Shown piece by piece: positions 1-64,000 of a stretch of 64,000 nucleotides of DNA. The notes beneath the pieces were generated by a model. The model was not told the DNA's origin. It was given only the letters and a program-made list of their open reading frames with translations, and searched no databases. Location of the stretch: positions 1,860,001 through 1,924,000 of the forward strand of contig JAZGVH010000002.1 in NCBI GenBank assembly GCA_039889245.1, in the 5' to 3' direction. The position numbers and the translations under genes are program-made. Source of the stretch: Dermatophilaceae bacterium Soc4.6. Its GTDB lineage: Bacteria > Actinomycetota > Actinomycetes > Actinomycetales > Dermatophilaceae. Positions within the stretch are counted from its first letter, which is position 1; every line of letters begins with the position of its first letter.

Positions 1-360
1 CTCCAGCACGAACAACCGGGCGAGGACGGCGGACAGGTCGGCGTCGTCCGCCACCTCGACCCGCTCGTCATCGAGGGCCAGGTCGGCCGCACCGTCCGCC
101 ATGGCGAGCAGGCGCAGCACCTGGACGGCCCCGATCTTCGGAGCGACGCGCACCACGAGGTCGCCGCGCGCTACTGCCCCCACTGAGTACTCGGCCGTCA
201 CCTTCCAGCCCAGCTCGTGCGGGGTGGCCTTCACCAGCTGCGTCGTGTTGAGCGCAGCGGCCTCCGCGGTGGTGAGGTCGACCGGGTACAGCGTCTGTCC
301 CTCGGACAGCCGCTCCAGGTCACTGCGGCTCGGCAACCGCCTCACCCACTGGGGTGGCAC
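1..360 (-). CDS. mcrC: McrC-like subunit, N-terminal part only (runs off the window)
   Basis: Reading the minus strand from a GTG at 360 gives an open frame to the window edge. After a short leader it reads LSEGQTLYPVDL and later VRVAPKIGAVQVLRLLAMADG. The second stretch matches the McrC N-terminal pattern of a beta strand followed by PKIG and a leucine-rich helix. In McrBC systems McrC activates the McrB GTPase and carries a C-terminal PD-(D/E)XK nuclease, which would lie outside the window. The frame is closed by a TAG just upstream of 360, so the start cannot be much earlier. It overlaps the 3' end of the McrB gene by about 40 bases, as expected for a co-translated pair. The family call rests on about 120 residues plus context. 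Confidence 0.75.
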   Translation of the reverse strand, partial: MPPQWVRRLPSRSDLERLSEGQTLYPVDLTTAEAAALNTTQLVKATPHELGWKVTAEYSVGAVARGDLVVRVAPKIGAVQVLRLLAMADGAADLALDDERVEVADDADLSAVLARLFVLE

Positions 361-3013
361 CGGTGCCGGCTAGGCCGAGCTCGCGCACCCATGCGGGGAA
401 CGGGTACCAGGCGTCGACCTGCGCGTGCTTGCCATAGTGGTGCTCGACCAGCATCGGGCGCAGCTCACGGCGCCAGAGCCGGTCTAGCGCCGCCGGGGTC
501 TCGACGCCCTCTCGCATGAAGTACGACGGGCCGAAGGCCAGCGCAGGGTCCAAGCCACGCTTGGACATCTCGGCGTTGAGGCGGTCGCGAAGGTCGGCCA
601 GCTGCGTCGGGCGGCCGGTGGCCGCGCACCAGCGGTGGAGCATTCCCGTCAAGGCTGGCTCATCCGAGCCCATCGAGAGGAACACGAACCGGCGTCGCAT
701 CGCCGCGTCGAGCAGCGCGATCGAGCGGTCGGCGGTGTTCATCGTGCCGATGACGAACAGGTTGGGCGGAAGCGAGAAGCGCTCTCCCGCGCTGTACAGC
801 AGCTCAACCTCGGCCCCGCGGTACTCCAAGAGGAAGTAAAGCTCGCCGAAGACCTTCGCGATGTTCGCGCGGTTGATCTCGTCGATGACCAGCACGAACG
901 GCTTTCCCGGCGCGTTGCGGGCCTCGTCCGCGATGCGCTTGAGCGGCCCAGGTGTCACCGTCAGGGACGCTCCGCCAGCGTCCGAAGTCGCTACCGGCCG
1001 GAATCCCTCGACGAAGTCCTCGTAGGAGTACGTCGGGTGGAACTGCACCAGCGCCGACTGGGCCTCCGTCAGTCCGCAAGCCTCGAGAAGTGCCTGCACC
1101 AGGTACGTCTTGCCCGTGCCTGGCGGCCCCTCCAGCACCACCTGCCGGCGCTCATTGAGGCTGAGCAACAGCTCCTCGACCCACGACGAGTCCGCGTGAT
1201 GTAGCTTCTCCGCCAGCTCCTTCTCGTCGCAGGCCAGTACGGCGACCTCGACCGTGACCGGCTCGTCCTCGGTCTGCTCCGGATCAGTGACGGATGAGGC
1301 CAGAAGCTCGTCCATCTCACCGTCGCCTGGTTGGGTCAGCTCGTCGTCGCTGCCCGTGAGCTCCTCGAGAGGTCCGGCAAGATCAGTCAGGTCGAGGACG
1401 TCTTCACCCTTGAACCGCACTCGTGTCCGGATGCTGCCCGGCAGTGCCTTCACATCAGGAGCGACGTCGGCATACCAGCTGACTCCGCGCGTCAGAAGCG
1501 TCATCCCTCCGATGGACTGGAGCCGTGCCGCCTCGTCCAGCAGCCAACCCAACCGGAGCGCTCCGCCGTCGACGGTGGCGACGAGGTCGCCTCCCTTCAT
1601 CCCGAGTGCGAAGGAGAGCACGTCGCGCTTCTTGGCCTCCCGCTTCACCACCTGAAGGTCCCCGTAGTGCTCGTCCACCAGGTCGCCCAATGACTTCTGG
1701 GTCGGCTCCTTGGGCAGCTGGGTCAGCTTGCCGACGGTGATCGACACGATCCCCTGCCGCACCCAGGTGGGGACCCGGTTCTGCTGGTCGACCTCGCCGC
1801 GGACCAGCCAGGCCCGCTGCCCTCCGTCGTCACTCCACGCTTGGAGCAGCGGCGCCTGGTCGTAGCGAACCGCCGCGCCATCAGCTTCAGCCTGCAGTCG
1901 CAGCGTGACCGTCTTCAGGTCCTTCTCCACGTCCCCAGTCGACTCGCCGGGCTCGGTGCCAAGCGCAGCCACGATCGCCTGTCGGTCGGCTGGCCGCAGC
2001 ACAGTCGTGAACGAGGCCGGGTGGACGACGACGCACAGCAGCGCCGCGACGCGCTGATCGACACCCGGTGCTGCGGCGGCCAGGTCCCGAAACGCCCAGG
2101 GGTCGTCCCAGACCGCGTCACGCGTCTCAGCAGGCTGCTCATGCCAGTGCACCACGAGGTTCGCGAAGGATGACAGCATCAGCCACGGTGTCGCGATGAG
2201 TGCCTGACCGGCATGAACGAAGCCCTGTTCCAGGTGTGCAGACATCCTCCACGGCAGGCCGGGCGGCAGCTCTTTCGTGAGCAGCAGCGGACTGCGGACC
2301 CGGGCACGCTTCGTGGAGCCCCGCATGTCGCTGATGGGTGCGACAAGCAACACCCACATCTCGGCAGCGAGCACTCGTGCCGTGTCGAGCGCCAGCCCGG
2401 GCATTGGACCCGCCGGCGTCGGCTCTGCTGCCAAGTAGTCGCGCGCTGCGGTGGCGGCGTCGTGACTCCAGACGTTGACGCCGGGGACGAGTGCCGAGCC
2501 GCCGGAACGCCATGCCGCGATCACCGGCTCGGTGGACATCCGCGCGTGACTGAAACCGGTCCCGTCGTGTACGACCTGAGATGCGGTGTCGACCGAGGCA
2601 GGAGTCAGCGGAGCCTTCCGGAGGGCGTCCCAGTCGCGATAAGCCACGTCAGATGCTTCGTACAGCGACTGCGGGTCCGGGTGCTCGCCCAAGGCGTCCG
2701 CACCCTCCCTGGCTGCACGAAACCCGCCGTCGGACGTGGCGTGAAGCCAGCCGGCGTGCTCGTAGCTGGTCGTGAGCAGCCAGCTCATGTTGTTCCAGGC
2801 GCGAACTGCTCCGCTCTTCGTGACACTGCGGTCGTAGTCGTTGAGCGGCACCCGCGCCTCCGCCAGCGCCTGGAGCTTCGCCAACGGGATAGGCACCGGT
2901 TGCTGAAGCAGTTCCTCCAGCGCGGCCCGGAGCCTCAGTCGGTAGCGCTGGGTCCACTGCGGGTCCGGCGTCATGTGTGCCGTCGACGGAGCCGGGTCAG
3001 GCGTGATGGTCAT
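320..3013 (-). CDS. mcrB: McrB-like AAA+ GTPase (897 aa)
   Basis: Motor subunit of a modification-dependent (type IV) restriction enzyme. The C-terminal third has Walker A GPPGTGKT near residue 628, a Walker B region reading VLVIDEINRANIAKVFGEL, and the McrB signature MNTADRS near residue 757, followed by an arginine finger region (AMRRRFVF). The first ~600 residues are a long unassigned region, larger than the DNA-recognition domain of E. coli McrB, and may hold a different DNA- or protein-binding module. An acidic linker (SDDELTQPGDGEMDELL) separates it from the AAA+ domain. The ATG at 3013 overlaps the methyltransferase stop (ATGA). Known McrB proteins hydrolyse GTP and pair with McrC, which follows here. 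Finding it last but one in an operon with a methyltransferase and two helicases is unusual. Confidence 0.88.
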   Translation of the reverse strand: MTITPDPAPSTAHMTPDPQWTQRYRLRLRAALEELLQQPVPIPLAKLQALAEARVPLNDYDRSVTKSGAVRAWNNMSWLLTTSYEHAGWLHATSDGGFRAAREGADALGEHPDPQSLYEASDVAYRDWDALRKAPLTPASVDTASQVVHDGTGFSHARMSTEPVIAAWRSGGSALVPGVNVWSHDAATAARDYLAAEPTPAGPMPGLALDTARVLAAEMWVLLVAPISDMRGSTKRARVRSPLLLTKELPPGLPWRMSAHLEQGFVHAGQALIATPWLMLSSFANLVVHWHEQPAETRDAVWDDPWAFRDLAAAAPGVDQRVAALLCVVVHPASFTTVLRPADRQAIVAALGTEPGESTGDVEKDLKTVTLRLQAEADGAAVRYDQAPLLQAWSDDGGQRAWLVRGEVDQQNRVPTWVRQGIVSITVGKLTQLPKEPTQKSLGDLVDEHYGDLQVVKREAKKRDVLSFALGMKGGDLVATVDGGALRLGWLLDEAARLQSIGGMTLLTRGVSWYADVAPDVKALPGSIRTRVRFKGEDVLDLTDLAGPLEELTGSDDELTQPGDGEMDELLASSVTDPEQTEDEPVTVEVAVLACDEKELAEKLHHADSSWVEELLLSLNERRQVVLEGPPGTGKTYLVQALLEACGLTEAQSALVQFHPTYSYEDFVEGFRPVATSDAGGASLTVTPGPLKRIADEARNAPGKPFVLVIDEINRANIAKVFGELYFLLEYRGAEVELLYSAGERFSLPPNLFVIGTMNTADRSIALLDAAMRRRFVFLSMGSDEPALTGMLHRWCAATGRPTQLADLRDRLNAEMSKRGLDPALAFGPSYFMREGVETPAALDRLWRRELRPMLVEHHYGKHAQVDAWYPFPAWVRELGLAGTGATPVGEAVAEPQ

Positions 3014-6000
3014 GCCGACCTCTCAGTGCGTGCCGGCCACGGTCGTTCGGGGTGGCGGAGACCCGCGCCGGGTGGCGGGTCGAGTGGGGAGACGAACTGG
3101 ACCCCGGTTGCAGCTGCTTCGGCGAAGGCGTCGTACGCGGCGAAGACAATCCGCTTGGTCCGGTACTCACCCAAATCGCGCATCTCGTACTTGGCCATCA
3201 CTACGAAAGAATCAAGGACATGCTCGGCTTCGGCCCGCGACAGGCCGTAGACGTGCAGCATCGCGGCGTCGAGCTCTGCAATCAGCTGAGCGCGGCGTTC
3301 CGGAATCCAACGGAATGGTGCGCCGACCGACGAGCCGGCGGGCCATGCCAGAACGTCGCGGGCGTAGCCGGCCATCCTGTGGCTGGTGTATGCCAGCTCC
3401 AACACCCTTGGCCGGACGAAGTCCGCAAGGGTCGCGTTCGCCCACAAGACAGGCTGGTCGAACGTCGAAGGGGTCGGGCAGGCGAGTTGCTTGACAATAA
3501 AATAGCTCATTCCCGTTCCGCTGAGCTTCTGGCGGGCCACGTAGTCGTAGGCCATTGACGACCATACCGCTTGAAGAAGCGGACCGTGAGTTGGGTTGAG
3601 GGGGAATGCCAGCGGAAACTTGTGCCCCACTGCAGAGACGGGCAAGGCGCTGGGTATGAAGCACCTATACTGTTCCGCCTTCGTGATGTCGCGCCAACCG
3701 AGCAGCCAATCCCGGTCCCACCAAACGGGCAGCGCTTTCAAAATTGCGTCCTCGTCGACCCAGTACCGGGCCATTACATCAGCGTCCGCATTATCGAGTT
3801 GCAGAGTAGTCAGGCGTGGTAACGACCCGAGGTTCAGCTGTGCTTGGGAAGCGTTCGCGTAGGTGGCAAGCCGGTTGTTCCAGTGGGACAGCATCTTGGC
3901 CTCGTACAATGGCGGCAGGGTCCGTTCCGACGTCTCCCACGCCCAGCCGCCATAGGCCAACCCCTCGTCGGCGCAGTCGGAGGCGGATCTAAATAGGCCG
4001 CTATCGTTGGCCATGTCGAACAGGCGCACGAAGGTAAGGTTCCAGGAGTTTGCGCCGCCATCCCGGATCAGGACCGGGTGCCGCCTGTAGCAGCCCAAGG
4101 TGATGTCGGCGTCCACCCGTGACCGGAATACGGGTAGCGTGCCGGTGTTGGGATTGAGCAGCAGCACTTCTTCTGGGGCTAGAACGAATCGGCTCAGGGG
4201 GATGTCCGCCACATGCCGCACAACGAAGGCCAACTGCACGTCCGTTACACGCGCTCCACCGGTCATCGACGTGACGGCGAACCGGAACGCGTGATGTACA
4301 CCAGCGAACATGCGTGACTCGTTGTCGAAGTCGTAGAAGGCAGCCAGTCGCGCGCTGCCCAACGTCTCAGCGAAGAAGGCCGCGGTAGTGGCGTCGGTCG
4401 CCAGCCCGGTGGGCGTGATGATACCGCTGCGCCCAGCGGAGGCAAGGACGCCACGGAAATGCTCGGCGAACACCTGATATGTGTTCACATCCCCCACGCC
4501 AGTGAGCGGGTACCGGCCACTGGTACGCATGAAGTGGCTCTCGGCTTCCGAGCGACGCTTGGCGTTGTTGAACTCCACGAAGAGGGCATGGCGCTCCCCG
4601 CCCTCCAGGGCTGCGATCCCCTTCTTGCGGGCCGCGGCGTTCTTGGCCATGGCGATGTCCTCGGCGCGTGTGGCGAAGAACTCCTGCTCCTGGAGCTTGA
4701 CTCTTTCCCAAGGTGGATTCCCAAGAATCGATGCAAAACCACCCGTCCACCCGTACGTATCGCCGACAGGGCCGCCGTCGGCCATGCCGAAAACGTCGGG
4801 GAACTCTAGGTGCCAGTGGAAAAGTCGGTGGCGGGCGGCTATGACACTGACCGCGTCCAGGACTGTCTTGTCGGCGGTTCCGGCGGCGACGTCGTCCACG
4901 ACGGTGGTGGTGATCGGGACCGAGGTTGGGCTCTTCTCCACGAGGAACGCGGCGCACCAGGCGTCGGCGGCCAGGCGATGGCGTTCGCTCTCTAGGTCGT
5001 CTTCGAGGGTGGCATAGCGCTGGGCCGCGAAGGTGACCTCGGCAAGAGTGGCGGCAGCCCGCAGCGCCTGATTAACCTCAGCGGTGACAGTGCGGGCGTG
5101 AGCCGGGTCTAGGTCGACAGCGCCGTCGCTGAAAAGGTCGTCACCGCCGCGATTTGCGCGCTCGGCCTTGTTGGCCCTCCTCCACCGGGCGGCGACGGCC
5201 TTGTCATCACCAGTAAGGGCGGTGAAGGCATCGTCCGGGACGCCGTCTCTTAGGAGGGCCGGGGTGGCGCCAAGAAGGGCGTTGCCGACCTTGATGTGGT
5301 GGTCGAGGAACGACAGCGGCTTGCCGGGGGTCATCGCGGTAAGCCAGAGGCTGACTTTCGCGAGGTCGGCGGCCATCGGGTTGAGGTCAACCCCGTAGAG
5401 GCAGCTGCCGACCACGTCGTGGAGGGCGTCGGAGTAGTCGGTGGGCGTGGGGTCGAGCTCGCCGGTGCGCGCCACCGCTAGCCGCAGTGCGATCCGGCGG
5501 GCGGCAGCGACGAGGAAGTGCGCCGACCCGACCGCGGGGTCGCAGACCTTGAGGGCGAGCAGCGCCTCGGCCCGGTCCTCGGGTGTTCGGGTGCGTTTCT
5601 CGACGTCGTCCAGCACAGGGTCGAGCGCCGTGTCGAGGACGAGCTCGACAAGCTCGGACGGTGTGTAGTAGCTGCCGGAGGTCTTGCGGTCGTTGCCGGC
5701 CAGCGTTTCCATCGCGAACGTGTGGCTGAACGGGTCGTAGCGGGGCACGAGCTCCAGGAGCGACTCGTACACCGAGCCGAGTTCCTCGGCGCCGAGGTGG
5801 GCGAAGTCCACCATCCGCCGCAGCTCACCCTTCGGCTGCACCACAGACAGCGACCGGACGGCTGCGAGCAGCGCCGTGTTGGGGAGCCGGGATCCTGCCA
5901 GCACGTCGGCGGCGGTGGCGCTGAACAGGCCGCCGAGTCCCGGCAGTCCGAGGCGGGGCTCGCCGTCCGAGTGGGCGAGCGCGCTGAACACGAACGTCGA

Positions 6001-7074
6001 GGCCTGCCACAGATCGTCGTGACCGCTGCCGTGCCGCTTCAGCGCCAGGTCGCGCAGACGGGCCGAGGAGAAGTAGTCCTGGTAGCGATCCCGCTGGTCA
6101 GCGGTGGCATCCGGCGCCAGCAGTGCCCCACGGTCCTCAGCCACAGCCCAGAACAGCAGCCGGTAGACCGTCCGCAGCAAGGCGGCGTGGACGTCTGAGA
6201 GCTGGACAGAGCCGTCCGCGAGGGCCTGGCGCAGCGCGGAGTTCGGGGGGTGTTGGAGGAACCCCGTGCCAAGGGTCTCCAAGGCTCTCTCGACCCCGTC
6301 GCGGAGCAACGTCAGGGCGCGTACACCCTGGCCGATGGCCGTGGTACGCCACCGTTCTAACCAGCATGAGGCCGGAGTAGCGGGGCCGGCCGCTTCGACG
6401 CGAGACTCGTGAGCCAGCAGGTACAGCAGGGTGAACTCGGAGAAGAGCTCGGCGTCGAACATCGCCTCGAGGTCGAACTCGACGTAAGCGAACCCGGCCA
6501 GCGTGGTGGAGTCGCGCAACAGGCGCAGGGTCCGGCCGTTGGTGAGGATCGCCCACAGGAAGTCGTCGTTCCGGTTGAGCAGCTCCTGCACCATGGCGTG
6601 CGGGGCGCGCGCAGCGCCGGCGACGCCAGGGCTCCGCGCGTCGAGGGGCACGCCCCACCCGAGCTGGTGGATGGGATTGCTCCCCCACAGGTGGCTGACG
6701 GGGTACTGCTTGATCGCTGTCCCCTCGCCGGCAGTGAGCCCGCCGGCGGGGGTGACCGGGACCCTGCCGTAGCCGAGCTCGGCGAAGACCTGGCTGAGCC
6801 AGCGCTCGCGGGTGACCGCCACGGCCGGGTCGCCTGCAGCGAGCGCGGTGAGGTCATCACGGAAGCGTCGGTAGGTGGCGAGCAGGTGGGTCCAGGCGCG
6901 GGCAGCTGCTTCGCGGGGAGTCTCGGAGCCGAGGTGATAGTCGGTCCCCTTGAGGCCGTCGATGGTGCCAGCAAGCACGGCCGTGACGACGTCGTTGGGC
7001 AGCAGGCCGCCGACGACGCGGACGGTCGACAGGCGGGCGGCGCCGGTGGCGGCCGAAGTGTGCTGGGCGCTCAC
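3010..7074 (-). CDS. Large adenine-specific DNA methyltransferase (1354 aa), DrmMI/PglX/Eco57I type
   Basis: Probable N6-adenine DNA methyltransferase using SAM. The SAM-binding region reads CDPAVGSAHFLVAAARRIA at about residue 508, preceded by the YYTPSELVELVLDTAL helix seen in Eco57I/PglX enzymes. The catalytic motif NPPW is at about residue 785. A further conserved stretch, LYGVDLNPMAADLAKVSLWL, follows motif I. The N-terminal ~450 residues and the long C-terminal region probably serve target recognition. The ATG at 7074 overlaps the helicase stop by 4 bases, and its own stop overlaps the mcrB start. In DISARM class 1 (DrmMI) and BREX (PglX) such enzymes mark host DNA. By analogy it may mark self here, which is inference. 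No separate nuclease domain was recognised within it. Confidence 0.85.
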   Translation of the reverse strand: MSAQHTSAATGAARLSTVRVVGGLLPNDVVTAVLAGTIDGLKGTDYHLGSETPREAAARAWTHLLATYRRFRDDLTALAAGDPAVAVTRERWLSQVFAELGYGRVPVTPAGGLTAGEGTAIKQYPVSHLWGSNPIHQLGWGVPLDARSPGVAGAARAPHAMVQELLNRNDDFLWAILTNGRTLRLLRDSTTLAGFAYVEFDLEAMFDAELFSEFTLLYLLAHESRVEAAGPATPASCWLERWRTTAIGQGVRALTLLRDGVERALETLGTGFLQHPPNSALRQALADGSVQLSDVHAALLRTVYRLLFWAVAEDRGALLAPDATADQRDRYQDYFSSARLRDLALKRHGSGHDDLWQASTFVFSALAHSDGEPRLGLPGLGGLFSATAADVLAGSRLPNTALLAAVRSLSVVQPKGELRRMVDFAHLGAEELGSVYESLLELVPRYDPFSHTFAMETLAGNDRKTSGSYYTPSELVELVLDTALDPVLDDVEKRTRTPEDRAEALLALKVCDPAVGSAHFLVAAARRIALRLAVARTGELDPTPTDYSDALHDVVGSCLYGVDLNPMAADLAKVSLWLTAMTPGKPLSFLDHHIKVGNALLGATPALLRDGVPDDAFTALTGDDKAVAARWRRANKAERANRGGDDLFSDGAVDLDPAHARTVTAEVNQALRAAATLAEVTFAAQRYATLEDDLESERHRLAADAWCAAFLVEKSPTSVPITTTVVDDVAAGTADKTVLDAVSVIAARHRLFHWHLEFPDVFGMADGGPVGDTYGWTGGFASILGNPPWERVKLQEQEFFATRAEDIAMAKNAAARKKGIAALEGGERHALFVEFNNAKRRSEAESHFMRTSGRYPLTGVGDVNTYQVFAEHFRGVLASAGRSGIITPTGLATDATTAAFFAETLGSARLAAFYDFDNESRMFAGVHHAFRFAVTSMTGGARVTDVQLAFVVRHVADIPLSRFVLAPEEVLLLNPNTGTLPVFRSRVDADITLGCYRRHPVLIRDGGANSWNLTFVRLFDMANDSGLFRSASDCADEGLAYGGWAWETSERTLPPLYEAKMLSHWNNRLATYANASQAQLNLGSLPRLTTLQLDNADADVMARYWVDEDAILKALPVWWDRDWLLGWRDITKAEQYRCFIPSALPVSAVGHKFPLAFPLNPTHGPLLQAVWSSMAYDYVARQKLSGTGMSYFIVKQLACPTPSTFDQPVLWANATLADFVRPRVLELAYTSHRMAGYARDVLAWPAGSSVGAPFRWIPERRAQLIAELDAAMLHVYGLSRAEAEHVLDSFVVMAKYEMRDLGEYRTKRIVFAAYDAFAEAAATGVQFVSPLDPPPGAGLRHPERPWPARTERSA

Positions 7075-9947
7075 TGTGCGCCTCGCGTGGGCATGAGTAG
7101 CTGGACGCTAAGGATGTCGACGGGCTGCTGGGGGGTGACGCTCAGACCGCGGCGGGAGCGTTCGGCGTCCCTGGTGGAGCCGGCGCGGGCTCGCAGGTGC
7201 GCATCGAGGAGCCGCTGCGCGCGGTGCTCGGCCACCTGAGCCAGGACCGGCTGGAGGGCGCCCAACCCGGTGAGGACGCCACTCATCCACTGATGGGCAA
7301 CTGGAAGCGGCACGTTGCCAGCGGGCTGAGCGTCGACGAGGCGTTCGGCCTCGTCGTCGACGAGCCATGCAGCCGCGTCCGGGGCGCCCTCGAAGGCGAG
7401 GACGCAGGCGTCCTCGGCGACCTTCTGCTGAGGCCCGGATGGGGTCGGCAAGGTCAGGTGGAACCGCAACCGGACCAGCAAGAGGGTCGTGCGGGTGCGG
7501 ACGGCCTCGGTGAGCATCACGCCGGCGCGGCGAGCGGGTCGATCGTGGGGGGCAACGGTGGAATCCAGGGCGCTCTCGAGCACGTAACGGGCCAGCGCTT
7601 GCACGACTGGGTCCGTGCGGGCGATGACTGCGTGGCCGCGGTCTGCGGGTGGGTCGGCGTGAAACGGCAACGGGTCGTGCAGGCTGGGCGGGAGGCTGGT
7701 GCGGGCGCCGAGGGGCAGGGTGCCGGTCACTGCAGTGAACCCATCGTCCGTGCCGGTGATCGTGGAGCCGAGAGAGCGCAGAGAGGCGGTGAGGAACTGT
7801 CGGAGGTCGCCGTGAGATCCGAGGGCAGCGCGGACGTCCTCGACCTGCTGAGCGACCTCTTCGGGCTGGATGGTGTTCTGCGCGAATCGGGCCCGCGAGG
7901 CCTTCTCCTTCTCAGCTGCCGATGACCAAGCCTGCTCGAGCTCGGCGGCCTTGGCGTTGAGGTCGATGTCGAGCAGCAGCTGGTCACGAGACGACTCCCC
8001 GCGAAGCAGCAGCCCCTCGGCGAGTGCGTCGATGAGTCCCTGACCATCACCGGGGATCGGCACGGCGACGCCGGTGGCCTTGGCGATGGCGCGGTGGCGG
8101 CGGATGAGGACGTCCAGGACGATCCCGTCGATGCCGTTGTCTTCGCCGTAGAGAGTGATGGCACGGACGATGTCTTTGCGCTGGAGGTAGCGGTCGACGC
8201 GGCCCTCACGCTGCTCGTGTCGGGTCGGGTTCCAGCACAAGTCGTAGTGGACGACCGCCGAGAAGCCCTGCTGGAGGTTGACGCCTTCGGACAGGCAGTC
8301 GGTGGCGATGAGGACGTGCATGCCGTCGGTGGCGGTGAGCTCGGCGACACGACGTTCGCGCTCAGAGGGTGGAAGCTGTCCCGTGACGCTGATGACCGTC
8401 ACTGGGGCGGTTTTGGTGCCCAGCGTGCCTGCGAGGTGCTCGGCGACGTAGTGGGCGGTGTCGATGAAGCGGCAGAAGACGATGGGGTTGTCGCCGCCGG
8501 CGAGCAGCGTCTTCACCTGCTGGGTGAGACTGCCGAGCTTGCGGTCCTGAACGGGGCCTTGGAGCTGGGCGGCGCGGTTGGCGAAGTCCAGCAGGCGTCG
8601 GCGCTCGGTGGCGCTGGGCGTGGTGGCTACGTCGGTCCCCATCTCAGCGTCGGTCTCCACCAGGGCGCCGGGGGTAGTGTCCATCCCCTCGAGCGACTCG
8701 TCGTCGCTCTCGTCGAGAACGGCCGCGCGGCCGAGGATGTCGGCCTCGGCGACGGTGGTGGCTTCGCTGTTGGCGGCGCGGGTGCGCAGGGTGGCCTCGG
8801 CGGCGCGAGGGCTGGAGGCCAGTGCGCGGAGCAACGCCAGGACGGACCACCAGCGCACCCGAGCCTTGGCACTGCCGGCGTCTTGCTGGACCTGGTCGCG
8901 CGCGTAGGCGAGGACGTCGTCGAACAGGTCGCGGTAGGCCGGCGACAGGCTGTACGCCACGTCGAGGGTGAGTCGGTCTTTGGGAAAGGGGGTGTCTTCG
9001 TCGAGGTAGCGGCGGATGTCGCCGCGGCGTCGCTGCACGAAGTGTCCGGCGAGCAGCTCGCGACCCTTGGTGCTGGTCAGGTCGGCGGTGCCGAGGTCGG
9101 GGTGGAGAAGGCCGACCAGGTTGGCGAAAGCCTCGTCGTCGCCCGAGTGTGGGGTCGCTGTGGCGAGGATGAGGTGGCGACTCTTGTCCGCGGCGAGCTC
9201 GCGCAGCAGCTCGTAGCGCTGGTGGCGGCCCCTCTGGCCGATACCGGAGCCCGCGACGTTGTTGTGGGCCTCATCCACGATGACCAGCTCGGGGCAGCGG
9301 AGCAAGAACTCGTGGCGGCGGCGGTCTGACTTGATGAAGTCGGTGGAGACGATGACGTGTGGGTAGCGGTCGAAGAGCGACTCGTTCATCATCAGGCCGC
9401 GCTCGAGGCTTTTCACGGTGCTGGTCAGCAGCAGGACGGCGTCGATACCGAACTTCGTCGAGAGTTCGCGCTGCCACTGCTCGGCGAGGGCCGGCGAGCA
9501 CAGCACCGCCATCCGCTGAGCCGAGCCTTGGGCGAGGAGCTCGACGGCGATGAGGCCGGCCTCGACGGTCTTGCCGATGCCGACGTCGTCGGCGATCAGG
9601 AGGCGGACGACGTCTTGCCGCAAGGCCATGAGCAAGGGGACGTACTGGTAGCTGCGCGGGCTGACCGAGATGCCGGCGAGCGACCGAAACGGTCCGGCGC
9701 TGGAGGTGAACCCGACGCGCAGTGCGGTGCGCAGCAGGGCGGTGGAGGTGCTGTCTCCGAGGTCGTCAAGGGTTGGGATCGGGAAGGTGGCGGCTTCAAC
9801 GCCTTCGTCGGGGAAGACCCCTGCGACATCGGCGCTGCCGCCGCCGAGTGGCTGAAGGAGCATGAAGTCGGACGTGGTGCCGGGGAGGACAACCCACTCC
9901 CGGCCGCGGGCGCGGACCAGGCTGCCTACGGCGTGCGAGGTGCTCAT
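7071..9947 (-). CDS. SNF2-family helicase, DrmD-like (958 aa)
   Basis: ATP-dependent DNA translocase of the SNF2 superfamily. Visible motifs are the Walker A stretch ADDVGIGKTVEAG around residue 117, VDEAHNN (motif II, DEAH) around residue 222, LATATPHSG (motif III), and a C-terminal helicase domain with ATDCLSEGVNLQQ and REGRVDR (motifs V/VI) around residues 545-585. Size and motif style match the DrmD helicase of class 1 DISARM. An ATG at 9947 is preferred over an upstream in-frame start because it overlaps the preceding stop as ATGA, the pattern used throughout this operon; the upstream extension would run about 30 codons into the previous gene. It is followed by the methyltransferase, and DrmD-DrmMI adjacency is the rule in class 1 DISARM. 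Confidence 0.85.
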   Translation of the reverse strand: MSTSHAVGSLVRARGREWVVLPGTTSDFMLLQPLGGGSADVAGVFPDEGVEAATFPIPTLDDLGDSTSTALLRTALRVGFTSSAGPFRSLAGISVSPRSYQYVPLLMALRQDVVRLLIADDVGIGKTVEAGLIAVELLAQGSAQRMAVLCSPALAEQWQRELSTKFGIDAVLLLTSTVKSLERGLMMNESLFDRYPHVIVSTDFIKSDRRRHEFLLRCPELVIVDEAHNNVAGSGIGQRGRHQRYELLRELAADKSRHLILATATPHSGDDEAFANLVGLLHPDLGTADLTSTKGRELLAGHFVQRRRGDIRRYLDEDTPFPKDRLTLDVAYSLSPAYRDLFDDVLAYARDQVQQDAGSAKARVRWWSVLALLRALASSPRAAEATLRTRAANSEATTVAEADILGRAAVLDESDDESLEGMDTTPGALVETDAEMGTDVATTPSATERRRLLDFANRAAQLQGPVQDRKLGSLTQQVKTLLAGGDNPIVFCRFIDTAHYVAEHLAGTLGTKTAPVTVISVTGQLPPSERERRVAELTATDGMHVLIATDCLSEGVNLQQGFSAVVHYDLCWNPTRHEQREGRVDRYLQRKDIVRAITLYGEDNGIDGIVLDVLIRRHRAIAKATGVAVPIPGDGQGLIDALAEGLLLRGESSRDQLLLDIDLNAKAAELEQAWSSAAEKEKASRARFAQNTIQPEEVAQQVEDVRAALGSHGDLRQFLTASLRSLGSTITGTDDGFTAVTGTLPLGARTSLPPSLHDPLPFHADPPADRGHAVIARTDPVVQALARYVLESALDSTVAPHDRPARRAGVMLTEAVRTRTTLLLVRLRFHLTLPTPSGPQQKVAEDACVLAFEGAPDAAAWLVDDEAERLVDAQPAGNVPLPVAHQWMSGVLTGLGALQPVLAQVAEHRAQRLLDAHLRARAGSTRDAERSRRGLSVTPQQPVDILSVQLLMPTRGAQ

Positions 9948-12900
9948 GCGTTGCTGCTCCTTCCGCGACCGAACAGCCACTCGTTCTGGTCGGCCAGGGT
10001 GGCCCAGTCGTCGTCGTACCGGAATCTGATCACAAGCCACGACGCATCGGTCAGGCGGGTTTCGGCCTGGCGGTCACGCTGCTGTTGGGTGTCGGTGTCG
10101 TGGTGCGGGCCGTCAACGAAGATGGCGACGGGGATGTTGCCGTCGTAGACGAAGTCGGGTCGGGCACGGCAGGCCTCGATCGTCCGCTGGGCGTCGTCGG
10201 GGAGGTGGCGCCCCGTGGACTGGAGCCAGGCGATGAAGCGGGATTCCAGCGTCGAGTCGCCGAGCTTGGTGAGCCATTTCGCTTGGTCCGTGCGGCGGCG
10301 TCCCCCAGCGCCGGCCTCGACCCGGGCGTCGAGGAGGCTGCGGAGGATCTCGACCACGCTGTGCCGGTTGATGAGCGCGTGCTCGTACTGGTTGCCGTAG
10401 GAGAGCAGGCAGTCGTAGCAACCGCGCTCGCAGCGGACACGGGCCCCGGCGGCGTGCTCGAGGTCGGCGCCGGTCTCCGCGTCGTAGTGGATGATCTCGA
10501 GCGCCCTACGGGCCACTCGCTGGATGGCGTCGGGCTCGTCGACCAGTCGCCGCAGGACGCCGGCACCGCCCTCTGCGGCCTCCGTGAGCAGCATGCGGCC
10601 CTGCTCGGTGGCGTCGGGCAGTTCGCGGCTGTCGAGCTCGGCGTCCTCGAGCTGGAACTCGACCTCGATGGCCCGCTCGAGTGCCGCACGCAAGGAGACC
10701 GCGACCTCCTCCTCAAGGTGGGTTGCGCTGCGGATAATGAGAATGTTGCGGCGGTCCTGCACGAAGGGGACCACCTTCTCGCGCTCCTTGACGTCCTGGG
10801 CGTCGGGGAGACCGTCCGTGTCGACGGTGGCGTCGGTCGCCTGCTTGTCGCTCAGCCAACGGCCTTCGCGAAGGTCGAGCCAGAAGCCGCGCTCGTCGGG
10901 GTTCTTGCGCCGCCGCCGTCCCACGTTGGTGATCCGCATGTCTGCGGCTTCGGCGTGGGTGAGCTCGAGGATCGTGGTGCCGTGCCGTCTCACGTCGGCG
11001 CGGATGCGGTCGGGGGCTCCGCCACGGGCCGGGAAGCGGTAGGAAACCTCGAGTTCGAAGCCGGAACGACGGCGTTCCTCCTCGTCGCTGCTGATCCGCT
11101 CACGGCGGCGGGTGAACACGGTCTGGAGCCGCAGGAGGCCGTGCTGGGTGGCGCCGAGGGGTTCACCACAGTTCTCGCACACGTCAGTGCCGACCTGCAC
11201 GGGGTGGTGGTAACCGCAGCCGGGGCAGCGCTTGGCGGTCTCCGTGATCGCTCCGCCCCCGCTCGTCTCGCCGGGGTCGCGGGGCAGCTGGATCCGCGTG
11301 ACCTCGTATCGGGAGCCCTCGTGGTAAATGAGGCTGTTGGGCCCGAACTCGGAGATCGCCAGAAAGCGGGGGCGCTGCAAGTAGTCGCCGTCGTGCCTGC
11401 CACCGCGGCGGGCTGGGATGTAGGCAGCCAGCGGCAGCCGCGGGAAGGAGTAGCCGGGCAGGAACCCCTCGCTGGCCAGGTAGCGATAACTGTAGAAGTC
11501 GTTAGCGCCGACCTCGGAGTCGTCGTTGCGGAGCAGCCGGAGCTGGTTGCGCGCGTCGGTGCGTCGTCGCTCGGCGATGGTGCGGTCGTACTTGGTGGCC
11601 GTGGTGCTGAGTGCGAGCTTGTGCTGCTCGTTGGCCTCGGTCAGGGCTGTCCGGTAGAGCGTCCGCCACCGGTCGAACGCGTCGTCGAAGGATTGGTGTG
11701 CGCGCGCGACCTGGTCGTGGACCCACACATCAGACCACCACGCGGGGTCTCCCCCGTCGAGCTGCCAGGTTGTCCGCAGTCCGGCCAGGACGCGCTCGGC
11801 GCGGTGTTGCGCCCGGCGGGCGACGTCGGCGCCGGTGACGGCACGCCACAGGTCGGGGAACAGCGTGTAGCTGGGCTGGTCGCCGTCGGCGTCGATGAGG
11901 GAGGTGATGGAGGACTTCATCGACTCGTTCGTCTCGGCCAGCCAGATGGCGTGGACGTGCGAGCGCACGAGGTCCTCGTTGGTTAGGTCGAGACGAGGGG
12001 CGATGACGGAGCCCGCGACCATCTCGCGGGAGCGGCGGAACCAGTAGCTGTCGTGGGCGTTGCCGGTGGAGCAGTAGGTCAGGACGAGCGCCTGCTGCCC
12101 GCTGCGGCCTGCGCGCCCCGAGCGCTGCGCATAGTTTGCGGGCGTCGGCGGGACGTTGCGCATCGCGACGGCATTGAGGTCAGAGATGTCGACACCGAGC
12201 TCCATGGTCGGCGAGCAGTACAGGAGCGGGAGCTCACCGGCGCGGAACTGACGTTCGCGGTCGAGGCGGTCCTGCGGTGGCACCTGTGCGGTGTGCTCGC
12301 GGGCCAGCAGCCCGGAGAAGCCGCGGGCCAGGTCGCGGTAGAGCTCGCGGAAGAAGGGGTTGACCCGTGCGGTCTCTTCGCCGGCGAAGGACCTGCGCAG
12401 GGGGTCGCCAGCGCCGGTGCTTCCGTCACCGGCCACCCAGCGGAGCGCGCCGGCGTTGATGCGGTACTCGCTGCCGTCCGGGCCCTCGCTTTGCGCCAGC
12501 ACGCCAGCGCGCGCCAGGACCCGAAAAAGGTCGAGGATGACCCGGTGCGAGTCGTCAGACTTCAGCGAGGCGTTGCCCGGTAGGCCAGCCACGTCGCGTC
12601 GCAGGTACTTGCCGAACGCACCCCGTCCGGAGACCGCGAGCACCGTGCGCCGCCCTCCCGCCTTGGCCGGCCGCGGGATCGCGATGCCGGCCTCGACCAT
12701 CCGGTCGTCATCGCCCAAGCTCCACGGCTCGATGAGATGGGCGCGGGTGAGGCGCTTGAGCCGCTCGAAGCCGTCCTCTGTGAGGCAGTCGACGGCGATC
12801 GCGCGGACGCGACGCAGCTCGTCGAGCAATATCTGGCACAGCTCTTGTCGCTGCGCGGCGCTGATCTGGTCGAGGAGGTAGGTGCCTTCCCACGACTCCT

Positions 12901-15175
12901 CGTCCTCGGCGAGCTCGGGCAGGTCGCGGTAGGCGAGCTTGACTAGGCCGGTCTGCTCGAGGTTGGGCATGGTGACGCGCCAGCCGCGCTGGAGGTCGAC
13001 GTACAGCTGGTACTCGACCGCGGCGCGGAGTGCTCGCTCGGCGTCCTTCTTGGCCCCGAACTTGGCTTCGGGCGCTTGAGCGAAGTCGACCATCTTCAGG
13101 TCGAGGGTGTCGGTGACGGCGTCGCTGAGGACGTCGTGGGTCAGCCCCCCGGGTCCGGCCTTCACCAGCGCCGCGTAGAGGGCGGCGCGCAGTTGGGAGA
13201 CCTGGACGAAGTCGTTGAAGTGGCCTGCCTGAAGGCTGGCGTCCTGTCGGTTGTCGACGAAGGTCAGCAGCTTGCGTGCCGTCGGTGGCAGCTGGGACTC
13301 GGGCAGGCTCTTGAGGCTGCGGACCACCGACGCGGACAGCAGCGTGACCGCGCTGGAACGGCCTTCGGCGTCGAGCGTGGCGAGCTTGCCGAAGTCCTGA
13401 CCGCGGACCTGTTCGTAAGAGACTCCGCAGCGCATGCAGAACGCGAAGGGGGTGGAGACGAACCAGGCCTCGAGACCGGTGCGGGTGTTGTCCACGCCGC
13501 CGTCCGGGCGCAGCCACACGGCACTCGGCAGGTACTTCCTCTTGCTCTCGATGACCTCGACACGGTCCGTCCCGGGGTCGGTGACCAGCCACGGTTCGGG
13601 GACCCGGTTGATCTCGGTGGCCTTGTCCGGCCACGGGTAGTCGGAGGAGATGTAGAGGTAGCCGGTCACGGCATCGCCACCGCTGGCGTCAGCATCGCGA
13701 CGCGACACGAACTGGCTCTCCCCGTTGACCGTGGTGCGGGCGACGACGAGGTACTCCTGACCGCATTCGCGGCAGAAGCCCAAGGGCAGCAGCGCCTTGT
13801 CAGGGTGCCCGGGCACGCGGACCTGGTAGTTACCGGTGATGTGGCGGGTGAGCTCGGGTTCCAGGGACACGTACACCGTGTCGCCCTTGGACAGGAACTG
13901 GTGGAGACGGAACGCGAAGATCGGCCGCTTGCTCGTCGGATGGGTGACGGTCGACCCCTCGCGCAGGACGTTGCGCAGTGCCACGGCGCACGCCAGCCGG
14001 TCGACGTCGGTCAGCTCGGCCAGCGTCTCAGCGGCTTCGGGCAGTGTGGTGGGCGGTCGGCGGACCAGTCGCTGCCCACCATCCGCCGTCACTTCGTGAG
14101 CGAGGCCGAACGTGGTCTCGACCCAGCTGGTCAGTGGGTCGCTGATGAAGGATTCGAACGGTCGCCGCTGCTGACTCTCGTTCGCGCTGACCGCATTTGC
14201 CAGTAGGGCACCGTTGGCGTCGACGTCCGGGGTAGCCCGCACCAGCGTCTCCCCCACCACGTGTTCAGGCCGGACGTCGGTGCCGAAGATGCGGGTCGCT
14301 ACGCCGGCCACCACGCGAGCACGATCCTCGATCGTGCCCTCGCTCGACATCGTGGCGCTGGTTCCGATGAGTTGGAGGTCGTCAGCTTGGCATTCGTCAC
14401 GCAGGCGGCGGATCAGCATCGCCACGTCCGCGCCCTGCCTGCCGCGGTAGGTGTGCAGCTCGTCCAACGCCAGGAAGCGGAGCCCCTGTGCGGCCCGGAC
14501 CAGCTGGTTGCGTTCGTCCGGGCGCGTCAGCACCAGGTCGAGCATCACGTAGTTCGTCAGCAGGATGTCCGGTGGGTCTGCGAGGATCCGGCGCCGCTCA
14601 TCCGCCGTCTCCTGGCCGGTGTACCGGGCGAACGTGACCGGCTCCCCACACTGGGGATAGCCGAACTGCAGAAACTTCCGCAGTTCCTCGACCTGGGAGT
14701 TGGCCAGCGCATTGGTCGAGTAGACGATGATCGCCTTCACCCCGGGACGGCGGCTGCCCCGATCATCGTGCTCGCGGAGCACCGCGTCGACGATGGGGAC
14801 GATGTAGGCCAGGGATTTGCCCGAGCCGGTGCCGGTCGTCAGGACGTAGCTCGCGCCCGTCCGGGCGATCTCAACCGCCTGGCGCTGATGACGGTGCAGA
14901 ACGATCGGGTCACGGCCGGCGTCTTGTGGGTCGGACTTGTGGCGGAAGATCCGCTCCGTCTCCGGGTGCAGCAGACCCTCTCGGACAAGCTCCGGTACGG
15001 ACCCGCCCGTCGCAAAGGAGGGGTTCAGCCCAACCCACGGGTCGGGCCACTGCACACCGTCGTCGAACTGCTGGTGGACGAATGCCTTGATGCGCTCGTC
15101 CCGTACCTCCACGAACCCCGACGTGAACGCGCGGTAGTCGGCGATCACCTGCTCATGGACCTTGAAGACGTCCAT
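9944..15175 (-). CDS. Giant DEAD-box helicase with DUF1998-type C-terminus and terminal nuclease-like domain (1743 aa)
   Basis: First gene of the defence operon. Helicase motifs: Walker A TGTGSGKS near residue 114, DELH near 237, GTSATMSS (motif III) and SGRAGRSGQQ (motif VI) near 1019. The region around CPGCGYHH and CENCGEP is a zinc ribbon, and CERGCYDCLLSYGNQYEHALINR near 1580 is the cysteine cluster typical of DUF1998/MrfA-type helicases. The last ~90 residues (LESRFIAWLQ ... PDFVYDGNIPVAIFVDGPHHD) resemble a Vsr/DUF559-like PD-(D/E)XK fold, with a plausible E, D and D-containing core. DISARM normally splits helicase (DrmA) and DUF1998 (DrmB) into two genes, while Druantia DruE is a single giant helicase with DUF1998. 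This protein matches the single-chain layout and adds a nuclease-like tail. The subfamily assignment is inference. Confidence 0.82.
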   Translation of the reverse strand: MDVFKVHEQVIADYRAFTSGFVEVRDERIKAFVHQQFDDGVQWPDPWVGLNPSFATGGSVPELVREGLLHPETERIFRHKSDPQDAGRDPIVLHRHQRQAVEIARTGASYVLTTGTGSGKSLAYIVPIVDAVLREHDDRGSRRPGVKAIIVYSTNALANSQVEELRKFLQFGYPQCGEPVTFARYTGQETADERRRILADPPDILLTNYVMLDLVLTRPDERNQLVRAAQGLRFLALDELHTYRGRQGADVAMLIRRLRDECQADDLQLIGTSATMSSEGTIEDRARVVAGVATRIFGTDVRPEHVVGETLVRATPDVDANGALLANAVSANESQQRRPFESFISDPLTSWVETTFGLAHEVTADGGQRLVRRPPTTLPEAAETLAELTDVDRLACAVALRNVLREGSTVTHPTSKRPIFAFRLHQFLSKGDTVYVSLEPELTRHITGNYQVRVPGHPDKALLPLGFCRECGQEYLVVARTTVNGESQFVSRRDADASGGDAVTGYLYISSDYPWPDKATEINRVPEPWLVTDPGTDRVEVIESKRKYLPSAVWLRPDGGVDNTRTGLEAWFVSTPFAFCMRCGVSYEQVRGQDFGKLATLDAEGRSSAVTLLSASVVRSLKSLPESQLPPTARKLLTFVDNRQDASLQAGHFNDFVQVSQLRAALYAALVKAGPGGLTHDVLSDAVTDTLDLKMVDFAQAPEAKFGAKKDAERALRAAVEYQLYVDLQRGWRVTMPNLEQTGLVKLAYRDLPELAEDEESWEGTYLLDQISAAQRQELCQILLDELRRVRAIAVDCLTEDGFERLKRLTRAHLIEPWSLGDDDRMVEAGIAIPRPAKAGGRRTVLAVSGRGAFGKYLRRDVAGLPGNASLKSDDSHRVILDLFRVLARAGVLAQSEGPDGSEYRINAGALRWVAGDGSTGAGDPLRRSFAGEETARVNPFFRELYRDLARGFSGLLAREHTAQVPPQDRLDRERQFRAGELPLLYCSPTMELGVDISDLNAVAMRNVPPTPANYAQRSGRAGRSGQQALVLTYCSTGNAHDSYWFRRSREMVAGSVIAPRLDLTNEDLVRSHVHAIWLAETNESMKSSITSLIDADGDQPSYTLFPDLWRAVTGADVARRAQHRAERVLAGLRTTWQLDGGDPAWWSDVWVHDQVARAHQSFDDAFDRWRTLYRTALTEANEQHKLALSTTATKYDRTIAERRRTDARNQLRLLRNDDSEVGANDFYSYRYLASEGFLPGYSFPRLPLAAYIPARRGGRHDGDYLQRPRFLAISEFGPNSLIYHEGSRYEVTRIQLPRDPGETSGGGAITETAKRCPGCGYHHPVQVGTDVCENCGEPLGATQHGLLRLQTVFTRRRERISSDEEERRRSGFELEVSYRFPARGGAPDRIRADVRRHGTTILELTHAEAADMRITNVGRRRRKNPDERGFWLDLREGRWLSDKQATDATVDTDGLPDAQDVKEREKVVPFVQDRRNILIIRSATHLEEEVAVSLRAALERAIEVEFQLEDAELDSRELPDATEQGRMLLTEAAEGGAGVLRRLVDEPDAIQRVARRALEIIHYDAETGADLEHAAGARVRCERGCYDCLLSYGNQYEHALINRHSVVEILRSLLDARVEAGAGGRRRTDQAKWLTKLGDSTLESRFIAWLQSTGRHLPDDAQRTIEACRARPDFVYDGNIPVAIFVDGPHHDTDTQQQRDRQAETRLTDASWLVIRFRYDDDWATLADQNEWLFGRGRSSNA

Positions 15176-15600
15176 GCTGCTTTCGGCCCCCTCGACGCCT
15201 GACAGATTCTTACAGGCGCCAACCTACGTCACCCTCGCCCTAGGGTGCGAAATCGGATCAATACGACGGAGTCGGAGCCTGCAGGAGCGGGACCAGCCCG
15301 TACGGGTCGGCGACCGGCACGGTTACCCCCGGCAGCTATCAGAGCTGTTACCAGCCTGGGGTTCTCGAGGCGCCGCATGGCCAGATCGGTCTGCGCTAGC
15401 GCGGCTGGCCTGGCCGCCGTCTCAGTCCACAACCTCCCGAGTCAATACAACTAGCTCACTCCTCGTCCAACGGCAACGGTCCTCGGCGACCAGGTGCAAG
15501 CGGTGGCCGTAACCGCGTGAGACGACCGCGCCGGCGTGGGCGCGAACGGATCATCACAGCGACCACTGACGGGGCGAGGGACGCGCTGCGAGTGGCCTGC
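15176..15600. other. Intergenic region upstream of the helicase operon
   Basis: No convincing gene. The helicase operon start (15175) faces left and the PRTase stop lies at 15601, so the operon promoter should be here on the minus strand. A perfect 8-bp palindrome CCCTAGGG lies about 60 bases upstream of the helicase start and could be an operator. I could not assign -35/-10 elements with confidence. Confidence 0.4.
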
Positions 15601-16362
15601 TCAGGGACAGGCGGAGCCCGTGAACGGACAGATGCTCAGGTCGAACACGGTCTGCTCGAGGATCGTGGCTGGAAGTCCTGTGGGAGCGGGCCCTGGTGGC
15701 CTGACCATGAAATCGAAGGACAGCCAACGCGCCAGGCACAGGAGGCTCACGTGTCCTGCCCCAGCAGCGCGGAGAGCAGCCACTGCGGACAGTGGCTTGT
15801 TTCCCGACGTCCACGTGTCCTCAATGAGCAGCACGTGACTGTCGGCCGGGAGCCGCTCGGCGGCGACGAACAGGTCGGGTTGCACTCGCTGCCTTACCGC
15901 GGCCACTTCGGGGTTGTGTCGCATCGGGTGCAGAGGCCACGGCAGGAACGGGCGCACCATATGCTCGAGTGGGTGTCCATCCGGTCGGGCCTTCGTCGAC
16001 GGAACAGTGGCGCAGTGTGTGACGCGGCTCCCTACCAGTCGCTCGGCGCACCGAGCATGAGCGAATCCGCGAGCAGCCAGTAGCTTGACGATGGCCTGCT
16101 GGTCGATGGTCGCTGCGGGGTCCTTGTACCCGTACATGAGCGTGCCCGCCGTCGTGCCGTTCGCACCGTACGCCAGAAAGCCAGCGGCGGAGGGTTGGTC
16201 GCCCGGGGCGTAGCAGCTGCAGGTGTAGCAGGTCTCAAATCCGGGATTCGCGCTACCTCCGCACAGCCGGCATGCTCCTGCGCTCCGCCAGACATTGCGC
16301 AGGTAGGTGCCAGCGAGGGTTCCCAGGAAGCTTTGTGGGTCGATCTGGGCAGGTCCAGTCAT
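15601..16362 (-). CDS. ComF-like phosphoribosyltransferase with N-terminal zinc finger (253 aa), PsyrT-like
   Basis: The N-terminus has two close cysteine pairs (CRLCGG and CYTCSCY, residues ~35-55), forming the zinc finger of ComF-type amidophosphoribosyltransferases. The PRPP-binding loop reads VLLIEDTWTSGNKPLSAVAALRAAG in the C-terminal half; the DTWTSG core replaces the usual DDVxTTG. The ATG at 16362 overlaps the stop of the DprA-like gene, so the two are translationally coupled. A phosphoribosyltransferase paired with a DprA-like protein is the composition I recall for the PsyrTA toxin-antitoxin/anti-phage system, with the PRTase as toxin. A competence role for ComF is less likely because no other com genes are present. 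The family call is solid; the PsyrTA assignment is inference from the pair. Confidence 0.75.
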   Translation of the reverse strand: MTGPAQIDPQSFLGTLAGTYLRNVWRSAGACRLCGGSANPGFETCYTCSCYAPGDQPSAAGFLAYGANGTTAGTLMYGYKDPAATIDQQAIVKLLAARGFAHARCAERLVGSRVTHCATVPSTKARPDGHPLEHMVRPFLPWPLHPMRHNPEVAAVRQRVQPDLFVAAERLPADSHVLLIEDTWTSGNKPLSAVAALRAAGAGHVSLLCLARWLSFDFMVRPPGPAPTGLPATILEQTVFDLSICPFTGSACP

Positions 16363-17273
16363 AGGGAGGCAACGAGCATGTCGTCCAGGGTGGACAGGCT
16401 TGTCGTCCTCGTGACCAGCGAGACGGCGTCATGCATTTCGGCCCGTGACGTGACGACGTGCACGTTGGCTCGCTGACCGTCGGCGAGAGCCCGGCCCCAC
16501 TGAGTGCGTTCGACGACGCGGTCCGTGAGAATCACCGGGCGACCGTGCTGCATGGCGAGGCGGGCTTGCGCTCGGGCTCCGCTGGTCTCCCCTGCTTCGA
16601 TGACGAAGGTAGCGAAGCCCAGTCCGCTCATCGTGGCGTTTCGCTGCAGGAAGGTGTGGCGGAGGGCGTGGGCGGAGGGCCAGAACTGCGAGACGAGCGC
16701 CCCACGAGCAGCCACTGCGTCGTGAAGGTCGCGGGAGGAGGCGGGGGTGTAGGTGCCCGCGATACCGCTGGCGATAACTCCCAGTGCGACCCCGCCGGCC
16801 TCCAGCGCAGCGGTGTGGGCTGCGAAGTCGATGCCGCGCGCCAGCCCTGAGATGACGGCTATTTGGCGCTCGACGAGGTGCCGTGCGACGTCGGCCGCTC
16901 TCTGGGTGCCCTCGGGCGAGGCGTCTCTGGACCCGACCACGGAGATGCCGCCGGACTGCACGACCCCAAGCTCGCCCCGGTAGAAGAGGAAAGGGGGAGC
17001 ATCGTGAACGCTTCGCAGCCGCCTGGGGTAGTCAGCCCGCAGGATCGAGGTGAAGCGATAGCCCTTGACCCGCCAGTCGCGAACCTCATCAGAGGCGCGC
17101 TCAAGCAGGTCGTCATGCGCCGATCCGAGTAGGTCTGGGGGGAACCTCTCACGCCAGACGTCATTGACGCCGTCGGTGAGGACCTCAGACACGAGTGATG
17201 CGACGGTCTGCCCACTCCCTCGGTTGGTCACGAGGGCGAGGAGTAGGGCGTCACTTTCGTCTATTTCGCGCAT
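16359..17273 (-). CDS. DprA-like nucleotide/DNA-binding protein (304 aa), PsyrA-like
   Basis: Rossmann-fold protein of the DprA/Smf family. Signature stretches: FLFYRGELG, ISVVGSRDASPEGTQRA (the VGSR motif), VISGLARGIDFAAHTAAL (the SGxARGID loop) and FVIEAGETSGARAQARLAMQHGRPV. The ATG at 17273 has GAGG a few bases upstream and starts MREIDESDALLLALV; longer in-frame starts lack a ribosome site and add low-complexity residues. Length matches short DprA proteins. It precedes the phosphoribosyltransferase and overlaps it by 4 bases. In competence DprA loads RecA on single strands, but a DprA plus PRTase pair in a defence island points to a PsyrTA-like toxin-antitoxin unit, with this protein as the neutraliser. 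Confidence 0.8.
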   Translation of the reverse strand: MREIDESDALLLALVTNRGSGQTVASLVSEVLTDGVNDVWRERFPPDLLGSAHDDLLERASDEVRDWRVKGYRFTSILRADYPRRLRSVHDAPPFLFYRGELGVVQSGGISVVGSRDASPEGTQRAADVARHLVERQIAVISGLARGIDFAAHTAALEAGGVALGVIASGIAGTYTPASSRDLHDAVAARGALVSQFWPSAHALRHTFLQRNATMSGLGFATFVIEAGETSGARAQARLAMQHGRPVILTDRVVERTQWGRALADGQRANVHVVTSRAEMHDAVSLVTRTTSLSTLDDMLVASL

Positions 17274-17413
17274 AGGACCTCGCTCATGGTTTCGATCATA
17301 TGTTCGACCACCGACATGACCGTCCGTCGGCTCGACGCCGCTTGCGCCATGGTTGCACAGGCCCGTGGCACTCATTTGAAGGCCTCCGGGAGCGGCGGAG
17401 GCGATTCCGGACG

Positions 17414-17814
17414 TCAGCAGCTGCGGGCAGCAGCCAGGGGGCGATCAGGGCACGTGCCGTCCGCGAATCCTAGCTCCGTACTTTGCAGCGCGGCGATCGC
17501 GGCGGTCGTGTTTGTGTCCGGGGAGGCGTGGTCGTCAACCCCACCGCGCCGCTGGTTTCGAGGGGGGAGCTTAGGACGCCGCTGCTCTCCCTGGGGTCTG
17601 CCACTGACTGAGCGTTCCCGGACTGACTCGGGGGCACGAGCCCGAGACACCCGGATTTCCGCGATGTCGGACTCGGTCAGGTAGACCCCATTGACCGCGG
17701 GGCGCCCGATGGTGGGGGGCCTTGGTGTCAAGTGCACTTGTCGCGGAGGGCGTCTGGGGCGCAGCCGAGCTGGGCGGCCGCCTCAGGCACCGTGTGCTCG
17801 GGTTCGATGCTCAT
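17414..17814 (-). pseudogene. Small helix-turn-helix protein split by a frameshift
   Basis: From an ATG at 17814 the frame reads MSIEPEHTVPEAAAQLGC then APDALRDK and stops shortly after (17728). Shifting frame at about 17735 continues with VHLTPRPPTIGRPAVNGVY and LTESDIAEIRV. Joined, this looks like an excisionase/MerR-like winged helix protein (helix-turn-helix, wing, then LTESDIAEI). The second piece stays open to 17414. Either a real one-base indel has broken the gene or there is a base-calling error. It lies between the DprA-like gene and the relaxase. Confidence is limited because the segments are short. Confidence 0.4.
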
Positions 17815-18146
17815 GACCGATACCGTCCGGCGGCGGTCAGGCAGCGCAGTCGGAGCGCGTCCCGCTCGGCGTGAGCCGCCCAGCCCGCACCCTGACGTCG
17901 AACGGACCAGCCGCTCGGTGAGCAACTGGTCCGTTCGACAAGCACGGGCCACGGTGAGGTCCGGCCCGGGGTTAGGCAGCCTCGCCGTCCTCGCCAGCTC
18001 GTCCTCCTCGCGCGGTCCACCAGCGGGAGCGCGGCGTCGACCGCATCCGTAATGTCGACGAGGCGGTCTTTGGCGGCGGTGACGACCTCAGTGGCAAAGA
18101 TGCAGTTCTGCTGTCATATCGTCAGGCTCCCAGCAACCGGTCTTCG
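17815..18146. other. Intergenic, no gene seen
   Basis: This stretch lies downstream of the relaxase and upstream of the split HTH gene. The overlapping open frames here have low-complexity arginine/serine-rich translations and no motif. It may carry the promoter of the HTH gene. Confidence 0.4.
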
Positions 18147-21125
18147 TCACAGCCTGGGGCCGCCGGGAGCCAGGCCGCGATCGTGGTAAAGCCGCGACTG
18201 CTCTGCCTGACGACCGGCGGGGATGCGTCGCTGGCGGTGCACGTCGAGGACAGCCCCTCCTTGGGCCATGACGCGCCGCTCGGCGTGAGCAGCTTCCTCC
18301 TCTGCCTGGCGGGTTGCCGTCGCGGAGAGTTCGGTGCCGCTGGTCCCGATCACGCCCTCCAGCACCTCGACCGGGTCCGATTGAACGGCGTCATCGTGGC
18401 TTGTGGCCACGTCTGGATCGTAGGTCGTGTCCACGTAGAGCCGGTTGGACTCACGGCCCCGGGTGGCCATCACGTACAACGGCTCGCGCACCACGGCCGC
18501 GCTGACGTGCGCGTGGGCCGTGTCAACCGTGCGGCCCTGCGCACGGTGCGCGGTGCTGGCGTAGCCGAGCTCAACATGCGCCTGCACGTAGGCCGCGGGC
18601 AGCTGCGCGGCCGCTCCCCCGCCGGCCCGCTGCACCCGCATCGACCCGTCCTGGTCGATGGCCTGGACGACCCAGTCGTCGCCGTTCTTGACCCAGCCGC
18701 GTCCTGTCATGAGGGCCCGCTGGTTGTGCCGGGTCACGACCACGTCGCCCACCCCGACCGTGACACCGTCGGCGAGCCGCACCCCCTGCGCAGCGACCTC
18801 CCCTGCCGCGACGCGGTGCGTCCGTGCCCGGTCGTTAAGGTCAGCGACGGTCTGGGCGTCTGCGGCCAGCATGAGCGACGCTCGCCCGGCGGTGACATCG
18901 GTGAGCCAGCCATCGAAGATGAGGTCGATCATGTCCTCACGGCGCCCGGACTCGACCCGCCCGTTGCGCACGTAGGCCGCGGCCACGGACGTCCTTCCTG
19001 CGCGGAGCTGGAGCGAAGCATTGCGCTCCCATTCGTGCCGGAACCGGCGTACGTCGTGCAGGGCGGGCGCGTCACGCCGGGTGTCGACCAGCAGCTTGAA
19101 CGCGCCTCCGGCCTGCACGGGTGACAGCTGCGCCCAGTCCCCCACCAGCAGCACCTTCCCACCCGCCCGTTTGGCCGCAGTCGTGATGTAGTCCAGGTCC
19201 ACCGTCGCGGCCATGGACGCCTCGTCGATGATCACCAGTTGCCCCGGCCGCAGGCAGATCCTCTCGTATGCCGCTGTGCTGGCTGCCGCCTGCTTCTCTA
19301 GGTCGCGGGTGGCCGGGGAGGGGTAGGCGCGTGCCAGCCGAGCGGCATACGCCTGGATCTCTTGGCGCCGTTCGGGTAGGCGACGGTGTTCGATGATCCA
19401 CTTGGCGGTGTTCTCGGTGGGGATGCCGACGACGTCGGCGAGGACTTCCGCGGCGGCGGCGGAGGGGGCCAGGCCGATGACCATGCCGGGGCCGTGGGCG
19501 GCTTCCCACGCGGCGCGGACGCCCGCCATGGTGGTGGACTTGCCGGTGCCGGCGGCGCCGACGATGAGGTCGAGCTGGCGTCCGGAGGTGACGACCGCAG
19601 ACACGGCGGCAGACTGCTCTATCGAGAGCACCGCCCGGCCGGCCGCGACCGCTTCGGCGGGGTCTGGCTCTGGCAGGACGGGTGCGGTCGGGGCGTCGGT
19701 GGCGGCGGCCGCGTCGAGGAGGCGGGCTTCGGCGTCGAGGAGCTCCTGGGTGGCATAGAGCTCGCTGTTGCGGGCCCGGAATTTGCTCGACCCGTCCGCG
19801 CGCTGCAGCGCTGCGGGAACGAGCCCGAGCTCTGGTGGGGTGAGCATGACCGCCCGCTCGACGGCGTACGTCGCGGTCGTCTCTGCGACCGTGACGCGGT
19901 CGGAGGGGGTGGCGAAGCGGACCCCGTGCAGCTCGCGGAGGGTCTCGGCGAGCAGGTTAGCCCGGGTGAAGGTGGCGCGCTTGTCGGCGACCTTTGCCAG
20001 CACTATGGCGGCGACGTCACGCAGCAGCCCGTCGTCGAGATCGGCTGCCGACAGCAGCCGCGGCGGTGAGGTTTTCGTGAGCCTTCCGACCCAGGTGTCA
20101 GGGTCGGTGCCGACGAAAGGGCGGGCGCGCGCCTTCCACTCGGTGATCAGCTCCCGCAGGGGCCGGACGTGCTTGTCTCCACGGGTGGCGAGGGTGGCCT
20201 GCTGCCGCATCTGGATGACTTCGCGGGCGGTGGGCTGTCGACCGTGGGACGCAGCGAAGGCGGTGACGAGGTCGTCCTTGACGGTCTCGATGGCGCTGGA
20301 GCGCTGGGAGAAGTGCTCACGGAGCGGCTGCGGGACCCCGTCGACCTCCCACTTCGGTTCGGCCGACCGGCGGCGCTGCTCGGGGGTCCAACCCCAGCCG
20401 AGCTCGGCGGTCAGCTCGTCGGCCAGGACACCGTTGTAGAGCTCGGACATGCCGACCGCGGCGCGGAACAGGGCCTTGGAGTCGAGGGTGCGCCAGACCC
20501 CATCGGTGACGGCCTGGACGCGGTTGAGCACGACGACGTGGGTGTGCAGCTGCGGGTCGCCGGCGCGGGAGTCCCAGTGGTCGAACGCGGTCGCCACGAC
20601 ACCACGGATGTCTTCCTGGACCACGCCAGCCTGGCCCATTCGGGTGGCGAAGACCTGGCTCTCGCCGTAGGCGATGACCGCGTCCAGGGCGCGACGGTGT
20701 GCCGCGTAGATCCTCGCCCGAGTGACTTGGTCGGCGAGCGCCCACGCGACAGAGACCGACTTCGGCGCGGAGAACGTCAGGTCGAATCCGGCGACGGTCT
20801 GCGGCGGCTTCCTGGGCCGGCCGAGGTGGTCGACCGCGATGGTGCGCTGGGCCGGTGGGGTCTGGCCGAGCTGCGCGCCGGTGACGGGGTCCTGCAGCAT
20901 CCCGAGCATCCGCCACAGGTGTTCCTCGGTGACGACCTCCCCCGGCTGGATGCCGTTGCCGTCGTTGAGGCCGGCGAGGCCGGCGCCCAGGAACCGGCCG
21001 GGCGGGGTGCCGTTGGCGGCGTAGTACGCCTGCAGCCCGGCCGCGGGACCTGCTTGGTCCATCCGGGCGACGGAGGACATGAGGTAGCGGTACCCCGCTC
21101 CCAGCGTCATGCGCCTGATGGACAT
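18147..21125 (-). CDS. MobF-family conjugative relaxase with helicase domain, TraA/TrwC-like (992 aa)
   Basis: Nicks and unwinds ICE DNA for transfer. The N-terminus contains a tyrosine-rich stretch (YRYLMSSVARMD, then YYAANGTPPGRFLGAG). FDLTFSAPKSVSVAWAL is typical of TrwC relaxases, and the metal-binding HUH motif is HTHVVVLNRVQ near residue 192. The C-terminal half is an SF1 helicase with Walker A GAAGTGKS near residue 522, LVIIDEASMA (motif II) and ELGYASTAHRAQGRT (motif VI). The ATG at 21125 begins MSIRRMTLGAGYRYL, the usual relaxase N-terminus; a much longer open frame upstream is proline/arginine-rich and is not taken as coding. The gene is convergent with nothing and faces the defence island. 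Confidence 0.92.
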   Translation of the reverse strand: MSIRRMTLGAGYRYLMSSVARMDQAGPAAGLQAYYAANGTPPGRFLGAGLAGLNDGNGIQPGEVVTEEHLWRMLGMLQDPVTGAQLGQTPPAQRTIAVDHLGRPRKPPQTVAGFDLTFSAPKSVSVAWALADQVTRARIYAAHRRALDAVIAYGESQVFATRMGQAGVVQEDIRGVVATAFDHWDSRAGDPQLHTHVVVLNRVQAVTDGVWRTLDSKALFRAAVGMSELYNGVLADELTAELGWGWTPEQRRRSAEPKWEVDGVPQPLREHFSQRSSAIETVKDDLVTAFAASHGRQPTAREVIQMRQQATLATRGDKHVRPLRELITEWKARARPFVGTDPDTWVGRLTKTSPPRLLSAADLDDGLLRDVAAIVLAKVADKRATFTRANLLAETLRELHGVRFATPSDRVTVAETTATYAVERAVMLTPPELGLVPAALQRADGSSKFRARNSELYATQELLDAEARLLDAAAATDAPTAPVLPEPDPAEAVAAGRAVLSIEQSAAVSAVVTSGRQLDLIVGAAGTGKSTTMAGVRAAWEAAHGPGMVIGLAPSAAAAEVLADVVGIPTENTAKWIIEHRRLPERRQEIQAYAARLARAYPSPATRDLEKQAAASTAAYERICLRPGQLVIIDEASMAATVDLDYITTAAKRAGGKVLLVGDWAQLSPVQAGGAFKLLVDTRRDAPALHDVRRFRHEWERNASLQLRAGRTSVAAAYVRNGRVESGRREDMIDLIFDGWLTDVTAGRASLMLAADAQTVADLNDRARTHRVAAGEVAAQGVRLADGVTVGVGDVVVTRHNQRALMTGRGWVKNGDDWVVQAIDQDGSMRVQRAGGGAAAQLPAAYVQAHVELGYASTAHRAQGRTVDTAHAHVSAAVVREPLYVMATRGRESNRLYVDTTYDPDVATSHDDAVQSDPVEVLEGVIGTSGTELSATATRQAEEEAAHAERRVMAQGGAVLDVHRQRRIPAGRQAEQSRLYHDRGLAPGGPRL

Positions 21126-21707
21126 CGTCACGACCCGGCTCACCGGCACCGGGGGGCACCACCGGTCCACCCGCGCAGCGGGTGCCAGACGTGTGGAGCG
21201 GGAAGAGGATGGTGTTGGTGCCGGGCGGGTGGATGCCCTGTGGGCTTGGGGCGGCGGAGGCTCGAGGGCGGCCCGTGGTGGCGCGTCGATGGCCAGGAGC
21301 GGAAGGGCCGATGGAGGGGCTTCGGGGTGACGGCCGGTCCGAGGACTCAGGCGGGCACGATGGGTGAGACGGTCATGGACGTGTCGTCCTCGGTGACGAT
21401 GTCGGTGCCCGAGGGCAACCAGACGTTGGGGCCACGACGCCATTGCACGGTGACGCCGGACCAGGGCCGGGGAGGGTCAGGCCGGGTTTCCAGCCAAGCA
21501 GTAGCCGTTGAGGTTCGGTCCGGTGACGTCCTCGGGCGGCGGTACGACGGCCCGGGCCCTGGAGGTCGCCGCCGGCGAGCCGTATCTCGCCTGCCGTGCA
21601 GCAAGTACGCCGGCCCGTCGTCCACCCGACAGAGCGCGGGGATCCCATGGTGACCCGCCATCGATGGTGAACCTCGGCGACCACCTCGACGACCCAGGAG
21701 ACGAACC
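21126..21707. other. Intergenic region upstream of the relaxase; likely location of oriT
   Basis: About 580 bases between the divergent relaxase (minus) and the 91-aa gene (plus). Relaxase genes commonly lie beside their oriT, so the nic site may be here, but I could not identify a specific nic sequence. A minus-strand frame ending near 21357 reads VTVQWRRGPNVWLPSGTDIV and could be a short conserved peptide. It lacks a clear start and ribosome site, so it is not called. Confidence 0.35.
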
Positions 21708-21983
21708 ATGGCCCGCTACCCCGTCAACGAGACATCCCGGCAACGCCTGCTGGAGGCACAGCGCGCCGAGGCTGAAGCACTGCGCGCCGTAGACGATGCC
21801 CGCCGAGCCCGCGAGCGGGTGCAGGTCAAGGTCAACCGGGCGGACGCGGTCCTCAGCCGGGCGAAGCTCGACCTCGTCAGCGTGTCGGGTCTGGGCCGGG
21901 CTGCCGTACTGACCAACGTGCCACCGACCGAGCTGCGCCGCCTGATGCGTGAAGCGAAGGCAACGCCGGTCGACAGTCAATGA
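21708..21983 (+). CDS. Small coiled-coil hypothetical protein (91 aa)
   Basis: Function not recognised. The ATG at 21708 begins MARYPVNETSRQRLLEAQRA. The first 65 residues are rich in A, E, R and K with heptad-like spacing (AEAEALRAVDDARRARERVQVKV), suggesting a helical coiled coil. The C-terminus contains PPTELRRLMREAK. It is divergent from the relaxase across the presumed oriT region, a place where relaxosome accessory or regulatory proteins often lie. That role is only positional inference. Confidence 0.55.
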   Translation: MARYPVNETSRQRLLEAQRAEAEALRAVDDARRARERVQVKVNRADAVLSRAKLDLVSVSGLGRAAVLTNVPPTELRRLMREAKATPVDSQ

Positions 21984-22083
21984 CGAGCTTGCGCCCTCTG
22001 TCCAGCCGGTGGACCGACATCTAGGGTTGAGGCCACAGCCCGGACCGCGTGGCCGGCGCACGGCGGACGAAAGGTGCATCCTG

Positions 22084-22647
22084 ATGGCCACAACGCCAGC
22101 CGAGGACGCCTGGCGGGTGCACAGCAGCCGGCCCCTGTACGAGAGCCGCTGGGTCACCGTCAGTCTCGCCGAGGTCGAGCTGCCATCCGGTCAGCACTTC
22201 GAGCACCACACGGTGCGCTTGCCGGCCGCCGCGGTCGGGGTCGTCCTCAACGAGGCAGCAGATCACGTCCTGCTGAGCTGGCGTCACCGGTTCGTGCCCG
22301 GGATCTGGAACTACGAGCTTCCCGGCGGGATCGTTGAGGACGACGAGAGTCCGGCCGTGACGATCGAGCGGGAGATTCTCGAGGAGACGGGGTACACGGT
22401 TGGGGACCTGGTTGAGGTCGTGTCATTCGAGCCGATGATCGGCATGGTCAACAGCCCGCATCACGTCTTCGTCGGCCGGGCTGAGAGCCAGGTCGCGCAA
22501 CCTGTCGAGCGGGACGAGGGCCTGTTCGAGTGGGTCAGCGTCGCCGATGTGCCGGCACTGATCGCTGACGGGAAGATCCGCAACTCAGGAACCCTTGTCG
22601 GCCTCCTTCACCTCTTGGCCTCCGACCGCGTCAAGGGCGGCGCGTAG
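22084..22647 (+). CDS. NUDIX hydrolase, ADP-ribose pyrophosphatase-like (187 aa)
   Basis: Hydrolyses a nucleoside diphosphate linked to another moiety, probably ADP-ribose or a similar sugar nucleotide. The Nudix box is GGIVEDDESPAVTIEREILE followed by ETGY (the G-x5-E-x7-REUxEExGU pattern, with a slightly altered start), at roughly residues 81-105. Preceding YRHRFVPGIWNYELPGG-like sequence is typical of ADP-ribose pyrophosphatases. The start chosen is ATG 22084, preceded by AAAGG; a longer frame begins within the previous gene. The 3' end overlaps the convergent HTH/TPR regulator by 63 bases. Possible roles are NAD-metabolite clearing linked to ADP-ribose signalling, or housekeeping. Confidence 0.85.
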   Translation: MATTPAEDAWRVHSSRPLYESRWVTVSLAEVELPSGQHFEHHTVRLPAAAVGVVLNEAADHVLLSWRHRFVPGIWNYELPGGIVEDDESPAVTIEREILEETGYTVGDLVEVVSFEPMIGMVNSPHHVFVGRAESQVAQPVERDEGLFEWVSVADVPALIADGKIRNSGTLVGLLHLLASDRVKGGA

Positions 22648-23766
22648 CCGCCTGGCCTGCCGCACCGAGCCCGAGCGACTTGCCAGTTCGGCGGCACGAC
22701 CTGCTTCGTGGAGACCAGCCTCTCGATCACCGTGTCGCAGGATGGCGATCGCGAGGTCGGTATGCAGACTCGCGGCGGCGCGGACCGAGTCACTATCTGC
22801 GGCGAGCGCCCCGGTGAGCGTCTCGAGGGCCGCAGCGTCGTGCGCCGTCAGGAGGACGTGCCCTCGCCAGCGCTCGAGGTGGATATCGGTGAGCATGATG
22901 AATGGCACCTCCTCTTCGCCGTTGCTGGAAAGGTGCAGGGCAGCATCGCGGAAGCGGCGAGCGGCCCCCACACGGTCGCCGGTTGCCGAGAGGACCTCGG
23001 CCTCGGTCGCCGCGATCCACGCTCGCAGGATCGGCGGGCTATCGGCTGCCACCTGTGACGCCTCCCGGGCGGCACTCAGCGCAGCCATGGTCTGGCCAGC
23101 ATCGAGCAGGACGATCGCCTGCTGGCCGATGGCGTGGGCGATGCGGTCTCCAGATCCGCTCTCGATGGCGGCGCTGCGCGCGCGACTGTGCCAGTGCCAT
23201 GCGGTCTTGATGTCAGACCGATCGAGAGCCAGCCAGCCGGCGAGAAGGGCCGCCTCGGCTGTCGCCGCCGCCAGCGCCGCACGATGCCTCCCGAGCGATC
23301 GGTGCAGGAGGTCAGTCAGCTGTTCGGCGTGATCCTCCGCCATGGCCGCTCGGGCGCCTGAGCCGAGTCGACGGTCCAGCAGCCGGAGGTCGTGGGTCTG
23401 GGCCTCGAGCAGGTCGACGAGAGCCTTGTCGACGTCGACCAGGTCGAGCCGCCGCTCGAGCAGCTCCGCGAGCTGGGGGTCGACGCCAGGTGGGACGGCA
23501 GGGTCGAAGCCCAGCGCGGCCGGAGAAGCGTCGTACATCGCGCAGAACGCTTGTTGGTAGACCGGCACGGTGACCGAACGGTCGCCGGCCTCCCAGTAGG
23601 CGAACATCCGCTTCAGAGAAGCGCCCCGGGGAGGGATGACCCCACGCGCTGTGACGGCCTCGACGAACCGGTGCATCGCGGCGCCCTGCGTCCAGCCAGC
23701 GTTGTGACGCGCCTGCCGTAGCGGCGAGGCAGGCCCCGGGACCTGCTGGTAGTCACCCCTAGTCAC
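22585..23766 (-). CDS. XRE-type helix-turn-helix regulator with TPR-like C-terminal region (393 aa)
   Basis: The N-terminal ~85 residues contain SPLRQARHNAGWTQGAAMHRFVEAV and SLKRMFAYWEAGDRSV, an XRE-like DNA-binding module. Residues ~100-390 are alanine/leucine-rich helical repeats with TPR character (LARSDIKTAWHWHSRARSAAIESG, AGQTMAALSAAREASQVAAD, TGDRVGAARRFRDAALHL). Proteins of this layout are common in actinobacteria as regulators of small metabolic genes. It converges on, and overlaps by 63 bases, the NUDIX gene, so mutual antisense effects are possible. Start taken at 23766. Confidence 0.75.
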   Translation of the reverse strand: MTRGDYQQVPGPASPLRQARHNAGWTQGAAMHRFVEAVTARGVIPPRGASLKRMFAYWEAGDRSVTVPVYQQAFCAMYDASPAALGFDPAVPPGVDPQLAELLERRLDLVDVDKALVDLLEAQTHDLRLLDRRLGSGARAAMAEDHAEQLTDLLHRSLGRHRAALAAATAEAALLAGWLALDRSDIKTAWHWHSRARSAAIESGSGDRIAHAIGQQAIVLLDAGQTMAALSAAREASQVAADSPPILRAWIAATEAEVLSATGDRVGAARRFRDAALHLSSNGEEEVPFIMLTDIHLERWRGHVLLTAHDAAALETLTGALAADSDSVRAAASLHTDLAIAILRHGDREAGLHEAGRAAELASRSGSVRQARRLRAALDAVGGQEVKEADKGS

Positions 23767-24170
23767 CGTCCGTCACCTTCCGGACAGGCGTCGTCGCGAC
23801 CGAACCTAGGTGCAACGCGGCACGGGGAGGGAAGGGCCATGAACACCGAATCAGGTTGTGCGACAGCCGTGCAGCGGCCACCGCGGCATCGGCCGGCCGC
23901 GGCCGATGTGTCGCAACGGGGACTCTCTGGTCGCACCCGACCATGGTGGGCCGATTCGCAGGCGACTGTCGCGCCTTTCGGCGGCCTGTGCATAACCGGG
24001 GCGGTGTTGGCCGGGATCGGCCGCCGCTGTGGATATCGCCCGTGGCGGTCATCCACAGGCCCGCAATGGACAGGATGTTTGTCCACACCTGGGGCGTCAT
24101 GGTCTTCCGCCACGTCGTCGGCTGTTCTCTCATATCTCCATATGCCGAACGGGAAGGTCCAGGTGGTCAC
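23767..24170. other. Non-coding region with DnaA-box cluster, candidate replication origin of the element
   Basis: About 400 bases between the divergent HTH/TPR gene and the 137-aa gene. Open frames here have no family resemblance. Four DnaA-box-like 9-mers lie within 101 bases (23987-24087), described separately. The region is locally more AT-rich toward 24060-24160 (ATGTTTG, TCATATCTCCATATG). Together with a CHC2/Toprim primase elsewhere in the ICE this suggests an oriV. No iteron array is present. Confidence 0.45.
23987..24087. promoter_or_regulatory. Four DnaA-box-like sites
   Basis: TGTGCATAA (23987-23995, reverse of TTATGCACA) and TGTGGATAT (24028-24036) point one way. TCATCCACA (24049-24057) and TTGTCCACA (24079-24087) point the other way. 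TTGTCCACA is the consensus I know for high-GC actinobacterial DnaA, and TTATGCACA fits the general TTATNCACA rule. Two reverse sites followed by two forward sites form a symmetric cluster, which is hard to explain by chance in GC-rich DNA. Confidence 0.55.
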
Positions 24171-24584
24171 ATGAGCCGGCAAGAAGTGCAGGGCAAACAG
24201 ATCGCTCAGTCTCTGGGTGCCTGCCCATCCCTGGGCTCGTCGTCACCAGAGCGCGACGAGCTGTGGCTGGTCGTGCAGTCCACTGTCTGCACGCGAGGGC
24301 TGGCGAGCGTGACGCCGCTCGGCTCGGACGCCTCCATCACCGTTACCCACGAGCAGGCCACCGACGAGCTCATCTCCGCGATGGAGTGGCTCACCAGGCA
24401 TGAGGACCAGGCCCGGGCGATGCAGCCGCTGCAGCTCTTCGTTAGGCTCCGCGGCGTCGCGACTCGGGGGTCTCACGGCTCCGGCCGGGCCGCGAGAGCG
24501 GACGCACTGCGCGGAATCACCCATGTCGTTCCCGGCGAACCCGTCGTCTGGTCTGACGCGGACCCGAGCGAGGTGGCGTCGTGA
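24171..24584 (+). CDS. Hypothetical protein (137 aa)
   Basis: Not recognised. ATG at 24171 begins MSRQEVQGKQIAQSLG. The middle contains VTPLGSDASITVTHEQATDELISAMEWLTRHEDQ, a mixed strand/helix pattern with no catalytic signature. Its stop overlaps the GTG start of the next gene by 4 bases, so the two form an operon. It lies just downstream of the DnaA-box cluster, so a role in element maintenance is possible but unproven. Confidence 0.6.
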   Translation: MSRQEVQGKQIAQSLGACPSLGSSSPERDELWLVVQSTVCTRGLASVTPLGSDASITVTHEQATDELISAMEWLTRHEDQARAMQPLQLFVRLRGVATRGSHGSGRAARADALRGITHVVPGEPVVWSDADPSEVAS

Positions 24585-24994
24585 GCCGGCAGCCTTTCGA
24601 TCGGTGGGCCGCCGAGCAGCTCGACGTCGACCCTGAGGTGCTGGTCACGGCGAAGGTCATCGCGGCATTCGACCTGCTCCTGTCGCGGCTCGAAGCCGCC
24701 GCTGGCCGGGGGGCGAGGAACCCTCTCGTGACCATCTCCGGCAAGCGGGCCGGCGGCAACTCCCGAGCCTGCACTCGCCGCATGCTCGAGCAGCTCGGCT
24801 TCACCCCCGGGCAACGGCGCGCCGTTCACCGCCTGCTGGCCGGGTCACCCTCCGGATGGCCCGGGCTGCTGAGGCTCTACGCCGAGAACGTGGCCCTCGA
24901 TGCACGGCAGCGCCAATATGCCCGCCGCCAGCTGCTGTGCCTCCGCGGCAAGCAACCCGAGCCACCCCGGGAGCGTGCGACGGTCAGGTCCTGA
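24581..24994 (+). CDS. Hypothetical protein (137 aa), basic and helical
   Basis: Not recognised. GTG at 24581 overlaps the previous stop (GTGA). The protein is rich in arginine and predicted helical, with LLSRLEAAAGRGARNPL and ARQRQYARRQLLCLRGKQ. The basic C-terminus suggests nucleic-acid contact. Like the previous gene it begins MSRQ. The 3' end overlaps by 11 bases the convergent gene ending at 24984. Confidence 0.6.
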   Translation: MSRQPFDRWAAEQLDVDPEVLVTAKVIAAFDLLLSRLEAAAGRGARNPLVTISGKRAGGNSRACTRRMLEQLGFTPGQRRAVHRLLAGSPSGWPGLLRLYAENVALDARQRQYARRQLLCLRGKQPEPPRERATVRS

Positions 24995-25484
24995 GCGGCG
25001 CAAGGCTCGGATGCGTCACCAGCGCCGGGATGCCGTAAAGCTGCGCGACACCCGCCACCGCCACCACAGCGACCGCTGGCCCTGAGAGCAGCCGGGGCCG
25101 GCCGTCACCAAAGTCGAGAACAACATGGCCCGCGCGAAGGTCGACCTCGAAGCCGACCATCGACCCCCACCACAGAGACACCAGATCACTGGAGGCGAGC
25201 CGCACCAGAAGTCGCCGATCCGTGATCAACACCTGAGACCACGACGCGTCGCTCCACAAACCGTCGATCCGGACGCGCAGCCACGACATTGACAAGCGCC
25301 ACAGCACCTCTCCCGGTTCCAGCACCACACCCAGCGTCATCGGGTCGACGGGGCGCTCAGCCTGTAGACCGGCGAGCTCGAGAGCCAGAGCGCGCGCATC
25401 ACCGGCCTCCGCCGGCCCAACTGCCGGCGGTGCGTCACTGTGCTTCCGCAGCCGCATCCGTCGCTCCCTCACCTTGCTGTCCAT
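24984..25484 (-). CDS. Hypothetical protein, PH-like beta-barrel pattern (166 aa)
   Basis: From ATG 25484 the protein begins MDSKVRERRMRLRKHSDAPP. Residues ~55-140 alternate strands: LEPGEVLWRLSMSWLRVRI, SQVLITDRRLLVRLASSDLVSLWW, VGFEVDLRAGHVVLDFG. The pattern of L(I/V)TDRRLL followed by a strand reading the value back resembles bacterial PH-like domains. A longer open frame to 26039 runs opposite the NlpC/P60 gene and is rejected. It is divergent from that gene, with about 75 bases between starts. Confidence 0.6.
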   Translation of the reverse strand: MDSKVRERRMRLRKHSDAPPAVGPAEAGDARALALELAGLQAERPVDPMTLGVVLEPGEVLWRLSMSWLRVRIDGLWSDASWSQVLITDRRLLVRLASSDLVSLWWGSMVGFEVDLRAGHVVLDFGDGRPRLLSGPAVAVVAVAGVAQLYGIPALVTHPSLAPLRT

Positions 25485-25559
25485 GGCAACACTGTCGCGC
25501 CGGGGCACGACATCGCAACGCCTCAACCCATCGTGCCCCGAGCAGCTCCTACTCCGCCC

Positions 25560-26633
25560 ATGACCGCCAAGCCCGTGATGACAGTTGTCGGCGCCTCGCT
25601 CGCCGCGCTCCTTCTCATCGTCGGGTCCGCCGCCGCCTCGACGCTGGGCACCGACACGCCGGCGCCCGGTCCGCTCTGCGTCACCACCGGACCAATGACG
25701 GGGCTTTCTCCCGCCCAGGCCACGAACGCACGGATCGTCGCGGCCACCGCGTCTGCGCGAGGCGGTCCGACCGCGGCCATGGTGGCCCTCATGGTCGGTC
25801 TTGCCGAGTCCGGCATGCGCGTGCTGGCCAACCCCAACGACCCCGGGGGCGCGGCCTACCCCCACGACGGCGTCGGCTACGACCACGACTCCCTCGGGAT
25901 CTTTCAGCAGCGGCCCAGCTGGGGCAGCGCGGCCCAACGGATGGACCCGACCGCCTCCACCGACCTGTTCGTCGACGCGCTGATGGCACTGCCGAACTGG
26001 CAGAGCAAGCCTCCCGCGGTGGCCGCCCAGCTCGTCCAACGCTCAGCCTTCGACGGCACGCCAAGCGCAGCCAACGGCAGGTCGGCCGTCGTGGGAGCGA
26101 ACTACCGTGACCAGCAGCCCCTTGCCGTCACGGTGCTAGGGATCGTCTCCGCTGACGCCGCACGCCTCGACTGCGGCGCCAGCGGCGGGCCAGTCGCGCC
26201 AGCGAGCCCAGGAGCCTATGGACTCCCGCCAACGTGGGCGATCCCGGGTGGCACCAGCTTCGAGGCCCGGATCGCGGCGGCCTTCGCGTTGGCCCAACTC
26301 GGCAAGCCCTACCAGTGGGGCGCCACCGGCCCGGCGGCATTCGACTGCTCGGGGCTCCTGCAGAGCGCCTGGGCGCAAGCAGGCGTGATGATCAGCCGCA
26401 CCACCTACACCCAGCTCCACGACGGCACGCCGACGGATGCCGCACATCTGCTTCCTGGCGACCTGGTCTTAACCCCCGGCAGTGACGGCAGCCTGGCCCT
26501 GCCCGGGCACGTCGGCATGTCCATCGGCCTCGGCCTGATCGTCGAGGCACCCCAGACCGGGGACGTGGTCAAGGTCGTGACACTGAGGGGCTTCACCGCC
26601 GGCGGCGTCTCCGCCCTCCGACACATCGCCTGA
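25560..26633 (+). CDS. NlpC/P60 cell-wall hydrolase of the conjugation machinery (357 aa)
   Basis: Probable peptidoglycan hydrolase that opens the wall for the transfer apparatus. A membrane anchor or signal lies at residues ~6-27 (VMTVVGASLAALLLIVGSAAA). Residues ~75-150 (LAESGMRVLANPNDPGG, GIFQQRPSWGSA) resemble a transglycosylase/lysozyme-like fold. The C-terminal ~120 residues are the NlpC/P60 domain, with the catalytic cysteine in FDCSGLLQSAW (about residue 262) and histidine in LPGHVGMSIG (about 316). ATG 25560 is chosen because the signal begins directly after it; the 40 residues upstream are low complexity. First gene of the type IV secretion operon. Confidence 0.85.
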   Translation: MTAKPVMTVVGASLAALLLIVGSAAASTLGTDTPAPGPLCVTTGPMTGLSPAQATNARIVAATASARGGPTAAMVALMVGLAESGMRVLANPNDPGGAAYPHDGVGYDHDSLGIFQQRPSWGSAAQRMDPTASTDLFVDALMALPNWQSKPPAVAAQLVQRSAFDGTPSAANGRSAVVGANYRDQQPLAVTVLGIVSADAARLDCGASGGPVAPASPGAYGLPPTWAIPGGTSFEARIAAAFALAQLGKPYQWGATGPAAFDCSGLLQSAWAQAGVMISRTTYTQLHDGTPTDAAHLLPGDLVLTPGSDGSLALPGHVGMSIGLGLIVEAPQTGDVVKVVTLRGFTAGGVSALRHIA

Positions 26634-26752
26634 CCTGCCGGCCTGCAACACCAAGACAGCCCCCGTACGGCGCTCGGCGCATGGTGCCCCCAGCCAGAAG
26701 TTGGGCTGACACGCGCGGGATGGCCCCGCGCGAGTTGCGAAAGGTCCTCGCC

Positions 26753-27037
26753 ATGTCAGCGCCAAGCATCGACATCCCACCGAACACGAATGGTCTGCCC
26801 GGCCTTGGCGCCCTCGAGTCGATGGTGGGCGCCCTGCTCACGTTTGGCCTCGTCGCCGCAGTCGCCGGGATCGCCATCTCTTCCATCGCCTGGGCAATCG
26901 GGTCGCACTCGTCCAACCCGCACGTCGCCGGGAAGGGCAAGACCGGCGTTCTGGTGGCGGGTGGCGCCGCACTGTTGATCGGCGCCGCGAATGCGCTGGT
27001 GACGTTCTTCAACACCGTCGGTCACACGGTCCAATGA
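26753..27037 (+). CDS. Small two-TM conjugation protein, DUF6112/VirB2-like (94 aa)
   Basis: Begins MSAPSIDIPPNTNGLPGLGA. Two hydrophobic segments are visible: LLTFGLVAAVAGIAISSIAWAIG (residues ~28-50) and GVLVAGGAALLIGAANALVTFF (~66-87), with a basic loop (HVAGKGKTG) between. Such small two-helix proteins immediately before VirB6/VirB4-type genes are VirB2/TrbC-like subunits, and the sequence style matches the actinobacterial ICE family DUF6112. The stop overlaps the next start (ATGA). A ribosome-site-like AAAGG precedes the ATG by several bases. Confidence 0.75.
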   Translation: MSAPSIDIPPNTNGLPGLGALESMVGALLTFGLVAAVAGIAISSIAWAIGSHSSNPHVAGKGKTGVLVAGGAALLIGAANALVTFFNTVGHTVQ

Positions 27038-27858
27038 CCATGCGGGCACTCACCTTTCCCCCGCGCCTCCGCCGGCGAGGCGTGACAGCGTTCGTACTCG
27101 GCCTCCTCGTCGCCGCAGCGGTGGTTCTCGGCGGCCACGTCGTGACGCGGACCCCCGAGCCACCGGCGCATGCGGTCGTATCGCCGGTGGCCATCCCGCT
27201 GCGAGAAGGCCGGTCACCGACCGGATCGGCGTCGCAGCCCGAGGCAAGTGGCAACACCGTCGCCGCCGCCCAGCTGGACCGGATCCGGCACCTCCCGCCC
27301 ATCAGCCCACCCACCAAAGCGGCACCACTCATCACCGGCGACCCCACGACACAGCCGGATCTCTTCGCGGCAGAGTTCGTTCGTCGCCTCCTGACCCAGG
27401 ACTTTGGAACGCCCCGCGACGGTCATCTGGCGTGGGTGCAGTCCGAGTCAGCGAGCACGAACGAGCCGCTCGTCGTCGGACTGGTCCCGGCCGATCTGCG
27501 TGACCGGCTCGCGCTCTTCTCCATCACCGACAACGGTGACGGCTCAGCGCTCGTCCCACCGGCCGGCGCGTGGCAAGCCCTCGCCGCTCGCGCGGCATAC
27601 GACACCGCGACGGTGGACCAGGTGATCGAGCCACTCGCGTGGCGCAACGCGGTCGCCGCCGGCCGGGTCAGCGACCCGGGCGTTACCTGCCGCATTGTCG
27701 CGGTCACCGTGACCCGTCACGAACGTGTCAACGACAGGGACAGGACGACGAAGTCCAGCGTCTCGGTGACCCTCAACCTCGAGGGACCACCCACCCGGCC
27801 GACGTGGGCGTTCGTCGCCGCCGTCGACGTCACGATCCTGCCGATGGCGACGCCATGA
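27034..27858 (+). CDS. Membrane-anchored conjugation protein, TcpC/VirB8-like position (274 aa)
   Basis: One transmembrane segment at residues ~17-40 (VTAFVLGLLVAAAVVLGGHVV) follows a basic N-terminus, and the rest is predicted extracytoplasmic. The soluble part has AAEFVRRLLTQDFGTPRDGHLAWVQSES and later AYDTATVDQVIEPLAWRNAV. This layout, one N-terminal helix plus an NTF2-like mixed domain, suits the VirB8/TcpC role of core scaffolding. I do not see a diagnostic motif, so the assignment is by layout and position between the VirB2-like and VirB6-like genes. Confidence 0.65.
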   Translation: MTMRALTFPPRLRRRGVTAFVLGLLVAAAVVLGGHVVTRTPEPPAHAVVSPVAIPLREGRSPTGSASQPEASGNTVAAAQLDRIRHLPPISPPTKAAPLITGDPTTQPDLFAAEFVRRLLTQDFGTPRDGHLAWVQSESASTNEPLVVGLVPADLRDRLALFSITDNGDGSALVPPAGAWQALAARAAYDTATVDQVIEPLAWRNAVAAGRVSDPGVTCRIVAVTVTRHERVNDRDRTTKSSVSVTLNLEGPPTRPTWAFVAAVDVTILPMATP

Positions 27859-29171
27859 GCTGCGACGGAATCTTCAGCCTCAGCCCGGTCTGCGTGGCCA
27901 CCGCCGCGGTCAACCTCCCCTCATCGATCGCCGACAGCGCCTTCTCACACATGGCCGGCGCCTTCGGCGTCACCGCGGGCAACGCCGCCTCCTGGCTATG
28001 GCAGCAGCTCGACGAGGCCACCGCCTTGGACCTGTCGTCGCCCGCCCTGCTCACGGAGATCGCCGCAACCGCCTCCGTTGCCGTCGTGCTGTGCCTGGCC
28101 TTGTTCACCATCCAAGTCATCACCGGGACGCTGCGACGGGATCCGGGCGCTCTCGGTCGAGCCTTCACCGGACTGGTGATCAGCTTTGTCGGCTCAGCTC
28201 TAGCGCTGGGCACCACCCGCATCGGCCTGGGCGCCGTCGACTCCCTGAGCGCCGGATTCGTCCAGTACACCGCTGGCACCAACGTCGCCGGCCTCGGCAG
28301 CAAGCTCCAGTTCGTGGCCCTGAGCAACATCCAGAGCCCCGTCACCACGCTCCTGTTCGCGGTGGTCATCATCGCTGCCGTCGTCGTGGTCTGGGCAGCC
28401 ATGATGATCCGCAAGATGACGCTGCTCATCGCTGCCGTCCTGGCGCCGTTGGCGTTCTCCGGCGCGACTGCCGACATCACCCGCAGCTGGGCCCGCAAGT
28501 GGGTCGAGTTGGTGTGCGCGCTCGTCGCATCCAAGCTGCTGCTCGTCATCATCCTCAGCATCGGCGTCGCCGTGCTCGACACGGCCGGCCAGGCCGGTGG
28601 CGGCACCGGACAGGCCACCACTCAACTGGCCGCGGGCTCGCTCATCCTGATGCTCGGCGGGTTCGCCCCGTGGGCGTCGATCAAGATGTTCAGCTTCGCC
28701 GGCGAGAGCCTGTATGCCGCGCACGCGGCCGTCGGGCACGCCAAGGCCGGCGGGCAGGCCGCCATCGCGGCACCCCAGAAGGCCGCTGCCCTGCACGGAC
28801 AGGTTCGCGCCATATCGGCCGGATCACGCGCCTCGCATGCCACCCCACCCTGGGCGGGTGGCAACCAGCCGACCGCCGCGGCCGTCCAGACCGCCAGGCC
28901 CGGGGTGCCTGGCGTCGGGACGGCGCCCGCCGGGGAGCCGGGAGCCGCTGGGGCGGTCGGTGCCACCGGTAGCGCCGCAGCCGCTACCGGTCCGGCCGCC
29001 CCAGCAATCGCCGTCGGAACCGCCGCCGCCGGTGCTGTCGAGACCACCGTGCAGCAGGCAGGGGTAGCAACCCAGTCGGCCACGACCGCCGGGCCACCGG
29101 GAGGGCCCCCGCCGGAACCGCCGCCACCCCCGGGAACCCAGCTACCACCCGCGCGAGGACCCCAGCCATGA
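27855..29171 (+). CDS. Multi-TM conjugal transfer protein, TrbL/VirB6-like (438 aa)
   Basis: ATG 27855 overlaps the previous stop. Six or seven hydrophobic helices occupy residues ~70-290 (IAATASVAVVLCLALFTIQVI, LLFAVVIIAAVVVVWAAMM, KLLLVIILSIGVAVL), with SWARKWVELVCALVASKLL in the middle, a typical TrbL/VirB6 region. The last ~130 residues are an alanine/glycine/proline-rich tail (PPPEPPPPPGTQLPPARGP). It probably forms part of the inner-membrane channel. Its stop overlaps the next start as ATGA. A much longer frame starting at 27570 is a shadow of the previous gene. Confidence 0.85.
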   Translation: MSCDGIFSLSPVCVATAAVNLPSSIADSAFSHMAGAFGVTAGNAASWLWQQLDEATALDLSSPALLTEIAATASVAVVLCLALFTIQVITGTLRRDPGALGRAFTGLVISFVGSALALGTTRIGLGAVDSLSAGFVQYTAGTNVAGLGSKLQFVALSNIQSPVTTLLFAVVIIAAVVVVWAAMMIRKMTLLIAAVLAPLAFSGATADITRSWARKWVELVCALVASKLLLVIILSIGVAVLDTAGQAGGGTGQATTQLAAGSLILMLGGFAPWASIKMFSFAGESLYAAHAAVGHAKAGGQAAIAAPQKAAALHGQVRAISAGSRASHATPPWAGGNQPTAAAVQTARPGVPGVGTAPAGEPGAAGAVGATGSAAAATGPAAPAIAVGTAAAGAVETTVQQAGVATQSATTAGPPGGPPPEPPPPPGTQLPPARGPQP

Positions 29172-30613
29172 CCGACACCGGCACCCCGATGACCGTCCGC
29201 TTCGCCCGGCGACCCCGTCGGGGTCTCCTCCTCGGACTGTCGGCACCCCGCGTCGCCTGCCTGGCGGTCGCTGTGAGCGTCCTCATCCCGGCGATGTTTA
29301 CCACCGGCGCCCTCGGTGCCGCGCTCACCCTCCCCCTCTGGGGCGGGCTCGTCGCGCTCGCTTTCGTCCGGGTCGGTGGTCGCATCGCCGTCGAGGCCGC
29401 CCCCACCGCAGTCCACTACCTGGTTCGCCGGGCGAGCGGGCAGACCCGCTACCGGGTCCGGCCCGGTAGGCCGCGACCGGCGGGGACCGTGGCGCTGCCC
29501 GGGGACGGCGCCAGGCTCCGGTTCCTTGTTGACGACCACGGCGGGCCGGCGATCCTTCATGACCCGCACGCCCAGACGCTGACCGTCGTCGGGGTTGTCT
29601 CGCACCCGGCATTCGTTCTGCTGTCCGCCGACGAGCAGGCCCGCCGGGTGCACGCCTGGGGACGAGGGCTGGCTGCGGTGGCAGCCTCCGGGACCGGAAC
29701 CCGTTTGCAGGTTCTCGAGCTGACCCTGCCCGACTCCGGCCGCGGCATCACTGGATGGTGGGATACCCACCGAGCCAGCGCCCACGGCACACTTGCCGCG
29801 GACGCGTATGGGGAGCTGATGCGAACCCGCGTCGTCGGCAGCGCCTCGCACCGCACGCTTATCGCTCTCTCGCTGGACCTGCGCAAGAGCAGGACCTGGA
29901 TCCGGCGGACGGGCCGCGGAATGCGCGGCGCCGTCGCGTTCCTTCACCAGGAAGTGGCCTCCCTCGAGGCCAGCATGAGGGCGGCCGAACTCCGACTGGG
30001 CTCCTGGCTCGACGAGTCCGCCCTCGCCGCGACCCTCCGCACGGCATACGACCCCGGCTTTGCCCTCCAGGACCCGCGCCCGACGGCGAAGCTGGCCACC
30101 GCCGGCCCAATCGCTATCGACGAGCACTGGGACTACCTGCGGCACGACTCGTCCTTCTCAGCTGTGCTCTGGATCAGCGAATGGCCGCGGGTCTCGGCAC
30201 CGACCTTCTTCCTCCACGCCCTGGTCTTCCAGCCCGGCATCCGCAAGACCCTCTCCCTGACCTTCGAACCGATCCCTGTCGACGCCGCCATGCGCGACAT
30301 CCGCAAGGCGAAGGTCGAGTACGCCACGGAGGCGGCGCAGAAGGCCAAGATCGGCGCCATCGCCGACCTGTCCGACACCGTCGAACGCGAAGACGTGGTC
30401 GACCGCGAACGCGCGCTGATCGCCGGCCACGCCGACATCCGCTTCACCGGCCTCCTCACCGTCACCGCGCCGACCCGCGAGGAGTTGGAGGGCGCCGTGG
30501 CCGAGGTCAGCCGGGCGGCGATCCAGTGCGGGTGTGAGACCCGGCGCCTGTCCGGCCAACAGGGTCGCGCCTTTACCGCCGCCGCGCTCCCCCTCGCCCG
30601 GAAGGTGAACTGA
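29168..30613 (+). CDS. SCO6880-family conjugation protein, PrgI/VirB3-like N-terminus (481 aa)
   Basis: Two membrane helices at residues ~25-75 (PRVACLAVAVSVLIPAMFTT and LGAALTLPLWGGLVALAFV) precede a large soluble domain resembling the N-terminal portion of VirB4 proteins (FLVDDHGGPAILHDPHAQ, TLTVVGVVSHPAFVLLSADEQ, SLTFEPIPVDAAMRDIRKAK). This matches the SCO6880 family found immediately before VirB4-like ATPases in actinobacterial ICEs. It probably docks the ATPase, whose gene starts 2 bases downstream. Start ATG 29168 overlaps the TrbL-like stop. Confidence 0.85.
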   Translation: MTDTGTPMTVRFARRPRRGLLLGLSAPRVACLAVAVSVLIPAMFTTGALGAALTLPLWGGLVALAFVRVGGRIAVEAAPTAVHYLVRRASGQTRYRVRPGRPRPAGTVALPGDGARLRFLVDDHGGPAILHDPHAQTLTVVGVVSHPAFVLLSADEQARRVHAWGRGLAAVAASGTGTRLQVLELTLPDSGRGITGWWDTHRASAHGTLAADAYGELMRTRVVGSASHRTLIALSLDLRKSRTWIRRTGRGMRGAVAFLHQEVASLEASMRAAELRLGSWLDESALAATLRTAYDPGFALQDPRPTAKLATAGPIAIDEHWDYLRHDSSFSAVLWISEWPRVSAPTFFLHALVFQPGIRKTLSLTFEPIPVDAAMRDIRKAKVEYATEAAQKAKIGAIADLSDTVEREDVVDRERALIAGHADIRFTGLLTVTAPTREELEGAVAEVSRAAIQCGCETRRLSGQQGRAFTAAALPLARKVN

Positions 30614-30614
30614 C

Positions 30615-32066
30615 ATGGCCCGGCTGCGCGGGGAGGTGGCCTTCTACTCCCCCTCCGGACAACAGCGGCGTATGCCGTCGCCGCGACGGACGTCCCTGGG
30701 ATCTCGCGTCGCCACGGCTGACCCGAGGGTCGATGCGGCAGCGATCGAGGAGGAGCGGATGGACAACTTGCCGGCAGGCGGTGAGGACGGTCCCGAGGCC
30801 GGGCGGTCCTGGCGGCGGTTGCACGTCCCGCCGCACCGGGCCACCTCCGACGTCGTCGCCGGCGCCTACCCCTTCCTGGCCGAGGCTGGACTCGGCACCG
30901 AAGGGGTCTTCATCGGGCAGGACGCCTGGTCCGGCGGGGGCTTCTGCTTCGACCCATGGGTGCTCTACGGCAAGGGCGTCATCACCAACCCAAACTGCCT
31001 CCTCGCCGGGGTTGTCGGCAAGGGCAAGTCGTTCCTGGCCAAGTCGATCGCCATGCGCTCCATCGCCTTCGGCCGGCGCGTCTACGTCCCCGGAGACCCC
31101 AAAGGTGAATGGAGCGCCGTTGCGCAGGCCGTCGGGGGCGCCGCGATCCAGCTCGGCGGCGGATCGACCAACCGGCTCAACCCGCTCGACCCCGGACCTC
31201 GGGACACCACCCTCACCGATACCGCCTGGGCCCAGCTCGTCGGCACCCGGCGCCGGACCCTGCTCGGGTCACTGGCCTCCGCGGCGCTCGGCCATCCTTT
31301 GATGGCGGTCGAGCACACCGCCCTCGACGCCGCTCTGCGATCCAGCATCTCGAGCAGCACCACCCCCACCCTGCCCGCGGTCGTGGACGCCCTCCTCGAG
31401 CCCCGTGATGCACTCACTGGTGCCAGCGTCGTCGAGCTCACCCGCGACGGTCGTGACCTTGGCCACGCGCTGCGGCGGCTCGTGGCTGGCGACCTCGCCG
31501 GACTCTTCGACGGGCCGTCCACCGTCACCTTCGACCCGAGCCTGCCGATGGTCTCCCTGGACCTGTCCGCGATCCAAGGCTCTGACCAGCTCATCGCCAT
31601 GGTCATGACCTGTGCGTCCGCGTGGATGGAGTCCGCCCTCGCGGCCGGCGACGGCGGTCAAAGATGGGTGGTCTATGACGAAGCCTGGCGGCTGATGCGG
31701 CAACCCGCTCTCCTCGCGCGCATGCAGTCGCAATGGAAGCTCTCCCGCGGCCTCGGCATCGCCAACCTCCTCATCGTCCACAGGCTCTCCGACCTGGATG
31801 CCGTCGGCGACGCCGGCTCCGAAGCGCGCGCCCTGGCCCGCGGCCTGCTCGCCGACTGCTCGACCAAGATCATCTACCAGCAGGAGACCAGCGAAGCCCC
31901 CGGAACCGCCGCCGCCCTCGGCCTCTCGACCGCCGAACGAGACCAACTCCCCGATCTGCAACGTGGAGAGGGCCTCTGGCGGGTCGGGCAACGCGCGTTC
32001 GTTGTCAGACATACGTCGACCAAGATCGAGGAGAGTCTGTTCGACACCGACGGCCGAATGAGCTGA
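30615..32066 (+). CDS. VirB4-like conjugation ATPase (483 aa)
   Basis: Cytoplasmic motor of the transfer apparatus. Walker A lies in GVVGKGKSFLAKS near residue 133, Walker B in RWVVYDEAWRLMR near 350, with TKIIYQQETSEAPGTAAALGL and LPDLQRGEGLWRVG typical of the VirB4/TraC C-terminus. It is shorter than full VirB4 because the N-terminal part is encoded by the preceding SCO6880-like gene. In related elements the VirD4-like gene usually follows closely. Here it is at 46219, after about 14 kb of cargo. Confidence 0.88.
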   Translation: MARLRGEVAFYSPSGQQRRMPSPRRTSLGSRVATADPRVDAAAIEEERMDNLPAGGEDGPEAGRSWRRLHVPPHRATSDVVAGAYPFLAEAGLGTEGVFIGQDAWSGGGFCFDPWVLYGKGVITNPNCLLAGVVGKGKSFLAKSIAMRSIAFGRRVYVPGDPKGEWSAVAQAVGGAAIQLGGGSTNRLNPLDPGPRDTTLTDTAWAQLVGTRRRTLLGSLASAALGHPLMAVEHTALDAALRSSISSSTTPTLPAVVDALLEPRDALTGASVVELTRDGRDLGHALRRLVAGDLAGLFDGPSTVTFDPSLPMVSLDLSAIQGSDQLIAMVMTCASAWMESALAAGDGGQRWVVYDEAWRLMRQPALLARMQSQWKLSRGLGIANLLIVHRLSDLDAVGDAGSEARALARGLLADCSTKIIYQQETSEAPGTAAALGLSTAERDQLPDLQRGEGLWRVGQRAFVVRHTSTKIEESLFDTDGRMS

Positions 32067-32295
32067 GTACGTGTTGCCGCGACGCCTGCTGCGAGGGTGA
32101 ACGTGATCCTCCCCCTGTGGCAGCCACCGGTGAACACGATGCCCGCTACGCGGCGGTGTGACGCAGTTGCCGTCCTCGCGCAGAGGGTCAAGTAGGTGGT
32201 GCGCGCTCGCGTTTTCTTGCACAACCAGACACTGGCTATCCTCACGCCACTAGTCGCCGTCGCCCGCAGCGTGAAAGCGTGCGGCACCCCGTTGA
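32067..32295. other. Gap between virB4-like gene and IS1380 insertion
   Basis: About 230 bases with no gene or recognisable terminator. It marks the left edge of the cargo island between the virB4-like and virD4-like genes. Confidence 0.3.
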
Positions 32296-32300
32296 CTGAG
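32296..32300. repeat. Target-site duplication CTGAG, left of IS1380
   Basis: Identical to 33928-33932 and directly abutting the left inverted repeat. Confidence 0.8.
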
Positions 32301-33927
32301 CCCTGATCCACCGACCGGTCGACGGTAGCGGCGGGTCGTGACACGCGAATGCCCCTGTGGGGCGGGAGAATTGGGTTTACCAAGACACCAGTTCACCGTG
32401 ACCGAAGGGGCATCCGACAGATGCAAGCATTCCACACGATCGACGCGGTTTTCGATGACCCCAACCTGATCGGTGCGGCGGGTCTGGTCCCGGTGATGCG
32501 GTTGGCGCAGCGGGCCGGGTTGCAGCAGCTGCTGGCGGAGCGGTTAAGCGTGTCCTCGCCCAACGCCGCGGTCAAGGCGGGGTGTGTGGTCGCGGGGATG
32601 ATCGCCGGCGCCGACAGCATCGACGACCTCGACGTGCTGCGCCACGGCGCGATGGCCAAGGTCGTGTCCGGGGTGCGGGCACCGTCGACGGTCGGGACGT
32701 TCCTACGCACCTTCACGTTCGGGCACGTCCGTCAGCTCGACGCGATCTCCTCCCAGGTCCTGGCCGGGCTCGCGGGTGTGGTCCCGCGGCTCCTGGCCGG
32801 GACTGATGCGATGGCGTTCGTCGACATCGACGACACGATCCGCGAGGTCCACGGGTACAAGAAGCAGGGCGTCGCGTACGGGTACTCCGGCGTCAAGGGG
32901 TTGAACGCGCAGCTGGCGGTGCTGTCGTCGCCGACCTGTGCACCGGTCATCGCCGCGTCCCGGCTGCGCAAAGGCAACACGATCTCCGGGCAGGGCGGGG
33001 CGAAGCTGGTCGGGGACGCCGTCGCCACCGCTCGTCGGGCCGGGGCGGGCGGGCAGGTGATGGTGCGGGCCGACTCCGGGTACTACCGCCGCGACCTGAT
33101 CACCGCCGCGCTGAAGGCGAAGGCGTGGTTCTCGGTCACCGTCCGAATGAATCCTGCTGTGGTCCGGGCGATCGCGGGCATTCCCGAGACGGCGTGGACC
33201 ACGATCGAGTACCCCCGCGCGATCTGGGACGACGACGAGAAGCGGTGGATCTCCGAAGCACAGGTCGCCGAGACCTGGTTCACCGCGTTCTCGTCCGCAC
33301 GCAAGGCCGAGCAGGTCCCGTGCCGGCTCGTCGTGCGCCGGGTCCAGCGCCTGAACAAGACCGCCATGGCCGCCGGACAAGACGAGCTGTTCCCCAGCTG
33401 GCGTCATCACGGGTTCGTCACCAACTCGACCCTGACCGCGATCACGGCGGACGAGACCCACCGTGACCACGCCATCGTGGAGCAGGTCATCGCCGAGCTC
33501 AAGAGCGGGGCCATGGCCCACGCCCCATCGGGAAGGTTCGACGCCAACGCAGCGTGGCTGGCCCTGGCCTGCCTTGCGTTCAACCTCCTGCGCGCCGCGG
33601 GAGTGGCCGCCTCGACCCGCCACGCAAGGGCGAGGTGGACCACCCTGCGCACCCACCTGGTCGCGGTCCCGGGCAGGGTCGCGTCCTCGGCCCGACGGTT
33701 GATGCTGCACCTGCCGACGAACTGGCCCTGGGCGGATGCCTGGGACAACCTCTGGGCCACCGCCACCGCTACCTCCTGACCATCCGGCCACCCGGCCCCG
33801 AGGAACGACCCGACGTGGAAAAGCCGGACAGACCGGCGGCTCCACCGCGCCACCGTCCGGCAAGGCCCGGGATCACCGGCCGACGACGTCAGCGGACACC
33901 CCAGAAATCAGGGTTGGTGGATCCGGG
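32301..33927 (+). mobile_element. IS1380-family insertion sequence, complete (1627 bp)
   Basis: The transposase gene lies between imperfect terminal inverted repeats. The left end is CCCTGATCCACCGACC (32301-32316) and the right end, read inward on the minus strand, is CCCGGATCCACCAACC (33912-33927), 14 of 16 matching. A 5-bp target duplication CTGAG flanks it exactly (32296-32300 and 33928-33932). Length, single transposase and short duplication fit IS1380. The intact gene and perfect duplication indicate a recent insertion. About 150 non-coding bases follow the transposase inside the element. Confidence 0.9.
32421..33779 (+). CDS. IS1380-family transposase (452 aa)
   Basis: DDE transposase. 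ATG 32421 begins MQAFHTIDAVFDDPNLIGAA. Visible family features are FVDIDDTIREVHGYKKQGVAYGY (first Asp), VMVRADSGYYRRDLI (second Asp) and HRDHAIVEQVIAELKSGAMAH (the Glu region near the end), with ALACLAFNLLRAAG after it, all typical of IS1380 transposases. No frameshift is visible, so it should be functional. A longer frame from 32349 runs into the left end of the IS and is not used. Confidence 0.93.
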   Translation: MQAFHTIDAVFDDPNLIGAAGLVPVMRLAQRAGLQQLLAERLSVSSPNAAVKAGCVVAGMIAGADSIDDLDVLRHGAMAKVVSGVRAPSTVGTFLRTFTFGHVRQLDAISSQVLAGLAGVVPRLLAGTDAMAFVDIDDTIREVHGYKKQGVAYGYSGVKGLNAQLAVLSSPTCAPVIAASRLRKGNTISGQGGAKLVGDAVATARRAGAGGQVMVRADSGYYRRDLITAALKAKAWFSVTVRMNPAVVRAIAGIPETAWTTIEYPRAIWDDDEKRWISEAQVAETWFTAFSSARKAEQVPCRLVVRRVQRLNKTAMAAGQDELFPSWRHHGFVTNSTLTAITADETHRDHAIVEQVIAELKSGAMAHAPSGRFDANAAWLALACLAFNLLRAAGVAASTRHARARWTTLRTHLVAVPGRVASSARRLMLHLPTNWPWADAWDNLWATATATS

Positions 33928-33932
33928 CTGAG
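33928..33932. repeat. Target-site duplication CTGAG, right of IS1380
   Basis: Identical to 32296-32300 and directly abutting the right inverted repeat. Confidence 0.8.
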
Positions 33933-34055
33933 GCCGACAGATGTTCGAAGCCCGCGGTGTCTGCGACCTTCCCCAACGCCTCCGCCTTCCACGAGTTCGC
34001 ACTCTTAAGACGTGGCAGTCAGAGAGGGTGTCGAAGATGAGCCCGAGCGAAGAGT

Positions 34056-34595
34056 TCATCCGCTTACGCCGTCAGGCCAGGTCCTTAAGGGTGCCGTTCC
34101 TGAATCTTCGGGTTCGTCGGCCAGGTATCGCGTGAGTTCGTTGGTGGCGACGCCGAACACCCAGGCCAGGAGGAGTACGTCATCGATATACCCACCCGCT
34201 CGAAAGTCTGGGACGAGGTCATCGGGGGTCACCAGGTAGTGAAGGCTGGCGACAAGGAGTCGTTCCCGCGTCGCGACGCCTGCGCTGGGGGCGTCGCTGT
34301 TCTTGGGATCGTCCATATGGGGGCTGTTGTGGGTCAATGCGGCGGCATCGTCGAGACGGTTGGCCCGGTCACGAAGAAAGCGGACAGCCGCGGCGACTCG
34401 GTCTGCTACCGCCGCGAGCGGCCCGCTTGCCTGGTCCACGGTGTCGACCAGGTCTGCGAGGGCACGAAGCTCCTCTGAGTTTTCGATGATGGTGACTGAG
34501 CGCTCTCGGGAGCGCAGAAAGGCGTGGCTCCGTACAATTTTGGTGACAGTGGGCGTGGGTGTTCGAAATAGCGGCGTCCAAGTCTGCTCGGTCAT
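34056..34595 (-). CDS. DUF1232 (YkvA-like) domain protein (179 aa)
   Basis: The C-terminal third reads RLLVASLHYLVTPDDLVPDF followed by RAGGYIDDVLLLAWVFGVATNEL, the DUF1232 signature (hydrophobic helix, then a PxDxxPD loop and GxxDD). These proteins are thought to be membrane-associated; their function is unknown. The N-terminal 100 residues are predicted helical (LRALADLVDTVDQASGPLAAVADRVAAAVRFL). It is a solitary minus-strand gene between IS1380 and the tyrosine recombinase. Domain known, role here unknown. Confidence 0.75.
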   Translation of the reverse strand: MTEQTWTPLFRTPTPTVTKIVRSHAFLRSRERSVTIIENSEELRALADLVDTVDQASGPLAAVADRVAAAVRFLRDRANRLDDAAALTHNSPHMDDPKNSDAPSAGVATRERLLVASLHYLVTPDDLVPDFRAGGYIDDVLLLAWVFGVATNELTRYLADEPEDSGTAPLRTWPDGVSG

Positions 34596-34825
34596 GACTG
34601 CCCACTCCCTTCAGTTCCGTCCACCACCGTCGCTCCTAACACTATGTCAGCCCGCGACCGGCATCTGGGGGCCAAGGTGGAAGTCCCACGCAGCTCAGCC
34701 CTGACGGTGGCGCCGTCTACCCAAACTCGCGCTCGCGGGGTCCGGCCACTGGTTGACTCGCACGACCCTCATGGACCACGGGTCGTAGCCCGCATTGGGC
34801 GGAAGGGACGCTGGCTTCTGCCCGT

Positions 34826-35740
34826 TCAAACGCCGGCGACGTAGGCGGTGAGGAAGTGGACCCCGTGGCGGTCGAGGTTGCCGCGGGCGCGGTCGTAGTG
34901 CTCGGTGGTGCGGGGGTCGGCGTGGCGGGCCAGGATCTGCGCGTCGCGGAGCGGGACGCCGGCGTCGAGGGCGTTGGTGATCGCGGCGTGCCGCAGGGAG
35001 TGGGGGCTGATGTGGCGGGGGATGCCGGCAGCGGTCGCGATGCGGGTGACCATGCGGTAGACGTCTCGCCGGTCGACGGGCCGGCCCGAGACCGGACGCA
35101 GGACCAGGGGCCCGCTGGTGCGCTGCCCGCGGCAGGCCTCGAGCACCCGCAGCGCGGGGACGGTGATCGGCATGGTGGCGGGTTTGTTGCCTTTGCCGAC
35201 GAGGTGGAGCACGCCGTAGCCGCGCAGGGTGTCGGCGTAGTCCTCGATCCGGACCGCGGCGGCTTCCGATGCGCGGAGGGCGTTGATGCCGAGGAGGTAG
35301 GCGAGGGCGCCGTGGTGCACGGTGACGGTCTGGGCGACCTGGAGGAAGCGGATGAGCTCGAGCCGGTCGAGGCCGTGGGTGCGGGACTCGTCCTGGTGGA
35401 TCTTCGGCAGCCGGGCGTAGACGGCTGGGTCGGAGGCGATGAGGCCGTCGATGTGGGCGAAGCGGAAGTAGCCGCGGACGGCGTGCATCATCGTGTTGAC
35501 CGAGGAGTCCATCATGGGTCGCTCGCCGAGTTGGCGGATGTAGAGCTCGACGTGGGCGCGTTGGATCCCCACCAGCGGGTCCAACCCGTGGGTCTCACCA
35601 CAGGTGAACCACTCCCGCAGCTGGTAGGCGTACAGGGTGTGGGTGCGCCCGGCGTGGCGGGCGAGGTAGGACACGGCCGCCAGCTGCGCGGTGGACATCG
35701 TGGCTGGCTGGAACGGCAGGAGGGTAGTGGGACTGGACAT
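34826..35740 (-). CDS. Tyrosine recombinase/integrase, XerC/D-like (304 aa)
   Basis: Site-specific recombinase with a complete active site. The first catalytic Arg is in INALRASEAAAVRIEDY, the Lys region in LVGKGNKPATMPI, the HxxR box in ISPHSLRHAAITNALD, and the second His and nucleophilic Tyr in ILARHADPRTTEHYDRA. The N-terminal half is a SAM-like core-binding domain (TLYAYQLREWFTCGETHGLDP). It is transcribed away from the hairpin-repeat cassettes that begin about 160 bases beyond its start codon, the same geometry as intI and attI in integrons. It could be the ICE integrase, but ICE integrases normally lie at the element end beside xis, which is 16 kb away. A role in moving the nearby cassettes is inference. 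Confidence 0.9.
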   Translation of the reverse strand: MSSPTTLLPFQPATMSTAQLAAVSYLARHAGRTHTLYAYQLREWFTCGETHGLDPLVGIQRAHVELYIRQLGERPMMDSSVNTMMHAVRGYFRFAHIDGLIASDPAVYARLPKIHQDESRTHGLDRLELIRFLQVAQTVTVHHGALAYLLGINALRASEAAAVRIEDYADTLRGYGVLHLVGKGNKPATMPITVPALRVLEACRGQRTSGPLVLRPVSGRPVDRRDVYRMVTRIATAAGIPRHISPHSLRHAAITNALDAGVPLRDAQILARHADPRTTEHYDRARGNLDRHGVHFLTAYVAGV

Positions 35741-35896
35741 GACGTCACCTCTCGCGGCGACCTGACCGACCGCCTACACCCCGCTCGCCGCCAGCACGGC
35801 GAGGCACCTGGACGGATCGACGCTAGACCCGACACGTTCCCCGAGCCCACGCGGCACACCTTGGGGCAACCTGGCGGCGTCCACAGGCGGAAGCAC

Positions 35897-35961
35897 GCGG
35901 CCGCTCTCGCGGCGGAGTGGGACGGCTGCTCATACAGCCAGTGGGACAAGCGCGCCGTCCC
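35897..35961 (+). repeat. Hairpin repeat site A (next to the recombinase), with 8-bp inverted repeat
   Basis: Contains one hairpin unit GCCGC-TCTC-GCGGC (35900-35913) followed by GGAGTGGGAC. A second inverted repeat, GGGACGGC (35919-35926) and GCCGTCCC (35954-35961), encloses a smaller hairpin GGCTG...CAGCC. GGCGGAAG precedes it, the same octamer that ends sites B and D. All sites share this orientation. Site A differs from B-D by having its own outer inverted repeat, which would suit a primary attachment site. Confidence 0.65.
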
Positions 35962-36063
35962 TGTCGAGTTGGAAGTCGCAGCAGGTCAACTTTCCTGCGA
36001 TCGCGCGATGATCAAACGCCTCGAGGGCCGACTTCGTAAATTGTGGGGAGAATGTCCTAGAGT

Positions 36064-37176
36064 GTGGTGTTCTCGTCAGGAACATGTGACGCTAGCACAA
36101 ACGATGGCCCGGCGAGCCTCGCCACCGAACCGCCCAAGCTGCTGGAGGCTTGGCTGGTGCCTGACGAAGTGCAGGGAACCGGTGGAGGCCCGGGGTTGAC
36201 TGCGCCCCCAGACAAGCTCTCGGCCCTCCTAGCGCGAATTCTCGACCAGTTATCGCTCAGCGCCTGGCTCCCCGCTGCCTATCTCACGGTGGCGCTCGCA
36301 GTCATCTACCGGCTGGGGCAGCAAGGAAACCTCGACGTGGCAGCCGTTGTGGTAGCCCTGACCGCGGATCCCGTGACATTACTCGTAGTGACGATTCCTA
36401 TCGTCGTCTTATCAACCTTAGTGACGCAGTCATTCTCTTTTGAAGCCATCCGCGCACTTGAGGGCTACTGGCAGCGTCGATGGCTCTTGGGGTGGCTTCA
36501 CGACGGCTTAGTTCGGATGCGTATGAGGCACAAGCGCTCACTCCGCACCCGATTTCGCTCGTCGCGCGAAAGCGCGTTCGCGTCTGCTCGCGGCCCAATG
36601 CTCCTGGACCACCGCCCCAGAGCTGTAGTAGACGCCATCGAGGCAGATCTGCTTGAACTTGAGCGGAACGATCTCGATGCTATCTCCGAGCGAATTCTGG
36701 CGAACACCGCTTGGAGGAACTACGGAGACCCGGTGCTTGTGTCAAAGTTGGACCGGATCCGAGCTGCACTTCTTGAATATCCTGAGGACGGGCTGGTGAT
36801 GCCTATGAAGTTGGGCAATGTGTTGCGGGCCACCGAGTCTAAACTCCAGAACGGCCGCGGAGACGTAGGAACATTCGCAATGCGAAGAAGGAATTTGGTC
36901 GACTCGCGAATCCAACTACAGCACGACCAGTTCCGTACCCGTCTTGATATGTACTGCATTCTAGTTTTTGTCGCCCTGCTTGTCGCAGTGGCATGGCCAA
37001 CCCTCACATGGAAGGTGCCCCACGGCTTGCCTGCTGACCTAGCACTATGGCTGATAGCGCCAATGAGCAACCTGCTTCTGGCATTCGCTGCCTATCGTGC
37101 GGCGATCGCCAGTGCGAGGGGGTACTGCACCATCCTGCGGGTCATGGACCAAGCCACCGAGAGTGCGGCGACCTAG
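36064..37176 (+). CDS. Four-TM membrane protein of unknown function (370 aa)
   Basis: Not recognised. Two hydrophobic helices near the N-terminus (LSAWLPAAYLTVALAVIY and PVTLLVVTIPIVVLSTLVT, residues ~62-121) and two near the C-terminus (LDMYCILVFVALLVAVAW and ALWLIAPMSNLLLAFAAY, ~300-350) flank a ~170-residue charged cytoplasmic region rich in Arg and Glu (WRNYGDPVLVSKLDRIRAALL). Such pairs of TM hairpins around a helical sensor occur in membrane-disrupting abortive-infection proteins, but no named family is evident. Base composition is visibly more AT-rich than the ICE backbone, suggesting separate acquisition. The GTG start is uncertain, as there is no clear ribosome site. Its stop overlaps the convergent zinc-ribbon gene. 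Confidence 0.7.
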   Translation: MVFSSGTCDASTNDGPASLATEPPKLLEAWLVPDEVQGTGGGPGLTAPPDKLSALLARILDQLSLSAWLPAAYLTVALAVIYRLGQQGNLDVAAVVVALTADPVTLLVVTIPIVVLSTLVTQSFSFEAIRALEGYWQRRWLLGWLHDGLVRMRMRHKRSLRTRFRSSRESAFASARGPMLLDHRPRAVVDAIEADLLELERNDLDAISERILANTAWRNYGDPVLVSKLDRIRAALLEYPEDGLVMPMKLGNVLRATESKLQNGRGDVGTFAMRRRNLVDSRIQLQHDQFRTRLDMYCILVFVALLVAVAWPTLTWKVPHGLPADLALWLIAPMSNLLLAFAAYRAAIASARGYCTILRVMDQATESAAT

Positions 37177-37421
37177 CGAACGCCCCCAGCGCGTGGTGGG
37201 CCCTGCTGAAGACTGACGTGACATTTCGGACACTCCGAAGGCAACTCTCGGTTGTAACCCTTTTCGCAGACTGGGCAGTGCGAAGACGACATGCTTGCCA
37301 CTTCCCCCGGAGTCCGATCGTCGGTCACCCGCCAAATGTCCTCTTGATGCCATGAACCGTCAAGGCTTTCTGCGCTGAAGTCCCACGCCCCGCTCGCCGG
37401 GTTCCGGATCCACCTCCCCAT
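37173..37421 (-). CDS. Small zinc-ribbon protein (82 aa)
   Basis: Two CxxC knuckles, HCPVCEKGYNRELPSECPKC, spaced 12 residues apart form a zinc ribbon in the C-terminal half. The N-terminal half (MGRWIRNPASGAWDFSAESL) is unassigned. It is convergent with the four-TM gene, overlapping by 4 bases, and begins just before hairpin-repeat site B. It may be a short regulator or partner of the four-TM protein. Real-gene status is likely but not certain. Confidence 0.5.
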   Translation of the reverse strand: MGRWIRNPASGAWDFSAESLDGSWHQEDIWRVTDDRTPGEVASMSSSHCPVCEKGYNRELPSECPKCHVSLQQGPPRAGGVR

Positions 37422-37424
37422 CCG

Positions 37425-37475
37425 AGTGGGACGGCCGCTCGCGCGGCGATGTGGGGTGGCCGCTCACGCGGCGGA
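37425..37475 (+). repeat. Hairpin repeat site B (two units)
   Basis: Two tandem units, 25 bp apart: GCCGC-TCGC-GCGGC (37434-37447) and GCCGC-TCAC-GCGGC (37459-37472), each preceded by GTGGGAC or GTGGGGT and ending in GCGGCGGAAG. Loops differ while stems are kept. It separates the four-TM/zinc-ribbon cassette from pyrE. Confidence 0.8.
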
Positions 37476-37487
37476 AGACGCATCGTG

Positions 37488-38028
37488 TCAACCGGCCTGG
37501 TGTGCCCTGGCGTCGTCGAGGTCGGCCTTGGTCAGCACCGCTCTGGTCTCGACGCCGACGTCGGTCAACGGTCCTTCGGGTTGTCCGCTGCGGTCGATGA
37601 CGCACACGACGGCCGAGACGGTCGCGTCAAGGTCACGCTGGGCGATGATGGCGGCGCGGACGGCACCGCCGGTGGTCAGCACGTCCTCGATCAGGGTGCC
37701 TCGTCGTTGAGAGACGTCCAGGCCTTCGGCGAGCCGGCAGCTGCCGTAGCGCTTGGCCCTCTTCCGGAGGAACACCGCGGGAAGGCCGATGACCGAGCGC
37801 ACCATCCGTCGCGAAAGGGATCCCCCCGAACTCGAGGCCGCCGAGGACCTCGACACCCGCTGGAAGGAGCGAGACCATCGCTTCGGCCACTGCCCGCAGG
37901 ATCGGTGGCTGCGCCTCGAAGGGGTACTTGGCGAAGTACTCGCTGGATGTTTGGCCAGACCGCAGGGTGAACGTCCCGGCGAGGCGGCAGGTCCGATCGG
38001 TCAGCAGCGCCAGGTCCTCTCGATCCAC
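37488..38028 (-). pseudogene. pyrE: Orotate phosphoribosyltransferase, frameshifted
   Basis: From a GTG at 38028 the protein begins MDREDLALLTDRTCRLAG, continues FTLRSGQTSSEYFAKYPF and reaches GGLEFGGIPFA. There the frame must shift (about 37815) to continue as MVRSVIGLPAVFLRKRAK, then RRGTLIEDVLTTGGAVRAA. The last part contains the PRPP-binding loop (LIEDVLTTGG). Joined, it is a complete PyrE of about 180 residues, which makes OMP from orotate and PRPP. Apart from one indel the reading frames are well preserved, so this is either recently broken or a base-calling error. A pyrE copy inside a mobile cassette series is unusual and could serve as a PRTase effector or as a metabolic cassette. Confidence 0.8.
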
Positions 38029-38106
38029 AGGGTCAGGATTCCACGGACGATCGAGCCTGACGAAAGGCCGCGGTGGGACAGTGCGCCTTACGCGAGTAGT
38101 AGAACC

Positions 38107-38220
38107 GGCCCCCCTCGCGGCGGAGGGGGACAGCCGCTCTCGCGGCGGTGTGGGACGGCCGCTCTCGCGGCGGTGTGAGACGGCGGCACTCGCGGAAGGG
38201 GACGGCCGCTTGGCGGCGAC
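38107..38220 (+). repeat. Hairpin repeat site C (about five units, some degenerate)
   Basis: Clear units GCCGC-TCTC-GCGGC at 38133-38146 and 38158-38171 (25 bp apart) and GCCGC-TTG-GCGGC at 38205-38217. A degenerate copy precedes them (38107-38122) and another lies at about 38182-38196. The stem is conserved even where the loop changes. It separates pyrE from the CBASS operon. Confidence 0.8.
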
Positions 38221-38486
38221 AACGAGTACACGGCCGCCACCTCCGGCGACACCGTGAAGTAGCCCCCACGACGCACCACAAACCTAGCGAACCTCGGGGG
38301 CCCAGGACTGGGCCATCCCAGACGCCTGAACGGCTCGGGCCGTGATGACGCGGGGCCTGTCGGCGGGGCGGGGTACCTTTATCACATGGTTGTAGTTCAC
38401 CCCTCTCCGGGGTCGCTGCGCCAGGGTCTGGCGTCTCAGCGTGGAGGCGGCACTATTCCGCCCACGTGTAGAGACGAGGACATCCG

Positions 38487-39530
38487 ATGGGTTTCACCGC
38501 ACAGCTCCTGGACGACATCCGTTCCCAGCTGGCACCCGACCAGGACTCGCTGGACGAGGCCCGGGCCCGCCGCGAAGCGGTCCGCGCCGCAGCGCTGAGC
38601 TTCAACGGCGGTCGCCGCACGTTCGCCTCCGGCTCCCTGGCGCACGCAACCGCGAACTGCCCCGTCCACCTGCGGGACAAGGGGCTGGATGCCGACTGCG
38701 GCGTCGTCCTCGACCGTCGCGTCTACCCCTGGCTGGGGCCGGACTCCTCCTCGGGTGAGGGCCCGAACGAGATCGTGGAGGAGCTGCAGTTCCACATCCA
38801 GAACGAGGTGGCACGTACCTACCCCAAGGTGGAGGTCGCCACGACCAAGCGCGCCATCCTGCTGGCGTTTCACGAGCCGCTGGCCAGCGGGCCGGACCCC
38901 ACGGTCGACCTCGTCCTCGGCCTGGACCGGGTCAGCGCCCAGGGGTTGTGGATTCCGAACACCGAGACCAACGAGTGGAACGCCTCGGACCCCGAGGGGC
39001 ACACCAGCCTGCTGACGGGGGAGCCCAAGAGCCTGCGCGTCACCCGGGCGCGGACCATCCGCCTGGCCAAGGCCGAGAACAAGCGCGTCCCGGACCCGCT
39101 GCTGTGCTCGTTCAACATTGAGGCCCTCGCCCTGATGTTCGTGGCCCCCGGCGCCGGGGTCCCGCAGGCCCTGGTGCGACTGTGGCAAGACGGTGCTGTT
39201 GACCTGCGGGCCCGGCTCACCCCGGACCCAGCCGGGGTGTCGGCACCGATCAAGTGCCTCGACAGGTACGCGGCCGCTGACCGGCTCGACACGGCTGCGT
39301 CCCGCCTGGAGGCGGCGCTGGCCCACGACGAGAACGAGAGCTGGGTCCGTCAGCAGCTTGCCGCCCTGTGGCCGGAGTTCGTGGCCGGCAACGGCAGGGA
39401 GGTCACCAAGGCCCGCGCTCTGGCCGCGTTGAAGGGTGCGTCACCGCTATCGGTCACCACAGGTGGGATTCTCAGCGTCAGCAGTGGGCTGGGACTGAAG
39501 AGCCCGCGGTCGTACGGGACGCTCCGCTGA
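38487..39530 (+). CDS. CBASS-type cGAS/DncV-like nucleotidyltransferase (347 aa)
   Basis: Synthesises a cyclic oligonucleotide signal on infection if it acts as a CD-NTase. The polymerase-beta-like active site is visible: GS at residues 49-50 (RTFASGSLAHA), metal-binding Asp68 and Asp70 in GLDADCGVVLD, and a third Asp at 141 in PTVDLVLGLD. The C-terminal helical domain (FNIEALALMFVAPGAG, LDTAASRLEAALAHDENESW) closes the pocket. The ATG at 38487 has GAGGA about 7 bases upstream. It begins the operon, followed with a 4-base overlap by an E2-like gene and then a membrane effector, the composition of E2-only (type II-C, or short) CBASS. The nucleotide product cannot be read from sequence. Confidence 0.82.
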   Translation: MGFTAQLLDDIRSQLAPDQDSLDEARARREAVRAAALSFNGGRRTFASGSLAHATANCPVHLRDKGLDADCGVVLDRRVYPWLGPDSSSGEGPNEIVEELQFHIQNEVARTYPKVEVATTKRAILLAFHEPLASGPDPTVDLVLGLDRVSAQGLWIPNTETNEWNASDPEGHTSLLTGEPKSLRVTRARTIRLAKAENKRVPDPLLCSFNIEALALMFVAPGAGVPQALVRLWQDGAVDLRARLTPDPAGVSAPIKCLDRYAAADRLDTAASRLEAALAHDENESWVRQQLAALWPEFVAGNGREVTKARALAALKGASPLSVTTGGILSVSSGLGLKSPRSYGTLR

Positions 39531-40036
39531 GGGGTCGCCCGCCCCGGGCACGGCACCCGAAGTCGTGGCTGCAGGACTACCCCACCCGGTCGCGGGTGGA
39601 GGCCGAACTGCGTGCCGCCTACCCCGACCTGCGCGTTCGGCGTCGCCGCGCCGAACGTTCTTGGATCCACGTGTACACCGCCACGGTGGCCGTACCCGGC
39701 TACCCGTCGCGCGTCGTGACCGCAGAGTTCGACCGCCGCCTCGCCAGTCACCCCGAGGTGTACGCGGACGGGCCGACTGAGTCGCCGCACCGGTTCGACG
39801 GTCGCGGTGGCACACGCCTATGCGTCTGGTATCACTCGGACCCGCCGGAGCGTCGCTGGGTCCCCGACGACGGACTGCTGCGCCTGTTCGGCATGGTGCA
39901 GACGCACCTGCTCAAGGAAGCGTGGTGGCGCGAGAGTGGGCAGTGGGTCGGGGACGAAGCCCCGCACCCTGCACGCCCAGACCAATGTCGACTGAACCAG
40001 GCACGACCGGACCACACGAAGGGAGACACCCTGTGA
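39527..40036 (+). CDS. E2-like protein of E2-only CBASS, apparent CTG start (169 aa)
   Basis: Prokaryotic E2-family protein, predicted to regulate the partner nucleotidyltransferase, perhaps by C-terminal conjugation. The core reads PHRFDGRGGTRLCVWYHSDP, then RRWVPDDGLLRLFGMVQTHLL and KEAWWRESGQWVG. Cys99 in RLCVW is the expected catalytic cysteine, and the WVPDDG...L pattern is typical of these E2 domains. No ATG, GTG or TTG exists in this frame between the end of the nucleotidyltransferase gene and the conserved region. The CTG at 39527 overlaps the preceding stop exactly as CTGA, mirroring the ATGA/GTGA couplings elsewhere, and gives the expected length. Alternatives are an upstream ATG at 39368 inside the cyclase gene, or frameshifting. 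Its stop overlaps the effector start (GTGA). Confidence 0.78.
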   Translation: MRGRPPRARHPKSWLQDYPTRSRVEAELRAAYPDLRVRRRRAERSWIHVYTATVAVPGYPSRVVTAEFDRRLASHPEVYADGPTESPHRFDGRGGTRLCVWYHSDPPERRWVPDDGLLRLFGMVQTHLLKEAWWRESGQWVGDEAPHPARPDQCRLNQARPDHTKGDTL

Positions 40037-40674
40037 CCGCGACACCCTCGCCCACCACCACGGCTTCTACCGTCACCATGACCACAACGGAGGTCCCGTC
40101 AGCCCCGCCGGCCGCGACAACGGCAAGCACCGAAGGTGCCGGGGGCGGGGTGCTGGGGCTGCTGCTGACCGGCGCCGTCCTGGCCGCCGTCATCGGCGCC
40201 ATCGTGAACACCGCCTTGGCTCGGCGCAAGAGCCTGGAGGAAGAACGTGCCCGGGTGCGGGGCGTCTTCGCCGAGGCGTTCGAGGCGGTTGCCGCTTACA
40301 AGGAGTTCCCCTACGCAATTCGCCGTCGGCGCCACGACGAGCCCGAAGCCGAACGGGTTCGTATCGCCGAGGCGATGTCCGGCGTCCAAGCCAAGCTGTC
40401 CTACTACCTCGCGTGGACAACTGCGGAGTCTGCGCAGGTCGGCGACGCGTACGCCCACCTGATCAAGGAGCTTCGCCGGGTCGCCGGGACGGCCTGTCAC
40501 GACGCGTGGCTCGCGCCGGCCGCGACCACCGACGCCGACATGAACATTCCCCCCTCTGTGGTCGACCTGAGCGGGCTAAAGCCGCTCGAGGACGCTTACG
40601 TGGCGGCGTCACGGGAACACCTTCAGCAGTTGCTGGCATTTCGGTCCCTGCTGCGGGGGCGGAGCGGTTCGTAG
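40033..40674 (+). CDS. Single-TM CBASS effector candidate (213 aa)
   Basis: GTG at 40033 overlaps the E2 stop. A Thr/Ser/Ala-rich N-terminal segment of ~38 residues is followed by one hydrophobic helix (GVLGLLLTGAVLAAVIGAIVNTAL, ~39-62), then a basic stop-transfer ARRKSLEEERARVR and a ~150-residue helical cytoplasmic domain (FEAFEAVAAYKEFPYAIRRRRHDEPEAERVRIAEAM). Third in a cyclase-E2 operon, it is the expected place of the effector; TM effectors in CBASS disrupt the membrane after binding the cyclic nucleotide. No named effector domain (SAVED, Cap15-type beta barrel, phospholipase) is visible, so it may be a new effector type. Confidence 0.65.
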   Translation: MTATPSPTTTASTVTMTTTEVPSAPPAATTASTEGAGGGVLGLLLTGAVLAAVIGAIVNTALARRKSLEEERARVRGVFAEAFEAVAAYKEFPYAIRRRRHDEPEAERVRIAEAMSGVQAKLSYYLAWTTAESAQVGDAYAHLIKELRRVAGTACHDAWLAPAATTDADMNIPPSVVDLSGLKPLEDAYVAASREHLQQLLAFRSLLRGRSGS

Positions 40675-40815
40675 ATCACGTACAGGCGCAGCTGGCGTTC
40701 GGCGATCAACTGGCCGTCGACGTCGAATGGTGGCGCCGAGCCGCGCGGCCGACCGCGCGTCCCAGCATCTAGACCCATGGCTTCCCCTCTCAGATGGTCG
40801 ACAGGCGGCGAAACG

Positions 40816-40965
40816 GGTCAGCCGCTCTCGCGGCGGTGGGGGACGGCCGCTCTCGCGGCGGTGGGGGACGGCCGCTCTCGCGGCGGTGGGGGACGGCCGC
40901 TCTCGCGGCGGTGGGGGACGGCCGCTCTCGCGGCGGTGGGGGACGGCCGCACGCGCGGCGGAAGG
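40816..40965 (+). repeat. Hairpin repeat site D (six perfect-period 25-bp units)
   Basis: GCCGC stems start at 40821, 40846, 40871, 40896, 40921 and 40946, a strict 25-bp period. The first five have loop TCTC and the sixth has ACGC, and the last ends GCGGCGGAAG like site B. Units join without spacers through GGTGGGGGAC. It separates the CBASS operon from the SIR2 gene. It creates long open frames in several frames, which should not be read as protein. Confidence 0.9.
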
Positions 40966-41050
40966 ACACGGCTGCTTATCGGCGGTCTTGGGCAGCGAGT
41001 GGCTCGCTTCATGGTGGACCGACCGGTGGTTTGATAGGCGACACATACGG

Positions 41051-41056
41051 AAGGAG
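41051..41056 (+). promoter_or_regulatory. Ribosome binding site AAGGAG fixing the SIR2 gene start
   Basis: AAGGAG lies 6 bases before the GTG at 41063. The open frame continues about 340 bases further upstream through repeat site D, so this site decides the true start. Confidence 0.75.
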
Positions 41057-41062
41057 CCCGCT

Positions 41063-44000
41063 GTGCGGCTAGGACAGGTTTCAATGCCCGAGGAGGTCTT
41101 ATCGGCCCTCGACGATGAGCGCTTGGTCATCTTCACCGGCGCTGGCATCTCGCTGGACGCACCCTCGTCCCTTCCGACCTTCCTCGGGCTGGCGGAGAGC
41201 ATCGTCGAACGCGTGCAATCCGACATCGTCCCGAACTCCATTGAGTGGCGAGACCGGCTGGACACACTGCTCGGCCAGTTAGATGAAGATTCCGGCATCG
41301 CGGTCCACGACCTCGCCCGGCTGCTGGTTAGCACACCTGGCTCTCGGCCGAACGCCAACCATCAAGCGTTGGTACGACTCGCCGCCCGCGGGGTTCCACG
41401 TATGGTGACTACCAACTATGATCTGCACCTCTCGACAGTCGCGGACTCGCTAAGCCTTCACCTTGAAACGCATCGCGCGCCTGCCCTACCACTCGGTCAT
41501 GACTTTGGCGGCCTCGTCTATCTCCATGGCGCCGCGGATGGGCCTTCCGATCGCCTAGTTGTCACGGACCGCGATTTTGGTCATGCCTACCTGCGTCAAG
41601 CTTGGGCTACCCGGTTCCTCAGCGAACTGTTCCGCAATTACACCGTGCTCTTCGTCGGCTACAGCCACAGCGATCTTGTGATGCGCTACTTAGGCCTCGC
41701 TCTGGGTCGAGATACAGCGCGGTACGTGCTCACCCATCAGCCTCAGGACCCAATGTGGGCGCGTTTAGGTATCACCGCGGTGGGTTACCCAGTGGTAAAC
41801 CATGACCACAGTGCGCTAACCGAGTGTCTAGCCGCGTGGGCTGATCTCGCAGAGATGGGGCTGTTAGACCACAGACAACGCATCAGGAGTCTCATTGACA
41901 CTGCCTCGGAACTCTCGCCCCCGGAACAGTCCTATCTCGAGGCATCGATTCGCCGACACGACCGCGTTGACTTCTTTTGCTCCGGCGCCAAGAGCCTCCA
42001 ATGGCTCTCATGGGCCGCGAACCAGCCTGTCTTTCAGGCCTTATTCAGTGCGGATCAGCCTGACGACGAGGTCCTCCGCGGGCTTGCCCAATGGTTTGCA
42101 CACACCTACGCCGCCTCGACAGCAGAGCACAGCGAAGCTGCTTGGAGCACCCTCACCAGTGCTGGCGGAGAAGTCAGCATCACCCTGTGGCACGCGCTTG
42201 CACAAGCGCTGCACTCCACCAAAGAGGGCCCTCGACCAGCGCACTTCCGTCGGTGGCTCCGGCTCCTCATGTGGCAGGACCGACCTGAATGTCAAGTTGA
42301 CTTCCTCCAGTACGCCCTCGTAGATACCGACCCCGAGGAGGACCCCGAGATCGCCCTTGAGCTCTTTGAGCATCTCATCGAGCCCCGGTTGCTTCCCAAA
42401 CGTGGCTACGGGCTGTTCGGCCCCACTTTGGAAGCAGCCACACGCGGCTCTGAATACTGGTTGACCGAAAGCTGGATCAAGGTCATCAGGCCGATGCTTC
42501 CCTCTCGCGCAACTGACATCCTTGCCCTTGCCGAGGCGTCCATTCGGAAGCACTACACCCTTGAGACCGCCATTGCGGGCAAATCCTGGGACCACTTCGC
42601 ATTTCGACGCTCAGCCATCCAGCCCCACGCGCAGGATCAGTATCGCAAGCCACTTGACGCCGTCATCGACGCCGCGCGCGATAGCATCGTTTCGATGGCA
42701 TCTGATCGGCCCGCAGAAGCTGCCCGCGTGCTGCAAAGGTGGTCCGCGAGCCGACAGGCGTTGTACAAACGTCTCGCTTTGCATGCATACACGGTCTCCG
42801 ATCTGCTCACGCCCGACCAAAAGCTGGGTCTAGTTGTCGCCAATGACTTGCTCCCCGATCGTGAGGTGGCCCAAGAGCTCTACAAACTTGTCGGCGCCGC
42901 AGCCCCGCAGGCGGGGCGAGAGGCCATCGACTCTTTGGTTCTGAAGCTGCCTCTTGAAGGGACAGATGACGTCACCCGCTACACGCGCTTTCAGTTGTTC
43001 GCTTGGCTTCATAAGCATGGCGCTAGGTCCGAAAGGCTCACTGCGGCAATCGCACAGATGCAAGAGATCGACCCCACGCTCACGCCCGAGGAACACCCGG
43101 GCTTCCGCAGCTGGATGGAGGTTGGGTGGCGGGAGAGCGCCCCGCCCATGACCACGCAGGACTTCCACCGCAAGGTCCGTGACGATCCCAAGGCCGCGAC
43201 GGCGTACGTCCAGACCTTCGAGCCCTTTCCATATCCGCGTCAGGACGTGTCGAGCCTGGAGGACGCCTTGAGCATGCTCGCCGACACAATCCGCATGCAT
43301 CCGGGCGACGGCTTTGCGCTTTGGCCCCATGTCCACGGGGCACCAGAACTGCAGGACACGATCATTAGGGCATGGACGTTCGTCGATAACCCGGACGATC
43401 AAGTCCAGATCATAAACCTGCTCCTTGACTTAGACCTAACTCTTCACTTGAACGCCATGACTCAGTTCTTTATGAGCGCTAATCGTGACGCCCCCGAGCG
43501 ATGGGTTGGCAATCCGTTCACAGAGGAGTTGCTCTGGACCACATGGGAGGCAACAGTCGCCAAATCCGAGGATGACCCGACCGGAGACTGGGTTAGCCGG
43601 GTGATCAACAGCCCAGCGGGCTGCATCGTTGATTTCTGGTTCCAAACCTTCTATCAGGCGTGGGCCAAGGAACGCGATCACTGGACTGGTCTTCGAGAAG
43701 ATCACAGCGCGTTCTTGGACATGGTCCTCAGCGGCAATTCACCGCAACGCCTCACAGCGCTTACCCAGATAGCGGGACGAATCCATCACCTCTACGACGT
43801 CGACCCAGAGTGGTGCCGCAGCGCTTTGCTCCCACTCGGCAATTGGGATACCGACCCACGCACAGCGGCGGCTTTCTGGTGGGGCGTACTTAGCTTTGGC
43901 CGATGGAATCTCAAGCTCCTCGACGATGGACTCCTCGATAGCCTTCTGTCCACGACGGCCCGACTCACTGAGTTCGGCAATGATCAGCGGCAACGGTGGG

Positions 44001-44542
44001 CCGGCATGCTCGCATCGGTTGCCCTCACAGCCGACCCCACAGCGGAGCCCGTCTGGGTGAATCGGCTGACGGCGGCCGCCTCCGTGGAACAACGAACCGC
44101 ATGGCTTCAGTCCATCAGTGAGCAATTCCGTGAGCTGCCCCTTGAGGCCAGGGGACAAGCTTGGCAGATCTGGATCTGCGACTATTGGGCCCAAAGGAAC
44201 CGGGCAGACCCTATGGTTCTCACTGCCAACGAGGCTTCCGAACTCGCCGAGTGTGTGCCTTGGCTGCCAGCAGCGGAGTTGGGGAAAGGAGTAGCCCTGA
44301 CCGTGGAGTCGCCTGCAAGGCTAAACGCCCATGCGGACTTTCTTTCAAGACTGCCGGAAGACTTTCTCAAGCAGTCATCTGAGCTGCTGTCACCCTTCTT
44401 GACGGCACTTATCAAACGCACCGTAGAGCCGTTCTACGGCGACTACTATCTGCGCCCCCTTCTCTCCGGTTTAGTTAAGCGACCGGGCGACTGGAACGCG
44501 CTTCGTGAGGCTGCTTTGCGTTTGGGAATATCCCTTGACTGA
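41063..44542 (+). CDS. SIR2-domain defence protein, DSR-like (1159 aa)
   Basis: Probable NAD+-depleting abortive-infection protein. The SIR2 domain occupies residues ~8-270: FTGAGISLDAPSSLP (residues 24-38), MVTTNYDLHLS (114-124), LVYLHGAADG (151-160, with the catalytic His), and NYTVLFVGYSHSDLVMRYL. About 880 residues follow that look like helical repeats, with many W/L-rich helices (AWLHKHGARSERLTAAIAQM, EEHPGFRSWMEVGWRE) and no Walker A motif, which argues against an Avs-type STAND ATPase. Length and layout resemble DSR1/DSR2, where the C-terminal superhelix senses a phage protein. The gene is visibly more AT-rich than the ICE backbone. Solitary, with its own ribosome site, directly after repeat site D. 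Confidence 0.8.
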   Translation: MRLGQVSMPEEVLSALDDERLVIFTGAGISLDAPSSLPTFLGLAESIVERVQSDIVPNSIEWRDRLDTLLGQLDEDSGIAVHDLARLLVSTPGSRPNANHQALVRLAARGVPRMVTTNYDLHLSTVADSLSLHLETHRAPALPLGHDFGGLVYLHGAADGPSDRLVVTDRDFGHAYLRQAWATRFLSELFRNYTVLFVGYSHSDLVMRYLGLALGRDTARYVLTHQPQDPMWARLGITAVGYPVVNHDHSALTECLAAWADLAEMGLLDHRQRIRSLIDTASELSPPEQSYLEASIRRHDRVDFFCSGAKSLQWLSWAANQPVFQALFSADQPDDEVLRGLAQWFAHTYAASTAEHSEAAWSTLTSAGGEVSITLWHALAQALHSTKEGPRPAHFRRWLRLLMWQDRPECQVDFLQYALVDTDPEEDPEIALELFEHLIEPRLLPKRGYGLFGPTLEAATRGSEYWLTESWIKVIRPMLPSRATDILALAEASIRKHYTLETAIAGKSWDHFAFRRSAIQPHAQDQYRKPLDAVIDAARDSIVSMASDRPAEAARVLQRWSASRQALYKRLALHAYTVSDLLTPDQKLGLVVANDLLPDREVAQELYKLVGAAAPQAGREAIDSLVLKLPLEGTDDVTRYTRFQLFAWLHKHGARSERLTAAIAQMQEIDPTLTPEEHPGFRSWMEVGWRESAPPMTTQDFHRKVRDDPKAATAYVQTFEPFPYPRQDVSSLEDALSMLADTIRMHPGDGFALWPHVHGAPELQDTIIRAWTFVDNPDDQVQIINLLLDLDLTLHLNAMTQFFMSANRDAPERWVGNPFTEELLWTTWEATVAKSEDDPTGDWVSRVINSPAGCIVDFWFQTFYQAWAKERDHWTGLREDHSAFLDMVLSGNSPQRLTALTQIAGRIHHLYDVDPEWCRSALLPLGNWDTDPRTAAAFWWGVLSFGRWNLKLLDDGLLDSLLSTTARLTEFGNDQRQRWAGMLASVALTADPTAEPVWVNRLTAAASVEQRTAWLQSISEQFRELPLEARGQAWQIWICDYWAQRNRADPMVLTANEASELAECVPWLPAAELGKGVALTVESPARLNAHADFLSRLPEDFLKQSSELLSPFLTALIKRTVEPFYGDYYLRPLLSGLVKRPGDWNALREAALRLGISLD

Positions 44543-44794
44543 AGCGCTGCGAGCATAATCCATCTGGGCACCTCGCGGCCGCTCGCTGCTGCGTCATAGT
44601 GGGCGGTAGGACGCAGGCGCCTCCGGACGTGTCGGAGGGCGGAGTGCGGACTGCCGTTCCGTCAGCCTCCGGCGGGAAGCGGTTCCGCGATGCCTGCATT
44701 GGCCGATCGACGCGCCCTGACGTGGAGCTGACGGCCAGCCACGCTTTGGGGTAGTGGTCCCGCGGGAGGCGCCGTAGTGGGAACGGCGCGGGGT
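44543..44794. other. Gap between SIR2 gene and ISAs1
   Basis: About 250 bases with no clear gene. CGCGGCCGCTCGCTGCTGCG at 44573-44592 followed by AGTGGGCGG weakly resembles the hairpin unit and could be a decayed end of the cassette series. Confidence 0.3.
44785..44794. repeat. Target-site duplication GGCGCGGGGT, left of ISAs1
   Basis: Identical to 46099-46108. Confidence 0.85.
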
Positions 44795-46098
44795 CAGGGT
44801 CCCGGAAAGGTCGGTCGGTAGGGCTGTGACCTGGGTCTTTACGTGGGTGTGACCGGCGTGGCGTGTGGGACGGGTGTGGCCCCAGGGGCTGAGATGGAAG
44901 TTCTTCAGGCCACCGTCTCAGCAAGGACCACACCCGCCGATGTCATCTTCGCCGATCACCCCTGCCGCCACGCAACCCGAGCGGGGCACTCGGGTCACCC
45001 ACCTTCTGGAGCTGCTCGAGACGGTGCCCGACCCGCGTGATCCCCGGGGGGTGCGCTACCCGTTGGCGGGGATCCTCGCGGTGGCGGTGACCGCGGTGAT
45101 GGCTGGAGCGCAGTCGTTCGCCGCGATCGCTGAATGGGCTGGTGACTTACCCCTGGACCACCGGACCAGGATCGGGCTGGGCGTCGTGGCCAGCCCGGAC
45201 GAGCCGACCCTGCGCAAGCTCTTCGCCCGCGTCGACGCCGACGCACTGGACCGCGTCCTCGGGGCGTGGCTGTGGACCCGCACGGACGACGTGAACGGGC
45301 AGCGGGTCATCGCCCTCGACGGGAAAACCGTCCGCGGTGCCCGCACCGCGACGACGAGCGCACCGCACCTGGTCGCCGCGCTCGACCACACCACCGGGAC
45401 CGTGGTCGGGCAGGTCGCCGTCGCGGTGAAGAGTAACGAGATCCCCGCCGTACGAGACCTGCTCGCGTGTTTCGACCTCACCGGTGTCGTCGTGACCGTC
45501 GACGCCATGCACACCCAGACCGACACCGCAGACGCGATCACCACCGCCGGCGGCGCGTACGTCTTCACCGTCAAGGGCAACACCCCCACCCTCCAGCGGC
45601 AGCTCAAGGCCCTGCCCTGGAAGGACGTCCCGCCGCACACCACGACCGTGACCAACCGTGATCGGCGGGCGACCCGCACCATCAAGTCCCTGACCGCCCC
45701 GACCTGGATCGGCTTCGCCGGCGCGGCCCAGGTCGCCCAGCTCCGCCGGACCGTGACCCGCGCCGGGACAAAGACCGTCGAGGTCGTGTACCTGATCACG
45801 TCCGCGACCCACACCACCGCCCCACCGGCCGTCCTCGCCTCCTGGGTCCAAAACCACTGGGCCATCGAGAACCGGCTGCACTGGGTGCGCGACGTCTCCT
45901 TCGACGAAGACCGCTCCCAGGTCCGCACCGGCCACACACCCCGGATCATGGCCACCCTGCGGAACACCGCCATCAGCGTCCTGCGCCTGACCGGCTGGGA
46001 CAACATCGCTCAAGCCCTACGACACCACGCCCGCGCAACCCCGAACGAGCCCTCACATGCCTGTTGACCTGCTAAAACGCGACCTTTCCGGGGCCCTG
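44795..46098 (+). mobile_element. ISAs1-family insertion sequence, complete (1304 bp)
   Basis: Terminal inverted repeats CAGGGTCCCGGAAAGGTCG (44795-44813) and, read inward on the minus strand, CAGGGCCCCGGAAAGGTCG (46080-46098), one mismatch in 19. A perfect 10-bp target duplication GGCGCGGGGT flanks it (44785-44794 and 46099-46108). Element length, transposase type and duplication length fit ISAs1. The intact transposase and exact duplication suggest recent movement. Confidence 0.92.
44940..46067 (+). CDS. ISAs1-family transposase (375 aa)
   Basis: DDE-type transposase. The N-terminal block LLELLETVPDPRDPRGVRYPL followed by LAGILAVAVTAVMAGAQSF is the DDE_Tnp_1-associated domain of ISAs1. Catalytic residues lie in VIALDGKTVRGAR (first Asp), VVTVDAMHTQTDTA (second Asp) and HWAIENRLHWVRDVSFDEDRS (Glu and YREK-like region). 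ATG 44940 gives the usual length; a 25-codon upstream extension lacks family similarity. It appears intact. Confidence 0.93.
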   Translation: MSSSPITPAATQPERGTRVTHLLELLETVPDPRDPRGVRYPLAGILAVAVTAVMAGAQSFAAIAEWAGDLPLDHRTRIGLGVVASPDEPTLRKLFARVDADALDRVLGAWLWTRTDDVNGQRVIALDGKTVRGARTATTSAPHLVAALDHTTGTVVGQVAVAVKSNEIPAVRDLLACFDLTGVVVTVDAMHTQTDTADAITTAGGAYVFTVKGNTPTLQRQLKALPWKDVPPHTTTVTNRDRRATRTIKSLTAPTWIGFAGAAQVAQLRRTVTRAGTKTVEVVYLITSATHTTAPPAVLASWVQNHWAIENRLHWVRDVSFDEDRSQVRTGHTPRIMATLRNTAISVLRLTGWDNIAQALRHHARATPNEPSHAC

Positions 46099-46108
46099 GG
46101 CGCGGGGT
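46099..46108. repeat. Target-site duplication GGCGCGGGGT, right of ISAs1
   Basis: Identical to 44785-44794. Confidence 0.85.
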
Positions 46109-46218
46109 CGATCCAAGAGTCGTTGAGGCTGATGTCCAGGCCGGCCATGTTCAGCTGAGCGGCGCCGATGGTGACCCGTCGCATCCGTGTGCTCTGAAAC
46201 GGAGCATCGGAGGACATC

Positions 46219-47961
46219 GTGCACCAGGGCACACCACTGAGATACGACGACCGCGTCTTTGCGGGCGCCATCCCTGGTGTCCTTGTCGTTTGGGGAGCGC
46301 TGTGGTCTGGTGCAGCCCTGTCCTCCGTCCTGACTGGGCGAGGGGTTCCGGCGGTCTCGTCTGCGGCTCCGCTCCTGGCACTCCTGACCCCCGGCGACCC
46401 GGCACGCGCTTGGGGCCATCCGATGGCGCCCCCTTGGCTGTACTGGTCCTGCACCATCGCGGTTGTCCTGGTCGGCGTGGCGCTGGCCGCCTTGGCGTAT
46501 CGCCTGCGGGTCGCGACACCGCGGGTCCCGGACATCCCCGAGGGCTGCGCCCCGGCGCGGATCGTCCGGCGGGTGGCCGGGGACCGGCAGTTGTCGGCCC
46601 GCGCCCACATCCTGCGGCCCGGATGGGCCCCGTCTACGATCACCGGTGTCGGGTTCCAGCTCGGCACGTCCCGAGGCATCCGGTGCTTCTCCTCCATCGA
46701 GGACTCGGTCATCGTCCTCGGACCGCCGCGATCGGGCAAGGGCCTCCACCTGGCGATCCCGATGATCCTCGACGCACCCGGTGCCGTGCTCACCACGAGC
46801 ACCCGCCCGGATAGTCTCGCCGTCACCCTGCACGACCGCAGCCGAAGGGGGCCGGTGGCGGTGTTCGACCCGCAGGGCCTCGCGCCCGGCATCCCCTCCG
46901 CGACGCGCTGGTCCCCTATTCGTGGCTGCCATGACCCCCACGTCGCCATGGTCCGTGCCAAGGCGCTCACCGCTGGAACCGCTGCCGGCACGACGGACTC
47001 GACGTTCTGGCAAGCCTCCGCCGAGCAGGCCGTCCGCTGTCTGCTGCACGCCGCCGGACTCGGCGAGGTCACCACCGCCGACCTCTACCGGTGGTCCCTG
47101 TCCGCGGTCCAGGCGCGGGAGGCGACGATGATCCTGGCCACCCACCCGGACGCGGCCACCGCGTGGCACCAGGCGTTGGACGCGATCATCAACTCCGACT
47201 CCCGCCAACGGGACTCGGTCTGGGCCATGGTGACGATCGCCTTCACTGCCCTCGCCGACCCGAAGGTCCTGGACGCCCTCTCGCCGACCCCAGGTGAGGA
47301 GTTCGACCCCGAGACGTTTCTACGGGGGGGCGGAACCGTCTACCTCCTGGGGACCTCCACCGGTACCGCTGCCACCGCCGGCCTGGTTGCTGCGTTCGTC
47401 GAGGACGTCGTCGAGACCGCACGCCGTCTCGCCGCCAGATCCCCGGCCGCCCGGCTCAACCCGCCGCTGACCTTGGTCCTGGACGAGGCGGCCAACTACT
47501 CGCTGCCTTCTCTGCCCTCCCTGATGTCCGACGGCGGCGGGACGGGCATCAGCACCGCGGTCGTCCTGCAGTCCCTGGCCCAGGCGCGAGACGTGTGGGG
47601 CGAACACGCCGCGTCGGCCATCTGGGAGGCCGCCATCGTCAAGGTCATCCTCGGCGGCGGCTCCAACGCCCGCGACCTGCAGGACCTGTCCACCCTGGTC
47701 GGACAACGTGACGAGCACACCACCACCAGCAGCCACACCGGGGATGGACACCGCTCCACCTCAACCTCCACCCACAAGGTCCCGATCCTCGAGCCTGCCG
47801 CGTTGCGGACCCTGCCGTTCAGCACCGCGATCCTGCTGCTGCGCTCCGCGCCACCGATCCACCTGACCCTGCGCCGGTGGACCGCCCGCTCGGACGCCAC
47901 CCAGCTCACCGCCGACCGAGCCGCCGTCGAAGAGGATCTGCGTGCGGGCCAGCGTGCTTGA
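46219..47961 (+). CDS. VirD4/TraG-like type IV coupling protein (580 aa)
   Basis: Delivers the relaxase-DNA complex to the channel. Two N-terminal membrane helices (AGAIPGVLVVWGALWSGAAL and CTIAVVLVGVALAALAYRL) precede the ATPase, with Walker A GPPRSGKG near residue 168 and Walker B region LVLDEAANYSLPSLPSLMSDGG near 418. The pattern STRPDSLAVTLHDRSRRGPVAVFDPQG is typical of VirD4-like proteins of actinobacterial ICEs. GTG 46219 has GGAGG 6 bases upstream. In related elements it normally follows the virB4-like gene directly. Confidence 0.88.
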   Translation: MHQGTPLRYDDRVFAGAIPGVLVVWGALWSGAALSSVLTGRGVPAVSSAAPLLALLTPGDPARAWGHPMAPPWLYWSCTIAVVLVGVALAALAYRLRVATPRVPDIPEGCAPARIVRRVAGDRQLSARAHILRPGWAPSTITGVGFQLGTSRGIRCFSSIEDSVIVLGPPRSGKGLHLAIPMILDAPGAVLTTSTRPDSLAVTLHDRSRRGPVAVFDPQGLAPGIPSATRWSPIRGCHDPHVAMVRAKALTAGTAAGTTDSTFWQASAEQAVRCLLHAAGLGEVTTADLYRWSLSAVQAREATMILATHPDAATAWHQALDAIINSDSRQRDSVWAMVTIAFTALADPKVLDALSPTPGEEFDPETFLRGGGTVYLLGTSTGTAATAGLVAAFVEDVVETARRLAARSPAARLNPPLTLVLDEAANYSLPSLPSLMSDGGGTGISTAVVLQSLAQARDVWGEHAASAIWEAAIVKVILGGGSNARDLQDLSTLVGQRDEHTTTSSHTGDGHRSTSTSTHKVPILEPAALRTLPFSTAILLLRSAPPIHLTLRRWTARSDATQLTADRAAVEEDLRAGQRA

Positions 47962-48045
47962 CCCGCCAGCCGCGTATGCCGTCCGGGCGTCACTCCCCGA
48001 CGGACACCCCGCTCGTCGCCCGCCACAGCGACAACAGGGAGCGCG

Positions 48046-48414
48046 ATGAGTGCCCCAGGGCACGGTGAACCAGACGGGTTCCGGCTCACCGCCGCCGTTC
48101 ACGTGCCGTCTCTGGACGAGTACCAGCGCGACGCCCTCCTGACCGACCTGCGCGAATGGGTCGCCCAGCTCGTCGACCGGTTCTCGATCGAGGTCCGCGT
48201 CATCCCGCCGTGCTGGGAGCGACACAACGGCATGCTCGAGGCGCTGGCGGCGCTCCGCGACCACGAACGCGCCTCGTTCGCGTTGACCGCGGCACCAACC
48301 GAGGCGGTCGACTGGTTCCGCGCCTACCGCGAGATCGAGGCCCTGCTCAAGGAGCTAGCCGCACTGACCCAGTGCTCAGTCCAGGAGCACCGCGACGCGG
48401 GCCGGCGTCGGTAA
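48046..48414 (+). CDS. Conserved ICE hypothetical, DUF4913-like (122 aa)
   Basis: ATG 48046 with GGGAG upstream. The central part reads VRVIPPCWERHNGMLEALAALRDHE. The pattern W(or I)-x-PPCW-x-xH-x5-L-x-x-L resembles DUF4913 proteins of actinobacterial conjugative elements. The C-terminal helix ends in a basic tail. Function unknown; placed between the coupling protein and replication-type genes. Confidence 0.55.
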   Translation: MSAPGHGEPDGFRLTAAVHVPSLDEYQRDALLTDLREWVAQLVDRFSIEVRVIPPCWERHNGMLEALAALRDHERASFALTAAPTEAVDWFRAYREIEALLKELAALTQCSVQEHRDAGRRR

Positions 48415-48539
48415 CCCGTGAGCTGAGTGCGCAATGGGTTGGCGGGCAACAGTTTCCAGTGCCCAACGGCCCGCTTGGTGCCCCCTCACCACGGTGGACG
48501 TAGAGGAACGCGGCACCGGGCCGTGTGGGAAGGGCCACC

Positions 48540-49175
48540 ATGTTTGACACCACGCCTGAGCACGGCCACCAGCGCGCGCAGCTGCTGAGCTTGGCCCTCG
48601 GCGCCCAACGCGGGATGAACCACGACCACCCCGCCGACTACTGGTACCTCAAGGGCACCCGCAACGCGGGCATCTATGCGGTCGCCGTGCTGGCCACCGG
48701 TTGCCTCGGCGACTCGGCCCGAGCCGCCGACGGCCGTGTCGACGACCTCATCACCAACGGGGCACAGGACGTCGCCGACCTCATGGCCGCGCTCGACCCG
48801 AGGCCGCAGGCCGAGGCCGAGGCCCGCAACGGTCTGACCTGGACCGGCCCGGTCTCTTTCGAACAGGTCACCTCCACATACCCCGGCATCGACCACGCCC
48901 TCGGCGCCCGGTGGGGCGTACAGCAGGACATCCGCCTCTCCCATCGGCGACCCCGCGACGGCACCGACGGTCTGCTCTACGCCTACGACCGCACCTGGGA
49001 CGAGTACACAGTCCTCGCCGACAGCATCGACGCCAACACCGTGGAGACGGCGGTAGCCGCCGCGCTGGCCCTCGATCCGCACCTGCCGGTCGACCGCTTC
49101 GCCCACGTGGTGCACGACATCAGGGCCGGGCGGTCGGCCCACGGAGCGGCGCCGGATCTAGGACCGGTGCTTTGA
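48540..49175 (+). CDS. Conserved ICE hypothetical (211 aa)
   Basis: Not recognised. ATG 48540 begins MFDTTPEHGHQRAQLLSLAL. The rest is soluble and slightly acidic, with NHDHPADYWYLKGTRNAGIYAVAVLATG in the first quarter and TDGLLYAYDRTWDEYTVLAD near the end. Its stop overlaps the primase start (TGATG), so the two are probably translated together. Confidence 0.6.
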   Translation: MFDTTPEHGHQRAQLLSLALGAQRGMNHDHPADYWYLKGTRNAGIYAVAVLATGCLGDSARAADGRVDDLITNGAQDVADLMAALDPRPQAEAEARNGLTWTGPVSFEQVTSTYPGIDHALGARWGVQQDIRLSHRRPRDGTDGLLYAYDRTWDEYTVLADSIDANTVETAVAAALALDPHLPVDRFAHVVHDIRAGRSAHGAAPDLGPVL

Positions 49176-50419
49176 TGAGCACCGCCACGGTCGACGTCGA
49201 CCGGGTGCGCGACCAGCACCCCATCGAAGACGTCGTCGCCGACGCCGGCGTCGACCTCCACCGGGCGGGTAGAGGCTGGATGGGCCGATGCCCCTTCCAC
49301 GACGACGCCACCGCGTCCCTGTCTGTCGGAGGCGTCGCCGACCGGTTCCACTGTTTCGGGTGCGGAGCGCACGGCGACGTCATCGACTTCGTCCGGCTCC
49401 GCTACGACCTGCCCTTCCGCGACGCCGTCGCCCGCCTGAACGGGGCCAGCACGCCAGCCCGCACTGCGCCGGTCATCGCGTTGCGACCCGGCCCGCCCAC
49501 CGCCGACATCTCGGCCCAGCGGGCACGGGTCATCAACGAGCTCGCCTGGTCGTACTACACCCGGCCCGTCGGGCACGCCGTCGCCCTCAGCTGGCTGCGC
49601 CACCACCGAAGCATCGACATCGACGCCCTCGAATCCCACGCCGGCGCTGCCATGGCAGGACACAGCGGATCCGGCTGGACCGGCCTGACCGATCACCTGC
49701 GTAGCGAAGGGATCACCGACGCGGAGCTGCTGGCCGTGGACCTGGCCCAGACGACCCGACGAGGCACCCTGATCGACACCCTGCGCGACCGGCTCATCCT
49801 GCCCATCAGGGACCACCACGATGACCTCACGGGGTTTGTCGGCCGGGACACCGCCGGCAACCCACGAGCACCCAAGTACCGCAACCCGACCCACACCCCC
49901 ACCTTCGCCAAGGCGAGCGCGCTCTACACCCCACGCTCCGGCCGCTGGGCTCGCACCACCATCATCGTCGAAGGGCCCCTCGACGCCCTCGCCATCGCCG
50001 CGTCGAGCGCGACGGCCAACCGGCCCGGGGCGATCACCGCTGTCAGCGCGTTGGGGACCACCGCCACCGCCGCCCAGGTCAACCAGGTCGTCACCCACGC
50101 CCCCGGGCACATCGTCATCGCCCTCGACGCAGACCCCGCCGGCCTCGAGGGCACGAAGCGGTGGGTCGACGCCGTAGGCCGCGGCCATCACCGGCCCGCA
50201 CTGGTCACCCGGCTGCCCGACGGGCTCGACCCCGCTGACTGGCTGGCCCTCCACGGACCCGACGGCCTGGCCGCGTTCGACCCCGACGCCCGCCACACCG
50301 GCCTCAACGTGCAGCCCGGCCCGGCCCAACCGCGGCCAGCGACGGCCGTCGCCACACCGCACGCCGCCCGGAACGTCGTCCACGTCTTCACCACCGCACG
50401 CACGCCCACCCTTCGCTGA
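49175..50419 (+). CDS. DnaG-like primase with CHC2 zinc finger and Toprim domain (414 aa)
   Basis: Synthesises RNA primers for replication of the element or for complementary-strand synthesis after transfer. The N-terminal zinc finger is CPFHDDATASLSV...FHCFGCGAHGDVIDF (residues ~38-70). The core reads LRDRLILPIRDHHDDLTGFVGR and APKYRNPTHTPTFAKASALY. The Toprim motifs are IIVEGPLDALAIA (~265) and HIVIALDADPAGLEG (~312). The DnaB-interaction C-terminus of chromosomal DnaG is missing, which is usual for ICE and phage primases. ATG 49175 overlaps the previous stop. Confidence 0.88.
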   Translation: MSTATVDVDRVRDQHPIEDVVADAGVDLHRAGRGWMGRCPFHDDATASLSVGGVADRFHCFGCGAHGDVIDFVRLRYDLPFRDAVARLNGASTPARTAPVIALRPGPPTADISAQRARVINELAWSYYTRPVGHAVALSWLRHHRSIDIDALESHAGAAMAGHSGSGWTGLTDHLRSEGITDAELLAVDLAQTTRRGTLIDTLRDRLILPIRDHHDDLTGFVGRDTAGNPRAPKYRNPTHTPTFAKASALYTPRSGRWARTTIIVEGPLDALAIAASSATANRPGAITAVSALGTTATAAQVNQVVTHAPGHIVIALDADPAGLEGTKRWVDAVGRGHHRPALVTRLPDGLDPADWLALHGPDGLAAFDPDARHTGLNVQPGPAQPRPATAVATPHAARNVVHVFTTARTPTLR

Positions 50420-50457
50420 CGCCGGACACCCCGGCAGCCGATCGAAAGAGCACCCTC

Positions 50458-50781
50458 ATGACCAGCACCGACCAACGCCTGCACGAGGCCGCGGGATATC
50501 TGTACCTGGCGGCAGCCGCAGCCGAACACCAGGCCGGTGACAGCCCCGCCCCCGAGCTGCTGACGATCGCCGCCCTGGCCCGCGCCACCGCCGCCCTCAT
50601 CTCGCCAACCCCAGCCCAGCCCGACGCCGACGCCGACGTCGCGTCCAGCCTCACCGCCAGCCTGGAGTCACTGGAGTCCATCGAGCCCGGCGACGGGCCA
50701 GCCGACCTGCCGCTCCTGGAATGGCACATCCACGACCTGCGCCGTATCGCCACCGGTATCGCCACCCAGGCACGACCATGA
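50458..50781 (+). CDS. Small acidic hypothetical protein (107 aa)
   Basis: Not recognised. Strongly acidic and alanine-rich (YLYLAAAAAEHQAGDSPAPELL, SLESLESIEPGDGPADLPLLE). It overlaps the next gene by 4 bases (ATGA). Acidic small proteins in conjugative elements can be anti-restriction DNA mimics, but there is no family support for that here. Confidence 0.55.
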   Translation: MTSTDQRLHEAAGYLYLAAAAAEHQAGDSPAPELLTIAALARATAALISPTPAQPDADADVASSLTASLESLESIEPGDGPADLPLLEWHIHDLRRIATGIATQARP

Positions 50782-52142
50782 GCACCACCACCGCCGCCGA
50801 CCTTCTCGACCGGGCCCACGCCCTGACCCGGGACCTTCGCCGCAGCGACAACACCCCCACCCGAGGCCAGTGGGACGCGTTCGACCACACCGTCCACCGG
50901 CTGCTGACCAACCTCCTGGGCCGGCGGGGGTGCAACATCCCCCACCGGAGCGAACGCCGCAACCAGCTCCTGAGCGCGGCACTGACCTACCCACAACCGT
51001 CGCGGGGCAGAACCACTGCCGTGAACCTGGCTCCCCGGTCGGCCAGGCCGACCGGCCTCGGCCTGGTCCCCGAAACTGCGGCTGGAGGTCACCTGGATGC
51101 CACGAATGACCACGGCACGTCCACGGCGACCCTCCCCGACCTCGACCTCCCGTCCGCCACCGACCCGGACCCTCTCGCACGGCTGACCTGCACCCTCGGA
51201 GCCCTCGCCGACCTCCTCGTCGACGCATCCCCCTGGGTCGTCACCTCCGGGCAGGGCGACCTGGCTGATGCCACCACCAGGGTTCTCAGCGTGGCCGCCG
51301 TCGCTGGCCGGCACACCCTCTCCGTCGGCAACCTCGACGACGCCGACCGCGTCCTAGCCGTCGGACAATGGGCCGAGCGCTCGATACGCCTCATCGGCGA
51401 ACGATCCGCCACCACGGCAACCCTCAACCGTGTCACCGCGACCCTCCCGGATCGGGCCTCTCACGGAGTCAACGACCGCCTCGAAACTGCCCGAGTCGAC
51501 TGGACTAACGCAGCACAGGCCGAGGTGGGCAGGCTGATCCCTAGCGTGGACGTCCTGCGCGTGATCGCCAACCAAGGCGCCCACCTCTACGGCCTGACCG
51601 CCGAGATGGTTCAAAACGGCCCAGGCCTCGCCCGCGAAGCTGAGCTGGTGCCCGACCTCGCGGACGCCGCCCGGGCCTTCCGGGCCGCCGACCGGCAATG
51701 GGCCGGGCTCACGACGCTCACCCGCCCCACCCATGAGTTCCTCTCCGAGAGCCGACGGCTCCTGGACGCGCTCAAAGCTGTGGCAGCGCCCCCCACCCTG
51801 GCTGCCACGGCCGAGCTGGACCCGGAGCGGACCCTCAGCGACCTGGTTGCCCTCGCGATCACCACAGCCGAACTGGCGGCCGAGACCAGCGACCTGCCGA
51901 TCCGACTGCTGAGATCCCACCTTCTCTTCGGCCCCGTTGACCGCCTGGCCGACCCCCTCGAACGCCTGAAACGGCGAACCGGGACGAGGGCTGTCTCCCT
52001 CGGCATCCTCGACGCACCCGACCTCCAGGCGCGATGGTTCGAGGCCGGGAGTGCCTCCCGGGCCGCCGCCCACCAGCTGGCGGTGAGGCATCCTGGACGT
52101 CGGGGTCCTGACGTCGCTCCGCGGGGATTCGCCCTCCTCTGA
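50778..52142 (+). CDS. Hypothetical helical protein of the ICE (454 aa)
   Basis: Not recognised. ATG 50778 begins MSTTTAADLLDRAHALTRDL. The protein is predominantly helical, with repeated alanine-rich segments (LADLLVDASPWVVTSGQGDLADATTRVLSVAAVAG, DLADAARAFRAADRQWAGL) and no membrane segment or nucleotide-binding motif. It forms a unit with the acidic 107-aa gene upstream, and the excisionase-like gene follows after about 90 bases. Confidence 0.6.
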   Translation: MSTTTAADLLDRAHALTRDLRRSDNTPTRGQWDAFDHTVHRLLTNLLGRRGCNIPHRSERRNQLLSAALTYPQPSRGRTTAVNLAPRSARPTGLGLVPETAAGGHLDATNDHGTSTATLPDLDLPSATDPDPLARLTCTLGALADLLVDASPWVVTSGQGDLADATTRVLSVAAVAGRHTLSVGNLDDADRVLAVGQWAERSIRLIGERSATTATLNRVTATLPDRASHGVNDRLETARVDWTNAAQAEVGRLIPSVDVLRVIANQGAHLYGLTAEMVQNGPGLAREAELVPDLADAARAFRAADRQWAGLTTLTRPTHEFLSESRRLLDALKAVAAPPTLAATAELDPERTLSDLVALAITTAELAAETSDLPIRLLRSHLLFGPVDRLADPLERLKRRTGTRAVSLGILDAPDLQARWFEAGSASRAAAHQLAVRHPGRRGPDVAPRGFALL

Positions 52143-52229
52143 ATCGCTCCTTGGAGGGCAGCCGACGGCCACGGGTGCCTCCAACGCGACGTGGTCGGTG
52201 CACAAGGTCGCCCGAGTTCAGGAGGAACC

Positions 52230-52445
52230 ATGACCATTCAGGCGGAGCGAATCGTCCTCACGGTCAAGGAAGCCGCCGAACGCCTCGGAATCGGCCGCAC
52301 CATGGTGTACGCCTTGGTCCGTTGCGGCGACATTGAGTCGATCGCGATCGGGCGTCTGCGGAGGATCCCGATCGATGCTCTCGATGACTTCGTCGGCCGG
52401 CTCCGGGAGGTCACCCGAAGCCATGACACGGCTGACCTTGACTGA
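52230..52445 (+). CDS. xis: Excisionase-like helix-turn-helix protein (71 aa)
   Basis: The winged HTH_17/MerR-like fold reads LTVKEAAERLGIGRTMVYALVRCGDIESIAIGRLRRIPIDALDDF, the standard pattern of actinobacterial excisionases. GGAGGA lies just before the ATG at 52230. In ICEs and integrated plasmids xis is normally followed at once by int. Here an ATG overlaps its stop (52444), but that frame ends after ~35 codons with no integrase motif. It probably marks the right end of the ICE. Confidence 0.8.
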   Translation: MTIQAERIVLTVKEAAERLGIGRTMVYALVRCGDIESIAIGRLRRIPIDALDDFVGRLREVTRSHDTADLD

Positions 52446-52676
52446 TGGGTAGCACGGGCAGGACCCGACACCACGACGACTTGGGCGCTGCCACGGGCGC
52501 ACATCAAGCTTTGACTCGCCCGTTCAGCCCAGTGCCCGGGGGGGGGACATAGCGCCCACGTTAGGTAGCGTCACACCGGCCCAGATAGACGCGCCACTCG
52601 GGATGCCCAGATCTTCCGCTACGGCTTGGGCGAAGCTCATTCTGGGCGGTGCGCACCCACCCTTGCCCCCAGGTGG
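52446..52676. other. Gap after xis, probable right end of the element
   Basis: No tRNA, integrase or clear attachment core is visible. A run of nine G at 52538-52546 could be prone to sequencing or replication slippage. An ATG at 52444 overlaps the xis stop and opens a ~35-codon frame (MGSTGRTRHHDDLG...) that ends at the G-run. It may be the remnant start of a lost integrase gene. Confidence 0.3.
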
Positions 52677-52719
52677 ATACCCGGTATACCGTACGAGCTG
52701 GCGGTTACATACCGGGTAT
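52677..52719. promoter_or_regulatory. PadR operator: perfect 11-bp inverted repeat
   Basis: ATACCCGGTAT (52677-52687) and ATACCGGGTAT (52709-52719) are exact reverse complements, 32 bp centre to centre, ending 13 bases before the padR start. ATAC...GTAT half-sites are typical of PadR operators, so the regulator probably represses its own operon, including the ABC exporter. Confidence 0.75.
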
Positions 52720-52731
52720 AGGGGGTCGACG

Positions 52732-53373
52732 ATGTCCGTTCGTCAGGGACTGATGGCACTGCTTGCGCAGGAGCCGATGTATGGCGCGCGTTTGCGCGCG
52801 GAGTTCGAGACCCGCACCGGGGGAACGTGGCCGCTCAACGTCGGGCAGGTCTACACGACCCTCGCCCGGTTGGAGCGGGACGGGCTGGTCGAGCCGCTCG
52901 GGGGCACGACCACCCGTCCCGACGACGAGGGCCGCATCGTCTACCAGCTGACCGACGCAGGGCAGGAGGCCGCCAGGCAGTGGTGGATGACGCCGGTCGC
53001 GCGCAGCGACACCCCGCGCGAGGAGCTGGTGATCAAGCTCGCGCTGGCGGTGGCCGCGCCGGGCGTCGACGTGGCCGCCGTCGTGCAGACGCAGCGGACG
53101 GCGACCCTGCGCCACCTGCGCGACCTCACCCGCCTCAAGGCCGACGGCGCGGCGTCCCGGGCTGGTGCCGCGGACGACACCCTGGCTTGGGCGCTGGTGC
53201 TGGAGCACCACCTCTTCGCCGCGGAGGCGGAGGCGCGGTGGCTCGACCACGTGGAGAGCCGGGTGGCCCGGGAGGCCCTCAGCCGACCGGTGGCGCGACG
53301 ACGGGGGGCGGAGCTGCATACGGAAATCGCCACTGCCACGACGACATCGACCACTCGGGGGAGCCACCGATGA
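52732..53373 (+). CDS. PadR-family transcriptional regulator (213 aa)
   Basis: Winged-helix repressor. The N-terminal domain reads [29 protein letters not shown], then [20 protein letters not shown] and [19 protein letters not shown], the PadR signature with its GQVYTTLxRLExDGLV recognition helix. The C-terminal helical domain (residues ~95-190) is the dimerisation part of the PadR-s1 type. ATG 52732 follows the inverted-repeat operator. Its stop overlaps the ABC ATPase start, so the three genes form an autoregulated exporter operon, usually induced by a toxic compound. Confidence 0.9.
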
Positions 53374-54137
53374 GCAAGCAGACCCGCACGCAGGAGCCGT
53401 CGTCCGACGCGGTCCTCGTGCTGGACGACGTCACCCGGGTGCACGGCGGCGGCGCTACGCAGGTGTGGGCGCTTGACGGGGTCAGCCTCACCGTGCGCGC
53501 CGGCGAGCTCGTGGCCGTGATGGGTCCCAGCGGGTCGGGCAAGTCGTCGCTGCTGAACCTCGCGGGTGGGCTCGACCGCCCGACGAGCGGCAGCGTGCGC
53601 ATCCACGGCACCGACGTCGGCAGCCTCAAGTCCGGTGACCTCGCTCGGCTGCGGCGACGCCGGGTCGGCTTCGTCTTCCAGGACCTCAACCTCATCCCCA
53701 GCCTCACCGCGGTCGAGAACATCGGGCTGCCGCTCGAGCTCGACGGCGACTCGGTGCGGCACGCCCGCCGCAACGCGCTCGACGCGCTGGACCAGCTGGG
53801 CCTGCGCGAGCTGGCCGACCGCTTCCCCGACCAGATGTCGGGTGGGCAGCAGCAGCGCGTCGCCATCGCCCGGGCCCTGGTCGGACGGCGTCGGCTCGTC
53901 CTCGCCGACGAGCCCACCGGCGCGCTCGACTCGCACACCGGCGACGAGGTGCTCGCTGTGCTGCGCCGCCGCTGCGACGAGGGGGCAGCCGGTCTGCTCG
54001 TGACTCACGAGGCCCGGCACGCCGCCTGGGCCGACCGGGTGGTCTTCCTGCGCGACGGGCGGGTGGTCGACTCCACCGGTGAGCGCGACCAGCCCGAACA
54101 GCTGCTGACCTCGAGCACCACGGGGGGCCTGACGTGA
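53370..54137 (+). CDS. ABC transporter ATP-binding protein, MacB/LolD type (255 aa)
   Basis: Walker [24 protein letters not shown] near residue 52, Q-loop [17 protein letters not shown], signature motif [15 protein letters not shown], Walker [17 protein letters not shown] and H-loop [15 protein letters not shown] are all intact. Together with the FtsX-type permease it forms a MacB-like exporter or mechanotransmitter complex. It overlaps padR by 4 bases and the permease by 4 bases. Confidence 0.93.
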
Positions 54138-57100
54138 CCGCGACGGCCGCATTCACGAGACGGGAAGCCGTCGGGTCGGAGCGGGAGGACTCGCGCTTCG
54201 CGAGCTGGTGGTCGTCGTGGCGGGTCGCTATCCGGATGGGGCGGCGCGACGTGCGCCGCCACCGGGGGCGGTCTGCGCTTATCGTCGTCATGGTGTTTCT
54301 GCCCGTCGTGGCGGTGATCGGCGGCGTCGTCCTGATCTCGAGCGAGCAGGTGTCGTCGTCGGAGCAGCTGCAGCTCGCGTTGGGCGGCGCCGTCGGGATG
54401 GTCAGGATCGAGGGTGACGGGACCGTCGCCAGCAACCAGGAGTTCTACGCGCAGCACTGTCAGCCCCAGTGCCTCGACAGCGAGCCACCGGCCCGTCGTG
54501 CCACACCCGTCCCCGGGTGGTCAGCGGGCCACGAAGCGACGGCGCTGCAGGCCCTCACCGGAGGGGCGGTCGCCCGGGTGACCTCGAGCAGTGCCCGGGC
54601 GGTGCTGGGCTCGCGTCGGGTGTCGGTCTCCGTCCTCGGGGCGGACGTTGCGGCCCACCCGTTCCTGGGCGGTCGCGCGACCTTGCTGAGTGGGCGCTGG
54701 CCTTCGAGCGCAGACGAGGTGGTCGTCACCCCGGTGGGGTCGGGCCACGGCCTGCCGACCACGGGCCGGGTCACCGCGATCCCGTCCCCCGACAAGGCGG
54801 ACAAGGCCGCGACGACACCGACCGGGGCCGTCGAGCCGCGCGCCCTCACCGTCGTGGGCACGGCCACCGCCTTCACCAGCGACGACACGGGCAATGTCCA
54901 ACCGGCCGACCTCGTCACCCTGCCCGACGCCCTCGGGCGCGTCGACCCCGCGACCGGAGGCACCCGCAATTTCGTCGAGCCCCTGGGGGTGCAGTACCTC
55001 CTCGACCGCCCTGCGCCCCTCACCTCTGCGGAGGTGAGCGCCCTGAACGACCACGGCCTGGGCGTGGTTGACGAGCGCCTCAACGCCGGCAGCTCCGGCT
55101 ATCCCGACGACCCGAACGGAGGCGCCTTCTCCGCGTACACGGCGCTGGTCGCGGTGGGGCTGCTGCTCCTGACCAGCCTGCTGGCTGGCCCGGCCTTCGC
55201 CGTCAGCGCGGCCCGTCAGCGCCGCACCCTCGCCCTGACCGCCGCCAACGGCGCGACCACCGCACAACTGCGTCGCACAATGCTCGGCCAGGCCCTCGTC
55301 CTCGGCGTCCTCGCCGCCCTCCTAGGCGCAGCCGTCGGCCTCGGCGGCTCCTGGCTGCTGCTGCGGTGGCTCGCCCAGCACCAGCCCGGCACCTGGTGGG
55401 GGCCGTACGACGTGCCGACCGCGCCGGTCGCTATCGTCGTCGGCTCCGCCGTGATCAGCTCGGTCGTCGCCGCCGTGCTGCCGGCCCGTGGTCTCGGGCG
55501 GCTCGACGTCGTGCAGGTCATGCGCGGGCAGGAGATGCCGGCCAGGCTGCACCGCGGGCTGCCGGTCGTCGGTGCCCTACTCCTGCTGGGGGGCACCAGT
55601 GTCATGGCCTGGGGCTTCACCTACGCCGGCAACACCTCCCAGCCGCAGGCGCTGATCGGCATCACGGGCGGCGTGCTGATGCTGGTCGTCGGTGCGCTGT
55701 CCGTCATCCCGGCCGCCCTCGCCGGGCTGGGTCGCCTCACCCGTGAGCTGCCGGTCACCGTGCGCATGGCCACCCGCGACGCCGCCCGCCAGCGCGGGCG
55801 GGCCACCCCGACCGTCGCGGCCGTGATGGCGGCCGCCGCAGTCCTCACGACGGTGCTCGTTGTCACCGCGAGCAGCGCCCGCCACGACCGGCTGGCCTAC
55901 CAGCCGTCGGTGCCTCCCGGCACAGCCAGCCTCTCCTTGGGCGACGGCAACGTCGACGGCGCACTCGAAGGGACTGCCGGTGCCCTCACCCTCGCGACGG
56001 TGGTCAGGGGTGCGGCGCCGGACCTGCGGGTGTCGGCGATTGCCGACGTGAGCGGGGGCGACTCCCCCACCGGGCCGTCACGGGTCGTCGCCGCCCTGCG
56101 CACCGGGTGTCCCGTCTCGGTCGTCACCCGCGACGTGACCGGACCGATGCCGGTCGACACCCCGACGATGGGCCGGTGCACCTCGCTGAGCAGCCTGATG
56201 ACGGCTCCCTCGAGCCACATGCTCGTGGCCGACGCCGACTACCTCGCGCGGGCGCTCGACCTCAACGAGCGTGAGCGCGACGCCCTTGACCACGGCTCCA
56301 TGCTCGTCGTCGCCGGCCCGGGCCGCCCACCCCGCACAATCGAGACTCCCGGGACGACGGCGTCCGTGGAGCCCGCAGAGGCCACCGTCGACATCGTGGA
56401 CGGCACCGTGGCCATGGTCGACGCCCGCCTGGTCGCCGCCTCAGCCGGCGGCGCCGGGGCCAGCAACGGTGTCGCTGTCGCCGAGCCAGCCACCCGGGTC
56501 GACGGGACCCCCACCATGACGAAAGTGCCGGCCCTCGCCATCGACCGGTCGCGGTTCACCACCCTCCACGCGCCCGGGGCCGTCCTGACCCCCACCACGG
56601 CCACGGCGCACGGCTGGCCCACTACCCTCAGCTACACGGCCGCCTGGGACCCGGCCGGGTCGATCAGCCCGGCCGTAGAGGGCTCTGTTCAGGCTGCCCT
56701 CGACCGGCAGCTGCCCGGGGCGCGGATCTCCGTCGAGCGCGGCTACGACGGCGACCAGACCCTGCGGCTCGTGTCGCTCATCGCCATCGGCGTAGTCGCC
56801 TTTCTCACCCTCGTCGCGACCCTCATCGCCACCGCCCTCTCGCAGACTGAGAGCCAGGCCTTCTCCGGCACCCTCGCCGCGGTCGGTGCGACCCGGGGCA
56901 CCCGGCGTCGGATCGCCGGGGCGCAGGCGGGCTTCCTCGCCCTGGCCGGGGTGCTCCTCGGGATCGTCGTGGGGCTGGTGCCGGGCCTGCTCACGGCCCG
57001 GTTGGACACCTCTCCGCACCACTACGACACCCTGCAAGTCGGGCCCACCGTCGTCCTGCCGTGGCTCGACCTCCTCGTGCCGGTCGTCGTGGTGCCGCTG

Positions 57101-57166
57101 GCCGCCGCCCTCCTTGCCGCCGCGTGCATCCGCGCCTCACCCACAGTCACACGCCGCCTCACATGA
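54134..57166 (+). CDS. FtsX/MacB-type ABC permease (1010 aa)
   Basis: GTG 54134 overlaps the ATPase stop. A first TM helix (GRSALIVVMVFLPVVAVIGGVVL, residues ~47-70) is followed by a large extracytoplasmic domain, then paired helix clusters near 325-520 (YTALVAVGLLLLTSLLAGPAFAV, ALVLGVLAALLGAAVGLGGSWLLL, GGVLMLVVGALSVIPAALAGL). A second extracytoplasmic domain and C-terminal FtsX helices (VSLIAIGVVAFLTLVATLIATAL, FLALAGVLLGIVVGLVPGLL, LVPVVVVPLAAALLAAACI) follow. Duplicated FtsX domains in one chain are usual in actinobacteria. Confidence 0.9.
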   Translation: MTATAAFTRREAVGSEREDSRFASWWSSWRVAIRMGRRDVRRHRGRSALIVVMVFLPVVAVIGGVVLISSEQVSSSEQLQLALGGAVGMVRIEGDGTVASNQEFYAQHCQPQCLDSEPPARRATPVPGWSAGHEATALQALTGGAVARVTSSSARAVLGSRRVSVSVLGADVAAHPFLGGRATLLSGRWPSSADEVVVTPVGSGHGLPTTGRVTAIPSPDKADKAATTPTGAVEPRALTVVGTATAFTSDDTGNVQPADLVTLPDALGRVDPATGGTRNFVEPLGVQYLLDRPAPLTSAEVSALNDHGLGVVDERLNAGSSGYPDDPNGGAFSAYTALVAVGLLLLTSLLAGPAFAVSAARQRRTLALTAANGATTAQLRRTMLGQALVLGVLAALLGAAVGLGGSWLLLRWLAQHQPGTWWGPYDVPTAPVAIVVGSAVISSVVAAVLPARGLGRLDVVQVMRGQEMPARLHRGLPVVGALLLLGGTSVMAWGFTYAGNTSQPQALIGITGGVLMLVVGALSVIPAALAGLGRLTRELPVTVRMATRDAARQRGRATPTVAAVMAAAAVLTTVLVVTASSARHDRLAYQPSVPPGTASLSLGDGNVDGALEGTAGALTLATVVRGAAPDLRVSAIADVSGGDSPTGPSRVVAALRTGCPVSVVTRDVTGPMPVDTPTMGRCTSLSSLMTAPSSHMLVADADYLARALDLNERERDALDHGSMLVVAGPGRPPRTIETPGTTASVEPAEATVDIVDGTVAMVDARLVAASAGGAGASNGVAVAEPATRVDGTPTMTKVPALAIDRSRFTTLHAPGAVLTPTTATAHGWPTTLSYTAAWDPAGSISPAVEGSVQAALDRQLPGARISVERGYDGDQTLRLVSLIAIGVVAFLTLVATLIATALSQTESQAFSGTLAAVGATRGTRRRIAGAQAGFLALAGVLLGIVVGLVPGLLTARLDTSPHHYDTLQVGPTVVLPWLDLLVPVVVVPLAAALLAAACIRASPTVTRRLT

Positions 57167-57468
57167 CGAATAGTGACCTCATCCCGGGTCAGCCACCCGC
57201 GACTTCAGTACCCCACGTCAAGAGCGGGCGTAACCTGCCCCGTGGCGCCCAGGCCCGGCGCGGCTGGGGCCCAGATGAACGGTCGCCGGGCATCTGCCTT
57301 CCCCCTCCGTGACGGGGTGCACCTGCACCCGAGCACCGTGGTCCCAGCAGCCTCAGGACCCGGCCGCACCTGGACGGCGTGGTATCGCCGGAAGTTTGGC
57401 TGTCCGACTCCGCCGCCTGTCGACCGCCCCCGGATCGCGGCATGGGCTTACGTCGATAGGGTCGAGTC
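57167..57468. other. Intergenic, ~300 bases
   Basis: No gene with a recognisable product. The last 20 bases contain a candidate leaderless promoter for the following gene. Confidence 0.35.
57457..57462 (+). promoter_or_regulatory. Candidate -10 element TAGGGT (leaderless)
   Basis: TAGGGT ends 6 bases before the GTG at 57469, the spacing expected when transcription starts at the start codon. No ribosome site is present. The same arrangement recurs at 60319. Confidence 0.5.
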
Positions 57469-57768
57469 GTGGCCAAGCGTCCTGAGATCGTCTGTATCTG
57501 TGGGTCGGCAAGGTTCATGACCGAGATGCGTGCGGTGAACCGTGAGCTGACCTTCGCCGGAGCCCTCGTCGTCGCCCCGAGCGAGGTGGACGAGTCGCCC
57601 ACCTCCAAGCAGAACGCCGTCCTGGACGCTCTCCACCTGCGCAAGATCGACCTGGCCGACCGAGTCTTGATCGTCAACCTCGGCGGGTACGTCGGGGAGT
57701 CGACGCGGAGAGAAATCTCCTACGCCCAAGCAGCGGGCAAGCCAATCACCTTCACCGATCCCCTCTGA
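57469..57768 (+). CDS. Nucleoside 2-deoxyribosyltransferase-fold protein (99 aa)
   Basis: Short alpha/beta protein: EIVCICGSARFMTEMRAVNREL, TFAGALVVAPSEVDE, LHLRKIDLADRVLIVNLGGYVGESTRREISYAQAAGKPI. The opening (I)CGSxRF and the closing G-x-S-T-R-x-E-I-x-Y-A motif are typical of nucleoside 2-deoxyribosyltransferase-like/DUF4406 proteins, which bind or transfer deoxyribosides. The catalytic Glu candidate is in STRREISYA. GTG start with a leaderless promoter pattern. Solitary gene. Confidence 0.75.
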   Translation: MAKRPEIVCICGSARFMTEMRAVNRELTFAGALVVAPSEVDESPTSKQNAVLDALHLRKIDLADRVLIVNLGGYVGESTRREISYAQAAGKPITFTDPL

Positions 57769-57907
57769 CGACGAGAGGGCGCTTATCGGCAATTCCGGGA
57801 GATCTCATCCGACGTAGAGACCTGCTGCAGACCGCCGCGTAGCGACTACCCCAGCGGCAACAGATCCAAAGGAAGCCTCACCCTCAGGAACGTGGGGTCA
57901 TGGGTCA

Positions 57908-58477
57908 TCAGCAGTCCCCGACGTCGTACGCGCTGTGCAGGATATGGCGGATGGTGCTGTCGGCGTCGAGGTCAGACGAGTCGAGCCACCAGCCTCGTGA
58001 GGCGATGCCCTTCCACATGGTCGCCCGCAATTGGTCGTGACCGTCGAAGGCGAACTGCTCGAGCGGTGGTCGCTGCAGGTCGCGGGCGACGCAGGTGGCG
58101 GCATCTGGATCCAGCACGACGAGTCGCAGCCGTGAACCGAGCGACGCGCGGAAGACGTCCAGCTGGTCGGCGTCCGGCACGATCCAGTCGATGACCGGGG
58201 TGAAGCCGGCGGCCATGAAGTTGGTGGCGAGCGAGCAGATGTTGTCGTTGCACAGCGCCACCTGGTGGGCCGCCTCGGCCGGCGGATCTCCCAGCGGCCA
58301 GACGTAGCCACCGACGACGAGCCGCGCGACGGCATCCCCATTGACGACCGCGGACCGGGACAGTGCACGAGCCACACCTTGGGCGACGGTCGTCTTACCG
58401 GCCCCGGGGGTGCCGGTGATGAGCACCGCGGCCCGCCCGCCATCGAGCGGACTGGGCCACGCCTCGGGGGTGGTCAT
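57908..58477 (-). CDS. P-loop kinase-like ATPase (189 aa)
   Basis: AAA_33/chloramphenicol-phosphotransferase-like P-loop protein. Walker A is ITGTPGAGKTTVAQGVARAL at residues ~19-38. VNGDAVARLVVGGYVWP carries the acidic residue after the P-loop, and LRLVVLDPDAATCVARDLQR is a lid-like region. The substrate is unknown, probably a small metabolite. ATG 58477 overlaps the stop of the esterase frame (ATGA), so both are in one minus-strand operon. Confidence 0.75.
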   Translation of the reverse strand: MTTPEAWPSPLDGGRAAVLITGTPGAGKTTVAQGVARALSRSAVVNGDAVARLVVGGYVWPLGDPPAEAAHQVALCNDNICSLATNFMAAGFTPVIDWIVPDADQLDVFRASLGSRLRLVVLDPDAATCVARDLQRPPLEQFAFDGHDQLRATMWKGIASRGWWLDSSDLDADSTIRHILHSAYDVGDC

Positions 58478-59342
58478 GCGACCCGGGTCCCGGCGTTGGC
58501 CGTGCGGAAGGCCCAGCGCAGCGCGTCCGGCAGCAGGACCCCGCCGTGATTCGGGTTGTGCCCGCCGTCGCCCAGGACGAGCCGGAAGTCGTAGCCTGCC
58601 TCGGCCAGGGCCGCCGAGACGCGCAGGTTGTGCGCCAGCCAGTTCCGCTTCGGCTGGTCCCAGTTGAGGTCGCGGTGGCCCGCCTGCAGGAAGATCCGCA
58701 GCGGCTTGCGCTTCGTGGCGGGGATGAGCTCGGGGTAGGGGTTGCCGTCGGGCATCTGGGCGAAGCTGGACAGGAACGCGATGACACGGCCGAACTGCTC
58801 CGGCCGCAGCCAGGCGGCGGTGAAGGCGCAGCTGCCCCCGCTGCTGCCACCACAGATCGCCCGTTCGGCGGGATCGTGGCTCAGCACCCACCGGGCCTCG
58901 ACCAGCGGCAGGACCTCCTCGAGGAGGAACCTCACGTAGCGCCCGTCGAACGCGTCGTACTCGGCGTTGCGGTTCTTGCGCTCATCCGGGTCCTGCACGC
59001 CGGCGAAGACCCCCGGGTCGACGAAGACGCCGATCGTCGCGGGCAGCTCGCCGGAGGCGACGAGGTTGTCGAGCACGATGCCGGCCCGCACCTGACCCTC
59101 GGGGTCGAGGTACCACCACCCGTCCTGGAACACGACCACCCGGGTCGGCGCCGTGGCGTCGTGCCCGGCCGGGACATGCATCCAGACCCGACGCGTCGTG
59201 CCCGGATAGATCGCGCTGGCTGGCAGGACGAGCTCGACGCTCTCTCCCGAGACGACGTCGGCTCGGCGCTGCGAGTCAGGCCGCAGTCGTCACGCACCTC
59301 GGCCTGGTCGATGGGCAGGGGCCGGTAGGCAACGGTGGGCAC
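58474..59342 (-). pseudogene. Fes-like esterase with an N-terminal frameshift
   Basis: The main frame contains VWMHVPAGHDATAPTRVVVF, QDGWWYLDP, then ERAICGGSSGGSCAFTAAWL (serine nucleophile) and GDGGHNPNHGGVLLPDALRW (catalytic His), an alpha/beta-hydrolase of the enterochelin-esterase type. Its frame is open only from about 59290 (LRPDSQRRADVVSGESVEL) and has no start before an internal ATG. A second frame from GTG 59342 supplies the missing N-terminus (MPTVAYRPLPIDQAEVRDDC). One indel near 59285 joins them into the expected family length. If translation starts at the internal ATG (59181) the enzyme may still be made. Confidence 0.7.
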
Positions 59343-59349
59343 GCTGGCG

Positions 59350-59355
59350 AACCTA
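59350..59355 (-). promoter_or_regulatory. Candidate -10 element TAGGTT (leaderless, minus strand)
   Basis: TAGGTT on the minus strand ends 7 bases before the GTG at 59342, matching the leaderless layout seen at 57457 and 60319. Confidence 0.45.
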
Positions 59356-59581
59356 GACGCCCAGCAATCGAGAACGCCAGCGCATTCCTTCGAGCGTCCG
59401 GAATCTCGGGATGGGGAGATCGCCGATGCGTCCTACCGCCGCGGGTGCGGCGGGTCCTGCTCCGCCGCGGAGGGTGAACCCTCGGTCTCGTCTCACCGCG
59501 ACAGTCAGGGGCGGGCGGGGATCGTAACGTCCGCTTCGGGGCACGTTGCGGACCACGGCGCGCCGACCGACCTCCCCTTGG

Positions 59582-60157
59582 TCAGAATGGCTTGGCGATG
59601 GCGCTTGTCATGGCTAGCTGGACGTCGGACGCGACCTGCGTCGGCGACCTGCCCATCGTGTAGACCGTCTTAGTCGCGAGGTGGTCGTCCAGCCCATCCC
59701 TGCTCCACCGGTCCAGCCAGTCGACCCCGTCGCGGATCCAGTCGCGCCCTTTACCGGCGACGCACCTCCACCGCAGTTCGGCGACTGAGGCGGCTGGGTC
59801 GTGGGCCGGGCGGAGGAGGACGACCGTGTGATCCTGCAGGGTCCGTTCGATGATGGCTCGCCCGGCCGGGGTGGTGACGTGGGTGTGGCCCGCTCCGAAC
59901 GCGATGACGGCGTGACGATGCTCGTGCAGGAGCCGTGGGACGGCATGGGCCAGCGCCTCCTCCCACGCCAGATGCGCCCGCTCGTAGCCGGCGACCTCGA
60001 TGAGGTCGGCGAAACGGGTCAGCGGCCAGCCGGCCTCCTCGTAGTACGGAAGTGAAGCCTCGTCGGCGTCGACGAACGCCACGCCCAGGGCCGACGCGAC
60101 CAAGGGGCCGACCGTCGACTTACCCGCTCCCGGCGGACCGATCAGGACCAGAGTCAC
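59582..60157 (-). CDS. Shikimate-kinase-like P-loop kinase (191 aa)
   Basis: Begins VTLVLIGPPGAGKSTVGPLVASALG, with Walker A GPPGAGKS at residues ~7-14. FVDADEASLPYYEEAGW and GYERAHLAWEEALAHAVPRLL resemble the shikimate kinase Walker A-FxD-E order, and VIAFGAGHTHVT corresponds to the VxxxGGG region in modified form. RWRCVAGKGRDWIRDG suggests a lid arginine. The substrate is uncertain. GTG 60157 was chosen because it directly precedes the first strand; longer frames upstream are low complexity. Confidence 0.7.
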   Translation of the reverse strand: MTLVLIGPPGAGKSTVGPLVASALGVAFVDADEASLPYYEEAGWPLTRFADLIEVAGYERAHLAWEEALAHAVPRLLHEHRHAVIAFGAGHTHVTTPAGRAIIERTLQDHTVVLLRPAHDPAASVAELRWRCVAGKGRDWIRDGVDWLDRWSRDGLDDHLATKTVYTMGRSPTQVASDVQLAMTSAIAKPF

Positions 60158-60318
60158 ACCCCTAGTCAACACCGGCTGCTCCTCCGGTTGGGCCGTCCTC
60201 AGCGAGCCCTGGCCAACGGTTTTCCTGTTGGGTCTGTGTTTCTCGCAAGCGCGCCCGTCCCGGGGCGCGCGCTGTACCGCATCCAGGATGAGCAGGTGCC
60301 GCTTCGGGGACGACTCCC

Positions 60319-60324
60319 TAGATT
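60319..60324 (+). promoter_or_regulatory. Candidate -10 element TAGATT (leaderless)
   Basis: TAGATT ends 6 bases before the GTG at 60331, identical spacing to the site at 57457. Confidence 0.5.
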
Positions 60325-60330
60325 GTTGGG

Positions 60331-61146
60331 GTGCGCCCACCCGACCCCGTCTTTGCGGACCCACGCCTCGCCGCCCTGTACGACGTCCTCGACGACGACC
60401 GCTGCGACCTCGATGCGTATGTCGACCTCGCTGACGAGCTGTGTGCCGGCCGGGTGGTCGACATCGGGTGCGGGACGGGTTCACTGGCCGTCCGGTTGGC
60501 GCGGACCGGCAGGACCGTGATCGGCGTCGACCCTGCCGGTGCCTCGTTGGACATCGCCCGGACGAAGCCGCTGGCGGAGAGCGTGACCTGGGTGCAGGGT
60601 GACGCCACCGCCCTCGTGGGACGGGAAGTCGGAGCCGACCTCGTGGTGATGACAGGGAACGTCGCGCAGGTGTTCGTCTCCGACGCAGACTGGAGCACGA
60701 CGCTGGAAGCCGTGCACGACTGCCTGCACCTCGGTGGCTGGTTCGTGTTCGAGACCCGCCGACCGGAGGTCCGCGACTGGGAACAATGGCATGTCGCGCT
60801 GACGACGATTGACCTGGCTGACGGAAACAGCGTGATCGTGGGGCGGACTGTGACCGAGGTCGCTCCGCCGCTGGTGACCTTCGAGTCGCAGACGACGGTG
60901 GGTGGCCAGGTCATCGCGTCGGCGTCCACGCTGCGTTTCCGGGGCCGCGATGAGATCGAGCAGGATCTGAGCGAGCACGGCTTCGACCTCGTCGACGTGC
61001 GCGACGCACCTGACCGCCCGGGAAAGGAGCTCGTCTTCCTGGCCCACCGCGCCACCGGTCCGCGCAGAGTCGACGCCGTCCGAACCCGGTCGACAGCAGG
61101 CGAACCCTCACACCGCGTGGAGGACGTACGCCCGCATCTGCTGTGA
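60331..61146 (+). CDS. Class I SAM-dependent methyltransferase (271 aa)
   Basis: SAM-binding motif I is VVDIGCGTGSLAVRLARTG at residues ~42-60. VIGVDPAGASLDIARTKP (motif II), VTWVQGDATAL (motif III) and DLVVMTGNVAQVF (motif IV) follow in the normal order. C-terminal half: LGGWFVFETRRPEVRDWEQW and ELVFLAHRA. Substrate unknown, small molecule likely. GTG start with a leaderless promoter pattern. Confidence 0.85.
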   Translation: MRPPDPVFADPRLAALYDVLDDDRCDLDAYVDLADELCAGRVVDIGCGTGSLAVRLARTGRTVIGVDPAGASLDIARTKPLAESVTWVQGDATALVGREVGADLVVMTGNVAQVFVSDADWSTTLEAVHDCLHLGGWFVFETRRPEVRDWEQWHVALTTIDLADGNSVIVGRTVTEVAPPLVTFESQTTVGGQVIASASTLRFRGRDEIEQDLSEHGFDLVDVRDAPDRPGKELVFLAHRATGPRRVDAVRTRSTAGEPSHRVEDVRPHLL

Positions 61147-61318
61147 TCCGTGCGCTATGCCCCAGGTCATAGGCTGCGTCCTTCCGTCGCTATGACCGTC
61201 AAGCCGGCGCGTCAGAGGCCGGTGGCCGGCAAGGCCCGTCTCGCAGGCGGAACTGTTCGCGAGAGCAGCGGACACCGCTCGACGCCACGTCTTCCGATCG
61301 CCGTACGCGGATCCCTGC

Positions 61319-61349
61319 CCGGGAACGCGCGCGCAACGCGGCATGTGAG
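61319..61349 (+). repeat. 31-bp direct repeat, copy 1 (before the VOC gene)
   Basis: Matches 61791-61821 at 29 of 31 positions; both begin CCGGGAACGCGC and end CAACGCGGCATGTGAG. The two copies bracket the VOC gene. Confidence 0.7.
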
Positions 61350-61363
61350 GCGCGGCCGAGGCT

Positions 61364-61699
61364 TCACCCGACGCAGAACTCGTTGCCCTCAGGGTCAGTC
61401 ATGACGGCGAGGTCGCCGTCGTCGCGGGTCAGATTTGCTCCAAGCGACAGCAGCCGACGAACCTCCTCTTCGTGGCTTGACGCGGGACGTAGATCGAAGT
61501 GTTGACGGTTCTTCGCCGTCTTGCCCTCAGGAACGCGTACGAACCAGAGAGAGGGTCCGCCCCAACCAGCAGGTTCAACCCAGGCCCGGTCAGGGGTGCT
61601 GTCCTCATCGACATTCGAACTTAAGGCCGAGGCCCAGAATGCCGCCATCCGCAGAGGCTCGCGGCAGTCGAAGGTGACCGACTTGATGAACGAAACCAT
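61364..61699 (-). CDS. VOC-family (glyoxalase/bleomycin-resistance-like) protein (111 aa)
   Basis: Begins MVSFIKSVTFDCREPLRMAAFWASAL, the first beta-alpha unit of the VOC fold. RQHFDLRPASSHEEEVRRLLSLGANL and LAVMTDPEGNEFCVG (the terminal PEGNEFC motif) complete it. Members of this subfamily are small dioxygenase-fold proteins of mostly unknown substrate. The family is clear; the function is not. It is flanked by 31-bp direct repeats. Confidence 0.85.
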   Translation of the reverse strand: MVSFIKSVTFDCREPLRMAAFWASALSSNVDEDSTPDRAWVEPAGWGGPSLWFVRVPEGKTAKNRQHFDLRPASSHEEEVRRLLSLGANLTRDDGDLAVMTDPEGNEFCVG

Positions 61700-61790
61700 G
61701 CGGTCACGCTACGTCGAGTCGATGCCCTGTCATCGGCATATCCGTTCGTGTCGGGTGGTTGTCGCCGACGTACCACTGGAGAACCCCGGA

Positions 61791-61821
61791 CCGGGAACGC
61801 GCTCCCAACGCGGCATGTGAG
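61791..61821 (+). repeat. 31-bp direct repeat, copy 2 (after the VOC gene)
   Basis: See copy at 61319-61349; two mismatches, 472 bases apart. Confidence 0.7.
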
Positions 61822-61842
61822 TGCGTCTCGCCCGGACGCTGG

Positions 61843-61848
61843 TAGCGT
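61843..61848 (+). promoter_or_regulatory. Candidate -10 element TAGCGT (leaderless)
   Basis: TAGCGT ends 8 bases before the GTG at 61857, with no ribosome site between. Confidence 0.4.
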
Positions 61849-61856
61849 CGGAATCC

Positions 61857-62427
61857 GTGATCATATGGCTCAACGGCACCTACGGCGGAGGCAAGACTAC
61901 GACCAGCGCCCTTGTGCAGGAGCTGATCCCGAACTCACGAGTCTTCGATGCTGAGAAGGTCGGCGAGACACTCATGGACATCACGCCAGGGTTGCCCAGC
62001 ACGGACAACTTCCAGCACTGGCCGCCGTGGCGACCGCTCGTGGTCGAGACCGCCCGCCACGTACTCGACTTCACCGGCGGCACCTTGGTGATGCCTATGA
62101 CCGTGCTGGTGGAGGAGTACTGGCGCGAGATCAGCTCGGGCCTCGCCCAACATGCCATCCCGGTGCGGCACTTCGTCCTCCACGCTGAGCAAGACACCCT
62201 CCGCAAACGCATCGAGGGCGACACCCGCCTCGGGCCCTCCTCATTCCGTCTGAACTATCTCGAGCCCTACGCCGAAGCGGCCCGCACTTTGGCTGCACGG
62301 CGAGGCCGAGGTCGTCGACACCACGCACCTCACACCCGGTCAGGCCGCCCTCCAGATCGCGGACGCCATCAAGAGTGGAGACCCGGCACGCTCAGCGGCA
62401 GATCCGGTTGTGACTTGCAGCGGTTGA
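61857..62427 (+). pseudogene. P-loop kinase (AAA_18-like), C-terminal frameshift
   Basis: From GTG 61857: VIIWLNGTYGGGKTTTSALVQEL (Walker A), FDAEKVGETLMDI, PLVVETARHVLDFTGGTLVMP, SSFRLNYLEPYAEAAR. At about 62285 the frame must shift by one base to continue LWLHGEAEVVDTTHLTPGQA and ALQIADAIKSGDP, and to end at TGA 62425-62427. The unshifted frame runs on into arginine-rich nonsense. The two parts together give the normal family length (~190 aa), so this is a recent break or a base-calling error. Confidence 0.7.
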
Positions 62428-62629
62428 TGGCGCGGTTCTTGCAGCGCTATATGGCCGGGTCGATGGTGCCCTTCCTAGGCGTGGTCTTGGCCTTAGGGGG
62501 ATCCGCCATTGGGACGCCGCTGCGGGCGAATTGGCTGCGGGTGCTATCCGAGGCGCTCGTGAGAAGATGCCCAGGATCACCGGACCAGGGGGGAACCACG
62601 GTGAGGGGACAATAGGACAGGGTAGGGGG

Positions 62630-63396
62630 ATGCCGACCAGCCTTGACAGAGCTGCCTACTTCGACGGCTGGTACACCGACATGGGCAGAACACCCCTCAA
62701 GGACCAGATCGAGCAGCGCCACCTGGGACTCCCGCCGCAGCTGCTCTCGACGAGCCTGCTGACCTGGGAGGGGATTGCCGAGGTCGTCTCCTCGCTCCGG
62801 CTATCTCCTGGTGACCTGCTGCTGGACCTCGCGTGTGGTCGCGGCGGCTACGGACTCGAGATCGCGTCCCGGACGGGAGCGCGACTCTTGGGGCTCGACT
62901 TCTCGCCCGAGGCCGTGCGGCAGGCCCGGGGGCAGGCCGCCCACCTCCAGCGGCAGCCGAGTTCGCTGTCGGCCGGCTGGAGGCCACCGGGCTGGCGTCG
63001 GCCTCGGTCGACGCGGCGATCGTCGTCGACGCTGTTCAGTTCGCTGATCCTGCGCAGGCGGCGTACGGCGAGCTGGCCAGGGTGGTGCGGTCCGGTGGCC
63101 GGGTGGCGTTGACCTGCTGGGAGGCGCGCATCCCCGACGACCCGACGGTGCCCGCCAGGTTGCGGTCGCTCGACCTGCGCGAAGGACTGACCCACGCCGG
63201 TTTCACCGACGTCGTCGTCGTCGAGCGGAAGGCCTGGCGTACGGCCGAGCACGCGATGTGGATGGAGGCGGTGGCCCTCGACCCCGGGGACAACGACGCC
63301 GCGCTTCGGTCGTTCCACGACGAGGGGGTGCGCGCCCTGGCCACCCATGACGCGCTGCGCCGCGTGCTGGCCACCGCGACCGCCCCCGGGCGCTGA
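62630..63396 (+). pseudogene. Class I methyltransferase with internal frameshift
   Basis: First part from ATG 62630: MPTSLDRAAYFDGWYTDMGR, LLLDLACGRGGYGLEIASRTGARLLGLDFSPEAVRQARG (motifs I and II). Near 62945 the frame shifts, and the second part reads AEFAVGRLEATGLASASVDAAIVVDAVQFA, ELARVVRSGGRVALTCWEAR, GFTDVVVVERKAWRTAEHAMW. Together they make a complete ~255-aa SAM-dependent methyltransferase. A single indel is the only visible defect. Confidence 0.75.
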
Positions 63397-63546
63397 GTCT
63401 GACCACACGCCACCGCCAACCGGGTGCCCGGCGCCCTGACATGTTGCGCCTCAGCCACTCTCGAGCCGAGTTTGCGTGACTTCTTGGATGGCTCCTGCCG
63501 TGGCCCGGCCCACAGCGGCGCAGGGTCCCGACGGCGCGATGACGGT

Positions 63547-63699
63547 CTACCGGTGTGCAGTGCGTGCTAATCCGAGGCCGGCAAGACCACAGACGACGTC
63601 GAGGAACGTCAGGGACGACGACACCGTGGTCGGCGCATCACGGAACGCCTGCACCACGGCCGCGACGCTGAGCGTCAGCGCGATGACGTAAAGGCCCAT
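63547..63699 (-). CDS. Small two-TM membrane protein (50 aa)
   Basis: From ATG 63699: MGLYVIALTLSVAAVVQAF (first helix) and LTFLDVVCGLAGLGLARTAHR (second helix). Too short for family assignment. It is divergent from the aminoglycoside phosphotransferase gene. Could be a chance frame, but two clean helices and a typical basic end suggest it is real. Confidence 0.4.
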   Translation of the reverse strand: MGLYVIALTLSVAAVVQAFRDAPTTVSSSLTFLDVVCGLAGLGLARTAHR

Positions 63700-63826
63700 C
63701 CCGACCCGTCGACGGGTCTGACCGGAGCCCCTGGTCGGTGTCGTTGTGGGATGGTTTGACCCTAGCGGTGGCGGTCAGGTCCCTCACCCGGATGGCCCGA
63801 AGGGTTGCTGCGGGAGACTCGCCCCC

Positions 63827-64000
63827 ATGGAGATCAGCCGCGAGACCGTGCGCAAGTTGATCAGGCAACAGTTTCCGCAGTGGGCCGAGCTCACGGTGAC
63901 CCCGGTGCCCGAGCAGGGAAACGACAACCGCACGTTCCGGCTAGGTGAGGAGCTGGCGGTGCGCCTGCCGAGCGCCGAGGGGTACGTCGCGGGCGTCGTC
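63827..64000 (+). CDS. Aminoglycoside phosphotransferase-family protein, N-terminal part only
   Basis: From ATG 63827: MEISRETVRKLIRQQFPQWAE, then LTVTPVPEQGNDNRTFRLG and EELAVRLPSAEGYVAGVV. The strand-turn-strand GxDNRTFRLGxxLxVRLP is the N-lobe nucleotide-binding element of APH-fold kinases. The gene runs off the window edge. Many members phosphorylate metabolites rather than drugs. Confidence 0.8.
   Translation, partial: MEISRETVRKLIRQQFPQWAELTVTPVPEQGNDNRTFRLGEELAVRLPSAEGYVAGVV

Follow-up and report, generated by a model that had tools for sequence, protein, structure and literature searches.

ARMADA anti-phage systems are defined, in the available part of their description (Bell et al. 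2025, PMC12458937), by a YprA homologue accompanied by BrxHII/RapA-like and PglX-like genes. In the Type I form, which is common in Actinomycetota, the same text places the YprA gene generally first and predicts the Vsr-type C-terminal nuclease to be active. The Type II form, represented by the system of E. coli NCTC 12900, has the order ArmA-ArmB-ArmC-ArmD, with the helicase third and a GajB-like ArmD bearing a RelE-like N-terminus. As reported in that part of PMC12458937, Type II was tested against phage, all four of its genes were required, and cells survived infection. The validated system is thus of Type II, and we found no experiments on Type I or on an ARMADA-McrBC operon in the literature available to us. 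A DISARM-like cassette of YprA, SNF2 and PglX genes is often linked to non-CoCoNuT McrBC with an NxxD-type McrB, according to the portion of Bell et al. 2024 at hand (PMC11090510, green group of Figure 2), and the link of this cassette to canonical McrBC is restated, with reference to PMC11090510, in the corresponding portion of PMC12458937.

Here we analyze an operon at the left end of a 64,000-nt stretch of DNA (G000:C2 1860001-1924000, hereinafter designated the window). The operon is very probably an ARMADA Type I anti-phage system whose transcription unit also includes a type IV restriction pair, a canonical McrBC.

Gene order and overlaps of the operon

The genes of the operon are the following (window coordinates unless C2 is given).

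9944..15175, minus strand: ARMADA Type I YprA-like helicase (ArmC homologue), first gene, 1743 aa
7071..9947, minus strand: RapA/SNF2-type helicase (BrxHII/DrmD-like; ArmA homologue), called as an open reading frame at 10040-7071
3010..7074, minus strand: putative PglX/DrmMI-like N6-adenine methyltransferase (ArmB homologue), 1354 aa
320..3013, minus strand: McrB, 897 aa
1..360, minus strand: N-terminal part of McrC, cut by the left edge of the window
G000:C2 1859125-1860360, minus strand: McrC, entire in the genome, 411 aa, PF10117
C2 1857836-1859128 (L002:12836-14128), minus strand: sixth co-directional gene, left of the window, 430 aa

The five overlapping reading frames of the window all lie on the minus strand, in agreement with the single co-directional operon proposed by the first-pass annotation from the letters alone. 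Direct reading of the sequence also confirms its count of four consecutive junctions overlapping by at least 4 bases. The helicase/SNF2, SNF2/methyltransferase and methyltransferase/McrB junctions are 4-base overlaps (ATGA, GTGA and ATGA, respectively, the first provided that the SNF2 gene starts at ATG 9947), and McrB and McrC overlap by 26-41 bases depending on the choice of start. A further 4-base overlap (GTGA) joins McrC to the sixth gene. For the SNF2 gene, ATG 9947 is a more probable start than GTG 10040, because a GGAG precedes the ATGA overlap and the alignments of many homologues begin only at about residue 31-35.

Encoded proteins and comparison with described systems

The first protein carries the core motifs of a DEAD helicase (Walker A GTGSGKS at 115, DELH at 238 and motif VI QRSGRAGR at 1017) and a zinc-binding MZB/DUF1998 domain (CERGCYDC at 1582), both domains being recognized by Pfam, and in the PDB it is related to YprA (6znp) and to two large helicases, 9tu7 and 9wae. 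The Vsr-type nuclease residues E1644, D1674 and H1692 are all present at its C terminus. The model of this tail, comprising the last ~100 residues, is predicted with high confidence (pLDDT 83) and in fold comparison resembles the catalytic domain of the homing endonuclease I-Bth0305I (3r3p, Z 8.7) and E. coli Vsr (1cw0, Z 8.4 over 91 residues, rmsd 2.5); the Z values are moderate, and both top rows are Vsr-type nucleases. A sequence profile search of the PDB with the tail returned no clear nuclease match, whereas the fold comparison did. The invariance of E, D and H in our alignment is not independent evidence, since the aligned homologues were chosen for an intact tail. For a BrxA-like helical insertion after RecA1, a hallmark of the ARMADA lineage, a sequence profile of residues 282-480 alone gave no meaningful PDB match.

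The second protein is of the DpdE/DrmD/BrxHII type (PADLOC DpdE/DrmD models, 1e-303 and 2e-77), and the third is a DrmMI/PglX-type methyltransferase (DrmMI, 1e-57) with motifs DPAVGS at 512 and NPPW at 786. McrB contains an AAA+ GTPase domain (GPPGTGKT at 629, VIDEINR at 709 and the signature NTAD at 759) and matches a solved McrB structure (9e-41); its long N-terminal part matched no Pfam family. McrC belongs to PF10117 (2e-55), matches 6ut5 in the PDB and displays a PD...DTK nuclease motif. The pair thus combines the NxxD signature of McrB with the PF10117 domain and PD-(D/E)xK motif of McrC, all three being features of McrBC type IV restriction. As judged from their residues, the catalytic motifs are intact in every enzyme of the operon. 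These profile searches, which the first-pass annotation had proposed, and the fold matches bear out its gene identities and its nuclease-like helicase tail. The matches to known families are far stronger than chance would give.

The sixth protein matched no Pfam, NCBIfam or PADLOC model, and fold comparison returned nothing useful for its structure, predicted at pLDDT 64 with long helices. Within the family, 31 of 188 genomes contain homologues of it; among the copies sampled, at least five adjoin ARMADA genes and the majority lie elsewhere. We considered the gene as a core component of ARMADA and rejected it, because most of its occurrences are not next to ARMADA.

The succession of a YprA-like helicase with DUF1998/MZB, a BrxHII/RapA-like helicase and a PglX-like methyltransferase, together with a Vsr-type C-terminal nuclease retaining its catalytic residues, is shared with ARMADA Type I. 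The present copy differs by the addition of McrBC and the sixth gene; PMC12458937, in its available part, mentions the McrBC link but not as a defining component. The NxxD McrB and the cassette of YprA-DUF1998, SWI2/SNF2 and PglX genes are also those of the green McrB group of PMC11090510, a likeness of description rather than of gene order, since the available part of that paper gives the group as a genomic association only. Homologues of ArmA, ArmB and ArmC are held in common with ARMADA Type II. Unlike in Type II, the helicase gene comes first here, McrB and McrC follow the methyltransferase, and the operon is devoid of ArmD.

Druantia and DISARM class 1 each resemble the operon in part. 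DruE is the closest helicase by PADLOC profile score (9e-95), a match that appears to agree with the published kinship of ARMADA. Druantia, however, has other partner genes and no SNF2 or PglX-like gene of the present kind, and no Druantia partner model matched the SNF2, PglX-like, McrB or McrC proteins. DrmD-like and DrmMI-like genes are shared with DISARM class 1, of which the operon could be a variant with fused DrmA and DrmB. DISARM has separate DrmA and DrmB genes and a drmC phospholipase-D gene, whereas here the helicase and DUF1998 reside in one protein that ends in a Vsr-type tail, and DrmC is absent. The helicase also scores far better against DruE than against DrmA (2.5e-18), and the SNF2 protein reaches only 285 bits against the NCBIfam DrmD model, under its 610-bit cut-off. 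We regard a DISARM class 1 variant as scarcely credible.

The simultaneous matches to DruE, DrmD/DpdE, DrmMI and McrB models would also suit a new hybrid defence system pieced together from components of DISARM, Druantia and McrBC, and the first-pass annotation knew of no described system with exactly this set. That statement proved wrong: in the available parts of the two papers, the trio already has a name, ARMADA Type I, and a clade of its own (PMC12458937), and its link to McrBC has been published (PMC11090510). The mixed scores reflect the age of the library, since the PADLOC-DB of 2023 predates ARMADA. The five-gene set is therefore of an already described kind, ARMADA coupled to McrBC. 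With its genes largely accounted for by ARMADA Type I and the published link, a new hybrid is very improbable, and the striking gene mix is now settled as a described system.

McrBC, the helicase nuclease and their distribution

Homology argues for a machine in which the YprA-like and RapA-like helicases would translocate on invading DNA while the PglX-like enzyme would mark or license host DNA by N6-adenine methylation, allowing self to be told from non-self. Both the Vsr-type helicase tail and McrBC would then cut DNA that lacks the mark; within McrBC, McrB is predicted to be a GTP-driven motor paired with the PD-(D/E)xK nuclease McrC. Motors, a self/non-self methyltransferase and one or two nucleases are the best-supported reading of the encoded domains. 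McrBC classically recognizes modified cytosine, and phage DNA may therefore be caught by the operon whether it is modified or not.

Of the genomes searched, the helicase is present in 7 of 188 from the same family, 28 of 346 sampled from the class and 17 of 246 sampled across the phylum, and it was also found at 22 loci of our genome collection. The recurrence of the gene order, left as a check by the first-pass annotation, is borne out in many other genomes, and the genera in which McrBC accompanies the cassette include Nocardioides, Microbispora, Sphaerisporangium, Planomonospora, Nonomuraea and Actinomadura. In a 61-row tree built from the SNF2 partner by a quick method, every McrBC-bearing locus falls within one 46-row actinobacterial clade with support 99. 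McrBC lies directly downstream of the cassette at 28 of the 41 determinable loci inside this clade and at none of 11 outside, a locus being determinable if sufficient DNA follows the methyltransferase (only 2.7-3 kb for some Streptomyces loci; in the set L004-L025, downstream DNA extends to 10 kb past the helicase). The first-pass annotation had named absence of McrBC from nearly all relatives as counting against its own reading; this is not the case, since McrBC is the majority state in the clade. The fewest changes that explain McrBC on the tree are four, and it seems to have been gained about once, having joined ARMADA Type I within a single actinobacterial clade, most sampled members of which retain it.

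Most Streptomyces members of the clade are without McrBC. There, the methyltransferase is followed by an EcsC-family gene (L014:22584-23711, directly 3' of the ARMADA Type I methyltransferase, in the place that McrBC takes elsewhere), by a homologue of the sixth gene (L019/L063 and L126) or by other genes. ARMADA Type I also occurs elsewhere in the phylum as a three-gene set without McrBC. Being absent from many ARMADA Type I loci, McrBC is at most an accessory partner outside the one clade.

This distribution bears on whether ARMADA Type I and McrBC are two independent systems that share an operon for regulation only and each work alone. The three-gene sets elsewhere in the phylum and the Streptomyces relatives would fit such independence, and McrBC normally acts alone. 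The adjacency is nevertheless kept across many genera of one clade, at 28 of 41 determinable loci, which points to selection for co-expression; physical coupling does not follow from it. We consider full independence a serious possibility, though not the favoured one.

The state of the helicase tail, for which an intact score required E, D and H together in the alignment, differs across the tree. The nuclease motif is broken at 30 of 41 loci inside the McrBC clade and at 1 of 11 outside (intact at 11/41 versus 10/11); sorted by McrBC content, the tail is intact at 7 of 28 loci with McrBC and at 14 of 24 loci without it. At least six changes are required to explain these states. By contrast, every McrC whose sequence extends far enough has its motif intact; at seven loci the sequence ends before the motif. 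This pattern suggests that McrC may have taken over cutting from the helicase tail in the McrBC clade.

The pattern is, however, confounded by kinship. Streptomyces has broken tails, yet mostly no McrBC, and a comparison of McrBC presence with nuclease decay in independent pairs on the tree yielded only four pairs and no significance, for which reason we treat the link between McrBC and decay as a hypothesis. In its full form, McrBC would have become a working part of ARMADA Type I, after which the Vsr-type nuclease was no longer needed and underwent repeated decay, so that McrC remained to serve the helicase-methyltransferase machine as its nuclease; we put this forward tentatively and rate it as somewhat unlikely. 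In the present operon, the Vsr-type tail and McrC both look intact by motif, so any hand-over is not complete here. The available part of PMC12458937, which calls the ARMADA tail predicted active, contains no mention of tail decay that we found. The repeated breakage within this clade raises a testable question, namely which nuclease cuts in ARMADA, and a wider one, whether a defence system can swap its effector while its motor and methylation parts stay.

The tail domain is kept with its catalytic residues lost at L005, L006, L012, L015, L017, L025, L099-L101, L117-L119, L132-L134 and L136-L139 and at Streptomyces loci.

The integrative element and its other defence genes

An integrative conjugative element of ~79 kb, with the operon at its left end, is inserted in tRNA-Phe and contains the whole window. 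Its boundaries and further genes are listed below.

G000:C2 1855911-1935364 (L002:10911 to L144:11364): integrative conjugative element
C2 1855911-1855986: tRNA-Phe, left boundary
C2 1935301-1935364: copy of the 3' part of tRNA-Phe, right boundary, with 44 identical bases (att repeat)
L144:9728-11218: tyrosine integrase beside attR (PF00589)
L002:11748-12578, plus strand: Abi_C-domain gene (PF14355, 7.5e-15), between attL and the operon and convergent with the sixth gene
Window 15601..16362, minus strand: phosphoribosyltransferase-like (PRTase) protein of a ShosTA-like pair
Window 16359..17375, minus strand: DprA/ShosA-like protein of the same pair (ShosA model, 2e-53)
Window 18147-21443: TrwC relaxase
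Window 38487-39530, plus strand: CBASS-like cyclase
Window 39820-40674, plus strand: 1TM effector
Window 40727-44542, plus strand: Dsr1/SIR2 gene
Window 46219-47961: TraG/TraD coupling protein

In a search for an empty attachment site in the congener G397, alignment was confined to the left flank and the copy of the tRNA.

The DprA-like and PRTase-like genes overlap by 4 bases. We considered both as members of the ARMADA operon and rejected them: the pair is separate from ARMADA, because no homologue occurs in the other ARMADA loci compared. Phage defence by ShosTA-like DprA/PRTase pairs has been demonstrated in E. coli. The CBASS-like cyclase, the 1TM effector and the Dsr1/SIR2 gene are consecutive on the plus strand (window 38487-44542), and the element is thus also loaded with CBASS-type, Dsr1/SIR2 and ShosTA-like defence genes.

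Follow-up and report, generated by a model that had tools for sequence, protein, structure and literature searches.

The window, by which we mean the whole stretch of 64,000 nucleotides analysed, contains a conjugative element, and within this element sits an array of unrelated genes parted by short direct repeats, together with a gene for a tyrosine recombinase. The features are, from left to right:

30615..32066, plus strand: VirB4-like ATPase belonging to the host conjugative element, directly upstream of the array
32150..32164, plus strand: core site 0, GCGGCGGTGTGACGC, an exact core match at the left array edge
32349..33779, plus strand: transposase gene (ORF) of an IS between site 0 and the recombinase
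34056..34595, minus strand: DUF1232 protein, a passenger (PF06803, E 1.3e-6)
34826-35740, minus strand: tyrosine recombinase, complete ORF of 304 aa (PF00589, E 2.8e-20; PF02899 N-terminal domain)
35741..35893, minus strand: conserved 5' leader of the recombinase, with an RBS-like block, a GCCGC-N4-GCGGC dyad and a -10-like TAGCGT
35894..35918, plus strand: site A, a single 25-bp unit with 5 mismatches
36064..37176, plus strand: cassette 1, ORF for a 370-aa protein of unknown family (no Pfam or PADLOC match)
37173..37421, minus strand: cassette 1, small zinc-ribbon protein (PF07191, E 0.0069, under the curated cut-off)
37428..37477, plus strand: site B, two 25-bp units (37428, 37453), the second ending in GCGGCGGAAGACGCA, the core minus one base
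37488..38028, minus strand: cassette 2, pyrE-like gene in two frames (ORFs 37633-38028 and 37488-37856), probably broken
38127..38220, plus strand: site C, two clear 25-bp units (38127, 38152) and a degenerate tail to about 38220
38487..40674, plus strand: cassette 3, short type II CBASS (PADLOC)
38487-39530, plus strand: CBASS cyclase (PADLOC, E 3.3e-135)
within ORF 39368-40036, plus strand: CBASS E2 (PADLOC, E 3.5e-33)
within ORF 39820-40674, plus strand: CBASS 1TM effector (PADLOC, E 4e-25)
40815..40969, plus strand: site D, six 25-bp units in register (40815-40964), with terminal core GCGGCGGAAGGACAC at 40955-40969
41063..44542, plus strand: cassette 4, SIR2 domain protein, Dsr1-like (PF13289, E 1.2e-15; Dsr1, E 2.3e-55), its start codon chosen within ORF 40727-44542
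44600..44614, plus strand: site E, variant core TGGGCGGTAGGACGC, closing cassette 4
46219..47961, plus strand: type IV coupling protein, also part of the host conjugative element, on the right-hand side of the array (PF12696, E 8.2e-29; PF02534, E 3.2e-20)

An earlier note on this DNA had described the array as running from site A to site D. These sites stand, and the array is longer, with a perfect core to the left of the recombinase (site 0) and a variant core to the right (site E). Sites A to D are indeed built from one 25-bp unit and all lie on the plus strand; GGGACGGCCGCTCTCGCGGCGGTG at up to three mismatches occurs eight times in the window, always on this strand, compared with none in 100 shuffles. 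The complete recombinase is confirmed by its ORF and Phage_integrase match, the CBASS unit by PADLOC matches to all three of its proteins, and the SIR2 gene by its match to Dsr1. The pyrE gene had been taken for an intact unit; neither piece has a Pfam match at E 0.01, the name was given by eye, and the gene looks broken because its pieces lie in two different frames. DDE transposase families are among the Pfam matches of an alignment (A4) that includes ORF 32349-33779, matches that were not resolved per member, and we take this transposase to be IS1380-like.

The VirB4-like ORF has no Pfam match at E 1e-5 and owes its label to its position among conjugation genes and to the annotation of its plasmid relatives, all below 60% identity ('ATP-binding protein', 'hypothetical protein' and, once, 'conjugal transfer protein TraC'). 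Matches at E≤1e-60 occur in 47 of 186 genomes of the family, the window's own included. In genome G086 (stretch L307), a gap of about 180 bp separates the VirB4-like gene from the coupling gene; no core was found in it at PWM 13, and an ancestral core is not readable.

The key element of the array is a core, GCGGCG-RWRN-GACGC, and not the hairpin of the 25-bp unit. The core spans about 15-19 bp, [CT][TA][CG]GCGGCG-RWRN-GACGC[AG], and ends many hairpin arrays, so that the repeat proposed in the earlier note as the recombination site is rather a tandem elaboration, often ending in one core. The own genome holds 82 units in about 11 clusters (a lone match with three mismatches, L161, was dropped from this work); at least 14 of these arrays have a terminal core that is perfect or has one mismatch, as read off the listing, and others, like site A and site C, are without a clean terminal core. 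Among 57 relatives the unit has nine matches in seven genomes (five for a reversed control), and single cores stand there instead, which rules out the hairpin as a universal recombination site. A 24-bp tandem variant of the unit is present in other genera, and a clear GCCGC-N4-GCGGC hairpin is a feature of tandem units and leaders. A loose-pattern scan of the genome contigs returned 119 stretches, with one or two matches each among those listed. The RWRN spacer varies among sites, which is unusual for classical tyrosine recombination, where matching overlaps are needed. IS110 elements have inserted in the core, with their target between GCGGC and GRWRN.

Flanks of 20 kb were taken on the cassette side of 20 recombinase copies (16 relatives' genomes, 10 genera), each flank oriented by its recombinase. 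The strict core occurs 38 times on the cassette strand and never on the opposite one; at one mismatch the counts are 88 versus 3, with seven matches on the cassette strand for a reversed-motif control. A PWM built from the cores in recombinase flanks (rows from L217 and L221 left out) was applied to 20 further stretches and gave one-strand sites in all 19 that had any, with four matches in backward-read DNA. Over the 40 stretches together, site groups divide 188:0 by strand, the majority strand having been picked from the sites themselves and only the first 20 stretches having been oriented independently; the second 20 were chosen mostly for holding strict cores. These groups delimit 151 intervals with a median of 1,400 bp, one site being counted twice in the overlapping stretches L220/L230. 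Split by type, GCGGCG cores number 120 versus 0 (control 2), and a TGGGCG variant has 11 matches on the cassette strand and one on the opposite strand (control 1). Genome-wide, 13 recombinase-bearing genomes hold 148 strict cores (51 for the reversed-pattern control) and seven genomes without the recombinase hold 11 (control 30).

The unit is scattered, as one reading considered earlier would have it, but not unlinked, for two other recombinase copies in the own genome each have an array about 130 bp away with the same layout. This shared layout, the one-way cores in recombinase flanks and the genome-wide counts rule out a dispersed repeat that has nothing to do with the recombinase. Site clusters and arrays stand at many loci per genome, and some site groups have no recombinase nearby, implying that the enzyme must act in trans or that such groups are remnants. 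Arrays of this kind, in which putative cassettes are bounded by sites of one orientation, are a trait of integrons.

Comparison of arrays shows that their contents change. Cassettes differ among relatives, so an invariant order, raised earlier as a possible objection, does not hold. A 745-bp cassette, 94% alike, stands in two clusters of the own genome with all four ends within repeat arrays, and a between-site interval of 656/657 bp is shared by two genera among unrelated neighbours, the two versions being 85% alike along 508 bp. Homology ends exactly after GCGGCG in the pair L226/L227 and again between two conjugative-element copies in a congener; it ends inside the core or at the core end in L226/L228 (second copy) and L229/L249. 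Alignment ends within 25 bp of a site number 29 of 228 (3.6 expected, maximum 12 in 2000 draws), about 12 of the 29 coming from recombinase leaders and the rows being partly non-independent; the other 199 ends lie away from any site. Alignments shorter than 150 bp, more than 99.5% identical or overlapping the recombinase were excluded from this count. In an empty-site comparison at one recombinase-free cluster, the congener aligned on one side of the array but not on the other. Together, the shared intervals and their ends indicate that cassettes have probably been exchanged between arrays and between genera with breaks at the core, a further trait of integrons.

Residues R156, K183, H247-x-x-R250, H273 and Y282 of the window recombinase fall in invariant columns of an alignment of 16 sequences, one of them a phage integrase. 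We presume that R156, K183, H247/R250, H273 and Y282 fill the catalytic roles R, K, HxxR, H and Y; by this test, the protein has the predicted catalytic residues of the tyrosine recombinase family. Its Pfam architecture is a SAM-like core-binding domain and a catalytic domain in about 300 aa, a length from which we infer that an arm-binding domain is lacking. A structure prediction with a mean pLDDT of 35.8 was discarded. Close homologues occur throughout the own family and in two more families of the same order. Viral contigs yielded a single weak relative (24%) and two exact core matches, and a 5.9-kb phage stretch (L250), the only one analysed, has no core at PWM ≥10.

The 5' regions of 33 recombinase copies were aligned, and their conservation reaches the core and stops there; beyond it, the 33 copies show 30 distinct versions. 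Some of these leader cores are degenerate, that of the window copy among them, and a search of the window for the leader-plus-core pattern gave no match. The GCCGC-N4-GCGGC dyad is present at up to one mismatch in 28 of the 33 leaders, the RBS-like block (loose pattern) in 32 and the -10-like block (exact pattern) in 16. The dyad could also be a regulatory or RNA feature. Sites lie behind the recombinase, within 8 kb, in 15 of 20 copies, so that the recombinase is not the fixed platform at the array end that had been supposed.

The intervals carry mixed cargo. A simple gene caller predicted 258 cassette genes, 125 along the array and 133 against it (43 and 38 for single-gene cassettes). Removing eight recombinase homologues and proteins below 80 aa left 230, and dropping 21 more gave 209 proteins in two scanned alignments. 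Among 51 cassette proteins of the own genome, a set from which the E2 protein is absent, 14 PADLOC families matched at E≤1e-10, representing at most eight kinds of protein; K+ transporter, luciferase-like and glycosyltransferase genes are also present. Among the matches listed for the 209 proteins of relatives, defence families stand alongside P450, methyltransferases, an ArgRS and others. With mixed cargo in both sets, specialisation in defence genes, as first suggested, is unsupported.

We consider it very probable that the cassette array arises from site-specific recombination at the core, with the conserved 304-aa recombinase as the likeliest enzyme. From sequence comparison we infer recombination, and the earlier idea of an actinobacterial integron-like system without IntI or attC finds good support in the directional cores, the conserved leader and the shared cassettes; the hairpin as site, the defence specialisation and the fixed end platform fall away. 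In the mechanism that we propose, a cassette would be a circle made up of one gene or small operon and a single core, and it would enter at cores, always in the same orientation; the attI-like core that ends the recombinase leader would be one such entry point. Excision would proceed through recombination of neighbouring cores, the direction of these events being presumed. The dyad shared by the leader and the 25-bp units would most simply be a pair of putative recombinase-binding half-sites, and the tandem units may have arisen by duplication of the site. Together with its leader, the recombinase gene could itself act as a cassette, which would account for the several copies and fragments per genome, and the conjugative element could move the window array between cells.

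Direct repeats of one att core parting successive units are also the mark of tandem accretion, in which integrative or cis-mobilizable elements, as whole units, accumulate at one locus. On such a reading the array would consist of islands with phage-like integrases and a shared att core, the cassettes being their decayed remains. Recombinase copies and fragments do recur inside arrays, with up to seven matches in one genome and sites behind 15 of 20 copies, and the nearest named relatives found are Arthrobacter phage integrases at about 50% identity. However, an integrase of its own in each unit and a single locus are not what we find: only 8 of the 258 genes are recombinase homologues, the short intervals (median 1.4 kb) hold ordinary single genes, one cassette recurs integrase-free in different arrays, and arrays stand at many places per genome. 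We therefore regard accretion as improbable.

Less probable still is an integron in the strict sense that has diverged so far that its IntI and attC are no longer recognisable. The architecture is shared (recombinase, leader site, one-way array and recombinase-free clusters), and IS110-type elements target the sites, as ISKpn4 and ISPst6 target attC in the part of the source drawn on here (PMC11187229). The IntI model TIGR02249 matches the C-terminal part of the recombinase, but at 43.2 bits against a cut-off of 265 and confined to profile positions 240-299 of 315; XerC (95.7 bits) and XerD (84.5) score higher, yet also below their own cut-offs. By the curated model, the recombinase is not of the IntI type, and its best solved relative is XerD (E 1.5e-14), IntI4 matching over 57 residues only. 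GCCGC is slightly commoner within 40 nt upstream of single sites (29/147, compared with 17 and 17 further off), while the inverted-core score at the same 147 sites (upstream -5.64, downstream -6.75, random -6.46) shows at most a slight excess upstream. Folding of 90 sampled single sites (z -0.33) does not exceed that of neighbouring DNA (-0.36, -0.41), and cassette genes are not co-oriented. An IntI-type integrase, a folding attC and co-oriented cassette genes are thus all lacking, as had been noted for the first two, and an IntI/attC integron proper is ruled out by the model score and the single-site folding.

Equally improbable is the idea of passive repeats, be they dyads with a regulatory or terminator-like role or a repeat of MITE type spread by another element, with gene turnover in variable islands mimicking cassette borders: the 25-bp unit is spread over about 11 own-genome clusters and rare in 57 relatives, and the core is a target of IS110 elements, but the one-strand layout is tied to the recombinase in many genera, breaks fall at one core position in separate pairs, and leader conservation ends at the core.

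Returning to site-specific recombination at the core, we lean towards the broader view that it constitutes a second, independently evolved platform for cassette capture, in which a phage-type or Xer-like recombinase, recruited in Actinobacteria, acts on short, probably double-stranded cores, its gene moves as a cassette in its own right, and the arrays ride conjugative elements. If so, gene-cassette capture evolved at least twice, here without IntI and without a folded attC, and cassette arrays do not depend on the single-stranded attC mechanism. Such a system would explain why defence genes and further accessory genes turn over in these bacteria, its core motif would let unknown cassette genes be delimited exactly, and its small recombinase would be a new tool for assembling DNA in high-GC hosts. 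Actinobacteria have been reported, in the part of the source drawn on here, to be without complete integrons (PMC9024848), and the present system would make it possible to test why the phylum lacks them. We found no earlier description of such a system in the one open-access library searched.

Among known systems, Xer-type and phage tyrosine recombinases share the core-binding and catalytic domains and the length of about 300 aa; their substrate is a single att pair, chromosomal or phage. Tandem accretion differs in that most units here consist of one gene or a small operon and are spread over many loci. We liken the IS110-type elements in cores to the IS1111-attC group (ISKpn4, ISPst6), which likewise inserts precisely in cassette recombination sites, although the target here is the core of this system. 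The closest parallel is with integrons, including sedentary chromosomal ones, the gene-capture platforms that collect loose genes as cassettes and are best known for spreading antibiotic resistance. Both have a tyrosine recombinase with a conserved adjoining site, long arrays in which every unrelated gene is bounded by a site and all sites point one way, clusters of sites that lack a recombinase (compare CALINs), cassettes common to several arrays or species, and IS110-type insertions that target the sites. The system in the window differs in that its sites are short cores, its genes face both ways, its intervals have a median of 1.4 kb, and its type of recombinase is frequently located within arrays and can occur in several copies.

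A complete tyrosine recombinase (304 aa) and four repeat sites, A to D, which the earlier note had described as an integron-like series of defence cassettes, are both real: the 25-bp unit GGGACGGCCGCTCTCGCGGCGGTGT is found by sequence match on the plus strand at each site, and its first 24 bases have eight window matches (at most three mismatches) against none in 100 shuffles. A perfect and a variant copy of a shorter directional site, GCGGCG-RWRN-GACGC (the core), form the borders, and the array therefore extends from 32150 to 44614, between conjugation genes.

Features of the window
18147–21443: TrwC relaxase, conjugation gene
27570–29171: TrbL/VirB6, conjugation gene
30615–32066: VirB4-like, conjugation gene
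32150–32164: perfect core, 84 bp after the VirB4-like ORF
34826–35740, minus strand: tyrosine recombinase ORF, complete
35894 (A), 37428–37477 (B), 38127–38220 (C) and 40815–40969 (D), plus strand: sites
One inter-site unit: 370-aa protein and small zinc-ribbon protein (ORFs, profile searches)
One inter-site unit: pyrE-like gene, split over two frames
One inter-site unit: short type II CBASS (profile search)
One unit of the array: Dsr1-like SIR2 gene (profile search)
44600–44614: variant core TGGGCGGTAGGACGC, after the SIR2 gene
46219–47961: coupling protein, conjugation gene

The region 18147–50419, with its TrwC relaxase, TrbL, VirB4-like and coupling proteins and a DnaG-like primase, is an integrated conjugative element or plasmid enclosing the array. 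Of the 186 family genomes, 47 (Soc4.6 included) have a match to the VirB4-like gene. In a congener the end of this gene is present twice, each copy followed by ~170 bp of similar DNA up to GCGGCG and then by divergent sequence; in genome G086, ~180 bp of core-free DNA separates the VirB4-like gene from the coupling gene. Large minus-strand ORFs at 3010–15175, including one (9944–15175) that encodes DEAD helicase and MZB domains, resemble another defence operon, perhaps a DISARM-like one.

Across the 4.8-Mb Soc4.6 genome, 82 matches to the unit (at most three mismatches; reversed control, one) fall into about eleven clusters, with one further match standing alone. Within each cluster, units counted at this threshold all lie on one strand; two weaker matches (five and six mismatches) lie on the opposite strand. 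Among 57 relatives, nine matches in seven genomes compare with five for the reversed control. The genome also holds recombinase paralogues, the first two below having a 25-bp array ~130 bp away, directly 5' and on the opposite strand, the arrangement also seen in the window.

Recombinase paralogues in the Soc4.6 genome
1814860: 93%, full length
1406798: 92% over residues 4–291
2420305: broken, 88%

Alignment of 33 recombinase 5' regions (leaders; four from Soc4.6, 29 from relatives) revealed conservation that spans an RBS-like block, a dyad and a -10-like block and extends as far as the core, beyond which the sequences are unrelated; a 510-bp stretch beginning 190 bp 5' of the start codon comprises 30 distinct sequences among the 33 copies. 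Leader cores are degenerate in some copies, the window's own among these, and at least one (L224) is split by IS110-type DNA. In 20 kb of DNA on the 5', cassette side of 20 recombinase copies (16 genomes, 10 genera), oriented by the recombinase, the strict core occurs 38 times on the cassette strand and never on the other; allowing one mismatch, the counts are 88 and 3, and a reversed-motif control yields 7 cassette-strand hits. At the one-mismatch level, L224, whose leader core is interrupted, has no core, and L211, L216, L223 and L227 each have a single one. A site-scoring matrix (PWM) built from these flank sites and applied to 20 new stretches, mostly picked around strict cores, placed sites on one strand only in all 19 stretches with any, with four hits in backward DNA. 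Site groups in the 40 stretches combined number 188 on one strand and 0 on the opposite one, the strand being set by the majority of sites and one site being counted twice (L220/L230 overlap); the median length of the 151 intervals between sites is 1,400 bp, with quartiles of 819 and 2,370. Genome-wide, by our own sums, there are 148 strict cores where the recombinase is present (13 genomes; reversed control, 51) and 11 where it is absent (7 genomes; reversed control, 30).

In Soc4.6's species, one core (at most one mismatch) terminates 14 or more arrays of the 25-bp unit, e.g. ...CTCTCGCGGCGATAGGACGCA, and other arrays there have no clean terminal core. Tandem site arrays occur beyond this species: in another genus, a 24-bp unit consisting of the core plus GCCGCTTC is present in ten copies (L233, about 9249–9489, site orientation). 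The hairpin units, which the earlier note had taken for the sites themselves, thus appear to be site DNA elaborated in tandem. Of 85 Soc4.6 units (at most four mismatches to the unit), 81 have a perfect GCCGC-N4-GCGGC stem, and the same dyad, with at most one mismatch, occurs in 28 of 33 leaders and in 3.4% of shuffles. This ties the dyad to the recombinase, suggesting putative recombinase-binding half-sites. Single sites show no greater folding than neighbouring DNA, only slightly raised upstream likeness to an inverted core, and a slight excess of GCCGC just upstream (29 of 147, versus 17 and 17 further away).

Alignment ends fall within 25 bp of a site in 29 of 228 cases (57 alignments; 3.6 expected, and no more than 12 in any of 2000 draws). 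Among these 29, about 12 are leftover leader alignments that do not bear on cassettes, and the rows with L226 and L227 duplicate one another. The other 199 ends lie away from any site. Two G136 recombinase copies, each with the two cassettes that follow it, match at 99.4% and diverge exactly after GCGGCG; the first of these cassettes also adjoins a G143 recombinase, with homology ending in the core, and recurs in a G081 array. G188 carries one cassette in two arrays, homology stopping at the core on one side, and has a cassette in common with G119 (G188: L229, 8061–8717; G119: L218, 7905–8562; 85% over 508 bp) between unrelated neighbours, the second of the G119 sites being weak (PWM 14.9). 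Within Soc4.6, L151 and L157 have 745 bp in common at 94%, with four of four ends inside repeat arrays. Given the variable spacer, exchange may either be double-stranded and tolerate mismatches, or take place on single strands and depend on replication for its resolution. As a separate observation, a 3.7-kb Soc4.6 segment (L159:557–4246) is represented in congener G002 by 18 bp between matching flanks.

Cassette genes face both ways (125 and 133, simple gene caller). The proposed specialisation in defence is not supported, as the cargo is mixed: CBASS, Dsr1, DrmD, SoFic, RmrA/T, PD-Lambda-1, GmrSD, HEC-06 and AriA occur together with toxin-antitoxin parts and metabolic genes. Within 8 kb on the 3' side of the recombinase, 15 of 20 copies have more same-orientation sites (about four within roughly 500 bp) and five have none; the gene thus often resembles just another cassette of the array. 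Arrays at L231, L232, L220, L227 and L233 contain or adjoin several recombinase fragments, and the same genomes have intact copies too, as expected if the gene duplicates and decays as a cassette.

A recombinase match (E<=1e-40) is present in 63 of 186 family genomes, Soc4.6 included, and in 22 of 53 genera. By our own count of the matches listed, about 50 of the 63 genomes reach at least 63% identity, some as fragments; the remaining matches, a group at 40–45%, are taken for another recombinase present across the family. Among 396 genomes sampled elsewhere in the order, the system extends to two further families: in one (f14; L271, G449) an 85% recombinase shares a contig with two cores on the matching strand, and in the other (f5; L276, G039) the recombinase is broken (63%) and four cores persist within 8 kb.

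Consistent with the earlier impression that neither recombinase nor repeats resemble IntI or attC, the recombinase reaches 43.2 bits where the model for integron integrases demands 265, and single sites lack attC-like folding; the system is therefore not filed as an integron. Judged from sequence, it nonetheless appears to work like one. The recombinase scores higher on XerC and XerD models, also below their cut-offs; its best solved relative is XerD, and the nearest relatives with a name, among those found, are integrases of phages at about 50%. Phage and plasmid relatives point to an actinobacterial host. Searches of one open-access library, covering such systems as well as IS110 and attC, turned up no earlier description of the system. 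IS110-type elements (the L151 copy matches PF01548 and PF02371; homologues by tblastn) all lie at one point of the core, GCGGC^.

IS110-type elements (site orientation)
L158:3520–5014: after GCGGC of a core
L154:10396–11892: after GCGGC of a core
L151:7644–9141: after GCGGC of a core
L224, near 1165: after GCGGC of a core

These insertions parallel the IS1111-family elements that are reported to target attC in integrons (PMC11187229).
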